Source: Auriscalpium vulgare (Eukaryota > Basidiomycota > Agaricomycetes > Russulales > Auriscalpiaceae). From it: a stretch of 64,000 nt of DNA. Position 1 is the stretch's first letter; the number at the start of each line of letters is the position of its first letter. Below, one piece after another: positions 1-64,000 of this stretch. A program made the position numbers and the translations under genes. The notes beneath the pieces are model-generated. The model did no database searches, had not been told where the DNA came from, and was given only the letters and a program-made list of their open reading frames with translations. The stretch covers positions 2,170,001-2,234,000 of the forward strand of contig JAHBBC010000002.1 of assembly GCA_019915015.1 (NCBI GenBank), read 5' to 3'.

Positions 1-400
1 TGGCCTGCTCCGTCGTCATATTCTCCTTGGCACCGCTAAGGATCCTATCGGGCGCGCCACCCGCGGTCCGCGACTTCTTCAACCTTTTGGGCCGCGTAGC
101 ATCATTGTTATCGGCACTGTCGTGCGCCCCGCCGCCTTCGGAGTGCGATCTCTTGAGCTGCGCAACCTCGGACTCGACAACGCGGAGCCGCTGCGCAAGA
201 GACTGCACGTCCGCGACCAGAGCAAGATCCGGCTGGATCGCTACGTCGTGAGTTGACACTGCTGTCGCGCCGGTGGCCGGAAGCAGATGAAAATGGTTCA
301 TCAAGGCCGTGATAGCTGGTGGAGGCAACGCAGCGAGTGGGTGGTTGTCTGGCAGTGGAAAAGGAGCACCTTGGGGGCCGGGGTTGGGAAAGTCGGGCAT
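1..400 (-). CDS. 5' end of an unidentified gene (coiled coil plus nuclear-localisation-like segment), cut by window edge
   Basis: An uninterrupted minus-strand frame starts at an ATG at 398-400 (context TACCATGC, with A at -3) and runs off position 1 after about 133 codons. It begins MPDFPNPGPQGAPFPL. Around residues 60-85 there is a heptad-like stretch (VADVQSLAQRLRVVESEVAQL), typical of a short coiled coil. Around residues 105-112 follows a basic cluster (RPKRLKKSR) that looks like a nuclear localisation signal. The N-terminus is rich in proline and alanine and looks disordered. Most of the gene lies outside the window, so no function can be given. I do not recognise the family. A nuclear regulatory or transposon-associated protein would fit, but that is inference. 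Confidence 0.5.
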   Translation of the reverse strand, partial: MPDFPNPGPQGAPFPLPDNHPLAALPPPAITALMNHFHLLPATGATAVSTHDVAIQPDLALVADVQSLAQRLRVVESEVAQLKRSHSEGGGAHDSADNNDATRPKRLKKSRTAGGAPDRILSGAKENMTTEQA

Positions 401-1549
401 GGTAAGTCGCGGACGTTGCTTGAGAACGAGGCTCGGGATGATAACACGCTGCTCACAGGATTTGTTTGGACGGTCCCGACGGAGATCAATGCAATTCAGC
501 ATGGCGTGATGGGGGCATGAGGACGAGCTCGATCACATCCGTTGTTGCTTAGCTAGTGCCTGACTCAATCTGAGGCTATATGACCTGTACAGCGTGTGCG
601 AGAGGTGTAGTGAGCAGTGTGCAACGTAGGTAACATGAGTGTCAGTAGCTTAGTGTAGGCAACATAATGAACATGAGAGCAGCCATGTTAGCAGGCCTGT
701 ATCGTGCATGGACATGTCTGCCTAATCAACGTTGCCAGGGTCCTGATCGGGCTCTGTGTAGGTGTATCACCCCAACTCTGACATGCCATATGACCAGGAA
801 ACATTCTGAGCCTCGGAGATGTTAGGAGATTTCCAGTACACTTAGCATAGCGAAGGCATGACTTAGCCTACATCGCACGGCGTTCGGGCATGTCTGTCAG
901 CTATCCTATCCATAGCTCACCGACCCGCCCGCAGCCGGCCGTAAAACGCGGTGACTATAGTAGATGAATATCTGATACAGTGTGCACTGCACAACTCCTC
1001 AGAAATGACCCCCTATATTCTGGTAAATTCAGGTTACATATGCACTATACTAAGCCGCATGCTGTAATATTATTCGAATTTATAGAGCTCATTTGAAAGG
1101 AGAGAAGGTGCATATATCCCAGCATTTCTGTAATATATTATTGATTCACTATAGTACATAAACCCATGGGATCCATTGGACAGTGATTGCCCTATAGCTC
1201 TCTACCATTAACCAGATATATTCTGCTGAATTACATCTATATAGCAGTTCCACCTGTGCATCTACACCATTATTTATAACATTTTCAAAGCCCATTATAT
1301 TGGTGCACAAATACAATGGTCCTTACAGTCATGCTACTACTATAGTGCATCCAAGGACACCATAGTGCTGATATATGCAATATAGTGCACTATAGTGCAC
1401 TATACTGCCCTATACTTGCACTTCACTATCCTGCCTGCCTATGACACCACCCACTTGTTACAACTGTAGGGACATAGTGAATAAACTAAGCCCCACAGCC
1501 CGAAACGGGGGAGCGTGGGCAGTGTTTTGTACGTGCAGACTGTGGCGCA
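401..1549. other. AT-rich intergenic stretch, no supported gene
   Basis: No open frame with coding character was found on either strand. The stretch is AT-rich with many short palindromic TATAGTGCACTATA-like repeats; the motif GTGCACTATAGTGCAC lies near 1,387-1,402. It may include the promoter of the minus-strand gene ending at 400, but no clear TATA box or terminator was recognised. Confidence 0.5.
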
Positions 1550-2310
1550 CGGCGAGCGAGGGTAGTGGTGAGCGGCGCACGGGGCGATCGGCGAGCGAGG
1601 CAGGTCGGTGGACGACGCGCGGCCGTGCGTGGGCGGATCGCTGGACGCTGGGCGAGCAAACGAGTGGTTGTGCGGCGCGCGGCGCTCTAGGCGAGTGATG
1701 AGAGTGGGTGCGCGACACACGATCTCCTGATCCTGCAAGGGAGAATGCAGGCACGCAGCGTTAGCTAACACCGTCAAAAAAGCAAAATCTTACACCTACC
1801 TCAAGCTTCAAGTGAGTGAGGCGGTGGCTGCCCACGATGCGGGATGCGCTGGACGAGAGAGTGGCTGGGGGCGTGCGTGGCGACGCAGGACGGGGCGAGC
1901 GCAAGGGGGCTGTGCGCGACGCGGGAAACGGTGGGCGAGCGCGAGAGGGGCCGTGCGCGGCGCGCGGGTCGGTGGGCGAGTGGCTGGGGGCGTGCGAGGC
2001 GACGCGGGACGATGGGCAAGTGGCTAGCGGCGTGCGCGGCGACGCAGGATGGTGGGCAAGCGTGAGCGGGCTGTGCGCAGCGTGCGGGACGGTGGGCGAG
2101 TAACTGGGGGCGTGCGCGGCGACGGGGGACAGTGGGCGCGCGCGAGGGGGCCGTGCGCGACGCGGGCGACGTGAGCGAGCGCGAGAGGGTCGTGCGCGGC
2201 GCGCGAGACGACGGGCGAGTGGCTGACGGCGTGCGCGGCGACGCGGGACGGTGGGTGTGCGCGAGGGGGCTGTGCGCGATGCGGGAGCCGTGGGTGAGCG
2301 CGAGGGGGCC

Positions 2311-3812
2311 GTGCGTAGCGCGCGAGTCGGCGGGCGAGTGGCTAGAGCGTGCGCGGCGACGCGGGACGGTGGGCGAGCGCGAGCGCGAGGGGGCTTTGTG
2401 TGCCGAGGGGGCGTTGCGCGGGACGAAAAACGGTGGGCGAGCGCGAGAGGGGCCGTGCGCGCCGCGCGAGTCGGTGGGCGAGTGGCTGGGGGCGTGCAAG
2501 GCGACGCGGGACGATGGACGAGCGCGAGGGGGCCGTGCGCAACACGGGAGACGTGGGCGAGCGCGAGGGGGCCGTGCGCGACGCGGGAGACGTGGGTGAG
2601 CGCGAGAGGGCTGTGCGCGGCGCGCAAGTTGGTGGGCGAGCGCGAGGGGGCCGTGTGCGGCGTGTGGGGCGGTTGGCGAGTGGCTGGGGGTGTGCGCGGC
2701 GATGTGGGACGGTGGGCGAGCGGGTGGAGGCGTGCGAGGCGACGCGGGACGGTGGGCGAGCGGGTGGAGGCGGTGCGCGGGCGTGCGGGACGGTGGGCGA
2801 GCGGGTGGAGGCGTGCGAGGCGACGCGGGACGATGGGCAAGTGGCTAGCGGCGTGCGCGGCGACGCAGGACGGTGGGCAAGCGTGAGCGGGCCGTGCGCA
2901 GCGTGCGGGACGGTGGGCGAGTAACTGGGGGCGTGCGCGGCGACGGGGGACGGTGGGCGCGCGCGAGGGGGCCGTGCGCGACGCGGGCGACGTGAGCGAG
3001 CGCGAGAGGGTCGTGCGCGGCGCGCGAGACGACGGGCGAGTGGCTGACGGCGTGCGCGGCGACGCGGGACGGTGGGTGTGCGCGAGGGGGCTGTGCGCGA
3101 CGCGGGAGCCGTGGGTGAGCGCGAGAGGGCCGTGTGCGGCGAGCGAGTCGGTGGGTGAGTGGCTGGAGCGTGCGCGGCGACGCGGGACGGTGGGCGAGCG
3201 CGAGGGGGCCGTGCGTAGCGCGCGAGTCGGCGGGCGAGTGGCTAGAGCGTGCGCGGCGACGCGGGACGGTGGGCGAGCGCGAGCGCGAGGGGGCTGTGCG
3301 TGCCGAGGGGGCGTTGCGCGGGACGAAAAACGGTGGGCGAGCGCGAGAGGGGCCGTGCGCGCCGCGCGAGTCGGTGGGCGAGTGGCTGGGGGCGTGCAAG
3401 GCGACGCGGGACGATGGACGAGCGCGAGGGGGCCGTGCGCAACACGGGAGACGTGGGCGAGCGCGAGGGGGCCGTGCGCGACGCGGGAGACGTGGGTGAG
3501 CGCGAGAGGGCCGTGCGTAGCGCGCGAGTCGGCGGGCGAGTGGCTAGAGCGTGCGCGGCGACGCGGGATGGTGGGCGAGCGCGAGCGCGAGGGGGCTGTG
3601 CGTGCCGAGGGGGCGTTGCGCGGGACGAAAAACGGTGGGCGAGCGCGAGAGGGGCCGTGCGCGCCGCGCGAGTCGGTGGGCGAGTGGCTGGGGGCGTGCA
3701 AGGCGACGCGGGACGATGGACGAGCGCGAGGGGGCCGTGCGCAACACGGGAGACGTGGGCGAGCGCGAGGGGGCCGTGCGCGACGCGGGAGACGTGGGTG
3801 AGCGCGAGAGGG
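2311..3812. repeat. Higher-order repeat: three nearly identical 300-bp copies
   Basis: Within the minisatellite a 300-bp segment starting GTGCGTAGCGCGCGAGTC occurs at 2,311-2,610, 3,211-3,510 and 3,513-3,812. The last two are in direct tandem. The flank also repeats: the text from 2,101 recurs from 2,922. Only a few bases differ between copies, so the duplications are recent relative to the short-unit divergence. Confidence 0.8.
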
Positions 3813-3989
3813 CCGTGCGCGGCGCGCAAGTTGGTGGGCGAGCGCGAGGGGGCCGTGTGCGGCGTGTGGGGCGGTTGGCGAGTGGCTGGGGGTGTGCGCG
3901 GCGATGTGGGACGGTGGGCGAGCGGGTGGAGGCGTGCGAGGCGACGCGGGACGGTGGGCGAGCGGGTGGAGGCCGTGCGAGGCGAGCGG

Positions 3990-4232
3990 GATGGTGGGAG
4001 AGCGGGTGGAGGCCGTGCGCGGGCGTGCGGGACGGTGGGCGAGCGGGTGGAGGCCGTGTGAGGCGAGCGGGATGGTGGGAGAGCGGGTGGAGGCCGTGCG
4101 CGGGCGTGCGGGACGGTGGGCGAGCGGGTGGAGGCCGTGCGAGGCGAGCGGGATGGTGGGCGAGCGGGTGGAGGCCGTGCGAGGCGAGCGGGTGGAGGCC
4201 GTGCGAGGCGACGCGGGACGGTGGGCGAGCGG
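3990..4232. repeat. 81-bp tandem repeat
   Basis: GATGGTGGG starts at 3,990, 4,071 and 4,152, giving an 81-bp period. The unit combines two short modules ending in GAGCGGGTGGAGGCCGTG. It is the right-hand end of the GC-rich minisatellite. Confidence 0.75.
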
Positions 4233-4260
4233 GTGGAGGCCGTGCGAGGCGAGCGGGGCA

Positions 4261-4960
4261 CTCCAGACGGGGTCGTGCGTGGTCCCCGGTGCGTGCGAGA
4301 TCGTGTGCAGCCGCTGCGATGAGGGGACGAGGTCTTGCGTGCGGGCGAGCGCGGTTGCTAGGCACGTTGCTAGGCAGTCCCGGGGTTTCTTCAGCTTGCA
4401 GCCCTGCAGTAGAATGTAAGGCAAGCTTACCATGCAACGAATCGCGTGTTCTAGTGTGCCGTCAGTGCCGCAAAGTCGCCACGAAGTGGAGGAACAAAGG
4501 GAGACGAAGAGGTGCGGCCGCGTCTGGCGCGCCAACAAACGCCCACGGCCACGGATACCGAGGGATGACCCGGAGCGAGCCGTCAAGGTTCGAGCGCAGC
4601 TGGTGAACTGTACAGTCCTCCATCTGCAATCGAACCTTGTTACTTGCCCACCACCACGCGTCCAAGCAGCGCGCTCACGATTCCTTGGTGAGTGGCAGAT
4701 ACTTCACCAGTGTAATAACTGCCTGTACTCACTTCTTCTACAGCCTCTTCCACACCTCCACTCGACGCGTCAACCGGCAGGGCGACTACGAAATGGAGGT
4801 ATCGACGTTGAAGGCGCGCCCACGGGTTCCTGGTGCGCTAGCATGCGCTCTTTTTTTGTTTCTACTCTACTCAACGTGTCTACAGATGTGCTCGCGCCAT
4901 CCACCCTCGATGACCCCGCTCTCCAGGCTCGCCCCACCGCCGCCGTCTCGATGCCACTCG
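4261..4960. other. GC-rich spacer without a supported gene
   Basis: Several frames are open here but none shows a recognisable domain, a convincing start or consistent splice sites. Some polypyrimidine-AG stretches resemble 3' splice sites (near 4,740 and 4,885), so an unrecognised gene fragment cannot be excluded. Confidence 0.4.
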
Positions 4961-5385
4961 CACCCTCAGCTCCTCAACCCCGACCCTGTCGCCCCCACCA
5001 CTGCGCGCGCGTTGGGCTCGAACGTCTGCGCGCGCTCGCTGTCCCCACCTCTCTCGACGCCGTGCGCGTTCTCAACAATGGCCACGTCACCACGATACCA
5101 CACGTGCTCGCTCGTCATCAACGCCGTCACGCGCTCGCCATCCCCGCCTCTCTCACCGCCCTGCGCGCCGTCAACACCGCGTGCCGTCGCCCTCGACATC
5201 GCACCCTCAGCTCCTCAACCCCGACCCTGTCGCCCCCGCCACTGCGCGCGCGTTGGGCTCGAACGTCCGCGCGCGCTCGCTGTCCCCACCTCTCTCGACG
5301 CCGCACGCGTTCTCAACAACGGCCACATCACCGCCGACACCGCACGTGTGCTCTCGTCACTACCATCGGCGCGCGCTCGCCACCA
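4961..5385. repeat. 241-bp tandem duplication
   Basis: The text beginning CACCCTCAGCTCCTCAACCC at 4,961 recurs at 5,202 and continues similarly to about 5,385. Both copies are C-rich and carry GCGCGCGTTGGGCTCGAACG. Open frames across it are low-complexity Arg/Ser/Pro/Ala sequence and are not called as genes. Confidence 0.7.
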
Positions 5386-5848
5386 ACGCATCCGACTTGT
5401 CTGCGTCGAGTCACGCTGCGTGCACTCATAGGATTCTGGTGAGTTTCATGAACAATATCTTGCATGCTAGTTCTGAGACATCCCCATAGAATGTTGCGCT
5501 GCCCCACGTGTTCTCCACCCCGACCACGCCGCCTCCACACAGCGCATGCGCTTGCCATCGTCGCCCCTCTCGCCACCCCGCGTGCCGTCAACATCGTGTG
5601 CTCATCGTCGTCCACGCTCGCCATCCCCGCCGCTCTCAACACCGCGCTTGTCCACCAAACCCCGCGCGCGCTCGGCATCTCTGCCGACCCTCTCGACGCC
5701 GATGCCGCATTATCCACGGCCTCTTATATAGCTTGTTGCTGTATGCTAGCTAGTAGTGTCGACACCTCAGATACTGAAAGCGGCATGCTGCCCCCTCAGT
5801 GTTTGTTGTGCCTGCGGCAATGTTATGTGTACTTGACATGGAGTCTAT
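5386..5848. other. C-rich spacer, nothing recognised
   Basis: The composition continues that of the preceding duplication up to about 5,720 and then becomes balanced. No gene, RNA or element was recognised. Confidence 0.4.
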
Positions 5849-6510
5849 GGATTCTTTGGAGGTCGCGACCGTGCTCCCAATCCCTCGGGATCTTCGTGGG
5901 GCACAAGTGCAACCTCTGTGAGTGTGATGAGTGAAGCACAACGGCGTGCTGCCCACTGCTTCGCTTGTCATTACTTACTTCTATTTGTAACCTGGCTTTC
6001 TCGTAGGAGGATATTCTATGGATTCTTTGGAGGTCGCGACCGTGCTCCCAATCCCTCGGGATCTTCGTGGGGCACAAGTGCAACCTCTGTGAGTGTGATG
6101 AGTGAAGCACAACGGCGTGCTGCCCACTGCTTTGCTTGTCATTACTTACTTCTATTTGTAACCTGGCTTTCTCGTAGGAGGATATTCTATGGATTCTTTG
6201 GAGGTCGCGACCGTGCTCCCAATCCCTCAGGATCTTCGTGGGGCACAAGTGTAACCTCTGTGAGTGTGATGAGTGAAGCACAACGGTGTGCTGCCCACTG
6301 CTTTGCTTGTCATTACTTACTTCTATTTGTAACCTGGCTTTCCTGTAGGAGTGGATTCTTTGGAGGTCGCGACCGTACTCCCAATCCCTCGGGATCTTCG
6401 TGGGGCACAACTGCAACCTCTGTGAGTGTGATGAGTGAAGCACAACGGCGTGCTGCCCGCTGCTTTTCTTGTCATTACTTCTATTTGTAACTTGGCTTTC
6501 TCGAAACATG
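5849..6510 (+). repeat. Tandem 171-bp repeat with exon-plus-intron structure, four copies
   Basis: Copies start with GGATTCTTTGGAGGTCGCGA at 5,849, 6,020, 6,191 and 6,353 (spacings 171, 171 and 162). Each unit has an exon-like part ending CAACCTCT, then GTGAGTGTGATG (a good 5' splice site). About 89 nt later it has a pyrimidine-rich CTTTCTCGTAG (a good 3' splice site) leading into GAGGATATTCTATGG. The exon-like part is about 82 nt, so each repeat would shift the frame by one. One frame reads MDSLEVATVLPIPRDLRGAQ. It could be a minisatellite that happens to hold splice signals, or repeated duplication of a 5' exon of the dioxygenase gene family downstream. No transcript evidence is available. 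Confidence 0.65.
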
Positions 6511-6608
6511 TTGCTTGCTATGTGCTCTTGTATGTTTCTTTCTGCAGCTTGCTTAGGAACTGGCTGTCATCTACCCTGCTGTAACTCTGCCTTCTGCTGC
6601 TGCTGAGG

Positions 6609-6645
6609 GGGGTCGGCGACAGGAACTGTTCCTGTCGCCGACCCC
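6609..6645. repeat. Perfect 18-bp inverted repeat (hairpin)
   Basis: GGGGTCGGCGACAGGAAC (6,609-6,626) is followed after a single T by its exact reverse complement (6,628-6,645). It lies inside a short open frame. Its role is unknown: possibly a footprint of an excised element or a recombination-generated palindrome. Confidence 0.7.
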
Positions 6646-6857
6646 TCTGCCCCTGGTCGATGCGCCGCTGGGTATGAATCTGCTTCGTCAATCTGGATCA
6701 AATATGATATAACCTTTTGCCGTGCACAATCTCTCTGATGGAATTTGAGGATGCTGATCATATTTCCGGTTCCTCGATCGTAAGCACATCACTATTTAGC
6801 CATCACATTCGGTCAATAATTTCCCCTGCAGCTGTGATTCATGGGCCCCCAGTGCAA

Positions 6858-7467
6858 ATGAAGTGGCTCTCGACTTCACCTCAATCCTGCGACCTCCCAG
6901 TGTTCGAACACTTCGGAAATCATCCGCTACGACCTGTCACACAGGAGGATACTCTGTTGGCTGGGAGGTCGTTTGTGTACATCGAAGGTACGATGAACGA
7001 CACTATGCCCATCGTCAAGGATCAGGACATGCTGTTGCATGCCCTGGCGAGTGGAGATACCAAGCAAGGTGCGTGTCAACAACCTCTTTCCTGACATTCA
7101 ACTGAGTTAGTTCCCTTAGGCCTGCCTCCTCTTGCACCGGGTGATGCCATATTTTCGCGCTCGAGGTATGGTGCACGTGAAGACGGCATGGACGATGTCT
7201 TGCAGGTGTTGGTCTTATCAAGGTATGCATGCCTCTGCAGCACTGTCTGTTGCTGATTGTGTCTTGATAGCGGCGACATCTTTGTCTCCGAGGCAGAACA
7301 GCAATGCAATCCACTATCAAACAAGTTCAATAATGCGCAGATCCATCTCCCCAATCATACAGACAGTGTGTCTTGCTTCTGGCTCATTCTTTTGGATTAT
7401 ATTGATCTATTGCTTAAATATAGAGCAGCTGTCCTTGTCTTTGGCTGGCTTTGGGCACAGCCATTGT
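6858..7467 (+). pseudogene. Truncated tandem paralogue of the TET/JBP-like gene (N-terminal part only)
   Basis: Three exon-like blocks match the first part of the intact gene at 7,738. Block 1 contains HPLRPV and AGRSFVYIEGT, against HPLRRL and IGRTFVYIEDT downstream. Block 2 (about 7,121-7,213) contains PGDAIFARSRYGAREDGMDD, against PGDAIFARSKYGARENGLDD. Block 3 (from about 7,262) begins GDIFVSEAEQQ, against GHVVSLDGGQE. The blocks join in frame with GT-AG introns at equivalent places. Similarity then fades and the frame stops at 7,467, so the dioxygenase domain is absent. It is best read as a tandem duplication that lost its 3' two thirds. The ATG at 6,858 is the likely start but is uncertain. 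Confidence 0.65.
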
Positions 7468-7737
7468 GATGAGAAGGATGTTGTGCACCACACTACAGCA
7501 CGTCAGTCGCGCCCTCGTTGGTGGGGAGGGCACAAGTGGGAGCACTTGGCGAACTCTCGGCCTGGCAGTACCTAGCTCTGTCATTGGATGTCTCTAGATC
7601 AATGTCTTGGAGAAATGTTAGATGCTGATGACAATAATCCGAGATAGCGGGTATTCTGATTGGATCAGATCTCCGGACTCCTGTGACTCCAGCTGTGTTA
7701 TCATCCTGGGCATCGTCATATCAATTGCCCCTTTGAA

Positions 7738-10700
7738 ATGTCCCATTCTCCTCTGTCCACCATGTCAAATCCTTCCCCAGATGCCGTTTATCCTCCCCTC
7801 GGAATGAAACTTGTTCCAGGAATGTCCATTCGTCCCTGGTATCTGCCAGAGCTTTGTGAGGTTGTAGGGCACCATCCGCTTCGAAGGCTTAGGCAGGCAA
7901 ATGGCTTGCCCATCGGACGGACCTTTGTATATATCGAAGACACGAGCACAGCCCACATGCGCAAACTCAACAAAGTATTGAAGACATTGGAAGTTCCGGG
8001 GCTGACGGCAGAAGCTTGTGAGACAGAGAAAGGTGCGCCGTTGCAAATTGACTACACATCCTGGACTTATGTTATCAATAGGGCTACTCCGTCTTATTCC
8101 AGGCGATGCCATATTTGCTCGCTCAAAGTATGGTGCGCGCGAGAATGGCTTGGACGATGTGCTTCAGACTCTCGTCTTGGGAAGGTCCGCCTAGCTATTA
8201 TTCTTGTTGTCTTCCTCAGCTAATGGTGCCCCGAACAGTGGTCACGTCGTCTCTCTTGATGGAGGTCAGGAGGAGATTGATGCATACCTCAATGCGAGAG
8301 AAGAGGTGCTTGGTCCCAGAGCATCAAGGGCTCCTGGGAAAGCCAACTTTGTCGATGGAACATGGGTCGGCGGTACCGCTTTCGAGCGTACAGGCCAAGC
8401 TCATCCAGTGCAAGACTCGCGCGCCTACGGGCTTGCTAATTCATACGAGCAACCAACCCAACTGTATGCACCCAACGCTGGAAACAAGATGTCCCATAGT
8501 TCTGGGAAAACCCGTGGTCAAATAATGCGTGGAGCTGTCATTAAGGTATGTGTTATTACTCTGCATCACTAGATGTTTTCTCATTCATTGTAGGGCTCTG
8601 TTGGCCTCGCAATGAAGGCTAGCGCATACCTACCGGATGCGCACTGTGAGAGGCTCCGCATGCAAGCTGACCTTGTCAATGCGCCTCGCCTAGGAACGCC
8701 CGACAATTCTATGTTCTTCAATGTGCAGCTGAATCTCGCAAGTGCTGTGCGCTCCACAGACGGTGCGCTACACTTATTTTCCATTCACACTCTGACAATT
8801 GATGTATCTTACAGTGACCAGAAACCTGACTTCATCTCTCGGCGTCTTCGGTGCTGCGCATCGCGACAAGTACAATGACGGCACTGGGCTCACATGCATG
8901 ATCTCTCAATCAGATCTTCCCCGTGCTTATGACGACGGCGTCTTTCACTTCCTTGAGTTGGGCGCGTTTGTTCCGTTGAATGATCTCAAGATCATGTACT
9001 TCAATGGGCTGCGACGCCATGGTGGCACCGCTCCTCGGTCTTCATCCGACGATCTTTCTCCCTGGGCATGTCGATATTTCACCATTAATTATCCGCCTAG
9101 TGCCGTGCTAGAGAACAGAGCAATTCTTGCTCTAGCCTCATTGCGGCCGCCGCCTGTCACTGAAGAGGAAGAAAGCCAAAGGGTAAATGACCGAAGGCTG
9201 TTCACTATGGACTCAGCGATGCGTAACAAGTGAGTCTATTGTTGTATCTTTTGCTGATGTTCTGACATGCATGCATTTAGCCCTGAAGACCCGACACAAC
9301 AACCGTGGTCGCAGCATACAACATTTGCAGCCGACGGGGAGTGCATCATGTCGTGGAAGTCCCTTGTGACGTTCATGGTTCGATCACTTTACTTGTTCTG
9401 TGTATACATCCTTGCGCAAATGCCCCAGACAGCCCAAGTAATGTTTGATTCTAAACATACAAGCTGTGAACTAATGAATGACATAGGTGCGCATCGACCG
9501 TGGGGCATTCTTTGCTGCGTTTTCCTACCAAGAGGAAGATCAACGTGTTGAAGTTGAGGACTGGATTTTCGCCCCAGCCTTAAATGGTATGTCAGAATCA
9601 ATGTGGCATGTTCTTTTTGGGCTGACTTCTGTTGCAGATATTGTGTCTGGTGCCGCACGTCGCGCTGCAGCGGAGCAGTGGATCCAATACCGACGCCATG
9701 TGGAGCAATTTATCCCATATCTGCATGCAAAGGCTGAGCGTGCGTTTGACATCGCGACTGAGCCTTACGAGGTGTATCTGGCCAATCAAGCTGGCCGTCC
9801 TCCACAGCATGCTTTTAACGCAGGTCAGCATCCTTTGTTTGCTCTCTTGATTGTGGTCTCATCTCTTGCGTAGCACGTGCAGCACCAGAGGATATAGACA
9901 TCGAGGAGCACGATGAGGAGGATAGTGACAACGATGGTATGTCCCACTCAACAAATAGTTGGTCTGCGCTAATGAACCTATAGCTCCTCAGGCACGTAGA
10001 CCGGCTTCACCGCGCCCACAGAAACGCCCAAACACACGTGCTCAGACACAATTAGCAAGAGATTTCAAGACGTCGCAGAAGACAGCAAGCAATGTCCTAA
10101 CGACCTTGCCCCCTGTTCTTGGCAAGCGCACTGCGGTTGTGCAAATGACCTCAAACAGTGCTGCTGATAACAGGAGGGCATCACTCAGACAGCGCACAAG
10201 TCTGGTCGGGCATGGTACGCAAGGACCTTAGTCTCTCATACATAGAATTGCAGCCAATATATGAAACATTTAGATACACCATCTCACGATGCAATGGACA
10301 TTGACGTCAACGGCGATGCTGAACAGCATCTGCAAGATACACAGGACTCTACATCCGAACAGCAAGATACAGCGCAACCTCTCTTTGATCCTGTGTCCTG
10401 GTCGTCGCTCTTGGAAGCACTCACAGGCAGTCCACATGAAAGCGACAAGGTCTTCTCATGGAAGGCATCAGATGGAATGCTCAACACTTGGTGGAACCGG
10501 CTCACAGTGAATGTCGTGATTGCGGATGGGCAGAGCCTCCACGACAGCTATCTTACATTCCCTGGCATGCGTGTGTGTGTTGCATTTGTCCTTATTGTTG
10601 TCAATACTAATGTGGATGCCTCTCAGCAAGCATTGCCTTCTCCGTGGACGTTATGGGGGCTGAATTTGATACCATGCTGGTGTTGTTTACATCAATGCGC

Positions 10701-10862
10701 GCACAAATGCGGACACCTGCTCCCACAAAACCTCTTCACGACGCTCTAGTTCGTCTGGGCTCTCACACATGGCACTCCGAGTCTGCAGTTCGTGACATGT
10801 TACGATTACTCTTAATCGTTTCTTTCTCCAACAGGTCAGGCCAAAATGCGAACACATTATAA
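7738..10862 (+). CDS. TET/JBP-family 2-oxoglutarate/Fe(II) dioxygenase-like protein, 852 aa, 12 exons
   Basis: Exons 7738-8032, 8082-8184, 8239-8545, 8594-8762, 8815-9229, 9281-9437, 9487-9586, 9638-9823, 9874-9936, 9984-10214, 10274-10570 and 10627-10862 join without a frame break into 852 codons plus stop. All introns are GT-AG, 48-59 nt. Exon 5 has the dioxygenase signature: metal-binding HxD in AAHRDKYND (His307, Asp309), distal His in FNGLRRHGGT (His360) and a 2-oxoglutarate-type Arg in ACRYF (Arg378). Spacing and surrounding text match fungal TET/JBP proteins, which oxidise 5-methylcytosine; activity here is inferred. The N-terminal 235 residues hold a conserved block (FVYIEDT, PGDAIFARSKYG) of unknown role. 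The tail is acidic and then basic, probably disordered. The last residues run into a repeated palindromic sequence, so the native C-terminus may have been replaced. Fungal TET/JBP genes are known companions of KDZ transposons, but this one lies outside the KDZ element at 28-41 kb. Confidence 0.8.
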
Positions 10863-11235
10863 GTCGCTTTAGGAAATAGATCCCACGGTCAAGTCGCGTC
10901 GTCCCAACTGCCTTTTTCAGTAATTCTTAGCTAAGCAGGTCCTGCCCTAAGCGTTGCAGGCTCTTTGCACTTCAAATAATACTAGTACTGCATGTAGTTT
11001 TGCTGTTGGCTCTAACTTCTTCAATCAGTCGAATGAAAGGAGCTTCCCGTGTTACAACTAGTTTCAATCGTTTCTTTCTCTAACCAGTCAGGTCAAAAAG
11101 TGCACATCAGGAAAGTCACAAAAGGAAATAGATAGTTGCGTTGTCCCACCTGTCTAACTCAATAATTCTTAGGTAAGTAGCTTCTGCCTAATGTCTTTCC
11201 ACATCTTTGCGCTTCAAAAGACGCTCGTGTCTGCG
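10803..11235. repeat. Diverged tandem duplication behind the dioxygenase gene
   Basis: The segment from about 10,816 (CGTTTCTTTCTCCAACAGGT) to about 10,985 recurs diverged from about 11,066 to 11,235, about 250 bp apart. Shared landmarks are AGTCAGGTCAAAA, GGAAATAGAT, AATTCTTAG and CTTTGCGCTTCAAA. The first copy starts with the palindrome ACGATTACTCTTAATCGT, also found at about 15,727 and 57,321. No gene lies in it beyond the last exon of the dioxygenase gene. Confidence 0.6.
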
Positions 11236-11354
11236 AGTATTTTATGTTTTCCAAGCTAACTAGCGCAGATATGCATATAATTCCAATTGTTCTATGATTA
11301 GAAAAAGAAGCTCCTGGATTTCTATTTTTGGTAAAAAGTTCCCACGGCTGGTGT

Positions 11355-11412
11355 AGAGAAGCATGACGTAGTTTTCGAGTGGTTGAGCCGGTTTACTACG
11401 TCATGCTTCTCT
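11355..11412. repeat. Perfect 18-bp inverted repeat with 22-nt loop
   Basis: AGAGAAGCATGACGTAGT (11,355-11,372) is matched exactly in reverse complement by 11,395-11,412. The strength of the stem suggests a transposon-end hairpin or a miniature inverted-repeat remnant. No duplication of target DNA was found around it. Confidence 0.65.
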
Positions 11413-11454
11413 AACCCGGCTACTACAATACCCGGGCTGAATATCTATATTATT

Positions 11455-12560
11455 AAAAATGTGCAAAGGGGGGGAATTGAACCTACAACCCATTGCTTAC
11501 ACAATACAATTACGATTCCTATGAATCGTTGCTTATGTCATCTACATCCAGCTTTTTTTCGACCCATGCAACGACAGTCTGTGTCGCCTTTTTTGGAAAT
11601 TCACTCCCACGCTTTGTCCACTCGCGCTTTCAGCTCCCTCACCAGCCTCACGTCTACTCGGGATGATACACTCACTGTACACATATTGTTGCCTATAAAG
11701 CATTCCACACACACAGTGATATTACTAGGATTGAGCGTATAGAACAGCAGAGCGTATAGAACAGCACGATTGCTAGCAAGAGATGATGACGTCATTCCGG
11801 CTATTAAATTGCATTTAAAACCCGAAATGATGTCATTGCTCTTGAGCTCAAACCGCAGGGCAAAGATGTCAAATAAAGTAGTCTCTGTTACATATTCTTC
11901 CAATTTGAGAAGATTATTGAACCCCGTATTGCACCTGGAATCGTACTGCCGCGCTATGCGTCGGCCCACTCCCAGAAAGTCCATATACAGCGTTTTTTCG
12001 ACCCCATGCAACGATCATCTGTGTCGCCTTTTTTGGAAATTCGCTCCCACGCTATGTCAACTCACGACTTTACCCCTCCTCATTAAATTTGCTCCACACA
12101 ATATACACAAATGATTGCCTAAATACACTGATTACTAGGCCATGCAACATATACAGAAGTTGCAGAACAGTGATGTTGCGACAACTGAGACGCACCAGAC
12201 AACACAGGCAGAAATACGATGATGTCACTCAGGGGTTTTAAATTACAATTAGAGCCCGAAATGATGTCATCACTCTTGATTTCACAACAACCACCTCAGG
12301 TGCAGCTGCACACCCAACTTATGTAAATTTTAATGCCCTCCAGTGTACAGTATTGCCCACCATGACTTAAATTTGGTACCAGGGCCACTCCCAGTCGTGT
12401 TTTGGTGTCTAGTACATACTGTCTCAAGACTATTATTTATGTATATATTTGATTATGTAACCAGAAACCCCCTCAGAGCGGAATCGTACTGCCGCGCTAC
12501 CCGTCGGCCCACTCCCAGCAAGTATAAGAGCATTAACCATTAGACTACAGTGCAGTGGTT
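11455..12560 (-). repeat. SINE-like tRNA-related repeats with a duplicated body
   Basis: On the minus strand, near 12,550-12,478, there is a tRNA-like head with an A-box-like TAGTCTAATGGTTAATG and, about 45 nt on, a B-box-like AGTACGATTCC. A second head fragment with the same B-box text lies at about 11,938-11,980. A GGTTCAATTCC box (minus strand) lies near 11,480. The segment 11,547-11,860 (landmark CTGTGTCGCCTTTTTTGGAA) is repeated, diverged, at 11,988-12,290. Together these fit old SINE copies transcribed from the minus strand. Family and exact ends are not determined. Confidence 0.4.
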
Positions 12561-12903
12561 ATAGTTAAGCTGTGTATAGTCTATACCAACATTATCTTGA
12601 CTCTTGCTCTACAATACATTTTGCTCTTCTCATCACTTTCTTTTCCTTTCCCCAATACAATATATACATATTATATATCTGTAGAAAGGTAAAATTAATG
12701 TAAACACAATGGCCAGGATCCCAGAGTCTGGATCATTTGCAAAGTACGAGACATTTTTATATTGCTCACCTGTGTTCAGATCATTTGATTATGTGAGCAA
12801 TATGCAAAGTGGTATGTTAATACACCTTGCTCCGCTGATATGCTTCGAACATAGTGATATGCCTCCTACGTGGGTGGCTACCATTTACACAATTCTGATG
12901 CAC
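12561..12903. other. AT-rich intergenic stretch; includes left target duplication of the next element
   Basis: No gene is seen. Positions 12,896-12,903 read TGATGCAC and are repeated at 14,881-14,888, directly after the inverted-repeat element. Confidence 0.6.
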
Positions 12904-14880
12904 GTACTACTTCAATTCCGTGAGGGACCCTCCGGGCCCACTCGGTGTACTCCGCGGGGACCCTGCGGAGTCCCGCACGCCATGCACCCAGCCATTGCTG
13001 GAGCGGCTGGAGCTCGCGCGCAGCGCACAAGATGTCGCGAGGTCCTCGCGGGAGCTGACAGGCCAAACACCGTCCACGCTGCCGCCGCCTGCGCCCCGCG
13101 GGGACCCTGCGCACCCGCAAGGACCCTGCGTGCCATGCGTTGAGCAAACAACGAGCCGCGCTTTGGCGGCAGAGCGGGGCACGGCGACGCGAGCGGAATG
13201 TCCGGCATGGGCGTTGGCAGCGGTGAGCTCGGGCGCAAAGCAGTGCCCGGGATGCGCTTGTCAGAGACGAAAGTCTCGAGCATAGCGGTGGGAACACTGT
13301 CAGACTTGAGCGCGGAGAACTTGAACGTCAAGAAGCTGCGTGTTGGCGAGGAGTCTGCCAGGGGTCAGTAGAGGGTGTGGGGTGGGATGGGAGGCGGTGT
13401 ACCTGGTTTTCGCCTCGAGAGACGGGTGCAGTCACCCTCCACGCAAATCTCTGCTCGTTGTCCCAATGTGCGCCCCTGCACATTGCCCTCGCCCTCCTCG
13501 CCCTCGCCCTTGTCGTATTCGCTGAGTGTTCCTACATGTCGTGCTCATCGTCTTTGTTGTGTTCACTGTGTGTCACCCTTGTCACACTGCCCACCCATGT
13601 GTGTCGTCCTCGCTGCACAGCCAGGAGGCACCTGGTGTGGCGCCATACAAGACTGCGCAAAAATCACGATTGTCAGGGGGGCATGAGGATGCGGAAGTGA
13701 CGCAGGAGGGTGAGTGACGGAGGGAGAGAATCTGACAAACTGTAAGCTGTAGCCTCCTGTAGCCAAAGGCTGATTCCCATGACGGGCAATCAACAAACAC
13801 ACATGACCGTGTGACTGTGCGGCTCTGTTCAACGCAGCGAACTTGTACCACATGCCTCCACCTGCTGCCAACCCCTGCGCCTTCCCCCCACCCTCGCGCC
13901 TCCCCCTCACACTACCAGTGCCCAGCTCAGCTATGCGACAAATCGCCAACAATGAGGATGTTAAAGGCGCGCGACGACAGGGTGCACGACCAAGACAACC
14001 GCCAGGGGCGTACAATGAGAGCAACAACGAGGAGCAGCGCACAGCAAGGGCGACGTGCAGGGGCGCAGAATGGCACGCAACACAGGCAAGGAGCAGGGGC
14101 AGACCACGACGGCGACAGGGTCATGCGGCGGCGAGGGGCACGGGCGACGACTGCAATGAGGGGTGGACGACAACGGCGCCGACGGGCGCATGGCGGCAGC
14201 GATAGGGTGCGCGCGCTGCGGGCGACAAGGGGCGTGCGCGTCGACCAGGCGGAGCACCAACGGCGGCCGCCAATGCCGTGGCGGGGTGTACCGCAGCACC
14301 CGAGTGGCGCGCAGACCGGGCGGTATCCGCCCAGTCCTGGCGCACAACGATGGCAACAAGGGGCACGGACGTGGACCAGGCAGGCCCGTTGATAGGCCGG
14401 GTGGGGCACACGATGACGGGGTCACGGCGTGCTACAAGGGCCACGGAGGCGCGGCAAGGGCAACAAGTAGGGGCGCACTTTGAGGGACGTGCGCGGGGTG
14501 CCAACGACGGCGGTGACAGCAGAGGCGGGCACTCGAGCGGCAGGCAGCCTGGGGCGGAGTCCGCCCGGTCCTGGCGGAGTCCCTCGGGAGAGCAATGGTG
14601 AGTGCCGCTCGACTCCTGCGGCGCGGGGTTCTGTCGGTTGCGCAGGGCCCCTACGTGGGCGGACGGCGGCTGCATCGACGGTGCCGCTGAGCCCCCGCCA
14701 CACGTGGTCCTGGCGGCTCCCGCAAGGACCTCGCGGTGTTTCATGCGCTGCGCACGAGCTCCAGCCGCTCCAGAAATGACTGGGCGGGTCTGCGCCTGCG
14801 GGGTGCATGTGGGACTCCGCAGGGTTCCCGTGGAGTATACCAAGTAGGCCCGGAGGGTGCCCCACGGAACTGAAGTCTCT
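12904..14880. mobile_element. Non-autonomous DNA transposon, 1,977 bp, long inverted ends, 8-bp target duplication
   Basis: About 230 bp at the left end (from GTACTACTTCAATTCCGTG) match the reverse complement of the right end (AGAGACTTCAGTTCCGTG). Shared landmarks are ACCCTCCGGGCC, CCCTGCGGAGTCCC and GGAGCGGCTGGAGCTCG. The element is flanked on both sides by TGATGCAC. An 8-bp duplication fits the hAT and KDZ superfamilies; the ends do not match those of the KDZ element in this window. The interior (about 13.2-14.5 kb) is GC-rich. Its many open frames look like composition artefacts and encode no recognisable transposase, so the element must be moved in trans if it is mobile at all. Confidence 0.75.
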
Positions 14881-14888
14881 TGATGCAC

Positions 14889-15419
14889 TGCGGCGCTTAT
14901 GCAGCAGCTCCTATCTTCACCAGGTATCCCCAATGCTATCACTTTCACTCACCCACTCACACAACAGCTAGCTCTGTAGCTGTTTGCACAGTAGCTCCAT
15001 GCAGTTTGCCTGACGCTTGCTCACACTTGCACATTGTCAGATGACGTTTGCTACAGTCTTGCAATATTTGCCCAAGGTCGCACCAACTTGCTATATATTT
15101 AGACAAGCTGGCACACACTCGCAGTCAATACGACAGCTTTGCCCTAGCATCCCTATGCAGTTGCATCACCTGTCCGCACGCAGCCAGCCACATTACCGCA
15201 TGGCTCACCCAACTCACCCAAGCATCTAGAGCAGTCCACCAAATGCAATGCATAGCCCTTGAATCTTGGCCCTCTATCACCGCATCTGACTCAAGGATGC
15301 TATGCAGAAAATTGCAACACAATCATACAGCTGTCCTTGCAAGGACTACAAAGCATGGTGCACCCTCCTCAACTAGCATGTGGCCACGGGGAGGATTTGC
15401 CCCCTTGTTGAGTCCCTAG
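14889..15419. other. Spacer, no supported gene
   Basis: Only short frames without domains are present. The last 40-60 bases may already belong to the Gypsy relic that follows. Confidence 0.4.
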
Positions 15420-15665
15420 GTGTTGCCCGCCTTTATCATCCTGAAGGCAGACTTCACCACCCTCCCACAGGAGGTGAACAACTACAGTGTGCTCAATGCC
15501 AAAACTGTCCCAGACTCTTACCCCTTTCGTGTATTGAGAATATCCTCACTGATTCCACAAAGGGGAAGAAGATCTGGGGTAAGAAGGACATATCAAACTT
15601 GTTCTTCCAGACAAGACACGTGTTAACCCAAACAACATCTACCTTATGGCTGACACAACGCCTTT
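15420..15665 (+). pseudogene. Frameshifted fragment of a Ty3/Gypsy reverse transcriptase
   Basis: Two frames together give a recognisable run of palm and fingers motifs: DFTTLPQEVNN, then KTVPDSYPF in one frame, then ENILTDSTKGK, IWGKKDISNLFFQTR and a trailing PTTSTLWL-like segment in another. This corresponds to the conserved DFR-LN-T-PD-YP-P-I---L region of Gypsy pol. Several indels and no start make it a relic. It is not a close copy of either Gypsy element at the right of the window. Confidence 0.65.
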
Positions 15666-15717
15666 GTTGATAATCTGTAATTCAGTCTATCTTCAAATCA
15701 AGAAGATACCTGCCCTC

Positions 15718-15785
15718 CTCCCTCCCAACGATTAAGAGTAATTGTACTGCCATGCGTGCACTGGCCATTTCACACCAAGTCATCC
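15718..15785 (-). repeat. Short interspersed repeat copy, also found at 57,319
   Basis: The text CCTCCCAACGATTAAGAGTA, followed by TGTACTGCCATGCGTGCACTGG, recurs with few changes at 57,319-57,385. It includes a hairpin-forming ACGATTA-AGAG-TAAT(C/T)GT. In minus orientation it carries GGCAGTAC(A/G)ATT, like the B-box region of the SINE-like repeats at 11.9 and 12.5 kb. It directly abuts, and supplies the first codons of, the open frame that follows. Confidence 0.5.
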
Positions 15786-15863
15786 GCATGGCATGGCATC
15801 AAAACTCTTGAAGGGGACTCTGCTGTTTCCAACTTGAATGCTCTTCACGCTCGCTATCAGCTC

Positions 15864-17576
15864 ATGTTAAACCACATGCTTTTATGGACCTGGTTGGAGT
15901 CTGTTTGCGCTCGTTACTCATTCCCAGACAAGCTTTCAGCGAAGGATGGCTTAACACGTCTGGCTCTTGCACTGCAGCGTATCGTGGAGGGCCGCATTGT
16001 TGGCGAAACCATTGATCCCTCCTCATTCCATCCTTCCTTCCCGCAAGAGCCGTATCTTGTGCCGATGTCATCACGCGCTCCACGCATCACAGACGTATCG
16101 CCTTTTGCAAAACAGAAAAGGCTTTATGATATGCTTTTCCTTGTCTTGCGGAAATGGGTCAACTTCCCAGAAGGCAACTGTTCTTTGGCGCAGAGCTGGC
16201 TGCTCGGCGGTCTCACTGCCCTATTTGGCATGCCGGTCCTTCTTCTTGGTGACACCTACAATCTCTATTTGCATGTCATGCGGGATGGGCTTAATTGGCG
16301 ACGAGCCCTCTCAAGCCCAAGCAACTTGATGCCCTTCTTCATATCTCTCAAAGATCATCCCATGCGCCTCACTTCCTCCCAAAATTCTGCAATCCTACAT
16401 GCTATGCAACGGCTTCATGCACGATATTCCTTCTCCAATTTTGACGCACTCTCGCTGGAGGAGGAGGCCATGGTTGTCAAGGCTCGCACACGGGTTTCAC
16501 CAGATGACATGGATATCACCCCAACATCTCGTGCATATGCCGGTACATCAGCGCTCTCCTCCCTCTCTGCCCTCTCTCCATCCCCCACACCCAGTGCGTC
16601 AGCCAATTCTGGCCTCCTGTCTGCAACAATGTTGCCTGTGGTTCACCGCAAATTGAATGAGGTGGCAAGAGTTCTTCGTCTCCTTGCCCAGTTCATCGAT
16701 GCGCCTGTGGTATTCAATCGGTCTACCCTCCAGTTTGCAGCCAACTCACAAGACCCAGATACTCGCCTTCTGCATCATGTGTCTACCAATCTTGACAAGT
16801 TCTTGCCATTCCGAGAGCGTGCACCTAGCGTGCGACGTATTCGTAGGCCGGAGGGCCCGTTCACTCCAGAACGGCTGCGCACGCGGATTGGCTTCTTCAG
16901 CGCACTCGTTTTCCGAACCCTTACCTTTGGAACGGATTACTTCTTTGAGCAACTCACGGTCATTCCTAATGGAAGGCTCCTCCCATCACAATTGGCCGCC
17001 TGGTCTCGCACCCTCAACATTGACCATGGGTACTTTGTCAACAATACCATCTATGGGAATTGCCAATCTCGTGACATTGCAGACGCTCCAGTTCTGTGGG
17101 CTGCAACAAGCAAGCAGCGCAATTTACCCTTTCCTCTCACACAAAATATCACTGTTAACCCCATCCCATTCAACGAGTTCTACAAAACGGTCACTCGCAA
17201 GGAGAAGGCGGAACGCAATTACGCGCAGCGGATTTATCCCCAGTGCGGCCCATTAATTGGCTATCTCTTGACCGCGGACTATGTGTATACGGGTCTCGTG
17301 GAGATGCCATCGGTTGATCTGATGGGTTCCACCATCAGCAAGATCAATTTGGGGTCATGCAATGGCTTGCGGTTGCTCCGCTTGCTTGATGGACTTTCTG
17401 CAGACATCAAAGCCCCGGGACGAGAGGCCAGGGTACAAGCTGCCTTTGCATTCTTCTACGGTCAGATGAGCGCACGATTGATGCCAGATGAGCAGGCACA
17501 TATGGGGTGGGATGTGATTACAGCAGAGCACCTTCTCTGCAAGATAAGCCGGATGTATGACTATCTTCAATTGTAG
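15864..17576 (+). CDS. Protein of unknown function, at least 570 aa, 5' end probably lost
   Basis: A single intron-free frame of over 1.7 kb with normal coding character ends at TAG 17,574-17,576. The first in-frame ATG is at 15,864. The frame stays open back to about 15,756, but those upstream codons lie in an interspersed repeat, so the true N-terminus has probably been lost to the repeat and the adjacent Gypsy relic. The protein has no recognised domain. Landmarks are an aromatic N-terminal part (LMLNHMLLWTWLESVCARY), a Ser/Pro-rich linker near residues 220-250 and a conserved-looking C-terminal half (YVYTGLVEMPSVDLMGSTIS). It converges on the minus-strand gene ending at 17,705, only 128 bp away. 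Lack of introns, unlike its neighbours, could reflect a large terminal exon. Identity unknown. Confidence 0.55.
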   Translation: MLNHMLLWTWLESVCARYSFPDKLSAKDGLTRLALALQRIVEGRIVGETIDPSSFHPSFPQEPYLVPMSSRAPRITDVSPFAKQKRLYDMLFLVLRKWVNFPEGNCSLAQSWLLGGLTALFGMPVLLLGDTYNLYLHVMRDGLNWRRALSSPSNLMPFFISLKDHPMRLTSSQNSAILHAMQRLHARYSFSNFDALSLEEEAMVVKARTRVSPDDMDITPTSRAYAGTSALSSLSALSPSPTPSASANSGLLSATMLPVVHRKLNEVARVLRLLAQFIDAPVVFNRSTLQFAANSQDPDTRLLHHVSTNLDKFLPFRERAPSVRRIRRPEGPFTPERLRTRIGFFSALVFRTLTFGTDYFFEQLTVIPNGRLLPSQLAAWSRTLNIDHGYFVNNTIYGNCQSRDIADAPVLWAATSKQRNLPFPLTQNITVNPIPFNEFYKTVTRKEKAERNYAQRIYPQCGPLIGYLLTADYVYTGLVEMPSVDLMGSTISKINLGSCNGLRLLRLLDGLSADIKAPGREARVQAAFAFFYGQMSARLMPDEQAHMGWDVITAEHLLCKISRMYDYLQL

Positions 17577-17704
17577 GTAGCGCCACTGCTTGTGTTTGTA
17601 CAGGACTAGGTTGATCATCTCAATGCCAGTCTAGCGCGTGATGTTCACACATTCTCTGATAGGACTGACAACTGACCATACACGAATGGATTGACCAAGG
17701 CATG

Positions 17705-18968
17705 CTATGCAAATACAGGATTGTTCTCCTTGTCCTGCTCCAGCGACAACCCAGCCATGTCATGCTCAACCGCCATCGGTGAACTGCCACCTGAGGAAGA
17801 ATCTCTAATCTTTCCACGTTTGACCATGGTCGTGGCATACCCAACCCTCCGTTTCGGCACTGCCGGGATGCGCGTTGTCATTGTACGTTGCATATGTGCA
17901 TGCATAGATAACTGAAATGCCTGATTACCCACATTAGGCAAGAAAAAAGGGCATAGAGATAAACAGACAGACCTCTTCAACATTACGATCAAGTATAACA
18001 AGTGACCTTAGTTTGCATGCGAGTTGATGCTGACCCTTCTTGCCCCACAGCGGCACCGAAGTGAATGCAACCTGGAGCTGCACAATCTGACCGATGCGTA
18101 TAACAGCGGGATCAACCGGTTGATAAACAACCTTGTTCTTTCTGCCCGTTCAGATGAGTATCAATCAGGGAGGAAACTGTGACGAGCACATACTCAATGC
18201 GGTGTGCCTCGTAGTACAACACATGATTGTCTTCAAGATGAATGCCCACCGGTGACGTGGTCTTCAACAGGACACCTTGTGGGTCAACATCCTTGGCAAA
18301 TGGGACAGCATGTTGACCCTTTGCAAACACATGGGGTGTGACATAGCGAGTTGCAAAATCAAGGCTTGGCCATTCGCCAATGGCTGATGGAGACCACTCC
18401 TGTACAGCGCCAACCTTGTAGAGAGATGCGATCTTAGACTCAAGGGTTCTCAGACCGCAAATCGCAGAGTCAAACACTTGGGACCTGAGACCGCAGATCT
18501 TGACAGACTGCTTTGCCCAAGCTGGCTTCGGCATGAGTCTAAAGTTACTTTGTGAGTTTTGCTTCAACCAATCGTACGCCAATGATGCACTTACTGATTC
18601 TTATCCGTAACCGGCGGCAAGTCAAAGTCCATGAGAACACCCTGCACTTCAAACACAGCCTCGAACATCTCTCCTGTTGCGTCCTTCTGCAAGATGTACG
18701 CAATGTCGGTGCCATTCCTAGTAAAGGTGAGTCCAGGTGCGTCGCTTCCCTATAAATTCAGTATTAGTTTCATTGAACATAGGTCCAAGCAAAGGTCAAG
18801 ACGCACAGCTGCAAGCTGCTCTTTGGCATCACGCACATTGTGAAAGTCGGTGAGCATGGCATGGACGTGCTTCACTGTACAGACATGTGAGCATTTATGT
18901 AGGTGAGTGAGAGCAAACGCACAGCAGTCAGCATCCGCCAGAAAGCTTGTCAAGTCGCTGGGGGACAT
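17705..18968 (-). CDS. Protein of unknown function, 332 aa, six exons
   Basis: Exons in transcription order 18968-18923, 18874-18807, 18749-18595, 18538-18194, 18141-17973 and 17920-17705 add up to 999 nt, exactly 332 codons plus stop. All introns are GT-AG, 48-57 nt. The protein starts MSPSDLTSFLADADC and ends KENNPVFA. Its middle part (about residues 50-260) alternates hydrophobic and polar residues, suggesting a beta-rich fold (GIHLEDNHVLYYEAHRIE, RIGQIVQLQVAFTSVPLWG). A basic stretch (VPKRRVGYATTMVKRGK) lies near residue 290. I do not recognise the family. It is divergent from the gene at 21,086 across a 2.1-kb region and converges on the preceding ORF. Confidence 0.7.
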
Positions 18969-19396
18969 TTTGAGAGGGGTTGGTGAGGGAGCGATGGACG
19001 TGGGCAGCAGGGTTGGCAGAGGGAAAGATGATGCAGGTGATGAACGTTAAGTCTTTTGCCCAGGGATGTTGTATGCTGATGAGCCAAGCATAGGGATATT
19101 AGTGGTGGAACAACTGTCTTCCGCGCGTGGTCGGCAACGGAGACTAGGGATACGGCATATTTTGATCACAGTAACTGGGTCCGGCCGCCGACGAGCGAAC
19201 ATCCTTCCATTTCGATACATTCCGCATGCAGGGATCCACTCAGCATGAGTCCCCGAACTGTTTCAGTCCTTGCCCCTCAAACCGTCACGCTAACATATGG
19301 TTGACAGTTCGATTTCTCCAAGTGAATAAGACAGATCTCATCTGGCTTCCATCCTTTTGCTTTCCGTGTCTACCGCGATCCTTGTCATCTTTGGAT

Positions 19397-20420
19397 ATAC
19401 TGAAGTCTTACTGCACCCTGCATGCATGGTCCAGTTACCAGGCAACTTCTGAAACACGTATACTCCGCTATTCCCGCTGAAGGTAACCGACAAGATCTAT
19501 GGGGCGATGAGCTGTGGCTCTGTGTTGCCGAGTCTCGCTTAACAAATCCTTGTTCCCTATCTGCGACTCGGCGGTCTTGTCTTGCTGGACATATTGTGCT
19601 CGCCCAGGTGGTAGCTTGTTGTTGGCCACATTGCCTTATGTGGGATGCTGCGATGATGCAATGATACACTTCTTTGGATGTTCTGCGGTAACATTACATG
19701 GGGGTTCCTGAGTCTGGCCTCTCTCTGTATTGCGGGACAAATGTCATGGACCCTGTCCGGAATGGGACGACACGTCAACCCTGCAGTGCATTGATCTCCT
19801 GACCGCGTTCAAGGGCAGACAGCCTTTCATGCTGTTTGTCCGTTGCGAGCGGCCGCCGGTCCCTTGGCATTGACCACAGGTATGTGGATCGCTGGTCTCT
19901 CCCTTTGCGTATTTGGATAGATTGAATTCCTTTGGCACCCTGCATGCATGGTCTAGTTACCAGGCAACTTCTGCAACATGGATACTCCGCCACTCCCAAC
20001 AAACTAACCGACAAGATCTATGGGGTGCTCTGGATTGCCAAGTGTCGCTTGACAAATGCGAGTGTCGCTCGACAAATGCGCGCTTCTTGTCTGCAGCTGG
20101 TTGTTCTTGTGGGTCCCCCTTGCTCAAGATATTGTGCGCGCTCACTGGTTACAGTATCATTGCCTTACCTGGGAAGCTGCGATGATGAGATGAAGCATTT
20201 CCTTGGATGGATTTAGGTTTGTTCTCCTTCTCCCAGGGGAAAGGTAATATTACGTCCGGGTTCCTGAAGATTGGCCTAGTTCCGTATCAGCAAACAAAGA
20301 TCTTCGACCCCGGCTAAAACGGGAGGATGCGTCAACTCCGCAGTGCATTGGTCTCCTGACCGCGTTCAAAGCGAGATCCTCTTGCGTTCTATTTTTCCGG
20401 TGCCAGCTGCGGCCACTCCC
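19397..20420. repeat. Diverged tandem duplication of about 525 bp in the divergent promoter region
   Basis: Text at about 19,407 (GCACCCTGCATGCATGGTCC, then AGTTACCAGGCAACTTCTG) recurs at about 19,932. Further shared landmarks are CCGACAAGATCTATGGGG, TGCAGTGCATTG and TCTCCTGACCGCGTTCAA. A third short echo of CTCCTGACCGCGTT lies near 20,550. The copies have diverged by small indels. The role is unknown; duplicated regulatory DNA is one possibility. Confidence 0.65.
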
Positions 20421-20957
20421 TTACGAAGGACTGTCTCCGGGCACATTGGCCGTCGGGCATGTAGCCGAGATTTGACATCCTATACGCGTGGCCGTCCCTG
20501 GACCATACTTTGTCGTGTCCCGTCCCTGCACCATACTTTGTCGCGTCAATCTCCTGACCGCGTTAAACGGAACACTCTTCGTCCGGTTTTATCGGCCGTC
20601 GGTTAACTGGCCAAAAACAGTACCAGGTCTGTCTCCTTGCAATCCGTAGTCTCAAACTGAAGATGTGCCTCTGCAGTTATTCTCCGTTGTGCACCCCAAA
20701 TCGTAGATGTTACTCGGGCTAATCTACCCACCGGTCGGTAATAACAATGCAGGTCAGTGCGCCCGTCCTCTGGGCCATGCCGTATTCATTGCTCTGGACA
20801 CGGTGCACTCCGGGTCCATCCCCAACGGATCTCTAGCCAATGAGTACTCTGCCTCAGCGTAACACTGTGTAGTAAGCTTGACATATAGAACGCCGGTTGT
20901 GTCTGCAATTTTCTACAAGTCGATATTCTCACAAAGTCGCTCAGCTGTTGCTTGCTG

Positions 20958-20965
20958 TATATAAG
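20958..20965 (+). promoter_or_regulatory. TATA-like box of the 729-aa gene
   Basis: TATATAAG lies 120 bp upstream of the ATG at 21,086, a usual distance for fungal core promoters. The call rests on position and sequence only. Confidence 0.45.
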
Positions 20966-21085
20966 AGCATCGCAGCCATCTCATGAGTGTCAGTTTGCCC
21001 CCACACGCAGACTACCTCTTTGACTACTTGCTTCTCATTGACTACTCACTGCTCTTCTCAACCCTCCCTTCAATTCATCATTTCA

Positions 21086-24000
21086 ATGGCGCCAACCACC
21101 AGATCCACCCAGTCCTCGAAGACTTCTACTGCCCGTTACGTTGGGCAGCCAGTCCTTGCGCGTACGAAACTGTAAGTTATTGATTGTCTATGGACTGTCG
21201 TCTTTACTAATAACTTGCCTTGTTTTAGCGGCGCTCTTGTTGGACAGAAAACTACGGGGACGCCGGCCCTGCCAAAGGTGTCCGAGGCCTGGTCAATCAT
21301 CAACATTGACAGCGACAGCTCGGACAGCGGGCTGGCATCTACGCCTACGCCTACTCTCAAGCGTGGCCCACCCACTGGCAAGAAACAATCAATTGTTCCG
21401 GCTAGGTCTGTGCTCTTTTACACTCCCTTGCTTACTTACTGACATCTTCATGAAGGCCACTCAAGAAGGCCAAGGCTGCTCCTGCCCAGGCCAAGGAGAC
21501 GCTACTCCCTGTGGAGTTCAATATGTGCGTTTGTCTTCTCTGCTGGTGGACTTACTCTGACCTCAGCACAGGGTGCAAGCGCAGGCTGGAGACGACTTCG
21601 TCACCGTGACTCCACAGTACGTCTGATTAACATATACTCTTTGATATGACATTCACCTAGTGTATAGGACCTCGAAGGCGCAGCCTGTTGAGTTTGGAGC
21701 GCCTCAGAAGGTGAAGGCCTTGCAGGCTGGACCTAGCAAACTTTCATAAGTGTTGCACAGATGCCGTGCATTTCCGATAACTAATTACATACTACATTAG
21801 CAGTCCCTTTGCCTTGAAGCCAGACCTTTTGGGTGCCAACGCGCTCAATGAGCAGGTGGGCATACGGTAAGTATTGTTTCTTTATTGTCCACATTTATAT
21901 GGGCTTATATCAGTGGCAGGACCGGTGGTCGACCGCAGGGGACAAAGAGCATATTTGTAGACGACACGGCTGATGAGTCCGGCGATGGCTTGAGCGACAT
22001 CGACCTGTCCGCCTTCGAGGACGCGGACTTCCTGGACTTCAACGATGGCTTCATCTCTGACAACGATGACGTGTACGTTTCAGTCCCTCTGACTCTCTGT
22101 CTTGTCGCTAAACTTGTTCTCATTGTTAGCTTCATGACCTCCTCGAGCACAGTCCATGTTGAAGAGGAGGACTCCACGGGCATGGTTCATGTTGAAGACG
22201 AGGACCCCTTCGGCATGGTCCACGTTGAAGAGGAGGACTCGTCAGGCATGGTCCACATTGAAGAGGAGATGAAGCAGAAGTCTCCCATGTACGTTCCTCA
22301 TGCGCATGGATACCTACACTATGCAACTAACACTGGCACACTCCTGTAGCAAGAAGACGCTTGCCAAAACCCCTGTGGCCAAGCCCATTCCAGCCGGACC
22401 TGCTAACAGTGCCAACACAACGTCAAAAGTGGATCGCGCCATGGCCATTAAGCACCTTCTCCTGAAACAGAAGCTCATCAAGCAACAGCTTGCCAAGGAG
22501 AAGGCCATATTGGCGCGCGTTCGTGAGGCAAAGAAGGGCAAGAAGAAAGCAGTTGCGCCGGCTATGTGTGTTCTCTTTTTTCTCCTTTGAACGCTCACTC
22601 ACCCTTGCACATTGTAGCCTTCCCTCGTCCCCTGTGTTACAGGACGAGGTCATTGATCCCATTCCCTGGTCGCCGAGTCCATTCTCCCCCTCTCAGGCCC
22701 CCTACATCTCCGCCGAATCAGATATGTTCCCAGCCAACGACACACCATCGTCAAGTTCCAACGAGACACTGGAGACAGACGGAGCGCCGGCGACAAATGA
22801 GACCCCCGACCTGTTCACGACTTTGAACCCTCATTACGATGTCGCTCCCAATAGTCCTGCTGAGCAGTCGGACCAAGATGCGTAAGCTGCATTCTGTTGA
22901 TGTCCTTTTGCTTGTCCTCATGCCAATATTCCCCAGCTTTGCCTGGATGGATAGCGACACGGTCACGAATCTTGAAGATATACCCCAGGGCATAAGGGAC
23001 CTATTCAAATTCCTGGTCGTCATTCAGCAGTGAGTTATTCTTTAATATCTTGGATGCTGCCATTTTGTTTATGTACACATGCAGGAATGTGGAAATGAAT
23101 AACGGGCAGCTCACAGAGGGGGATTTGTCTGCCTTCAGTCATGCTGACTACGGCACGGTGAACATGAGGTATGTGCAATGTCTGCTCTGTTTGAATGCTG
23201 ATGCTGATGTGTGCTTTGCAGCTCCGTGCATGACATGGTGTCTTATGGGTCGGATGATCAAGCCAACATCCAGAGCCCCATCCGCATCTCTGACCCCAGT
23301 CGGATCAGGACCATCAAGATCGGGTTCCGCAAGGGCATGGAATCTTGGGGTCTATGGGATCCTATCAGCAGGACTGTTCCCATCTTCCGGGTGGTCGGTG
23401 TACTCGACGCGTCTTTTCTGCTTGGGCTTGGCCAGACCTTTGGCAACAGGTCGCAGCGTGGGATTGAGGTCTTTGGTCTGGTGGCGGAGCTTCGCCGCAT
23501 GTTGGCAATGTTTGGGGTGTTCTTCGATGACAGGACAATGTCCTACTGGTCATCCCCGAGTGGTGCGTTGCGGTTCACCACCACTACTGGCAATGTCGAG
23601 GCCCAGCCAAGCACCAAACGTGTCGGTATGTGCTTGAGATATTCTCTCGCTATATCCTACTCACAATATGGTGGAATAGATCGCGGTCCCAATCGTGCAG
23701 CGGTTGCCACAACGGCAACTGGGCCAAATGCATTGGTCAATAAGGAAGTCTCCCGCACTGCCCTGAAATGTACCGACAAGGGTAAGTGCACAATTCTCTT
23801 TTTAAGGCAAGCTCTCATATATCTTGTATAGTGCCCATCTGGGACTCCCGTCGTCACTTCTACCACCAGACGAATGGCATTAACCGTCCCAACGTTCTGC
23901 CACCCATGATCGCTCGGCAGAAGGGCCGCCACATGCCTGACCCTCTTTGGGTGGGTGAGATCCCAAGGGAGTCACTGGTCAATATCCTGTTCACCGCCAC

Positions 24001-24097
24001 GCGGTTCATGCGCAGTGACGGCACCTGGGGCCTAGGCTTCAACATTGTTGGTGGGCAAGTTATGGCCACCCTTGGTGGCTATGTGTATCACGGCTAG
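21086..24097 (+). CDS. Protein of unknown function, 729 aa, 14 exons
   Basis: Exons 21086-21171, 21229-21405, 21456-21524, 21572-21616, 21801-21866, 21914-22072, 22130-22288, 22350-22565, 22618-22881, 22937-23029, 23085-23168, 23222-23625, 23680-23781 and 23832-24097 sum to 2,190 nt with every junction in phase. The N-terminal 470 residues look disordered: a Ser/Thr-rich start, a basic RPLKKAKAA, an acidic block (DDTADESGDGLSDIDLSAFE), four tandem 11-residue units of type VHVEEEDSTGM and a Lys/Leu/Gln helix likely to form a coiled coil. The C-terminal 250 residues are compact (MESWGLWDPISRTVPIFRVV; WGLGFNIVGGQVMATLGGYV) and look like the functional domain, which I cannot name. The fourth intron is 184 nt and contains a coding-like segment (about 21,668-21,747) that does not fit the frame: a possible decayed or alternative exon. 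Confidence 0.7.
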
Positions 24098-24399
24098 GTG
24101 GTTGTTGGGGGATGAATTGCAAGGCGAGTAAGGCTTAGTTATGTGTCCGTTCGTACTTTGTATTGGGTCATAGCATGTGCCCTGTTATGAAAACCTCTCT
24201 GCTCATCTCCCCCTTATGTGTGAAAGCATTCTTCGTCTAAGTCTTCTTGAATAGAATGCAACCAGGTTGCTCAGGATGACTTCATCTTAGGCCCAATATT
24301 CTATGCCTCAACACTAATGCCTCATTATCATCACTGCACAATGCCTAAACGCAATGGGTATGTATTCAAAACCATTCGATTCCATGCTATATATAACAC

Positions 24400-25169
24400 T
24401 CAGGGTGTAAAAGTAATGACAGCGTCACCAGTTATGGGATGAGCAACAGAGTCTATGTCTAAAGGTAGAATGGGGAACTGAAGTCTACGGATGCAAGACT
24501 GCGTGGATGGGCACCAGAAAGTAATGAGCTCTGGGCTCATAACCATGTCTTCGTCAGTCTGCTCCACTCCATCCTCAGGTATATAACTGTACGTAACGGT
24601 GTCCGGTCCAGGTCCAATCTCCTTGATGCAAATGTACCGTGCTGGTGACGTCAATTCTGCGCGAAAAGTGTTTGGATAAATGCAGTATATCGTGCGGGGG
24701 CGGAGGTGCAAATAGCAAGGTGGGGGCGCCAGGTATGTGATCTTGTTGGCATGCCTGTGAACACGCACCCGGTGATCCGTCGCATTTGCAACGTCCACAT
24801 TGTGGTCTTGTGCAATGTAGACCATGGCTGCAAGGTCTGCGTACTGTAACCGGGTCAGAGAGCCCATAGCGATGCGCAAGTTCTAACGCACCCTATGCAT
24901 GTTGTTAGCATACATGGTTTTCCAGAAGGTATAGGACAGCGTACATGTCAAATTCCATCTCCTGGGTCTGACCCTCTAAAGGCTTCTGCTCCCATTTCCA
25001 TACGTCTCTGTAATGCGATCAGATGTAGTAGATGCAGTATAAGACGTTCGTCTCACCTATTATCCATTACACCGATGTGCCCCTTAGGCAATTGAAAGAC
25101 ACACGCATTCTCCACGAGATACTTTGTCACATCTAAGTAGACACGTCGGAAAAGGTGAACTTTGTCCAT
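24400..25169 (-). CDS. Protein of unknown function, 216 aa, three exons
   Basis: Exons 25169-25057, 25007-24914 and 24843-24400 give 651 nt, 216 codons plus stop. The introns are 49 and 70 nt; the second has a CTGAC branch-point-like site 10 nt before its CAG. The protein starts MDKVHLFRRVYLDVTKYLVE and has no recognised domain. A mid-region His/Arg-rich patch (DHRVRVHRHANK) is followed by a beta-like C-terminal half. A further upstream exon is possible, because TTGCAG directly precedes the chosen ATG. It converges on the 729-aa gene and lies head-to-head, 131 bp away, with the Helitron Rep gene, so it shares that short promoter region and may have been carried by the Helitron. Confidence 0.6.
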
Positions 25170-25300
25170 GACTGCAACATGAGCGAAAGCAAAGGGGAAG
25201 GGATGACATGTGATGACATAATTGTGGCAAACAATTGCAAACAACGGCAAACACCAAGGTGAAAGTTTCTAGGCGCCTCCCCTTGAACTGAACCACCACC

Positions 25301-28300
25301 ATGGGACATCCTCTGCAGCTCTTGCGCGACACACACTTATTCATTACACTGCATTCATGTCAAAGGACAATAGCTAATGAGCACAGTAAAGTCAAAGAAC
25401 TTATATGGCAAGGGCCGATACACAAAGTGCTGAGCTGCGCAATCATAAGCATTGTTCTGTTTTATCTGTTGAACTATGCCACAAAATGCAAACTTTTCTT
25501 ACACGGAACTGACATCCTGGAGGAAACAAAACAGACTCTAATTGGCGGTGGAAGAAAGAAAAAGCCATTATGGTTGCTGAGCGAGCTTGTCCAATATCAA
25601 GTCGTCGCTTCAACCAAAGACTTTCATCAGCTTTCTCAGTTTGAGTTCGGTGGCCACGGTCCACAGGTTGCCTTGAAGATTGCAGAGAATCATGAAGATG
25701 ATGTTCAGTGGATACTGTGTCAGATGCCATTATCAGAGTTGACTCGACTGCACAAGCTTGACCTAATTGAGATATGCGCCATGCATAATTTGAGCATTAA
25801 ATGGAATGACAAGACAAATAAAATATATGATATGATGGAGGGTCATATGCTACATGCTGATATGTGTACTGCTTGTGCGGACACATCTACCCTTTTCAAA
25901 TTCAGCGGAGTTGATAAACCCAAGGTGAAGAGGACAAAAACAGCTAAACAGTTGCAGGTCCAGCCAGCCCCTATTGCAGTCTTTCCACCAAAGCCTCCCT
26001 CAGCTTCTCTACTCCACAAAATAGTAACAAATTATTGCAATGCTATTGATAAAGAAAATTTATTGGAGGAAGGATGTGCGGTGTGTGGCACATTGACCAC
26101 TTCAAAAACGATGATTCCCCTGGACGAAGCAGATTTTGAACGTGACCTACTTGTAAATAACAATGGTCTGTACCCTGTGACCCGGATCGAACGCAAGTCA
26201 GTTGATGACCCTATTCTGTTTGAAGAAGGTCCAATTCTGGACAAGGCATGCTCAAAGGTCTGCAAACCATGCTTGGATATTCTGGAAAAGGGAAAGATTC
26301 CATCTCAGGCTTTAGCAAATGGGAATTGGATTGGGGATGTGCCCACACAATTGCAAGGTTTGTCATTTGCAGAGAAGATGCTTATCGCCAGGGTATGTCG
26401 CAATGGATGTGTGATCAAAGTACAATCCTCTGGTCAATATAAAATGGTTGCAAATGCAGTAATGTATGCGATGCCTATGCCGCGGATATACAGTGTTCTA
26501 CCACCTCGAGCAGAAGAATTAGACGATGTGATAGCATTTGTATATATTGGACCGACTCGTCCTACAATACGAGAACATCGGAGAACCCCGTTTCTTGTGC
26601 GTAGAAATAAAGTGGCCATTGCCCTCGAATGGCTCAAAGTCAACCATGCAGACTATGCAGACCTTACCATCTCCTATGACAATCTTGCGACCTACTCTGA
26701 AGATGAACCCCCAGTTATAATTGATTACCGTATACCTCCATCAGAGAAAGACTCTGAAGACAAGGCGGTAAACAAGTCTTCTGAAGATGAAGAAGGTACA
26801 GCGGAGGGGGAATGCCCTTTCATTATGCATACCTTAACAGGTGCTGAGCTTGAGAAGAAGTCTGGTACACAGTTAAAAGCCCTTGCACTTCAGTATATAA
26901 ACTCAAAAGATGGATATGCACTTGGCCTAGGTCACAATGATACACCAGAGAGCACATATAACAATCCTCAGCTATATCCCCAAGCCTTTCCTTGGCTTTT
27001 CCCTTATGGGCTTGGTGGTATTGGAAATGAGAATGGGTACTCAAAAATCAGTGATAGTGCCCGAAAATGTACATTGTTGATGTATCACGACAAGTGCTTT
27101 CAATTGGAACCTCTGTTCCCACTTATAGCATTTAATCACGAACAAATAAAACGAAGCAATACTGGGGGGTATTTGCTCACTCAGAAAGCGTCCTTTCCAG
27201 ATATTGCTAGGCGATTACTCAATGTGAATGAAGTTGTGATGAATGATATGATCCAGAGGATGGTAGATGGTGAATTTGAAACTGCTAATGGAGAGGCAGA
27301 AAAAGAGTGCTTTGCAATTATCAACGACTTGGACCATGTCGCTCAGCATGTTCAAGGCTCACGAACAAACAATAAATATAAGCGTAATGAGCTTTGGGCT
27401 CTCATGAGCTATATTGGGGCTCCAACCTGGTTTATTACGTTTGCACCAACAGATTCTAAACATCCGATTGCACTATATTTTGCTGACCAGGACATACACA
27501 TTTATCCCAAGGTATATACCGCTAGTGAACGATATCGCTTGATTGCAAACAATCCTGTGTCTGGTGCGCGCTTCTTCAAATTCATGGTGGAGACATTTAT
27601 CAAGGTTGTACTTGGGGTAGGTGCAGACCATGATGGGTTGTTTGGTAAAACAGCTGCCTACTATGGTACTGTGGAACAACAGGGGAGATTGACTTTGCAC
27701 TTACATATGCTTCTATGGATACAAAACGCATTAACACCGCAGGAGGTAAGGGATCGAATTGTAGCAGGTGATTCTGAATTTCAAAGACAATTGGTAGAAT
27801 ATCTAGGAGGCTCACATCAAGGCCAATTCATTAATGGAACTCTGAATGATGTCCACAGTCAAATTCAAGACAACTTGGAAAGAGGTGATAGTGGTTTGGA
27901 TCCCACTTGTACCTTGCCAGAGCATCCACCCAAGATGTGCTCTAACCATGTGACACTTCAAGATGATGAATGTACATCTTGCTCTGAAAGTAAATCATGG
28001 TGGGCACGCATGTGGGAGACAGCAGATGAACTGATATTTCGCTCTAATCGTCATAGATGTCATGCAGGTTGCACTAACAAAAAGTATTCCTCATGCAAAT
28101 CACGTTTTCCTCGTGAAGTACATGCTGAGACCTCAGTGGACATGGGTACAGGTGCAATCGAATTGAAACATGGTGAGGCCTGGCTAAACACATTCAACCC
28201 TACATTGACTTACCTCATTAGGTGCAACTCGGATGTTGCCAGTCTTCTATCTGGAACTGCTATTAAATCTATTATAGCATATGTGACTGACTATATAACC

Positions 28301-28384
28301 AAGACACCTTTAAAGACTCATGTCATGTTAGAGGCTATCAAGTCAGTCTTCAATCGCAACTCTGAGTTTCTCAGCGGAACTGCA
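25301..28384 (+). pseudogene. Helitron Rep-helicase, segment 1: N-terminal and rolling-circle Rep domain
   Basis: The ATG at 25,301 opens 1,028 uninterrupted codons up to the KDZ insertion site. Helitron-like N-terminal sequence (GYALGLGHNDTPESTYNNPQ, FPWLFPYGLGG) precedes the replication-initiator nuclease core. That core has the HUH metal-binding motif in LTLHLHMLLW (His800, His802) and the catalytic tyrosine pair in AYVTDYITK (Tyr994, Tyr998). These nick and join DNA during rolling-circle transposition. Cysteine pairs near residues 190 and 260 (CTACAD, CAVCGTL) suggest zinc binding. The natural frame continues at 41,130. As the DNA stands it reads two KDZ codons and then stops at 28,391-28,393, so no helicase is attached. 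The coding text is AT-richer than that of the inserted KDZ genes. Confidence 0.85.
28377..28384. repeat. Target-site duplication, left copy (GAACTGCA) of the KDZ element
   Basis: GAACTGCA here is repeated exactly at 41,122-41,129 at the other end of the 12.7-kb insertion. Neighbouring bases differ on both sides, so the duplication is exactly 8 bp. Confidence 0.9.
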
Positions 28385-28439
28385 GGGCCCTAGCAGTAGA
28401 TAAAATAACTATACGCCTGGTAGACCAGCGAAATGGAAG

Positions 28440-30060
28440 TGTTATATGTACCTGATTGTCCCACTTTACTACCTCCCTATACTTCCAGGCAACCGTAGTA
28501 ATTACTTACCCTACATTTTCACTTCCCACAAGCACCGGTAGTACTTCTGTATTAATCACTTGGTGCTGCTAGGGCGTAGTAATCACTTCGGGCATTTGGG
28601 TAAGGTGGTGGGATACACCAAAGTAAATACTTCCCCTCGTACGGCTGCCCAGATTGCCTAGTGAAAACTTCATCGGATATGTATGGCTGGTCCTAGTTAC
28701 TCCGATGTCCCGGTACGGCTGAAGTATTCACTTCCCCCATATATTTCGGTGATTTGGCTACATTAATTGGGGCACAGTAGTTACTCTGCTGTACCCGTAC
28801 GGAGGAAGTATTCACTTTGCTCCAAGGGATTTGGCTGGATTAATTGGGGCGCGCAGTAATTACTACAATGATGTACCCGTACGGACGAAGTATTCACTTT
28901 GCTCCAAGGAATTTGGCTGGATTAATTGGGGCGCGCAGTAATTACTACGATGATGTACCCGTACGGATGAAGTATTCACTTTGCTCCAGACTTGACTGGA
29001 TTAATCGGGGCGCAGTAGTTACGCTGATGTACCGTACGGGTAAAGTATTCACTTCCCTCCAGGGGATTTGGCTGTATTAACCGGGGCGCAGTAGTCACTC
29101 GAATATACCAGTACGGCTGAAGTATTCACTTCCCCCATATATTTCGGTGATTTGGCTACATTAATTGGGGCGCAGTAGTTACTCTGCTGTACCCGTACGG
29201 AGGAAGTATTCACTCTGCTCCAAGAGATTTGGCTGGATTAATTGGGGCGCGCAGTAATTACTACGATGATGTACCCGTACGGATGAAGTATTCACTTTGC
29301 TCCAGACTTGACTGGATTAATCGGGGCGCAGTAGTTACGCTGATGTACCGTACGGGTGAAGTATTCACTTCCCTCCAGGGGATTTGGCTGTATTAACCGG
29401 GGCGCAGTAGTTACTCGAATATACCAGTACGGCTGAAGTATTCACTTCCCCCATATGTTTCGGTGATTTGGCTACATTAATTGGGGCGCAGTAGTTACTC
29501 TGCTGTACCCGTACGGAGGAAGTATTCACTCTGCTCCAAGAGATTTGGCTGGATTAATTGGGGCGCGCAGTAATTACTACGATGATGTACCCGTACGGAT
29601 GAAGTATTCACTTTGCTCCAGACTTGACTGGATTAATCGGGGCGCAGTAGTTACGCTGATGTACCGTATGGGTGAAGTATTCACTTCCCTCCAAGGAATT
29701 TGGCTGTATTAACCGGGGCGCAGTAGTTACTCGAATATACCGGTACGGCTGAAGTATTCACTTCGGTCCAAATATTTTTGGCTAGATTTATCGGTTTATT
29801 GGGGCGGTAGTTACTCTGCTGTACCCGTACGGACGAGGTATTCACTTTTCTCCAAGGGATTTGGCTGGATTAATTGGGGCGCGCAGTAATTACTACAGTG
29901 ATGTACCGGTACGGGTGAAGTATTCACTTTGCTTCAAGGGATTTGGCTGATCTATCAGGGCGCAGTAGTTACTTCACTGTACCGGTACAGACACTTCCCT
30001 CCAAATATTTGGGGATTTGACTGGATTAATCGGGGCGTAGTAATCACTTCTGCGTACCAG
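28440..30060. repeat. Left subterminal repeat array of the KDZ element
   Basis: Units of about 80 bp contain GTACGG(A/C/G)(T/G)GAAGTATTCACTT, then a purine-rich stretch and ATTAATTGGGGCGC(G)CAGTA. A 316-bp higher-order period is seen (GTACGGCTGAAGTATTCACT at 29,111 and 29,427; a third near 29,743). The core GAAGTATTCACTT is the reverse complement of AAGTGAATACTTC, the motif repeated at the other end. Such arrays in large DNA transposons are usually transposase-binding sites; that role is inferred here. Confidence 0.8.
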
Positions 30061-30444
30061 TCCCAAATATCCTGCACTTCTGCTAATGTACATAGTGGTA
30101 GCGTTGCTCAAAGCGTACCGTAATATTCCCGAGGACATCGGACCATCTCTCATACCGAATACAACTTCCGAGAGGCACAGTGTGATGTGAATCGCTAAGT
30201 CGCAACCCCGAAGTTGTGCCGGATACGGCGAGACTCCAGGGCAAACTCCCAGTGACGGACAACCCTTCATTCTCACGAGTAATGCTCTGCAAACGGACAT
30301 ATATTCGTGTATGTATAAGTGCGGCAGATGTATAGCAAAGACGCCGTAGCGAGAAGGTGAAGGAATGGTATGGAGTCGCGACAGGACAAAGACGGCGTGT
30401 GTTGAGCACAAAGACGGCATGTGTTGAACACCACCATCCAAGAA
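30061..30444. other. 3' flank of the 809-aa gene, no gene seen
   Basis: The sequence is unique, between the subterminal array and the stop codon of the minus-strand gene. It contains a short direct repeat (AAGACGGC(A/G)TGTGTTGA near 30,390 and 30,411). No coding frame is supported. Confidence 0.5.
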
Positions 30445-33195
30445 TCAATTGAGGGTCGTGCAGTCGTGCGGTGTTGAACGCTTTAAGTGAGAGGCTAAGA
30501 GAAAAGATTGAGAGTTACTTGCGCGTCTTCCTCCTGAGAACAGTCGTAAGCGGCGGACGGGATCATACACGAGTGCTTCCACGCACCGTTTCCTAGGAGA
30601 GGCACTGTCCGCGACGACCGGCGTATCCTCCTCGGCGCCGCGCTTCCTGTCAGTGCTCTTCGCGCTCTGAAGGTGCATGAGCATCTGCTCCGACACCCAG
30701 GTAGTGTCTTCCAGCGCTGACTCCCACTCGCGCTTCTCCTGGGCAGTCTTCGTTGCGCCAAACCACCAGCTGAGGGTGATGAGCACGATGACGAAGCCGC
30801 TGCGTCCGCCTTTCATACAATCCGCCCACGTCTCCGACAGCGCGGGCTCGCCTCGCGTCAAGGGCCACCCGTCACCGCGCCACTCAGGCTGGAGGACAGC
30901 CCACCAGGTGCGCCAGCTGGACGCAAAGTCCTCAACATCATCGATGTCAGGGACCTTGGAGATGTCGCGTCGGGTGAGCCAGCGAGAGACCTGGGAGGGG
31001 CGATTCTTCGCTGCAAGCTGGAATTGTTTGCCCTGGATCGTGGTCAGCAGTCGACTTGTCATTCAAAAGATTACATGCGCACCTTCCCCGACGGGTACCC
31101 AAGTTCCTCCTCGATGGCGGCCCACATCCAAACGAGCAAGCGCCAGGCGTCATCGTCGATCACATCCACCAGGTGCCCGTGCTCGCTCACGAGCCATTTC
31201 GGCCACTCCGCCTTGACTTCCCGCCCAACTGCGATCTTGGATTTCGGCTTGGACCTTGTCCTGGTCGCAGGCGTGTTGATCTGCTCTGATAATGGCCCAC
31301 TTGTGCGAGGAGAGAGCGATGTCATGCGATCTGATAACGGGAGCTGCATGCTATCGGTTTGTGCATCGTCTGCAGTGTCGACGGCAGCAGGGGAGGGTGG
31401 ATCCTGGGTCGACACAAGTGGGATCGTGGTGGCCGTCGCCAGCGATGAGTGGGGGAGGACTTCCGCATTAGCGGACTGCCTTTCTTGGTCATCCTTGTTG
31501 TCGCCGCCCAGGTCTTGCTCGTCCGAGTCCATGTCGCGTATCCCCTTCTCATTCCTGTTCGGACATCAGTTATCTTTTGCAAGAGGACGGGCAAGCGGTG
31601 TACGCACGAAGATAGCGATCTGATCCTCTCTGAATGACGAGGCGGCCCATTAGCAAGCGCCGCAAGCTTTGCACGCTGAGCATCTTTCTCCGACTCCTTC
31701 TTATCCGCCTCGCTGAAAAACGGCACGTCCAAGCCACACTCCTTCAACAACGCCTTGTTCCGCGCGATGTTGTCGAGACGTTCCTGCTCATATGCCGTGA
31801 TGCCATGCTGAATGAGGGGAAGCGTGGGAGCGACCTCGTCGTCTTCATCAGCCTCAAAGTCCTCTATCTCCTCGTCTTCTTCCTCCGTAATCTCGTCGTC
31901 CCCTTTGACGCGCTTCTTCCTGGTCTTTCTGGTCTTCTTTGGTGGGCGGGTGGGCGCAGCAGAGTCGGAGCTGACGTGGGTGTCGGCGGGCGAATGTATG
32001 TCCAAGGCAACCGTTCCTTTGGCTCGCGCTGACGCCACTTCCGACGATTCCTGTGCAGTGGCGACATCCGATGATGCAGGCTCGGCGTTGCCGGAGGCCT
32101 GTGACGAGGAAGAGGTGCTGCTGGAGCCTGGGTGTGACACGGCACTAGCGCTGCCGCCAGAGCCCGCCGCGGAAGACGCTGGGGTACCAGGTCAGCACAC
32201 GTCAACCAGTGTATTGAGGACTGCTCACCAAAGGCGACCCGCAGGAAGTTACGGAAGGGCTGCTCGACCTTCTCCTTGAAGTCCGGATACATAGTAGCAA
32301 AGGTGCGCCCGTCATCTAGACTCGTATGGACGCTACAACGTAAGGTTAGTTCCAACCGCTCTTCTCGATAGTGGATCATACTGACGCATATGAGATGATT
32401 TTCCCGCCGTCCTCCGGTGATGGACCTCCAAGCAATATGGTCGCCATCCAGTTCGTCTGGTCGCGGATCTCCGCGAGAGCGAGCGTGGCTGTCTGCGGCA
32501 GCATCTCGATATTGCTATTTAGGACGACGAAGCGGTAAGCATGTGCCTTTTCGGAAAAGAAGGGTGTGGACTCACGCTTGGTAGTCAGGAAGCGAGTCGT
32601 CGCTACCGTCATCGCTGGCGGCACCAGCCCCAAGCGACTTGCCGCTGCGAGCCGCGTTGACCACGGCCTTCACATCCTCCTCCTCGGCGTCGAAGAGCTC
32701 GCGGCACTTCTGGTTGCGGAAGACCACCTCAGCCATCGCCTCCTCGCCCTCGGGGAGCTTGCGCAAGTATTCGTCATACGCCTCCTCAACGTCGGCCTTC
32801 AGACGCGTCCAGAACATTTGCTGATATAACTGATGCGCGGGCTTCTTGCGTGGCGCCTTCCCCGATAGGTTCAGGATGCGGCGGCGCCCGCCAGCGCGGC
32901 TGCCACCAACAGCATCACGAGAATGGTTGTTAAACCATTGCTTCAGGCGCTATAATGATACAAGTGAGCTATTATCCGAGTATGTGAAAAGTAACCAGCT
33001 CACCTTTCGCAAAGTAGGCTCGCCTTTGGGAGCGGCCGCCGTCCTATGGTCCTCGGTCTCTGGCCACCGCATGAGCCACTGGGAGAAGATCTCGGGCCAG
33101 AAGTCTGCAACCGCAAGACATCCCTTTGCCTGCGCGTCCCTGTACAGAGCAAGCTGACTCCTCAAGAAGACGTTCTGTTCTGGAGTCGCCCACAT
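30445..33195 (-). CDS. KDZ-borne accessory protein of unknown function, 809 aa, seven exons
   Basis: Exons in transcription order 33195-33004, 32949-32576, 32514-32386, 32332-32229, 32178-31608, 31554-31083 and 31032-30445 total 2,430 nt in frame; introns are GT-AG, 50-61 nt. The protein starts MWATPEQNVFLRSQLALYRD. The N-terminal 270 residues look folded, with several Trp/Phe-rich helices (DFWPEIFSQWLMRWPE). Residues about 270-390 are Ser/Ala-rich, then a basic KKTRKTRKKRVKG that may be a nuclear signal, then an acidic stretch. A second Trp-rich region (WPKWLVSEHGHLVDVIDDDAW, WRTWWAVLQPEW) fills about residues 560-730. No enzymatic motif is recognised. It is divergently transcribed from the hybrid-binding gene at 33,514, sharing a 318-bp promoter region. 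Carriage by the transposon suggests a role in transposition or silencing escape; this is inference. Confidence 0.7.
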
Positions 33196-33513
33196 GTTGC
33201 TGGGGGCGCGGGAGCAAGAAGAGGGTATCGTGCCGTGGGAGGCGGGAAGCGCCGAGGGTTCGCATTTTTTACTTTGCCATCAGGCCTTATATCTGTCTGT
33301 CGACGCGACTAATTTTACTGGACTCCCTAGACTTATTTTACTTTGCCCCAGGGTTGCTGTCGGAGCTTTACTGACGTCCGCTCAACCCATAAGTGGAAAC
33401 GATCGGACTGTAAAACAGGATCATAAGGTCCGCGCGATCTTTATCTTCTTTCCTTCACGCCATCTCAAACTCCCCTCCTTTGACCCTCATCAAACTCCCC
33501 CCAACGACTCACG
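33196..33513. promoter_or_regulatory. 318-bp divergent promoter region inside the KDZ element
   Basis: It separates the starts of the 809-aa gene (minus) and the 247-aa gene (plus). It contains T-rich stretches (near 33,266 and 33,310) and a C/T-rich run before the plus-strand ATG (CAAACTCCCCCCAACGACTCACG). No certain TATA box. Confidence 0.45.
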
Positions 33514-34413
33514 ATGACCCAGCTTCCTGCTGAAGCTGCGGTACCTCTCGCAGCCGGTGTTGGTGAGTCTGCGATCAGCAATCGCACCGCCTGTCCTTAT
33601 TCAACGGTATCATCAGACGCCCCTCGCCTGCCGGGGTACACGGAGACCTTCATCCCCGGTGTATACGTCTACTATGTGCTTGTGGACACGAGGTACCGCG
33701 GCATCTACACGGACTGGTACGCTCACCTATCCTTGAAGCGCCATACCAACTGACAGCTCTCGCAGGACGGTCATCGGGCCTGTCGCTCGACAGGTCAATG
33801 CCTTCACCCGCAAGTGCACCTCCTTCTCCGAAGCGCGCAATGCCTTGAGCAACCACGATATTGCAATGGCCATCCTGGCCAACGACATGGCGAACATGGC
33901 CGTCGACAGCGCTGCCGCCGAAGGCTCTCAGCAGCAGCCGGTTGAACACGGCGACAACACGCCTCTGACTCCGGGCTTGGCCGAGCCTGCCCCCATCATC
34001 GTGCCCGACGATGCGTCTGATCAGTCTGATGGCCACTCGTCCGAGTCGGGGGCCGACGATGAGGACGAGCTCACGGAGTTGATTCCCACCGCAGCAGAGA
34101 TCGGTGAGAAAAATACAAGCGTACTATCGCACCTCCCTGATCATTTCCCCAGCGCAAGGCTATTCCGAGGAGCGAGGCAGCCGTCCGGGGGGCGGGTGGC
34201 CATACTTGGCTGTAGCACGCGGCCGCAGGCGCGGAATCTTTCCGAACGGGTACGTGTTTATATTGATTGATTTATTGTATGGTCGTCTTATGTGCACCTC
34301 TCAACAGTCCCGCGGCTCAGGCTCTGATCACTGGGTATCCTGGGGCTTCGTCGTTGGGCTTTCGCTCGGTCGGCGAGTGCTATGCGTGGCTGAACCCGAA
34401 CCCGCAAGCATAG
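33514..34413 (+). CDS. Double RNase H1 N-terminal (viroplasmin-type) hybrid-binding domain protein, 247 aa
   Basis: Exons 33514-33716, 33766-34103, 34153-34249 and 34308-34413 give 744 nt in frame. Two copies of the small RNA/DNA-hybrid-binding fold of RNase H1 and caulimovirus viroplasmin (Cauli_VI type) are visible. The first, about residues 48-95, has VYVYYVLVDTRYRGIYTDW, a conserved Gln-Val-Asn and a Phe-Ser-Glu-Ala end. The second, about residues 195-245, has YLAVARGRRRGIFPNG, then ITGYPGASSLGFRSVGECYA. They are joined by an acidic Ser/Asp/Glu linker. No RNase H catalytic domain is present, so it probably binds nucleic acid without cutting it. Carried by the KDZ element between the accessory gene and the transposase, it may bind R-loops or transposition intermediates; that is inference. 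Confidence 0.7.
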
Positions 34414-34888
34414 ACTAGTTGTCTTGACCGATTAAATACAAAGCAATTGTGTCGTACGATAGTCCGTAGATGTCGTCGTCTCCGTATATGAAAACCTTGT
34501 TGTCTCTGCATATGAAAAGCTTTGTGTGAATTGTCGTGCCAAGAGAAGGAAACGAAGGGAAAGTGAGAGATACTGCAACAGCACATGTCTCAACCATCTC
34601 GTACGAGCGATACCAATTTCATGTTTGCAATTTCTAGCCTGAAAAAATATGTATCGGTATCTACAGGGATGCCCGTATGCGCTATATGTCAAATTTCAGA
34701 GAAGCTATCGGTGCTTGAGGTAAAGCACACAGAACGGACTGACGACTGAAGCATCCCTTGGGAAATACTGCGGCGACGCGGCTGTCCTCTTTGTGCCCTA
34801 GCTCGCTCTCTTCCTTGATTGCTATACTCATTGTCCAGCCTCACTTTCCACCCTATCCATCTGGCAGAGCCGTCTTGTCAGCGCCAAG
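34414..34888. other. 475-bp intergenic stretch within the KDZ element
   Basis: No coding frame is supported. It should contain the polyadenylation region of the 247-aa gene and the promoter of the 191-aa gene. Short Tyr/Asp-like repeats (GTCGTCTCCGTATATGAAAA and GTTGTCTCTGCATATGAAAA near 34,470-34,520) are the only structure noted. Confidence 0.45.
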
Positions 34889-35651
34889 ATGACGGCGAAC
34901 ACTCACGTCTCGACGACCGTTAACAGGCGTCAGCGAGACTATCAACGGTACGCCGCTCAACGTGTGTCTCGGATATCGCTGACATGTTTATTCATGACAC
35001 CAGGCATCGCAGCAACCGGCTGGAGTATCAGAAGAGCTACAACAGCGTCAAGCGTGCTAGTAGGCGAAAGGTCAGCAAGGAGGAGAGAAGTCTGGCGGAG
35101 CAATTGAAGAAGGTAGCGCGACACTTTGAACTACCTGCGTACGCCCTCCGTCACTCATTTTCTCATTGCTCACTTACTGATGCGTGTCATGGCCTGGTAA
35201 TGAAGGCCCTACAGGAGTGACATTGCTAGTACGACAAAGGACGAGGACCCCCGGCGTACACCACTAATGCGCCAGCTTGAAGACAAAATTTGGAGCGACT
35301 GGACAGAGCATCGTGACAAGTTGAGCGCGGTCTACCCTGATGACTGGGTTGCTCGTTACACCGCCAACCTCCGCGTTGCGATTCAAGAGCAACTAGATGC
35401 TGCCCGCGCGCCGTTGCTGGCCGAAGACGAGGAGAAGATCCATGCACATCGCAGGTTCATCGCGGGCCTCCATCAAGAGATTGAGGTCATACAGCATGGG
35501 CAACAGGTGTATGACGCTACGCTGTATGATCGGGCTTTCGTGTTTGCTGGTCGAAGGTTCGTGTATCACTATCGCCATGATCACTCGTTGCTGACTGGCC
35601 TGAGATTTCAGTGTGCGCAAAGCCTACTTCAAGCGCATCTACGGATTCTGA
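34889..35651 (+). CDS. KDZ-borne small basic/helical protein, 191 aa, four exons
   Basis: Exons 34889-34947, 35004-35138, 35215-35556 and 35612-35651 total 576 nt in frame with introns of 55-76 nt. The first 70 residues are basic (NRRQRDYQRHRSNRLEYQKS, VKRASRRKVSKEERSL) and may bind DNA. The rest is predicted helical and charged (LEDKIWSDWTEHRDKLSAVY; EDEEKIHAHRRFIAGLHQEI). No named domain is recognised. It lies 152 bp upstream of the transposase gene on the same strand and inside the same element, so a DNA-binding or regulatory partner of the transposase is a reasonable but unproven guess. Confidence 0.65.
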
Positions 35652-35803
35652 AGTCTACCATCACATTGTACTACTGTTTATCACTTATGTTGGTTGTTCT
35701 GCAACACCGGAGTAAAATAGATATCGGCCGTATGTGACATAGGCGCCTGTGTTGTGCTGAATCCCATCACTGTTCAGGCGCTAGGCGCTTCTCTCCGCTC
35801 ACC

Positions 35804-38800
35804 ATGGGCCGCGGCAACCGCAAGCGTCGTATTGCGGTCCAACGCATGGGTGACAACGACAGCGGACCGTCTCAGACGTCACGACACGTTGACATGTCCG
35901 TCGGCCCTGCCCGGCAGAAGCGGAAAGTCAAGCATACTACATCGCACTATCTCGACAACATCACCGACGCCCCACCAGCTGATGCAGCGGCCGACGCGGA
36001 CGCTACACCATTCATCGAGGACGATCAACCCCAGCTGAACAGCGACATCCCCGTTGAGGTGCCTCAGCTTCGCCGCCGCCGCCGCCACCGACGCAAAGAT
36101 GTATGATTTCCCGCCTTCTGTTCACCTATATTTTGCTGACGTCTCGCTTCAATCTAGGGCTCAGGAAAGCCTGTTAAAGACTGGTTACCGTTCCGTGAGC
36201 AATTCCTCGACGAGATTATTCGTTTGGAGGGCCTCGGGGATGACGCGGAGCTTCCTCTGTGCGGCGCCTGTGGGGTCGAGGTCGGAGAGCTGCGATGTAC
36301 GGACTGCATGGTCGGCATGCGTTTCTGCGCTTCATGTGCGGTTGCAGCCCATCAAAAGCTGCCCTTCCATCGTCTCCAGGTGCGTGCGCTTCACCGCTTG
36401 CATCGATTCCGCTTACGCGTGCAAGCAGAGATGGAACGGCTCATTTCACGAAAGATTCACACTCTGTCAAGCAGGCCTTCGCATACAGCTCGGCCATGAC
36501 GGCCAGAGTTGTCCCAATCCCATAATCAAGCCTTCACCCATGACTATCATCGACATCAGCGGTGTCCACAACGTCCATATCGACTTCTGCGCGTGTGGTG
36601 TCGTTGGCTCGTCTCTTCAAACCACTCAGCTGCTTCGGTTTTCACTATGGCCGGCAACTGTCCATCGACCTCAGTCCGCTATCACCATCCGCACGCTCAA
36701 ACTGTTTCACGCATTGAACCTCCAGAGCAAGTTGAACGCGTACGACTTCTGGTGTACTCTGGTGCGCATCACAGATGGAATCGGGACGCGGCCACCCAAG
36801 GTGTGTTGTCCCGCCGTCACAGCTTTGAATATAGCTTACAGTCAATATATAGTACCGGTACAAAGAATTTATCCGCGCTATCCGACTCTTCCGTCACATC
36901 CGCGCACTCAAGCGGACCGGGCGCTCCCATATTCCTTCCGGCATCGAGAGCACCAAGCAGGGGGGCTTCGCAGTGCAGTGCCCGCTCTGCCCGCAGCCAG
37001 GCATGAACATGCCGGAAGGGTGGGAAGACGCACCTGAGGAAGAAAGGTGAGTCATCGTGCGCCGTCAGCCTGTGCGCCATGCTGACGACGACTTTGTGTT
37101 AGGTGGAAACACGCGATGTTCTTAGCCGTGGATGCCAACTTTAAACTGAAACTCAAGAATCGCGGTTTGGTTGACACCGAGCTCGCCGACGGCTTGGCAT
37201 ATTTCGTCAAGAAAGATGTGTATGATGCCCATTGCGAGGCGTACAAGAACGAGCCTGAGGTAAGCCCCATGCCCTCTGACTACAATGTCCTTCTGACGTG
37301 CGATAGCCCAAATACTGCGACTCTAATCACGCCGCTGTCGACCATGCCAACGTCCCTGCCCAGCGGCGCTTCTCTATCAACGGCGTCGGCGCCGTAATTT
37401 GCTCTCGGCACTGTTTCTACCTCCGACATGGGGTCGGCGATCTGCGCTTCGGTGAACGGTAAGTTCCTAATTACAGAGACAAGGTTTTCGTGGCTCTAAC
37501 TGTCTGTTGTGTAGGTACGCTTCCATGGACTATATGCTACTATCCGCTCTCGCGCTCTCTGCACCCGATATCAAGACCCTCTACATTTCCTACGATATCG
37601 CTTGCTCATTCTCAAAGAACTTCGCGACTCGGATGCTCAGGTACCCCGAGCATCTCCGCATAAATCCGGATCTCCTTCGACTCAAGTGGGCCGTGCCCAA
37701 GTTTCATCTTATCGCCCATGGCCCGAAGTGCCAGACAAAGTACTCGTACAACAATATGCACGGCGTCGGGCGCACGCATGGCGAAGGCATCGAGGGCGGC
37801 TGGGCTGAAGTAAACGGCTTTGCTCTCAGCACTCGGGAAATGACGGGTCCAGCGCGACAAGAGAACCTAGACGACGCGCTCGGTGCCATCAATTGGCGCA
37901 AGACCATCACCATCCGTAAGTCCGAACCATATCATTTTCCCATCAGAATATCTGATCATTGATTGTTGTCGGCCGCAGCTCAGTCCATCAAGAGGAGCCT
38001 GAAGATCGCAACCGAGGCGCTCGAAATACAGCTCCATGCATTTGAAGAGGCCTGCGAGAACGTCCCAGTGGAGACGCAGCAAGAGTGGAGTGCTATGATG
38101 CAGGCGTACGAGAAGGACAAAACGGCACCCAACCCGTACGAAGAGCCCGTCGTCTGTAAGCTGTCGCATCTCAATCACGCTTGGGGATCTCCGCTGATGA
38201 TCTACAATGTTTCAGTCACGTCCCTGGTTGATGTGCGCCTCGAATTGGCCGAGGAAGAGGCGAGTGAAGCTGCGCTGGGCCAGCTGTCCCCGCATGAGAC
38301 GACCGCAAGCATGTTCCTAACAATCGGCTTCGAGTTAGAGGAGCAACAGTGCGTCCGAGTCGACATCGAGTATCATCCACACCGTGCTGACATCCTTATT
38401 GTAGGCGTCTTGTGCGAGAGAAGGCAAAGATGATAGCCGCAACCGCCCGCATCACGACGGAGGGCGGCTCATCGAGATTCAAAAGCCCGAAGGACAAGCG
38501 CAATAGCTCCGACAAGGTTGCGCTCAAGGAGAAGCAGACCGTTTTGAGGCACAGAATAGCGTCATGGCGCGTCATCCAACAACTGTACATTCCGTGCGTC
38601 AACCAGCTTCTTCCTTCCCCATCAAGCACGGATGTGTCAGTGCCGGGGCCAGGCAATGGCGCAGCAACCGACCACCCTGAAGACGAGACACTATACCTAC
38701 CCTCGCAGCTGCCACCCGAGCTTCGCGAGACGGGGTGTACCGCGGGTCTTGTTGCAAAGGAGCTCAGGCTGCGACTTGGGCAAGCCCAAGACGCACTCTA

Positions 38801-39847
38801 TCAGGTGCGTGGTGCTCATCATGCGTCGGAATGAGATTTGATAGATGCTCAAACAGGTTCGTCGGTCTCTACGGATACGGCACACGCACGTACATTTCAA
38901 GCGCGTACACATCGCCGGCCCAGGACAGAAATCCAACACGCGTGCGCGGACCTTCATCACGCGTTTGATGGAGAAGGCTATGCGCCACGCCCAGCGTTAC
39001 CGCGCCGCGTACGCTGCGCTGCTCGTTCTGGACCCCAACGGTACTTGGCAGCACAAACTCAAGCCCCTCCTCGACTCTCATCTCGTCGGTCCACGGCAGG
39101 CGCCTGATCAACTTGGCAAGGGCCACTTCAAACCGAGCTGGATTTGGTTGAATCTCAAGCCAGATGTCCGCGAGCATTCTGACATGGATGAGGATGCCAC
39201 GGAGGCGGAGGTCACGGACAGTACGTATGCATCTGATGACGAAGCTTGACATGCTGACGGGCTCTTCAGGTGTTCGAGTGGACTGGGTTACCGCCAAGGC
39301 TCGAGTCGAACGATGGCAGGAAGAAATCGCGCATCTGCAAGAGGAGATGTTGCGCGCGGTCCGCTTCATGTCCACCCGGGCGGCGCAGTGGAGGGCGTTG
39401 GTCGATCAACGTTCGGGTGTCCGTCCAGATGTGGAATCTGGACTTCGCGCATATGCATACCGCCAGGCTGGCCAATTTGACGAGCTGGCGCGCTCCTTTG
39501 TGACCATTTGGAAGCCCGCACTGGTTCGTTTCTCCCTTCCTGACCTCTGGCCCGACATGCCTATGCAGGTCATTCCGCAAGCGGGCGTAACACCTCGGCC
39601 GCAAGTAGACGGAGGTGATGTAGTGGACAGTTCGGGTGACGAGTCGGATGCCTCGGACTCGTCTGCAAGCGACAGCTCTGTCGTTGGCGACGATGTGCTG
39701 GGCACTGGGGACGATGTGCCAGGCACTGGGGACGATGTGCCAGGCACTGGGGACGATGTGCCAGGCACTGGGGACGATGTGCTTGTCTCTGGGGATCTCC
39801 CTCCGGCTACGAGCGATGTCTATGATGTTATCGACGATGTCCTGTAG
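35804..39847 (+). CDS. KDZ transposase with CxC2-like cysteine cluster, 1,152 aa, 12 exons, intact
   Basis: Exons 35804-36100, 36158-36379, 36429-36800, 36853-37046, 37103-37259, 37307-37458, 37515-37915, 37979-38155, 38216-38348, 38405-38804, 38845-39220 and 39270-39847 sum to 3,459 nt, all phases consistent. A basic, disordered N-terminus (RRRRRHRRKD) is followed by a CxC2-type zinc cluster at about residues 133-160 (LCGACGVEVGELRCTDCMVG, RFCASC). After this comes the conserved LWPATV/LQSKLNAYDFW region. The RNase H-like catalytic core has Asp372 (AVDANFKL), Asp492 (SYDIACSF), PKFHLIAHGPKCQ and the acidic Glu555/Glu558 in GRTHGEGIEGGWAEVN, then TREMTGPARQENLDDA. The C-terminus is a coiled-coil-like and acidic tail with five GTGDDVP-type repeats. 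It would cut and rejoin the element's ends in the nucleus. Every family-defining residue I know is present, so the enzyme may be active. Confidence 0.9.
39697..39787 (+). repeat. 21-bp in-frame minisatellite in the transposase tail
   Basis: GGCACTGGGGACGATGTGCC recurs every 21 bp, about four and a half times, encoding GTGDDVP units. Copies are almost identical, so repeat number probably varies between alleles. Confidence 0.85.
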
Positions 39848-39959
39848 TAGTAGTAGTACCTTTGTGCTGAATAATACGAAGTAGAGGGAGTCGAGACCAT
39901 GACGGCGATCACACATTAAATTCGGCAAGTTGTCATACCCGTGCACGACTTGTACGAGC

Positions 39960-41090
39960 GAGAGTACACCGGCCCGGACAAGCGGCGCAAATAACTACTA
40001 TTACACAATCAAAGTAAATTGAGGCCTCTGTTGTACGTCTGAAGTCAGTACTGGCCGCAGTAAACACTGCGCGACTCGCTTGGGGCCGGAGGTAAATACT
40101 ACACCGCGCATTAATTAGCGACCTAAGTATAGTACTACCGGGCACAGCGCAAAAAATAAATACTACCGCAGTCAAAGTAAATTGAAGACTCTGTTGTACG
40201 TGTGAAGTCCGTACTGGCCGCAGTAAACACTGCGCGACTCGTTTGAGGCCGGACGTAAATACTAAGCGCGGGCGCGACTCGCTTGGGGCCGGAGGTAAAT
40301 ACTACGGCGCGCATTAATTAGCAACCTAAGTATAGTACTACCGGGCACGGCGCAAAAAATAAATACTACCGCACAGTCAAAGTAAATACTACCGCACAGT
40401 CAAAGTAAATTGAAGACTACGTGTGAAGTCCGTACTGGCCGCAGTAAACACTGCGCGACTCGTTTGAGGCCGGACGTAAATACTAAGCGCGGGCACACGA
40501 AGTGAATACTAGCGGTGCTGCGAAAAAAAAGAGCTACCTGGCCCGACGTAAACAGTAGCGTAAAGTAGATACTAGCAGTGAAGTAAATAGTGCGAGGGGT
40601 GAAGTAAATACTAGCGGTGAAGTGGTAACTAGTAGCATTGTTATAGCAGGCCCGAAGTAAATACTTGCGGCTCGCTTGAAGGCCTGAAGTGAACACTGCG
40701 GGCGGTAAATTATTGCATGCGCGAAGTAAATACTACATCCAGTAGGTCCCTGAATTATTAGCAGTGCATCATCGTAGGGTCGAAGTAAATACTAGCATTT
40801 TTAACTGCCGGCTGCATTGCTGCAACTCCGACGTAAATACTACCCGTTGTATATAGGTACCGTCGGAGGGCTGAATTAAAACTACATCGGTCCAGTGCTG
40901 TAAGAGCGAAGTAAGTACTAAGCCAGGTATAGGCCTAAAGTGAATACTGCACGGAGTAAAAACTACCGTTGGTAGATACTTCCACAAGCACTACCATAGG
41001 AAAGTAGGCCAAAGTAATTACTACTCGCTGTTCACTCAAGTGACTCTGCATCAACTAGTTATATTACTACCGTATCCCTAGTTTACCAGA
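39960..41090. repeat. Right subterminal repeat array of the KDZ element
   Basis: The motif AAGT(A/G)AATACT(A/T)(C/G)C recurs more than fifteen times, often preceded by CG or GGCC. Longer units of 110-170 bp (landmarks GCGCATTAATTAGC, CTAAGTATAGTACTACCGGG, TGTGAAGTCCGTACTGGCCG) occur around 40,000, 40,150 and 40,330. The motif is the reverse complement of the left-end GAAGTATTCACTT, so the two arrays face each other. ATTAATT with GGCGC/GCGC is also shared by both ends. Confidence 0.8.
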
Positions 41091-41121
41091 CTTTAGTACT
41101 ACTATATCTACCGACAGAGTT

Positions 41122-41129
41122 GAACTGCA
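41122..41129. repeat. Target-site duplication, right copy (GAACTGCA) of the KDZ element
   Basis: It is an exact match to 28,377-28,384. Immediately after it the Helitron frame resumes with ACG CAA ATG. Confidence 0.9.
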
Positions 41130-41887
41130 ACGCAAATGGAAAAGGCACGCAAGGTCATGGTTCAAGTGGTAAACTCTATGACTACCAAGATGGAAATAGG
41201 TGGCCCAATGGCATCTCTCTATGTGTTAGGTCATCCTGACCATTACACTAGTCATAAATTTAAGACATTTTATTGGCGGCCATTTATTAATGAAGTGAAA
41301 AGATATTGGAACTCCCTGGAGCCTGAAGAGGAGAATGGAGATCGTGTTGTTATCAACAAAGTAAAAGGAAAAATTGTTGCATTGACTACTGTAGATGACT
41401 TTACCAAGCGCCCTGTGGACTATGAAGCTATGTCTCTCTATGATTGGTGTCGCTTTGCTACCAAGTTCAAGATTCCCAAAAACGGAAAGGCAAATGAACA
41501 AGAAGTAGCTGAGAATGCTGATCTTGGCAATCAATATGACATGATGGAGATAGACCGGGACCTAGATAAAAAAATACAGGTTGGTGGTGGCGGTGATGAT
41601 GTGCATATGGTGATAGAGATTGAAAGTGACACAGAAAAGACAATCGTTGATAGTGATGACGAGATGGATATTGAGGATGATGATATGAGCACAATTGTGA
41701 ATAATTCTGATGATGAAGACTATGAAATGAGCATGAATAGCACAGAGGCAGACGATAGTTCATCTGACTATGTACAGCCCAAGGCAAAGAAAGGCACTAA
41801 ACGAAAGGGTCAAAAAGACAAGAAGCCAAAAGAGTACCCCCATTTTATAGCGGGACATCCTCAATGCGAAACACATACCATACGACT
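41130..41887 (+). pseudogene. Helitron Rep-helicase, segment 2 (between Rep and helicase domains)
   Basis: This is the continuation of the Rep frame after the KDZ element. It contains the conserved block KARKVMVQVVNSMTTKMEIG, GPMASLYVLGHPDHYTSHKF and FYWRPF that follows the Rep tyrosines in Helitron proteins. An acidic linker follows, then HFIAGHPQCETHTIRL, which in other Helitrons runs directly into VPNFVGG at the helicase start. Here that transition is split by the Mutator-like element at codon CT|G. It is not a separate gene; an ATG at 41,136 is incidental. Confidence 0.85.
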
Positions 41888-43739
41888 AGACTCGTAACCA
41901 GCCGTACTGACGACGATGTTGAGATGGGGAGGAATCGTCGTCAGACGGACTGGCAGAATTGAGTTTGAAATCCTATGTAGCTCGCGTTACCGTAAAAGGA
42001 TACCCGGTCCGGGCGCGGGCCTGAGGTCCGCCTGGCCCGTCGCGACGCGTTTGCCTGCGCGACGCGTCTCTCCCGACTTTTTCTCCGTTCGCTACCACCA
42101 TGACAGCCCCCGCACCGTGTCTCTCAGCGCTTCTAGACCTTCCTGAAGCTCATAGAGCACGTATACAGGCTGTATATGACTTGCCAGACTCAGATTTATG
42201 GCAGTATGCAACACAACTCATAGGCTCTCGACTCGAGCCGCTCGACTCGTTCCTGCACACCCTGGCGCCGCGTCAGATCTGGCAAAAGCGCTTCGCGCGT
42301 GTCTGCTGCTATGGACTGTCACCAACGGAGAGAATGTTCCGCGACAAATGCAGCTCGAGAGTGTCATCCCGGTGTGCTCTCGCAGAGACAGTCTCGTCAA
42401 CGTCGGAACAGGATCGGGCAAGACCATCTGCATGGTCCTGGCAATTTTGCTTCAGATTGGCGCAACATGTCTCGTTATAAACCCTCTGCGCCGACTGCAG
42501 ATTAATCAGGTGCGTATCCGTGCCTCTTTCGGCCCCGCGGTCTAATTTCCACTCGACAGGTGGCCGAGTTTTCAGCGTACGGTATCCACGCCCAGTGCAT
42601 CAATGAGGATACGCCAGACGATCCCACACTATGGAAGGTACGTATAACGACGTTATCTATTGTACAAAGGCTCACCATAACGTAGAAAATCGAGGACGGC
42701 GCCTTTTCTGCGATCATCATCGCGCCCGAGTCCCTTGACAGGTTCCAGGGACACATGCCACGCTTCGTGTGTCTCCTCAAGGGCCCTAGCAGCCGGTTCT
42801 TTGTGCGGCGCATCAGGACTGTTTTCGTCGTCGAGGCGCATTTTATTCACTCGGCAGGCATCCCGCTGTACGGTTTACCGGCGCATCGCCCCGCCTGGGG
42901 CACGATCGCGAACCTGCGCATTCACCTCACAAAGGGCACACCAATCCAAGCCCTGTCCGGGACACTGCCTCCTCACATCCGCTCCCTTGTCGCCGGCATT
43001 GCGTGCGGGCTCTTCGAAAGTGGAGTTTGTTGTGTGCATTGCATGACCAGAGCTCAGAGAATCTTCGTCGATAGCAGCGGCCAGCGCAGGAAGATCCTCT
43101 GCGAAGTACTGAGCCCGACCGGGATCGAGAGATGTAGAGCGCAAACGACGTGCAGTAGAAATAGTGTCCGGAGTAATTGGGATCTTGAAGTCGAACGCGC
43201 GAGCACTGGCAGGAGTAGTATGGCCCGAGACAGGTGGGTGAGTCAAATGAGCGCGACTGAAGTCGGGAGTGCCAAAGAAGCTGGAGAGCGGTGAAGGAAA
43301 TGGGCTTGGGAGACCAGACAGAGGTGCAAAATAGTCGCGTGGTGTACTGGTGAGCTGTAGTGTTAACGGAAGGGGAGACAGAGATGGAAGTGTCGAGAAT
43401 GATGGTGCTGCCTCGAAGTCAATGAGAGCTCCATTGAACTGGCCTTTGGCGCGCTTTCTCGTGCGGGAAATGGTGCCCGACTCTTCATGGATGCGTCGTT
43501 TGGTGTTTAACGGGGTCTATTGAGACATTTGGGTATACAGTGAGGGGGTATATGCAGAGAGGTGTATGCTACGGGCAGCGACGCGACGTGTCTGCGGAGC
43601 GCGCGCAGCGGTCCGACCCCGGACCGGCTATCCTTTTACGGTAACTTGAGCTACATAGGATTTCAAACTCAATTCGACCGGTCTGTCTGGCGACAACACC
43701 CTCCCCATCTCGTTGTCGCCGACAGACGGTCACCGGTCT
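41888..43739. mobile_element. Mutator-like non-autonomous element, 1,852 bp, with captured helicase fragment
   Basis: ACCATACGACT occurs at 41,877-41,887 and again at 43,740-43,750, giving an 11-bp target duplication. Terminal inverted repeats of about 125 bp match with indels. They begin AGACTCGTAACC on the left and, reverse-complemented, AGACCGGTGACC on the right, and share a 27-bp identical core starting AATTGAGTTTGAAATCC, then TTACCGTAAAAGGATA. Long inverted ends with 9-11 bp duplications are typical of Mutator-like elements; a cargo of host-gene exons is typical of their Pack-MULE form. No transposase is encoded. Confidence 0.85.
42100..43020 (+). pseudogene. Captured fragment of a RecQ-like DNA helicase
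   Basis: The fragment begins near the ATG at 42,100 (LPEAHRARIQAVYDLPDSDL), then changes frame near 42,250. It continues as LAKALRACLLLWTVTNGENV, an ATP-binding Walker A (VGTGSGKT) near 42,410 and two exons (from about 42,560 and 42,686) separated by recognisable GT-AG introns. The last has the Walker B region as VVEAHFIHSAG, where a catalytic Asp would be expected (DEAH), and a motif III-like ALSGTLPPHI. It ends before the second helicase domain. The text matches the RecQ-like helicase family abundant in agaricomycetes. Retained introns mean DNA-level capture. The frame change, altered Walker B and missing C-terminal half make it non-functional as a helicase. Confidence 0.75.
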
Positions 43740-43750
43740 ACCATACGACT

Positions 43751-45870
43751 GGCATCTGAGGATGAGCCAATTGTCCCCAATTTTGTTGGAGGAACTCTGC
43801 CTAGAAAAGACAAAGGAAATTATGAGGACTATTGTTTGACTATGCTTACCTTATTCAAACCTTGGCGTGTGGGATCTGATCTAAAACTTGATGGTCAAAC
43901 TTGGCAGGAGGCCTTTGAGACATACACTTTTACCCCTCGACAGCTGGAGTTGATGAAATTCTTTCACATACGATATGAATGCAATGATGCACGAGATGAC
44001 TTTCATGCTCAGCGCAAGGCCGCAGAGAAAGCGAACCAAAAAATGGGGTTCAATCCTATCTTTGGTCAGTTCCAGGATGATTTGGATGCACAATATAGTG
44101 AGGATCGCAACACAGAGGAAGCACTCAATGGCAAGGAGCTTGAATGGTTGAGTGCTCAATTTGATGAGGTGAGTGGGAAAACAGCAAACAAAGCAATACA
44201 GATGGCTGAAATTGAAAAAGTTTTGCAGAGTGGGGGTTGGGCTGCAGCTGAGAGGGACAATGTATGGAGTATTGATACAGACGTTACAAATGGTGATATC
44301 ATGACAGGAAAGCAATGGAAGGATGTCCTGTCGGATAAAAAAAAAGAAGTCCTCAACAACAAGCAGGCACAGTACCAGCAAATTGGAAAGGACAACGAAC
44401 CATCCCTGAATGGCATACCAAAGCCATATAATGTTAATGAAGTTAAAGTGGTAGATCGTGAGTTCTTATACAAGACCTTTAAAGCCGTCAGTGAAGAAGA
44501 TGCCCGACTCATTGATGAGGTAGCTCAAGAATACACACTTAATGAAGAGCAAGAACGAGCTTATCGCATTATAGCAAATCACTCTGTTGATGCATTTGCT
44601 GAACAACTCAAGATGCATATTGGAGGGATGGCGGGCACAGGTAAATCTCAAGTTATAAAGGCTCTCATGGCTCTCTTTGACAAGCAAAAGCGTAGTTACG
44701 TATTTCTGATAATGGCTCCTACTGGAACAGCAGCTGCCTTGGTGTCAGGGTCAACTTATCATTCAATTCTTGGCTTCCAGGGAGGAGGAGACGGACCTGG
44801 CAGTGGCGTAAGTGAAACAGCAACTACTATGTCAAAGATTCGAGAGCGGTTGAAATGTGTCAAATATGTTTTCTTAGACGAGGTATCTATGATCGACTGT
44901 GGTGACTTCTATCATATAAGCTCTCAAATGAGCCTTGCTTTACAAAGTGATGATCAAGCATTTGGTGGCAAGAATATGATTTTTGCTGGTGACTTTGCAC
45001 AATTACCCCCTATTCAGACAAAAGGGCCTGCACTATATAGCCACAATGTATCAACCGTTCTGGGTACTACCAATGGCTTTAGAGAACAACAAAGGACAAT
45101 TGGCAAGGCTTTATGGCATCAAACAACTGTTGTTGTCCTCTTGAGACAGAATATGCGACAACGCTCACAGACAGAAAGAGATGCACAGTTCCGTGTAGCA
45201 TTGGAAAATATGCGTTACAAATCATGTACTCCACAAGACATTGCTCTTCTGCGATCTAGAATTAAAGGGCCTCAAAATCCAGACGTTGATCCAAATCATC
45301 CCAATTTTCGCTTCGTGTCTGTAATCACTGCTTTCAACTCTCAGCGTGATCAAATCAATACTACAATGTCAGATCGTTTTGCTCTAGAAACAAATCAAGT
45401 GTTGAAACCTTTTTATAGTGTCGATAAATGGAAATCAAGGGAGCCTACCACTACAAAATCTAAAGGCAAACAACTTGATCCAAAGCGAAAGTCAAACAAT
45501 GTACCTCCTGAGATGCAAGCAAAGCTGCATAGTCTGCCTCATGGTGTTACAATGAACATTCCTGGTGTTCTCAAGCTTTGTCATGGTTTACCTGTTATGA
45601 TAAAGCGCAATGAAGCAACTGAAGTGTGCGTTACCAATGGTGCAGAAGGCACTGTTGTAGGTTGGCAATCACATGCACTAGATAATGACAGAGAAACTCT
45701 GGATGTTGTATTTGTAAAGTTGACAAAGCCGCCAACCAATGTTCAACTTCAGGGTCTGCCAGAAAATGTTGTGCCGCTGTCCAAACAATCTATACCTATC
45801 AAATGCAATACTCCCAATGACGGTAACATTTTCATCTCTCGAGACCAGGTTCCTATTTGCCTAATTTTGC
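43751..45870 (+). pseudogene. Helitron Rep-helicase, segment 3: PIF1-like helicase
   Basis: The frame resumes after the Mutator-like element with EDEPIVPNFVGGTLPRKDKG and LTLFKPWR, the hallmark of the Helitron helicase start. The PIF1-type ATPase follows: Walker A GMAGTGKSQ near 44,627, LIMAPTGTAAALV, Walker B FLDEVSMID near 44,872, GDFAQLPPI near 44,990 and arginine-rich LLRQNMRQ near 45,142. Later motifs include LCHGLPVMIKRNEATEVCVTNGAEG. The frame runs into a stop at 45,873-45,875, reading QVPICLILQ where other Helitrons continue with P-FAMTDYASQG. The next frame supplies exactly that, so a one-base deletion near 45,855-45,862 is the likely cause. Confidence 0.85.
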
Positions 45871-47335
45871 AATGACAGACTATGCATCCCAAGGAAGAAC
45901 ACGTCCATTTAATGTTGTGGACCCGTTCAGGTGTCGTACTCACTATTCTATGTATACATGTCTATCAAGAAGTGCAAGCTTGGATGGCACTATTCTAATG
46001 CGTGACTTTTCCGCTGCCATTATAACGGGGGGTCTCCCTGGCCATGTTTGCCAGGAGTTTAGAGAGTTAGAGCTATTAGATGAGATTACTCGGTTACGCT
46101 ATATAGGTGAACTTCCTAGTGATATCAACGCTTCAACACGTAGCACATTGATCAAGCAGTATAGAGCCTGGGTTGGAGCTGACCATGTGCCAGGCAATGT
46201 GCATTCTTCTATCAAGTGGTCCAAGTACAACCCACTGGTAATACCAGAAGTGGGTGAAGATGCCCCATGGCAGCGAGTCACATCCAAGGGAAATAAAAGG
46301 TCAACAAACCCAAAACCAGCTGCACAGGGGACAAAACGAAAATTTGATGACACTGACCTTGCAAATGGTTTTGTCCCTGCAATAGGGACTCAGCCAATAA
46401 CTCAACTTAACACCAATAACGGGCCTGCTCGCATTGTGAAAAGACGTAAAGTTGTAGGCAATGTAAATTTAATGGCTGTCTCTGGGAGAGAGCGCAAGGG
46501 GTATATCTGGAATGCAGACACTTGGAGCTGTGCCTATGATAGCCTGCTTACAATTCTCTTTCAAATATTTATCAGTCACGATCAAATATGGAATAGAGAT
46601 GTTGCTTCAATAAATCCTTATATTACTTTGATATCTGAGGGATGGAATCAGGTCATGACTGGACAGCCTCTAACTACTCTAGAACAATCTCGTAATTCTC
46701 TCCAAGCCCAACTCCACCAAAGGGATCCCAATGGATATCCAATGGATAATATCCATGGGACTGATATTTATAGTCTCTGCCGGTTCATGCTCTCAAGTGA
46801 CAAATACCTTTTTCATATTATACATAAATGTACATCTTGCAATACCATAGCATCTGATAGACAATACAATACTCCTTTCTGGACCTTGGAGAAGGATGTC
46901 AGTCAACCTGTTTCATCAGAACTAAACAAGTTATTGAGTATGACAACTACCCGTCTCTGTCAATCATGCCAAAGACCTTTGGTAAAGATTACAGACTTGA
47001 GTGCCCATCCTCCTCCTCTACTCGGCATTGCTTTGCCCTATGCTGGTACTACAAAGTTGAAAATAAAACAGACAATGCATGTTGGTGGTAGCAATAATAA
47101 GGTAATGTACAAGCTGAAAGGTATTATCTACTTTGCACATGCTCATTTTACTGCACGTATGATAGGAGACTCAGCTGAAACATGGTTTCATGATGGAATA
47201 ACCACAGGCAGGGTTTGTATCACTGAGGAGAAGTTCAACACAATATCTGACATATATCAAACAAGAGGATACAAGGCATCTGTGTTGATATATAGTACAG
47301 TATATAGGAATTCAACTGTCCCTGCACTAGCCTAA
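45857..47335 (+). pseudogene. Helitron Rep-helicase, segment 4: helicase end plus cysteine-peptidase-like tail
   Basis: After the frameshift the helicase ends with PNFAMTDYASQGRTRPFNVV and YTCLSRSASLDG (final SF1 motif). Past a basic linker (KRRKVVG) a separate domain of about 280 residues begins at GYIWNADTWSCAYDSLLTIL. It contains two zinc-type cysteine pairs (CTSCNT, CQSCQR) and ends with a histidine box (FAHAHFTARMI, then ETWFHDG). The order Cys box, finger-like cysteines, His box resembles ubiquitin-specific peptidases (C19) in outline, with Cys at 46,529 as candidate nucleophile. The domain is complete, ending with TAA at 47,333-47,335. Activity is unknown, and the chain is disconnected from the rest by the frameshift. 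Confidence 0.75.
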
Positions 47336-47411
47336 ATGTAGCATAAGATCGTTTCCAGGGAACTTTCAATTGCACTTCACATGTTGTAAATTACCCCTCC
47401 CCCTCCCTCCT

Positions 47412-47640
47412 TGTAACGCGGGCGCGCAGAAGGCGCGTACGCGGGTGCACCGAGTTGTGGGTGATGTTATGACATGTTTGGATGCCCGTAGTAGCAGTAG
47501 CGCCTTCCCGTTATGGGAGGGCATCTTCTTCACTTGTACATCCATTCCACTACTACGGCATCCATCGAGTTCTCTCGAATAAACGTGGATTCCGTTCATT
47601 GCGAGTGAACTACAAGTCATCAAGATCACTATTTCTTACA
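47412..47640 (+). repeat. 5' LTR (229 bp)
   Basis: It starts TGTAACGCGGGCGCG and ends ATTTCTTACA. AATAAA lies at 47,578-47,583 and should serve as the poly(A) signal in the 3' copy. No obvious TATA box was found. Confidence 0.95.
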
Positions 47641-47653
47641 GTTTTTTGAACGC
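47641..47653 (+). other. Presumed primer region: GTTTTTTGAACGC directly after the LTR
   Basis: TTTTTTGAACGCC follows the 5' LTR both here and in the second element (57,873 onward), so it is conserved. It does not begin with TGG, so it does not fit a usual tRNA-primed binding site. Confidence 0.5.
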
Positions 47654-47713
47654 CTACGGTACGTTTATCGAAACAACTCGTCTTTATTGATCTCTGCCAT
47701 CCAGAACGATACG

Positions 47714-50700
47714 ATGGCACCGAGCCGCAATAAAGACCCCAAAGAGCCGCGCGTATCCCCCCGTCTCGGCGGGAACGCGAAGCAACCCAGTGGCTCTACT
47801 CCACCTGTACCCACGGATCAGGTCGGAACCCCCGTCGATGGGGAGACGCCACGTGTGCCCGCCAACGTCGCAGTGCTGAACAGCCCCAACGCGACGCCTG
47901 GCTCATCGGGCACACCACAGGACAGCGACCGGACCCCGGACACGAACACGAGCGCTGTCACCTCGCTCACAGAAATCGAGAACGCATTAGACGGCTCGGA
48001 TGACGAGAAGCAGACCCCGTCGTATGTCGACAAGGGCAAGGGGCGCGCGCCCCCAGCTATTGAGACAGAGTTAGTCGGCACCCAGATCATGGACGCTCGT
48101 CTGATCACGATGCTCGACGATCTGCAGATGCACGTGGCGGCTCACGCGTCCCAACTCGAGACGGCATCGGTCGTCGCAGAACAAGCCCGTCAGTCGGTAC
48201 AAGCAGCTACAGTAGCCCGTACCCAGATTGATGGAATAATAAAAGCAATACTCCACCAGTATGGACCGAGAGTCATCAAGCAGGAAGAAGTAGAGGTGGA
48301 TCTCAGCCAGCTACAGCCCGCCAACCCGATAGATATCGTGGTTACGCCACCCAGCGCATCTGACTCAGATAGTACGAGTCATTACGTTAGACTGGGGACA
48401 CGGACACCAGAAGAAGGGCGCCGTAACCTGGAAAAACATCGCGCGCGCATGTCTGATATGATTCAGAAGACCACCCCGTTGGGACGGTCAGACACGGAAG
48501 TGCGCACCGCGCAAGACCGCCTCGCCCCTGAAGAATCGGGACGAGCCAGTGAACGATTCGCGACGGCGTACCGTGAACCCACGCCGTCACCGGAGAAACG
48601 TGCACGACTGGCTGAGCCATACACGAGCGTATCGCCGTATAGTGTCGTGCCCGACAAACCCAGAGTGAAACCTATGCCTTCACAAACTACACCCAAGTCA
48701 GGGGTACTAGGCGTACTCGACCCAGTGGACCGCATACGGGAGATGGTCCTGTCTCGAGTTAGCGAGGCAGTCAGCCTAGGGTTCCAAATTAAAGGCTTGA
48801 AGTTTACCATGCCTGACTCCTACGGAGGGGTAGACGACCTCATTACCTTCGAGGTATGGTTAGGTGCGTTACTGCGCTGGCTCCGACTCAGCCAGGCTGT
48901 CGGCCCAGCGTACGACTCGCTACGACTTGACGCGCTGGGACAGTGCCTCACCGGGCGTGCTGCCAAGTGGTACAACGATGAGATTGAATCCCCATCGCGC
49001 GCACAGGTTGAATGGACATTTCTTGATGCTGTAATCGCCCTCTTCCGTCGATTTGTTGTCGGAAGGAGCGACCAAACGGCGCTAGAACACTTTATGTCCA
49101 CGCGATTCTCACGCAAAGGAGGTGTGGCCGAGTTCTATAATGAATTACGAACACGCTCTACGAGACTGGTGGAGCTCCCGAACGACTATACCTTCCGCAA
49201 GCTATTTGTTAGCGGACTGCCAGCAGACATCCTAGAGATAATGTATAAGCACAAGGGTGTAGTTGCAGAGGAGGGCACCACAACAGAGTTGCTCACCGCA
49301 GCGCTGGAAGCTGAAACTGGTTCCCGTGCCTATCGACAGATGATAGAGAGCCTGGGTCGTACCCGGTCCGCTGGCCCTAACAACTCCACACTGTCCGCCA
49401 CACTCAGTGCGACTGCGAAAGCCGATCGCACTGTCGAGGCTGAGTCCCGTTCGCCTCGCGGTGCTCCCACCTCTCCTAAACCAATGAGCCATGAGCTCTC
49501 CAAGGTGAGTACGAGTCGCGGTGAGAACACACGAGGACGGGGCCGAGGAGAGGGTAGAACTGGTCACCGCGGACGCGACCGATCGCAGACGCGCCCCAGG
49601 CCTGACAGAAAAACAGTCGTATGTTTTGCGTGTGGCGGCACGGGCCACTATGCTGGCGATGCCGAGTGCCCTAAGAACGGGCAACCACGAGTATACGCTG
49701 CGCGAGTGGTAGACGAGACGCCCGCCGATGCCGACGACGTCGAACCAGCAGACGATGAGCAATTGCCACGGGCAGAAGTCGAGGCAGATGCACTCACGTC
49801 AGACGATGACGATGACGGTGCACCGGGAGCACAGTACGAATCAGCTGAGGAATACGCTGAGCAGTACGAAGTGAGTGCGTCCGAGGATGAGGACGATATT
49901 GGCCCACCCATGAGGCTGGCCACTATGCGGATGGCCGCAATGCGGATACAGCCGCCATCTGATGAAGATGTGGAGAACATCATTGACGGGACGTCGCCTG
50001 ATAATTCGGGGACGACTTCACCCCTCACAGTAACAATTCCGGCAAACCCTGTCACCAACGGCAATGGAGGCGTCGACTCACCGATGGGATCGACCCCAGA
50101 AGCTGGATGGGACGGATCTGAACCTGTGCGACCCACATGGGGAGGCGGCGCGTTCACTGCATGGGGGACAGGACCGGCCATGGGGCCGGGGTCCGGATGG
50201 GGCACCGCCACTGAATGGCCGACCGAGCCACCAGTCGCGAGTGAACCACCGCAGATCGTCCAATATCCTGACGATGCACTGATCCCAATCCCCGCTCCCA
50301 ATGATGAGCCACAACAATACACTGTTGTGAACAGGGGGGAGGGAACGCGCGAGGACGAATTAGATAGCGCTTACCAGAGTGGCATCGATATTGGGATCCA
50401 AATGGCACAACGCGCCATCCACAGTGCCGCGTTGAACCATGAAGCGTTGGACCCCCGCATGCCCGGGCTCGAGCATGCAGAACGTGTACTCGATTGGCTT
50501 GCCGACCGTCCCTATCGTCGAACAAATCCCGTCGACGAGTTGTCACGTCGAGAACCGAATGCAGAGAACGAGGAACCGGACGATGACATACCGCCACTGG
50601 TGGACCCCACGGAGGAGAGGATCGCCCCAGACGACCACTCACCCGTGCGCACGTCAGCACCTCTATTGAGGGAGCGAATCGCCCGTGCACCAGCGTCAGC

Positions 50701-51337
50701 CACCGGCGAGAATGTCAGTGATGACGATTCCCCCGATGTCGGAGACATATCCGAGCTTCACATAATGGCCGCTCGAGCATTACCCGGGACAGCGGAACCC
50801 ATCCCTAGATGGGCGTATACCGCTAATATCCGCCGGCAGTCCACTATAGAGGAACAACCGGTCAGGAACCCACATCTGCATCAAGTACTCGCCGCCAACC
50901 TGAAAATTGGCGGGACGGACATGTATGTCCTGTTCGATAGTGGCAGTACCACTAATGGGATAAGCCACGATGCGGCGCACGTAGCGAAGCTGGATATATT
51001 CCAGCTCAAGGAGCCCATGACACTGCAACTCGGATGCGTGGGCAGCCGGTCGCGCGTCAACTTCGGGACCCGGTCCGCAGTATCGGTGGCCGACACAGTT
51101 TTCCCGTGCTTCCTAGACATCGTCAACATTGAACACTATGACGTGATACTTGGCACGCCGTTCCTCAAAGAATACCGTGCTGTATTGGATTTTGAGAGTA
51201 ACACGGTACGACTGGGCGACATTGTGATAGCCGCACTCACGGTGCAGGAAGAACGCGCGTTGCTGAAACGTCGGGGCCGTACGATGAACACACGACAGCC
51301 TGAACAAATGAACGCGCTGGCGACGCACCATGAATGA
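47714..51337 (+). CDS. Gag-protease polyprotein of Gypsy element 1, 1,207 aa
   Basis: The first ATG (47,714) has a strong context (ACGATGG) and aligns with the start in element 2. N-terminal 320 residues are Pro/Ser/Thr-rich, with a coiled-coil-like stretch near residues 140-190. The Gag core (about 380-560) contains MPDSYGGVDDLITFEVWLGA, AKWYNDEIE, GRSDQTALEHFMSTRFSRKG and the FVSGLPADI segment. A zinc knuckle follows as CFACGGTGHYAGDAEC, with six rather than four residues between His and the last Cys. A long acidic region leads to the aspartic protease: active site VLFDSGSTTNGIS near 50,930 and ILGTPFL near 51,150. It ends at a UGA (51,335-51,337) that is in frame with pol. The protein forms virus-like particles and processes itself. 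Confidence 0.9.
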   Translation: MAPSRNKDPKEPRVSPRLGGNAKQPSGSTPPVPTDQVGTPVDGETPRVPANVAVLNSPNATPGSSGTPQDSDRTPDTNTSAVTSLTEIENALDGSDDEKQTPSYVDKGKGRAPPAIETELVGTQIMDARLITMLDDLQMHVAAHASQLETASVVAEQARQSVQAATVARTQIDGIIKAILHQYGPRVIKQEEVEVDLSQLQPANPIDIVVTPPSASDSDSTSHYVRLGTRTPEEGRRNLEKHRARMSDMIQKTTPLGRSDTEVRTAQDRLAPEESGRASERFATAYREPTPSPEKRARLAEPYTSVSPYSVVPDKPRVKPMPSQTTPKSGVLGVLDPVDRIREMVLSRVSEAVSLGFQIKGLKFTMPDSYGGVDDLITFEVWLGALLRWLRLSQAVGPAYDSLRLDALGQCLTGRAAKWYNDEIESPSRAQVEWTFLDAVIALFRRFVVGRSDQTALEHFMSTRFSRKGGVAEFYNELRTRSTRLVELPNDYTFRKLFVSGLPADILEIMYKHKGVVAEEGTTTELLTAALEAETGSRAYRQMIESLGRTRSAGPNNSTLSATLSATAKADRTVEAESRSPRGAPTSPKPMSHELSKVSTSRGENTRGRGRGEGRTGHRGRDRSQTRPRPDRKTVVCFACGGTGHYAGDAECPKNGQPRVYAARVVDETPADADDVEPADDEQLPRAEVEADALTSDDDDDGAPGAQYESAEEYAEQYEVSASEDEDDIGPPMRLATMRMAAMRIQPPSDEDVENIIDGTSPDNSGTTSPLTVTIPANPVTNGNGGVDSPMGSTPEAGWDGSEPVRPTWGGGAFTAWGTGPAMGPGSGWGTATEWPTEPPVASEPPQIVQYPDDALIPIPAPNDEPQQYTVVNRGEGTREDELDSAYQSGIDIGIQMAQRAIHSAALNHEALDPRMPGLEHAERVLDWLADRPYRRTNPVDELSRREPNAENEEPDDDIPPLVDPTEERIAPDDHSPVRTSAPLLRERIARAPASATGENVSDDDSPDVGDISELHIMAARALPGTAEPIPRWAYTANIRRQSTIEEQPVRNPHLHQVLAANLKIGGTDMYVLFDSGSTTNGISHDAAHVAKLDIFQLKEPMTLQLGCVGSRSRVNFGTRSAVSVADTVFPCFLDIVNIEHYDVILGTPFLKEYRAVLDFESNTVRLGDIVIAALTVQEERALLKRRGRTMNTRQPEQMNALATHHE

Positions 51338-54300
51338 GGACGCGCGGCGGGATCTACAATAGTGGAGCCTGCCACCTCAGACAGCGTGCCCCGACGGGCA
51401 CGCCCGCCACCGAAACCACCGGACGACCACGGCCAGGTAGAATTGTTGCGGCATAACTGGTACGAAGGCACAACGGACATCATGTGCCCGGTGCCGTTAG
51501 AACTGCCCCCGATGCGTGCTGTGAATCATCAGATATCACTCATAGACGAGGAATTGAGAATTCGGTATCACCTCCCGCGGTGCCCCGACGCCTTGAAACC
51601 GCAGCTGGCCGAGAAATTGCAACGCTATGTTGATGCTGGCTGGTGGAAGAGGCAAGTGGCCCCTGAAGCGGCGCCACTACTATGTATACCTAAAAAATCT
51701 GGCAAACTCCGCACTGTTGTGGACGCGCGTAAACGCAATGATAACACCCGAAAGGATGTTACCCCGTTTCCCGACCAAGACCAGATTCGTATGGATGTGG
51801 CCCGCGCGCGGTATCGGTCAAAGATAGATATGAGCGATGCTTACGAGCAAATTCGCGTCGACCCCAAAGATGTTTGGAAGACAGCATTCGCCACTGTATA
51901 CGGTACTTTCGTCAGTCTTGTGATGCAACAAGGGGATTGTAACGCACCTGCGACCTTCCAGAGACTGATGACAGTCATATTTCAGGATTGCATTGGCCTC
52001 TTTATCCACGTCTACCTCGACGATATCTTCATTTACTCTGACTCCGTTGCCGACCACGAACGGCACCTGAAGTTAGTATTTGATCGACTCCGCGCAAATC
52101 ATCTCTTCCTGAGTCGTGACAAATGCGACATCTACTCCGCCCGGCTGGATTGCCTCGGACATGTCATTGACGACAAGGGGATTCATGCCGATACGGATAA
52201 AATGGCCCGTGTCCGAGGCTGGCCACGCCCGCGGAACTACCAGGAAGTTCAGCGATTCCTTGGGCTCGTCCAATACCTGGCTCAGTTCATGCCAGATGTT
52301 AGCGCGTATACCACGCCGCTGGCGGCACTCACGTCCAACGGTCGTCCCTTCGTCTGGGGCCCTATCCACGAACGATGCTTTGAGATGGTCAAAGCACTCG
52401 CCTGTCGCACCCCGATATTGCGGCCCATCGACACACGGTCCCCGTTGACGATTTGGGTCGTATGCGACGCATCGACGTACGGTGTCGGGGCAGTGTATGG
52501 CCAAGGCCCTGATTGGACGACATGCCGCCCTGCGGGCTTCATGTCAAAGAAATTTTCCAGTGCACAGCGCAATTACCGCACCTTTGAACAGGAAACTTTG
52601 GCAATCCTCGAGGCATTGACAAAGTGGTCCGACAAACTTATCGGGCGGAAGTTCACAGTGGTCACAGACCACAAAGCGCTGGAATTCTTCAACACCCAGC
52701 GTAATCTGTCCCCGCGACAGATTCGCTGGTTTGAGTTTCTATCGAAATTTGATATGACTGTCACCTACGTTGAGGGCAAGCTCAATAAAGTCGCCGATTG
52801 TTTCTCGCGATACTACGAATCACTGGATGATCCGACGGCGGAACCAGTCACGGTAGATGTGGTACTCGATCCTGAGGGGGAGGACCTGTCACCAGACAGG
52901 GTACTCGAACTACGAATGCAAGCTATACGCACCTCAAAGGAGCGGCAAATAGCTGAAGCCAAGCTACCTCGGGACCAGGAAGCTGAGGTGCTGAGACAGC
53001 ACACCAGCGGCACCAACGAGGCGCTAGCCACGATCGTCCCAGAACGCGACGCGACAATTGCAGAGACACTAGTGAATCATCCGTCACTACCTGAGAAAGT
53101 ACAACAGTCAGCCGACTGGATGCAAGAGATGCGAAAGGGAACGAACGCCGATGGCTTTCTCGCGCGCATTGTGGAGGCTCCGGAACAGTACACCGCGTTC
53201 ACCGTTACGGACGGATTGGTGTGGGCAGAATCCCGCGCTGGTGGGCAGGTGCTATGCATACCTGAGATGATGACAGGAGACCGACGACTGCGTGAAATTA
53301 TTATTGATACCGCGCACTTGACTGTGGGCCATTTCGGATTCCAGAAGACCGCCGACTACGTGCGGAGATGGTATTGGTGGCCGAAGATCGGCAAAGATGT
53401 GGAGCGTTTCTGCGCGACCTGCCCCACCTGCCAAACTGTTAAAACGAGTAACTTGCCTCCATCTGGACTGTTACACTCCCTCCCCATTCCCAGACGACCC
53501 TGGGAATCCATTGGTATGGATTTCGCTGGGCCGTTCCCGGAAAGTGAAGGGGCGAACTATCTCTGGATCGTAATATGCAGACTCACCTCCATGGTGCATT
53601 TAGTCCCAATTGTTACGACCACTCGCACTACTGAGTTGGCTCAACTGTATTTCCGAGAAATCGTCAGACTTCACGGCATACCATTGTCTATCGTCTCGGA
53701 CCGCGACTCTAAATTTACGGCTCTATTCTGGAAGGAATTACACCGTCTGGTGGGAACGAAACTGTTGATGTCAACAGCATTTCATCCGCAGACCGACGGC
53801 GCGTCAGAACGAGCAGTACGCACCGTGGCACAGATCCTTCGAGGAATGGTACGCCCCGACCAAGGAGATTGGGTGTCGAAAATACCCCTCGTGGAATTCG
53901 CCATAAACTCTAGTATCAGTGCGAGCTCGGGATATGCACCGTTTGAACTCAACTACGGGTATATGCCGACCATGATCACTGAGCTCCGACCCGTGGGTAC
54001 ATTTGAAGGCGTCCAGCATTTCGCCCGAGCCGCTCTCGAGAACTTGTCACAAGCTCACGATGCTATCATCGAGAGCAGGGTGCGCCAGACCTACCACGCG
54101 AATCAACGGCGCCGACCAGAGGCGGACATTGGCGTGGGTGACCAGGTATATCTGAGCACGGCGAATCTACGATTGCCACGAGGACGCGCGCATAAGCTAT
54201 TACCCAAATATGTGGGACCGTACAAAGTACTGGAAGCGCACCCGGGTAGCTCGAGCTACAAGTTGGATCTCCCGGACGCCCTGAAGAAACGCCGCATCCA

Positions 54301-54610
54301 CCCCGTGTTCCATGCTTCGCTGCTACGACCACACGAGCCGAACGACGACGCGCTCTTTCCGAACCGCGATGTTGCTAATCATTACGATTTCGGCGACCCT
54401 GACGACGAAGACGAATGGGTCGTGGAGGCGATCGTGGCTCACCAGTGGAAAGGTCGTAAGATCGAGTTCCAGGTACAATGGGCAATGGGAGATTATACAT
54501 GGGAGCCTCTACAGAATGTAGACGAACTCGCCGCCCTGGACGCGTACCTCAAGCTAGTCGGAGTCGAGCAATGGCGCGACTTACCGCGACCTCGGCCCGC
54601 GGGCCGCTGA
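51338..54610 (+). CDS. Pol polyprotein of Gypsy element 1: RT, RNase H, integrase, chromodomain
   Basis: The frame is the same as gag-pro and opens directly after its UGA. No ATG occurs before about 51,482, so expression probably needs readthrough or re-initiation. Motifs in order: RT VPLELPPM, PLLCIPKKSGKLRTVVDARK, DMSDAYEQIRV, catalytic YLDD near 52,013, and the thumb HVIDDKGIHAD. RNase H follows with VVCDASTYGVGAVYG, FEQETLAILEAL and VVTDHKALEFF. Integrase has a zinc-binding HH-CC (HLTVGHFGFQKTADYVRRWY, CATCPTCQ), then catalytic Asp in GMDFAGPF, Asp in IVSDRDSKF and Glu in HPQTDGASERA. A GPY/F module (KLLPKYVGPYKVLEAH) and a C-terminal chromodomain (EWVVEAIVAHQWKGRKIEFQ, YTWEPLQN) complete it. 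No breaks are seen; 1,090 codons. The chromodomain probably guides integration to marked chromatin. Confidence 0.9.
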   Translation, partial: GRAAGSTIVEPATSDSVPRRARPPPKPPDDHGQVELLRHNWYEGTTDIMCPVPLELPPMRAVNHQISLIDEELRIRYHLPRCPDALKPQLAEKLQRYVDAGWWKRQVAPEAAPLLCIPKKSGKLRTVVDARKRNDNTRKDVTPFPDQDQIRMDVARARYRSKIDMSDAYEQIRVDPKDVWKTAFATVYGTFVSLVMQQGDCNAPATFQRLMTVIFQDCIGLFIHVYLDDIFIYSDSVADHERHLKLVFDRLRANHLFLSRDKCDIYSARLDCLGHVIDDKGIHADTDKMARVRGWPRPRNYQEVQRFLGLVQYLAQFMPDVSAYTTPLAALTSNGRPFVWGPIHERCFEMVKALACRTPILRPIDTRSPLTIWVVCDASTYGVGAVYGQGPDWTTCRPAGFMSKKFSSAQRNYRTFEQETLAILEALTKWSDKLIGRKFTVVTDHKALEFFNTQRNLSPRQIRWFEFLSKFDMTVTYVEGKLNKVADCFSRYYESLDDPTAEPVTVDVVLDPEGEDLSPDRVLELRMQAIRTSKERQIAEAKLPRDQEAEVLRQHTSGTNEALATIVPERDATIAETLVNHPSLPEKVQQSADWMQEMRKGTNADGFLARIVEAPEQYTAFTVTDGLVWAESRAGGQVLCIPEMMTGDRRLREIIIDTAHLTVGHFGFQKTADYVRRWYWWPKIGKDVERFCATCPTCQTVKTSNLPPSGLLHSLPIPRRPWESIGMDFAGPFPESEGANYLWIVICRLTSMVHLVPIVTTTRTTELAQLYFREIVRLHGIPLSIVSDRDSKFTALFWKELHRLVGTKLLMSTAFHPQTDGASERAVRTVAQILRGMVRPDQGDWVSKIPLVEFAINSSISASSGYAPFELNYGYMPTMITELRPVGTFEGVQHFARAALENLSQAHDAIIESRVRQTYHANQRRRPEADIGVGDQVYLSTANLRLPRGRAHKLLPKYVGPYKVLEAHPGSSSYKLDLPDALKKRRIHPVFHASLLRPHEPNDDALFPNRDVANHYDFGDPDDEDEWVVEAIVAHQWKGRKIEFQVQWAMGDYTWEPLQNVDELAALDAYLKLVGVEQWRDLPRPRPAGR

Positions 54611-54787
54611 CGCAGCACGGATCTTGGATCACAAATCTAGCATCTCGGATCTATGATCCGCAGGTCCCATAAAGATTTGAGTTAAGCTATCTCCGACTCT
54701 CCGCTCGCTACGTTGACCCTGCACACACCACGCTACTTTGCCCATAAATACTCGCCGCAATGCTCCCCCTACTATCATCGCATTGCC

Positions 54788-57052
54788 ATGGATCCCCCCG
54801 ACCCCCCTCACGAGTCGCCCCTTGACGACGCCGTCACCGCGTCAGACCGCATGAACATTGACACCGCGGAGTCTTCAATAATCGTTGACACCTCGCTGGA
54901 ACCCGCGATCACGCCGTTTCCCGACGATGGCCTGACCGACGCGGGGCCCGGCATTCCTGGCATACCCACCACGGACATCGTGGAGGGACTGTTGAACTCG
55001 GGCTCCCCCTACTGGACGCTACATCCCATACTCAAGGTCGGAGTGCACTCGCATATCTGTACCAAATGTATCGACTTTATCGATCATCAGGACCCGACCC
55101 ACCCGTCCTGGACACACGTGCAGGAACAGATGCGCATCCATCAACGCGCGCAATTTGCGTCTGGCGTGTCGCGCGGATTGGCCCACGCCTCCGAACGCAT
55201 TGTTGCGGCGGAGGACGTGCGCCGCCGCGCTGAAGACAACGTACAGCGTCTCACCAGGCAGAGAGACATCGCCCGTGACTCGGAGGCCGCTGCGCAGGAA
55301 CGCTTTGGCGAGCTACAAGCGCAGCTGGAGACGATTCGGCTGGAACACGCGGCCCTGGTACGAGACCACGCGCACGCTCAGCAGGAGCTCGAGCATCTCC
55401 GCACCGCATCGCGGGCTCCCTCCCCGTACAGTACGGCCTCCTCGGCCGGCTCACAACGCCGCCGATCTCCCCGCCCCGAGGCCAAGAAGCGCAAGCGCTC
55501 TTCACCGCCGCCTCACCGCGACCACGACTCGCGCACCGGCCAGCGCTCTCAAGACGTCCCTAGCTGGACGTCAACTCCTCAGCATGAAATACATGGTGCT
55601 CAATGGAACGAATGGGTCCCCATATCGCACGCCGACGTCACCTTCCTGTTCGCTCGCGCGGCCACGGACTCTCGCGCTGCGGACCGCGCCCGCACGCTGG
55701 CTCTCACCGCAAGCGATCTGGCCGTCGCGCACCGCACCCCCGTCATGCGGTTTCTCATTCAACAGTGGGGCGCACGCCGTGACACGTTGCCGGCGACTTC
55801 ATTCGACCCGCCCGCCCCCACACTTGTTTCCAACAGGGGAGGGCGCGGCTCAGGCCGCGGCAATCGCCGCGACAACAGGAACGATGGCAGACCCCAGGGA
55901 CGCAGTCATGCACCCGCTCCACCTTCATCGCACGCATCCTCGTCGCGAGTACCATCGGTCCGCGCTCCCTCTCCGGACAGGACTCCGGACGCGTGGACGA
56001 CGGTCAAGCACGGCAAACGCCGTGCCACCGACGCTGTGGCAGATACGACGAACCAGCCAACCCCCGCGCCGGCAGCTAGTACTGAGCCCAAGGCGCGTCG
56101 GATGCCCACCCCTTCGTACGATTCCCCCGTAGAGGAATGGATAGAGTACATCCGAGGCGACCCCGCTGAACGATGCCCGCGCGGAGTCCCGATGTACCCC
56201 GACAATAGCGTGCTTCGTGGACAGCCCGTACGACGACTACTCGAACGCCATCTCGAGTTACGACTCAACGGACCGCAAGGCCGCGAGCAGAAGCACCGCT
56301 CGAGCCGCGGCCACTGGGTCAACCGCAGCACGCAACTGCTGTCGATTCGAGGACTGTACGGACGTGTCGCGCACAAGTTACGACTGCCCATCATCGGTTC
56401 CATCCCATCCGTACGCCCGTATACTCGGGATACCCGCAACCTCACCATTGAAGACGTTGCACGACACCTCGCGAGCAACGGATACCAGCCCCGCTCCCTC
56501 TCGATAACCGAATTTGAGGAGTACGCCTCCGGTCGGCGTAATGTGACCGAGGGCCGCCCTCCCCTTACCACTGCGGAGTGGACCTCGTACCCCCGTCTGG
56601 CTGACATGACCACGCTATACCCGCCTATCCATGTATCGAGCCACCCGACGGGACCACCCCGTAACCTATACACGAACATGTCGGTCGACTTCCGCAACAC
56701 TGGAGCCTCAACGCGTGCAGCTACACCCGACGGACCTGAGCTCACTACGCACTCAGGCTCCATGTCGCCTGACTTCCCCGCTCACTATGTCCCCCCGACT
56801 CCCCACTTCGTTCCTATCGCTGACGAAGTCGCCTTACCGCTCCCTACCGCAGCGGCGTCGTGGGCTGATGACCACGTGGCTGTGAATAACAGTACAGGTG
56901 TGTCGTCCTCGGACATTGCCACTCGCTCGACGGCTGACGCGGTGCCCGAGACAGTTGTGAATAACACTGCTCGCACTCACTCTGCTGTTGAGCCTGCTGC
57001 ATTGCCACTGCCCGCGTCACGATCGGTGACTCCCATGGATTCGACGGAATGA
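54788..57052 (+). CDS. Extra ORF between pol and 3' LTR of Gypsy element 1, 754 aa, unknown function
   Basis: The first ATG is at 54,788 (context GCCATGG); 754 codons end at TGA 57,050-57,052, 32 bp before the 3' LTR. The N-terminal 130 residues are acidic and include CTKCIDF and an HPSW motif. Residues about 140-220 form a clear coiled coil (AEDVRRRAEDNVQRLTRQRD, EDNVQ...LEHLR). A basic PEAKKRKRSSPPPH at about residue 240 looks like a nuclear signal. A Gly/Arg-rich RGGRGSGRGNRRDNRND lies near 350. The rest is Pro/Ser/Thr-rich, with one conserved-looking block (VEEWIEYIRGDPAERCPRGV to about residue 560). No signal peptide, transmembrane segment or envelope feature is seen, so it is not an env-like protein. 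RNA binding or nuclear import are possible roles; both are guesses. Long intact reading frame argues that it is selected. Confidence 0.7.
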   Translation: MDPPDPPHESPLDDAVTASDRMNIDTAESSIIVDTSLEPAITPFPDDGLTDAGPGIPGIPTTDIVEGLLNSGSPYWTLHPILKVGVHSHICTKCIDFIDHQDPTHPSWTHVQEQMRIHQRAQFASGVSRGLAHASERIVAAEDVRRRAEDNVQRLTRQRDIARDSEAAAQERFGELQAQLETIRLEHAALVRDHAHAQQELEHLRTASRAPSPYSTASSAGSQRRRSPRPEAKKRKRSSPPPHRDHDSRTGQRSQDVPSWTSTPQHEIHGAQWNEWVPISHADVTFLFARAATDSRAADRARTLALTASDLAVAHRTPVMRFLIQQWGARRDTLPATSFDPPAPTLVSNRGGRGSGRGNRRDNRNDGRPQGRSHAPAPPSSHASSSRVPSVRAPSPDRTPDAWTTVKHGKRRATDAVADTTNQPTPAPAASTEPKARRMPTPSYDSPVEEWIEYIRGDPAERCPRGVPMYPDNSVLRGQPVRRLLERHLELRLNGPQGREQKHRSSRGHWVNRSTQLLSIRGLYGRVAHKLRLPIIGSIPSVRPYTRDTRNLTIEDVARHLASNGYQPRSLSITEFEEYASGRRNVTEGRPPLTTAEWTSYPRLADMTTLYPPIHVSSHPTGPPRNLYTNMSVDFRNTGASTRAATPDGPELTTHSGSMSPDFPAHYVPPTPHFVPIADEVALPLPTAAASWADDHVAVNNSTGVSSSDIATRSTADAVPETVVNNTARTHSAVEPAALPLPASRSVTPMDSTE

Positions 57053-57073
57053 TTTGGACCGTGGTTCGGTCCA

Positions 57074-57084
57074 GTGGGGGAGGG
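57074..57084 (+). other. Polypurine tract before the 3' LTR
   Basis: GTGGGGGAGGG lies directly upstream of the 3' LTR, the expected position for priming plus-strand DNA synthesis. Confidence 0.75.
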
Positions 57085-57313
57085 TGTAACGCGGGCGCGC
57101 AGAAGGCGCGTACGCGGGTGCACCGAGTTGTGGGTGATGTTATGACATGTTTGGATGCCCGTAGTAGCAGTAGCGCCTTCCCGTTATGGGAGGGCATCTT
57201 CTTCACTTGTACATCCATTCCACTACTACGGCATCCATCGAGTTCTCTCGAATAAACGTGGATTCCGTTCATTGCGAGTGAACTACAAGTCATCAAGATC
57301 ACTATTTCTTACA
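57085..57313 (+). repeat. 3' LTR (229 bp)
   Basis: The text is the same as the 5' LTR over its full length as read by eye; AATAAA is at 57,251-57,256. CTCCT, the target duplication, follows at 57,314-57,318. Confidence 0.95.
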
Positions 57314-57318
57314 CTCCT

Positions 57319-57385
57319 CCCAAACGATTAAGAGTAATCGTACTGCCATGCTTGCACTGGCCATTCCCCCCCAAGTTATCAAGGG
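57319..57385 (-). repeat. Second copy of the short repeat seen at 15,718
   Basis: CCCAAACGATTAAGAGTAAT, then CGTACTGCCATGCTTGCACTGG, resembles 15,720-15,785. The polypyrimidine text before the Gypsy target site (47,390-47,411) matches the sequence preceding the 15.7-kb copy, so Gypsy element 1 inserted into this repeat and split it. Confidence 0.55.
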
Positions 57386-57574
57386 CGCGACGGAGGGATT
57401 ATAAAAGTCCGTCAAATTTGAAGTCCGCGGTGATCGCCGCCGCGACTTGCGCTGCAGCCTGCTGCAGTTGGCGTGCACTGTATCTACAGCGAATCCACAG
57501 CCGGCGGGGCCGCCTTATTCTGTAAAAATGGTCGTCAATTCTCCGAGACACGCGGTGCTTCTTCTGACCTCCTC
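57386..57574. other. Short spacer between the two Gypsy elements
   Basis: No gene. It contains GATTATAAAAG near 57,400 (TATA-like) and GC-rich text. Confidence 0.4.
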
Positions 57575-57872
57575 TGTAAGAGGGGCGAACGCGTGTGGGC
57601 GCGCAACGCGCTCGTGCAGCGCTTGAGAAGCGCGACACGAGGCTACCGACGCGTGGAGCCAGCGCGTCGGTTCCCTGTGGCCAACTAGGCTGGCACAGGA
57701 GCCTAACAGATTGTTTGTATCTGTTAGGCTGTAGGCATTAGGCCGCGCCTCCTCGCTCTCGAGGAGGCACGACTACATCCACTCACTTTTGTACGCATCC
57801 ATCGTTGCCAATACGAGCACACGGGTCGCGTTCATCCCGAGGGATTGTTAAGTCTATCATCAAGCTATTACA
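57575..57872 (+). repeat. Probable 5' LTR of Gypsy element 2 (start uncertain)
   Basis: The end is set by ...AGCTATTACA followed by the conserved CTTTTTTGAACGCCC, exactly as in element 1. The start TGTAAGAGGGGCG is proposed from its likeness to the element 1 start TGTAACGCGGGCG. It cannot be verified without the 3' LTR. A perfect 12-bp stem hairpin (AGCCTAACAGAT ... ATCTGTTAGGCT) lies within it near 57,701-57,731. Confidence 0.5.
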
Positions 57873-57940
57873 CTTTTTTGAACGCCCACAACAAGTGAGC
57901 AAATCGTATTATTTGGTAAACTAACTACGACAAGTACAGT

Positions 57941-60900
57941 ATGCCGAGTGGAAAGAAAACCAGCAATCCCGCCCGCGGTGGCGGCCCTCGTACCTCCGAG
58001 CGGCTCGCCTCCAACAAGGACGGGACGTCCACACCTCCCGTGGACTCTGGACAGACTCAGGAGTCTGGACAGAGCGTCGATACGATGGCGCCTGACAACG
58101 GCCCCATCGTCACCGACAGCGGCAACGCTCCTCCGGAGCAACCGCCTGAGGGCCCCTCAAATCGGGGCGTGTCCTCACACTCGTCTGTCGACGTCGAGGC
58201 AGAACTGAACCGTGGAGAGCAGAGCGACGGACAGTCGCCCACTCCTCCGCGCATCCCCGCTTCCCGCAAAGGAAAAGGGGTAGCGTTCGACAACAAGACG
58301 AACAGCCCCCCAGTGGTGCCAACCAATCTGGGGAGCGACATCCTGAGGGATGCGCTGGACGACATGTTCGTCCAGCTCGGTCTGCATGACTCGCAGATCG
58401 AAGAGGCGCATCGCACTGCTCAGCAGTCGATGGAGTCCGTGGCCAAAGCCAAGGAATTCTCGCGTATAGTGACACAAGGCCTTGACCGCCTGGCCAGCCA
58501 ATATGGCTTTAGGCAGACGATCAAGGAGGAGGAGGCAGAGATCAACCTCCTCCAGCCTGTCGAGAAGGCTATTGCCGAGACTGGCAATGAACGTAATGTC
58601 GTAAACAACAGTACGGACGCTCCGCACAATAGACAGAGCATTGTCAGCATGACAAATGACAATTCGGCGCCCGTGCAGGTGTCGAATAAGGATAGCGACG
58701 ACGAGTCGAAGCCTCCGGCGGCTATGAGAAGCAACGCCAGCATTCCTGCGCCGCGCAGCGGGTTCCGCAAGATCGCAAGCGAGCAGAACGCACGCGCCGA
58801 GCGGCGCGCCGCTGCAATTGCAGGGCTGAAGCCGAGTCGCGACCGCGTCTCGGCAGCGCCCTCGATACGCGAGATCATGTCGGCCTATGACGCCGGCGAT
58901 GATCGTCCCGACGGGGACACCTCTGATTACACAGAGGTCGACGATGGGTTCGTGTCCCATATGTCGTATGCGGCAGGCCCAAGGCTACCCGCATATGCGA
59001 GCATCGGCCCGCATAAAATGACACTACGGGGAGTGAACGAACTCAACCCTACAGGGAACCGCATGAGCGTGCCCATAGGAGCCACGTCTCAGCTGCGGCC
59101 CCTGCAGCGTATAGTAGAAATGGTCCGCAAGCGAACCACCGAAGCATACGCACTGCCTCCTGGTGTAAAAACCATAAAGCAGAACCCACCCACTCCATTT
59201 GATGGAGAGGATAATCACCCCAAGATGGAGGAGTGGGTATCGTCGCTCCTCCGCGTAATGCGGCTGAGCGGAATAAACGGCGAGGAGTATGACGCCTACC
59301 ATGTCGACTTTGTCGGGCAAAACCTGAGCGGACCAGCCGCCACCTGGTTTCACGACGAGGTCGAGTCCGAGGGACGCCAGAAGCGTAACTGGACTTTCGA
59401 GCAAGTGATAATCGGACTTCACAGCCGATTCATCATGAGCTCGGGGACGCAAGACGCGGTCCGTGCGTTCTACGGCACTCGCTACTCGCGCAAGAAGGGA
59501 GTTGCTGGCTACTTTAATGAGTTACGCAGCAACTCCGGCCGTCTGGTAGAAATGCCAGACGACTATACGTTCCGACAACAGTTCATGAGCGGTCTCCCCA
59601 CGGAGATCGTTGACCTGATGTTCAAGACGCATAGTGCAAATCTGGACGAACATACGTCCGCCCAGATGCTCGACTTTGCCCTGAAGTCCGAGTATAGCAT
59701 TAAACTCGCGCGTGAACACGCCCGAGATTTCCGTCCTTCAATGGAGAGGCCCACTATGGGCCAGCCCGCATTTGCAAAGGAAAAGGAAAAGGACTCGCGC
59801 GGTCAGTCGTCAAAGACTCACGACCGTAAGCGAGACTCCCGGCGCCCAGAGCGCAAGGAGTATAAGGAGCGGCCAAAGGCTCCTCTCCCCGCCGCCGAAA
59901 GGCGTTACGAGGGACCCCGTCCCGAGGTGAAAACCTTTAGAGACAAAGGGAAGCCAGGAATGAAGCCTGGCGTGTGTTTCGCATGCGGGCAGCCAGGCCA
60001 CTACATGGGCGATGCGGTGTGCCCCAAGAAAGGGGGCCCACGGATGCACGCTGCTCGAGTTGAACACGATAGTGACGACCAGAACAGTCCTGGGCGCGAG
60101 GATGACCCTGGCGCCCAGAGCGACGACTCCGAACGTGACGATCCGTACGGAAGTCAGTACGAATCTGCGGATGAGTACGCAGAGAACCTGGAGAACCAGG
60201 CATCCGATGATGAATCGGATGCGGATGGCAGCCCCATCCGCATGCATACGATGCGCATGCATTTCATGCAACTCGTCCCGCAGGATGAATTAGCAGCGCT
60301 TATACCGCTGGATGAACCTCCCGCTCTCGAAGAAGTCGTAAACGACTCGGACGAGGAGGCGCCACTCGGGGCGGGACCAGACGCAATCATCGAGTACCCC
60401 GATGATACGCTGATACCCCCAGGAGAAGACCTAGGGGGAACGTACTACGGTCCGTCTGCCGAAGGCGACTTCGGTATGACGTATGCTGAAGCTGTTTCAG
60501 CATACCAGCCTGGGGACACCCCGGGCTTCGGCCGAGCGTCTGAAATAGACGCGCAGGTCAGGCATAGTGACCGTCGCCGTGAATTGGAAGCTTGGTTTCA
60601 GCTGCCCCGCGAATTGCGCGATCAGCATGAAGCCCTGCAAGCCGAAGCAACGGCCGCCGCTGGGTACCAGCCTTTGGACCCGCGGCACCTGGTGGTCAAC
60701 CCAGGACACGCCTGCTCACATCAGACGATGTGCGCGTCATGTTTCACATACGCGACACACATCCGACGGGCCGAGGACCGTGGAGACGCAGATCTTCTAC
60801 GCGCTCGCAAATATTACGAGGACGCAATAGAAGATCAATTTAACCTAGGCTACAACACCGCGTTGTCAGCCGTATGGTCCGAACTTAAGATCTTCCGCCC

Positions 60901-61792
60901 TTCACACACCATGTCCAACGACTGGGTAAAAGGGTACCACGACGCAGAGCGCGCGGTGCACACGATACCTATAAAAAGGTATCGTGTAATGAAACCCACA
61001 ACTCAGGCCGCAGCATCATCAGCTGGACCTGAGAGCGACGACTCAGACTCCGAGCCGCCGCCGCTAGCAGACGAGCCCGCAAGGGAAAATCCTAGCGCGG
61101 ACCTTGCCCCAGATGTTCAGGGGGAGGGGACGCACGCTATGCCGCGCAGGCAGCTAGCGCGTGTGGACACGCAAAAGGAACTGCGGCTCTTCGCAATGCG
61201 CGCGAAGATTCAGCAGGCTAACCTAGTTAGCCCGCCGAAACCCACACAGTGGGTGTACTCAGCGAACATCCGGCGCAACTCCTCACCAGAAGAGCAGCCG
61301 GTACGTGATAATGTGAAGCACCAAGTGCTCGCAGCAATTATCAACGTAGGCAATACGCCAATGTACGCACTGTTTGACAGCGGCAGTACAACGAATGGGA
61401 TCAGCATGGATGCTGCCCATGTCGCGAAGCTCGACGTATTCGAACTTCACGCTCCTATGACACTACAATTGGGTGTCATAGGGAGCAAGTGCCGTATTAA
61501 CTACGGCACTAACTCTACTGTCACGGTCGGACAGCATGAGGCGCCCGTATACCTCGACGTGGCGAATATCGAGCACTACGACGTAATATTGGGCACCCCA
61601 TTCATGAGTGCCAATAAGGTCAAGCTCGATTTCGAGGACCACACTGTGAAAATCGGAAGCAAATCGATCCCCGCAGTGGCCCTTGACGCCGAGCGCGTAC
61701 GCGCACAGCAGCGCAAGTCCACAGGACGTGCGCGAGCGGCACACCCTCGAGTGCAAGCCGCACGTCAAGCACCGAAAGATGATGACGAATGA
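57941..61792 (+). CDS. Gag-protease polyprotein of Gypsy element 2, 1,283 aa
   Basis: The ATG at 57,941 is followed by 1,283 open codons. The layout is that of element 1: a disordered Ser/Pro-rich start, a Gag core (PTPFDGEDNHPKMEEWVSSL, AATWFHDEVE, FYGTRYSRKKGVAGYFNELR, FMSGLPTEI) and a basic linker rich in Lys/Arg/Glu. The zinc knuckle CFACGQPGHYMGDAVC has the same unusual six-residue last spacing. An acidic region with RMHTMRMHFMQ follows, then the aspartic protease (ALFDSGSTTNGIS near 61,370; ILGTPFM near 61,590). It ends in UGA at 61,790-61,792, in frame with pol. No lesions are seen. Confidence 0.88.
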   Translation: MPSGKKTSNPARGGGPRTSERLASNKDGTSTPPVDSGQTQESGQSVDTMAPDNGPIVTDSGNAPPEQPPEGPSNRGVSSHSSVDVEAELNRGEQSDGQSPTPPRIPASRKGKGVAFDNKTNSPPVVPTNLGSDILRDALDDMFVQLGLHDSQIEEAHRTAQQSMESVAKAKEFSRIVTQGLDRLASQYGFRQTIKEEEAEINLLQPVEKAIAETGNERNVVNNSTDAPHNRQSIVSMTNDNSAPVQVSNKDSDDESKPPAAMRSNASIPAPRSGFRKIASEQNARAERRAAAIAGLKPSRDRVSAAPSIREIMSAYDAGDDRPDGDTSDYTEVDDGFVSHMSYAAGPRLPAYASIGPHKMTLRGVNELNPTGNRMSVPIGATSQLRPLQRIVEMVRKRTTEAYALPPGVKTIKQNPPTPFDGEDNHPKMEEWVSSLLRVMRLSGINGEEYDAYHVDFVGQNLSGPAATWFHDEVESEGRQKRNWTFEQVIIGLHSRFIMSSGTQDAVRAFYGTRYSRKKGVAGYFNELRSNSGRLVEMPDDYTFRQQFMSGLPTEIVDLMFKTHSANLDEHTSAQMLDFALKSEYSIKLAREHARDFRPSMERPTMGQPAFAKEKEKDSRGQSSKTHDRKRDSRRPERKEYKERPKAPLPAAERRYEGPRPEVKTFRDKGKPGMKPGVCFACGQPGHYMGDAVCPKKGGPRMHAARVEHDSDDQNSPGREDDPGAQSDDSERDDPYGSQYESADEYAENLENQASDDESDADGSPIRMHTMRMHFMQLVPQDELAALIPLDEPPALEEVVNDSDEEAPLGAGPDAIIEYPDDTLIPPGEDLGGTYYGPSAEGDFGMTYAEAVSAYQPGDTPGFGRASEIDAQVRHSDRRRELEAWFQLPRELRDQHEALQAEATAAAGYQPLDPRHLVVNPGHACSHQTMCASCFTYATHIRRAEDRGDADLLRARKYYEDAIEDQFNLGYNTALSAVWSELKIFRPSHTMSNDWVKGYHDAERAVHTIPIKRYRVMKPTTQAAASSAGPESDDSDSEPPPLADEPARENPSADLAPDVQGEGTHAMPRRQLARVDTQKELRLFAMRAKIQQANLVSPPKPTQWVYSANIRRNSSPEEQPVRDNVKHQVLAAIINVGNTPMYALFDSGSTTNGISMDAAHVAKLDVFELHAPMTLQLGVIGSKCRINYGTNSTVTVGQHEAPVYLDVANIEHYDVILGTPFMSANKVKLDFEDHTVKIGSKSIPAVALDAERVRAQQRKSTGRARAAHPRVQAARQAPKDDDE

Positions 61793-64000
61793 AGTGTGTC
61801 GGCAGGCTCTATGAGAGTAGAACCTGCCACCACCGAGGCGCCTCCTCGGCGCCCGGAGCCAGAGCCTCCGGATGTAGGGGAAGATACGGAAATCGACAAG
61901 TTGAGGCAGGCATGGTACGAGCGTACACGGGACGTGATGTGCCCCGTACCGCTCGAACTACCGCCGTTTAGACTAGTCAATCACCGGATATCGCTGATAG
62001 ACGAGAAGTTGAAAATCAACTTTCGCCTCCCACGATGCCCGGATGCTCTCAAGCCACAACTCGCTGAGAAGATCCAGCGCTATGAAGCGGCTGGATGGTG
62101 GGAACGCCGCGTTGCACGCGAGGCAGCCCCACTCCTGTGCATCCCCAAGAAATCAGGGAAGCTCAGGACTGTTGTCGATGCAAGGTTACGCAACGACAAC
62201 ACAGAGAAGGATGTAACACCCTTCCCTGACCAGGATCAAATCCGTATGGACGTCGCTCGCGCGAAGTTCCGTACGAAGATCGACATGAGCGATGCATACG
62301 AACAGATCCGTATCGAGTCGGACGATGTCTGGAAGACAACGTTCGCCACGATCTATGGGACGTTTGTAAGTCTTGTCATGCAGCAAGGGGACTGCAATGC
62401 CCCTGCTACATTTCAAAGACTCATGACTGTAATATTCCAAGACCTCATTGGAATTTACGTTCATGTATATCTTGACGATATATTCGTATTCTCCGACTCT
62501 ATCGAGGAACACGAATCCCACCTGGGGGTGGTGTTCGACCGACTAAGGACGAACCACTTATTCCTGAGCCAGGAAAAGTGCGACATATATTCCATGAAAA
62601 TGGATTGTCTTGGCCATATTGTGGACAAGGACGGACTACACGCTGACTCTGACAAGATGGCGCGCGTCCGTAACTGGCCCGTCCCTAGAAACCAGGACGA
62701 TGTCCGTAGATTCCTGGGGCTGGTACAGTATCTGGCACATTTTATGCCAGATGTCACCGCGTACACAACACCCCTCTCGGGGATTATGGGACATGGGCGG
62801 CCATTCATCTGGGGCCCTTTGCAGCAGCGATGTTTTGAGAGCATACGCGATCTAGCCTGCAAAACTCCTATCCTCAGGCCAATAGACCCGAGGACAGGAG
62901 TGCCCATATGGGTAATATGCGACGCCTCCACCTACGGAGTTGGCGCCGTATATGGCCAAGGCGATGAATGGCAGACATGTCGTCCTGCAGGATTCATGTC
63001 GAAGAAGTTCTCCAACGCACAGAAGAATTACTTCACGTACGAGCAGGAGACATTGGCGGTGCTAGAAGCACTGGCCAAATGGTCGGATAAGCTGCGAGGA
63101 AGACACTTCACAGTCGTCACCGACCACAAGGCCCTCGAATTCTTCGAGACTCGCGCCAACCTCTCACCACGGCAAGCGCGGTGGTGGGAGTTCCTTGCCA
63201 CATTCGACAAGGAAATTGTATACGTCTCAGGCGCGTACAATATAGTAGCCGATGGATCCTCGAGGATATTCAGCGGCACCGGCCCCGATCCGCCAGGCAC
63301 TGAGTACGTGCGAATGGACGAAGTACTGGATCCAGATCATGACGACCTGTCTCCGGAACGCGTCCTCGAACTAGCAGCAATCTCTGTCAAAGAGCTGGTT
63401 GCAACTCGAGATATCGAGGCCGCTGAGTTGGCACAACATGCGCAACAATCAGCGGGGCTGGCCAATGGACAGAACTCCGATGGAGATCAGGCCGTGGACA
63501 GCGCCCTACAAGGAGGGCCCTCATTACATGAGATGATCAGCGCAGACGTGGATTGGGCCGGACTAGCTCGCTCCACGTACGCACATGACACATTCTTCGC
63601 CGACATTCGCGAACACCCAGATAGACACGCAGCGTTTGAAACGCGCGATGAACTAATCTGGGTGAAGACGACAGGTGGCGAGTACCGTGTCTGCGTGCCT
63701 GACGCGATGGTCGGGAAGCGCAAGTTGCGCGAGATGATTGTGAGCGCGGCCCACAATATCATCGGGCATCTCGGGGGTCAGCGAACCGCCGAGTATGTGC
63801 GCCGATGGTTCTGGTGGCCAGGGCTAGGCAAGCACGTAGACAAGTTCTGCTTGTCATGCGGAACCTGCCAGACCACCAAAACGCTGAACAAAGCGCCGGC
63901 CGGACTTTTGAAAAGTCTGCCAACGCCCGAGCGGCCGTGGTCATCCATTGGAATGGACTTCTTCGGCCCGTTCCCTCCGTCTGACGGATATGACTACGTG
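61793..64000 (+). CDS. Pol polyprotein of Gypsy element 2, truncated at window edge
   Basis: It is open from the codon after the gag-pro UGA to the window end, 736 codons. An ATG lies six codons after the UGA (61,811), giving MRVEPATTEAPP. RT motifs are PLLCIPKKSGKLRTVVDARL, KIDMSDAYEQIRI and catalytic YLDD near 62,470. RNase H has VICDASTYGVGAVYG, YEQETLAVLEAL and VVTDHKALEFF. Integrase starts with HNIIGHLGGQRTAEYVRRWF and CLSCGTCQ and reaches the first catalytic Asp in GMDFFGPFP. The rest of integrase and any chromodomain lie outside. The visible frame is intact. Confidence 0.88.

Follow-up and report, generated by a model that had tools for sequence, protein, structure and literature searches.

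A complete four-gene KDZ transposon within a Helitron gene of Auriscalpium vulgare and the conserved gene set of its relatives

KDZ transposons are abundant in mushroom fungi, yet in the available parts of the literature their gene content is mostly told by way of the transposase and of TET/JBP genes. One question then is what a complete element of this kind contains, and whether the genes found beside its transposase belong to the element or merely travel with it. The window analysed here, a stretch of 64,000 nucleotides from contig JAHBBC010000002.1 of the basidiomycete A. vulgare (Russulales), holds a KDZ element lodged in a Helitron gene, and thus a locus at which the limits of the insertion can be read from the gene that it interrupts. 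That positions 28385-41122 constitute a complete KDZ transposon, apparently intact and with four genes, is well supported and confirms the original prediction: the transposase gene encodes both the KDZ and the CxC2 domain, a second copy exists, and Helitron paralogues provide the empty sites. The element measures 12,738 bp on the plus strand, and its termini, GGGCCCTAG...ACAGAGTTG, have homologous counterparts in the second copy.

Limits of the element and structure of its ends

The 5' part of the Helitron gene (25292-28384, plus strand), which encodes Helitron_like_N and DUF6570 domains, stops where the KDZ element begins, and the gene resumes on the same strand at 41130-41887, in frame with position 28384, ending at a second insertion; a domain search places a PIF1-type helicase further downstream. 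When the KDZ element and one duplication are deleted the Helitron frame becomes whole again, with a joint free of stop codons, as had been proposed, and five Helitron copies, 99% identical as protein, run through the same joint without a stop. Two Helitron paralogues checked as DNA (98-99% alike) are contiguous at this point, their target reading AACTGCG, as against AACTGCA on both sides of the element in the window.

The same Helitron carries a further insertion of 1851 bp (41888-43738), which holds a DEAD-box helicase-like piece and lies between two direct copies of the 12-bp sequence TACCATACGACT (41876-41887 and 43739-43750), its limits being set by the uninterrupted Helitron paralogues L059 and L060. 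Beyond it, a long open frame on the plus strand (47609-51337) with a retroviral-type aspartyl protease domain probably belongs to an LTR retrotransposon, as its gag-protease portion.

The exact right-hand limit depends on the length of the target-site duplication. The octamer GAACTGCA is found at both 28377-28384 and 41122-41129, and was originally read as an 8-bp duplication with the element ending at 41121. We compared 13 insertions, namely those of the window element, the second copy, C22:380185, C42:124608, three members of family F3, three of family F4 and the KDZ genes at C2:2948k, C22:439k and C25:193k, scoring the duplications between ends of the form G[A/G]GC... and ...GTTG. In 11 of the 13 the target is duplicated over 7 bp without a mismatch, in one the 7 bp agree at six bases and in one no duplication is present, both imperfect cases belonging to F4 (C2:2027257 with the 6/7 match, and the KDZ insertion at C2:2598126 with no matching duplication). 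A duplication of 8 bp was rejected after both registers had been tried, being perfect in only two of the 13 in the register first proposed and in five in the other. The target duplication is therefore 7 bp (AACTGCA at 28378-28384 and 41123-41129) and the eighth base of GAACTGCA is a chance match, so that the element ends with the G at 41122; the left boundary at 28385 stands as predicted, and the right one is displaced by a single base.

The ends themselves are imperfect inverted repeats, as the original prediction held: 28396-28517 aligns with 41001-41111 at a local score of 47, whereas 1000 shuffles averaged 19.9 and never exceeded 38. The termini of the window element and its relatives conform to G[A/G]GCC...GTTG. 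In addition to its imperfect terminal repeat, the left subterminal region (28385-30061) comprises 316-bp tandem repeats and an array of the motif GTRAATACT, which recurs in the right subterminal region (39989-41122) beside the imperfect inverted end. The left 2.1 kb contain 16 sites, 15 on the minus and one on the plus strand, and the right 1.3 kb contain 12, all on the plus strand; the 9.4-kb interior of the element and the remaining 51 kb of the window are free of the motif. The second copy (24 and 14 sites) and families F2 (35 and 25) and F3 (20 and 18) repeat this inverted arrangement, with minus-strand sites on the left and plus-strand sites on the right, while two further relatives, for which the left end alone was read at length, have 34 and 27 sites there. 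The more distant family F4 has a single GTRAATACT, its left end being rich in TACTAC instead. Folding of the left end gave no special structure.

The second copy lies at C22:604826-644056, an unrelated site with its own duplication, and both its ends are homologous to the base. It was the only match in DNA searches of the genome (51.6 Mb in 96 contigs) with the two ends of the window element, and between these ends it holds all four genes, here called A, B, C and D, at 75-81% likeness, so that the expectation of the same genes between the same ends elsewhere is borne out. The copy is broken at the match of 34310-34313, the start of the last exon of B, by a 26.5-kb insert (C22:611559-638101; L036-L038), in which direct repeats of 1.2 kb (99.8% identical) and additional repeats inside suggest nested LTR retrotransposons. 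Likewise, a 15-bp pattern representing the right terminus of close relatives, from which the window's own terminus differs slightly and which it does not match, occurs eight times in the genome (reversed control, none), and each of the eight follows a KDZ gene at a distance of 3.3-3.9 kb, with A, B and C preceding that gene. Stripped-down copies, with such ends and without the accessory genes, which the original prediction had set against its own reading, are absent among these eight occurrences and the DNA matches to the window's ends.

The four genes and the selection acting on them

Gene A occupies 30515-33195 on the minus strand (eight exons, 768 aa in the spliced model), followed on the plus strand by B at 33514-34413 (five exons, 227 aa), C at 34889-35651 (four exons in the spliced model, 191 aa, basic) and D at 35804-39847 (12 exons, the third starting at 36429). 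All four models have GT-AG introns, 25 in total, with exons that join in phase and no internal stop, in agreement with the structures first proposed; in the second copy GT..AG is kept at 24 of the 25, and at intron 2 of D too with its acceptor moved by 3 nt. The product of D is accordingly about 1148 aa long (1149 aa, or 1148 with the intron 2 acceptor favoured by the second copy). It matches the KDZ transposase family PF18758 over model positions 2-217 of 217 (E 5.2e-55, 186.9 bits, cut-off 26.6) and, N-terminal to this catalytic domain, the CxC2 family PF18803 (E 6.9e-35).

Protein B contains two stretches of PF01693, the RNase H1 N-terminal / Cauli_VI family (E 3e-9, 37.4 bits, cut-off 21), and so resembles the part of RNase H1 that binds RNA-DNA hybrids; a similar binding activity might be predicted for B, if only weakly, its closest hit among solved RNase H1 domains having an E of 0.34. 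Neither A nor C matches a Pfam family above cut-off, Myb/SANT included, and the same search returned no recognisable chromatin or methylation domain in either. The model of A aligns with an annotated A. vulgare protein at 63% identity over residues 1-762 (99% coverage), the C-terminal part of the annotated homologue differing from the model over one stretch; the predicted structure of this homologue has a mean pLDDT of 41 and is unusable. Gene C has three homologues in A. vulgare (57, 53 and 33% identity), and the predicted structure of a C homologue is all-helical (pLDDT 73), with no match in the PDB at an E of 0.001 or better. In wider protein searches with A and C, among the best 7,993 and 7,996 candidates by shared words, homologues came from A. 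vulgare only, one for A and three for C. Tet_JBP matches none of the four proteins, and none of its 17 matches in the genome falls within the element.

The dN/dS ratios between the window element and the second copy are highest for A (0.255) and lowest for D (0.120), with B (0.194) and C (0.190) in between, and no upper bootstrap limit exceeds 0.333. The aligned codons contain no in-frame stop, and the coding indels are multiples of three, save one of 4 nt that runs across the stop of D. All four genes, the accessory ones included, are thus under purifying selection.

Association of the accessory genes with KDZ loci

To what extent A, B and C accompany the transposase can be judged from the genome at large. 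A search for the KDZ family gave 168 matches; from the part of these that was listed, rows, one or a few per copy, were taken and merged into 108 loci, and the stretches within 20 kb of these make up 7.5% of the genome. Among the selected rows, 45 of 56 for A, 28 of 35 for B and 41 of 44 for C lie within this distance; the remaining three C rows each adjoin a match to A, and the 41 include four matches, close to KDZ loci of lower similarity, that are weak or in an odd position. We ranked 88 matches at 87 loci by their likeness to the D domain. Of the 42 D-like loci (120 bits or more), 38 have one or more of A, B and C within 15 kb upstream; the 45 lower loci, which were scored by coordinates with single queries that divergent forms of A-C could escape, have none. 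The corresponding Fisher value, 1.7e-19, is overstated, near-identical copies being non-independent. At the 42 D-like loci C is found on the same strand in 37 cases, A on the opposite strand in 26 and B in 22, with all three at only 19. As for the misses, A, B and C are present at C4:1160901 on close reading; C8:1495955 has none of them in the 4.7 kb upstream and a D that is without its first 224 residues; C2:1458269 has an A row 24 kb upstream, outside the limit; and C44:62640 is a partial domain.

Not only presence but also arrangement is conserved. Upstream of related KDZ genes the order and orientation of A-B-C are fixed, even where identity in the transposase domain falls to about 46-50%, typical offsets from the D domain being -7 to -5 kb for A, about -3.6 to -4 kb for B and about -2.3 kb for C. 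Divergence proceeds in parallel: in a set of 31 loci read by hand the identities of D correlate with those of C (rho 0.89 for 31 loci, 0.85 for 25 distinct value sets) and with those of A (0.91 for 20 loci, 0.90 for 16 distinct value sets), 11 loci having no A value, the A rows covering differing residues and one pairing on C8 being uncertain. A tree of the KDZ domain, for which 35 rows were reduced to 21 in-genome rows by dropping 14 as short or duplicate, several others looking badly framed, requires two changes of the A-B-C label, below all 500 shuffles. Because this tree is poorly resolved, the relatives of the window element are a similarity group, not a clade. To judge from the loci compared, A, B and C and the transposase have been passed on jointly in many related elements.

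Some further loci deserve mention. At C8:1401202-1406126 and C4:9752-15177 A, B and C stand in the usual order with no KDZ row within 20 kb, which suggests remnants or interrupted elements. In a KDZ copy outside the similarity group (L058, C1:2148001-2157000) PF01693 is matched some 4.1 kb upstream, in the same orientation, with neither A nor C and no match to the window's B, and at C18:906485 too, by coordinates, PF01693 lies beside a KDZ gene without A or C; the former copy implies that PF01693 is not unique to the module. Of 11 TET/JBP matches above cut-off, six (C8:1578966, C9:154498, C9:492869, C13:416026, C13:539088 and C14:947177) are within 6 kb, in fact 4-5 kb, of a KDZ copy. These copies belong to other groups: five of the six are 34% identical to D, and the sixth (C13:411399) is absent from the 88 D-domain matches. 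Another TET/JBP match, at C10:111107, is situated about 11.7 kb downstream of a D-like locus, past its expected right end.

Possible functions of the module and its place among known systems

We favour, with a probability of roughly 0.7, the reading of 28385-41122 as an autonomous KDZ-superfamily transposon that moves by cut-and-paste and encodes a conserved core of four proteins, and from co-inheritance and selection we infer a role for A, B and C in transposition or in regulating it. Under this reading D would make staggered cuts 7 bp apart, and the inverted GTRAATACT arrays would be candidate docking sites for its CxC2 region, for the basic and helical C, or for A. En/Spm (CACTA) elements combine a transposase with a separate DNA-binding partner and carry arrays of subterminal motifs, with which such docking might be compared. 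Protein B could bind an RNA-DNA hybrid or other structured nucleic acid, aiding either the assembly of the complex or escape from silencing, and A, B, C and D would together be the gene set of this KDZ lineage. A bolder version of the same idea, an obligate four-protein KDZ system of CxC2 transposase, hybrid-binding B, basic helical C and large divergent A operating on GTRAATACT arrays, widespread in mushroom fungi and in some cases, such as the Pleurotus helpo1.3, mistaken for Helitron capture, we regard as tentative and rather doubtful.

Capture by the Helitron, or an error of assembly, might also be put forward to explain the segment; for capture, a Pleurotus ostreatus Helitron described with a similar captured gene set provides a precedent (PMC4289320, as far as the available text goes). 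At this locus, however, the perfect flanking duplication, the eleven further insertions of related copies (ten with a 7/7 or 6/7 duplication), the Helitron paralogues uninterrupted at the joint and the second copy, with a separate duplication at an unrelated site, all point the other way, the last two ruling both readings out for practical purposes. It is also improbable that A, B and C were captured from the host and ride along without serving the element. Accessory genes can indeed form part of KDZ and other large elements (PMC12477816, in the part available), and the original prediction spoke of three further genes as cargo; three genes there are, the same in the second copy and in many relatives, but "cargo" hardly describes a set whose composition, order and strand are constant across KDZ loci down to the transposase-domain identity given above, in which A and C diverge in parallel with D, and whose C rows lie almost without exception near a KDZ locus (41 of 44) or next to A (the other three).

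The main alternative for the role of A, B and C is escape from silencing, that is, that they protect the element from the host or regulate its expression from outside the transposition complex. Purifying selection and co-inheritance are also compatible with silencing escape or regulation, a protective role has been proposed for the TET/JBP genes of other KDZ elements (PMC12730594, available portion), such genes adjoin KDZ copies of other groups in this same genome, and B, with a nucleic-acid-hybrid domain, would be suited to an RNA-based defence as its target. On the other hand, the Pfam search revealed no chromatin or methylation domain in A or C, and we consider this alternative possible, though appreciably less likely than the four-protein core that we favour. 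Whatever the division of labour, the conserved module, the defined ends, the 7-bp duplication and the candidate binding arrays are concrete parts for a transposition assay, and a domain of the hybrid-binding type is placed in a cut-and-paste DNA transposon.

How does the element compare with systems already described? The comparisons that follow refer to the accessible portions of the papers cited. Fungal KDZ elements often carry accessory genes (PMC12477816, citing Iyer et al. 2014), and KDZ target duplications are reported as 7 or 8 bp (PMC12730594); the window element shares the superfamily's features in its PF18758 match above cut-off, its CxC-type cluster and its duplication within this range. 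The duplication is of the Kyakuja length, 7 bp, and not the 8 bp reported for Zisupton, a KDZ superfamily member (Bohne et al. 2012, in PMC12730594). A close parallel is offered by the Kyakuja elements with TET/JBP from Agaricomycetes (Kojima 2025, PMC12730594), in which a KDZ transposase and an accessory gene lie between the ends, and two families of which have 7-bp duplications; these families, however, have CA..TG ends and no terminal inverted repeats, whereas the window element has G[A/G]GCC...GTTG ends with imperfect inverted repeats and, in place of TET/JBP, three other genes. KDZ1-KDZ3 of Cryptococcus neoformans are mobile elements of 9-11 kb that duplicate their target (8 bp for KDZ1, otherwise 4-8 bp), with long terminal inverted repeats (139-241 bp) and a CxC1 cluster, the protein domains named for them being those of the transposase (PMC12810828), and thus differ from the window element, with its imperfect repeats and CxC2. 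Intact KDZ transposons of Pleurotus ostreatus, by contrast, share the CxC2 region, located upstream (PMC7641404), and those of the Agaricomycete Marasmius oreades have terminal inverted repeat motifs (PMC8290104), as here. Among two-protein systems, Nuwa, of the Harbinger/Nuwa type, has a Myb/SANT partner (PMC12730594). Both this type and En/Spm employ other transposase families, and A and C are without a Myb/SANT match above cut-off.

A case apart is the long copy of helpo1.3 in Pleurotus ostreatus, where a segment of about 10.7 kb lies within a Helitron, inverted repeats flank capD and capF, capE is a PF01693 gene and capF is nuclease/transposase-like (PMC4289320). It was published as Helitron gene capture and said to occur only inside Helitrons, an argument against a multi-copy KDZ element there. 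Like the window element it combines a large segment inside a Helitron with a PF01693 gene and a transposase-like gene, and we note as a lead, by analogy, that it may be a KDZ insertion of the same kind, a simpler and testable alternative to capture. In the literature searched, as far as it was accessible, we found no description of a conserved A-B-C-D module, which may nonetheless have been published elsewhere. KDZ elements with accessory genes are already known; what appears new, in comparison with these sources, is the conserved A-B-C-D module itself.
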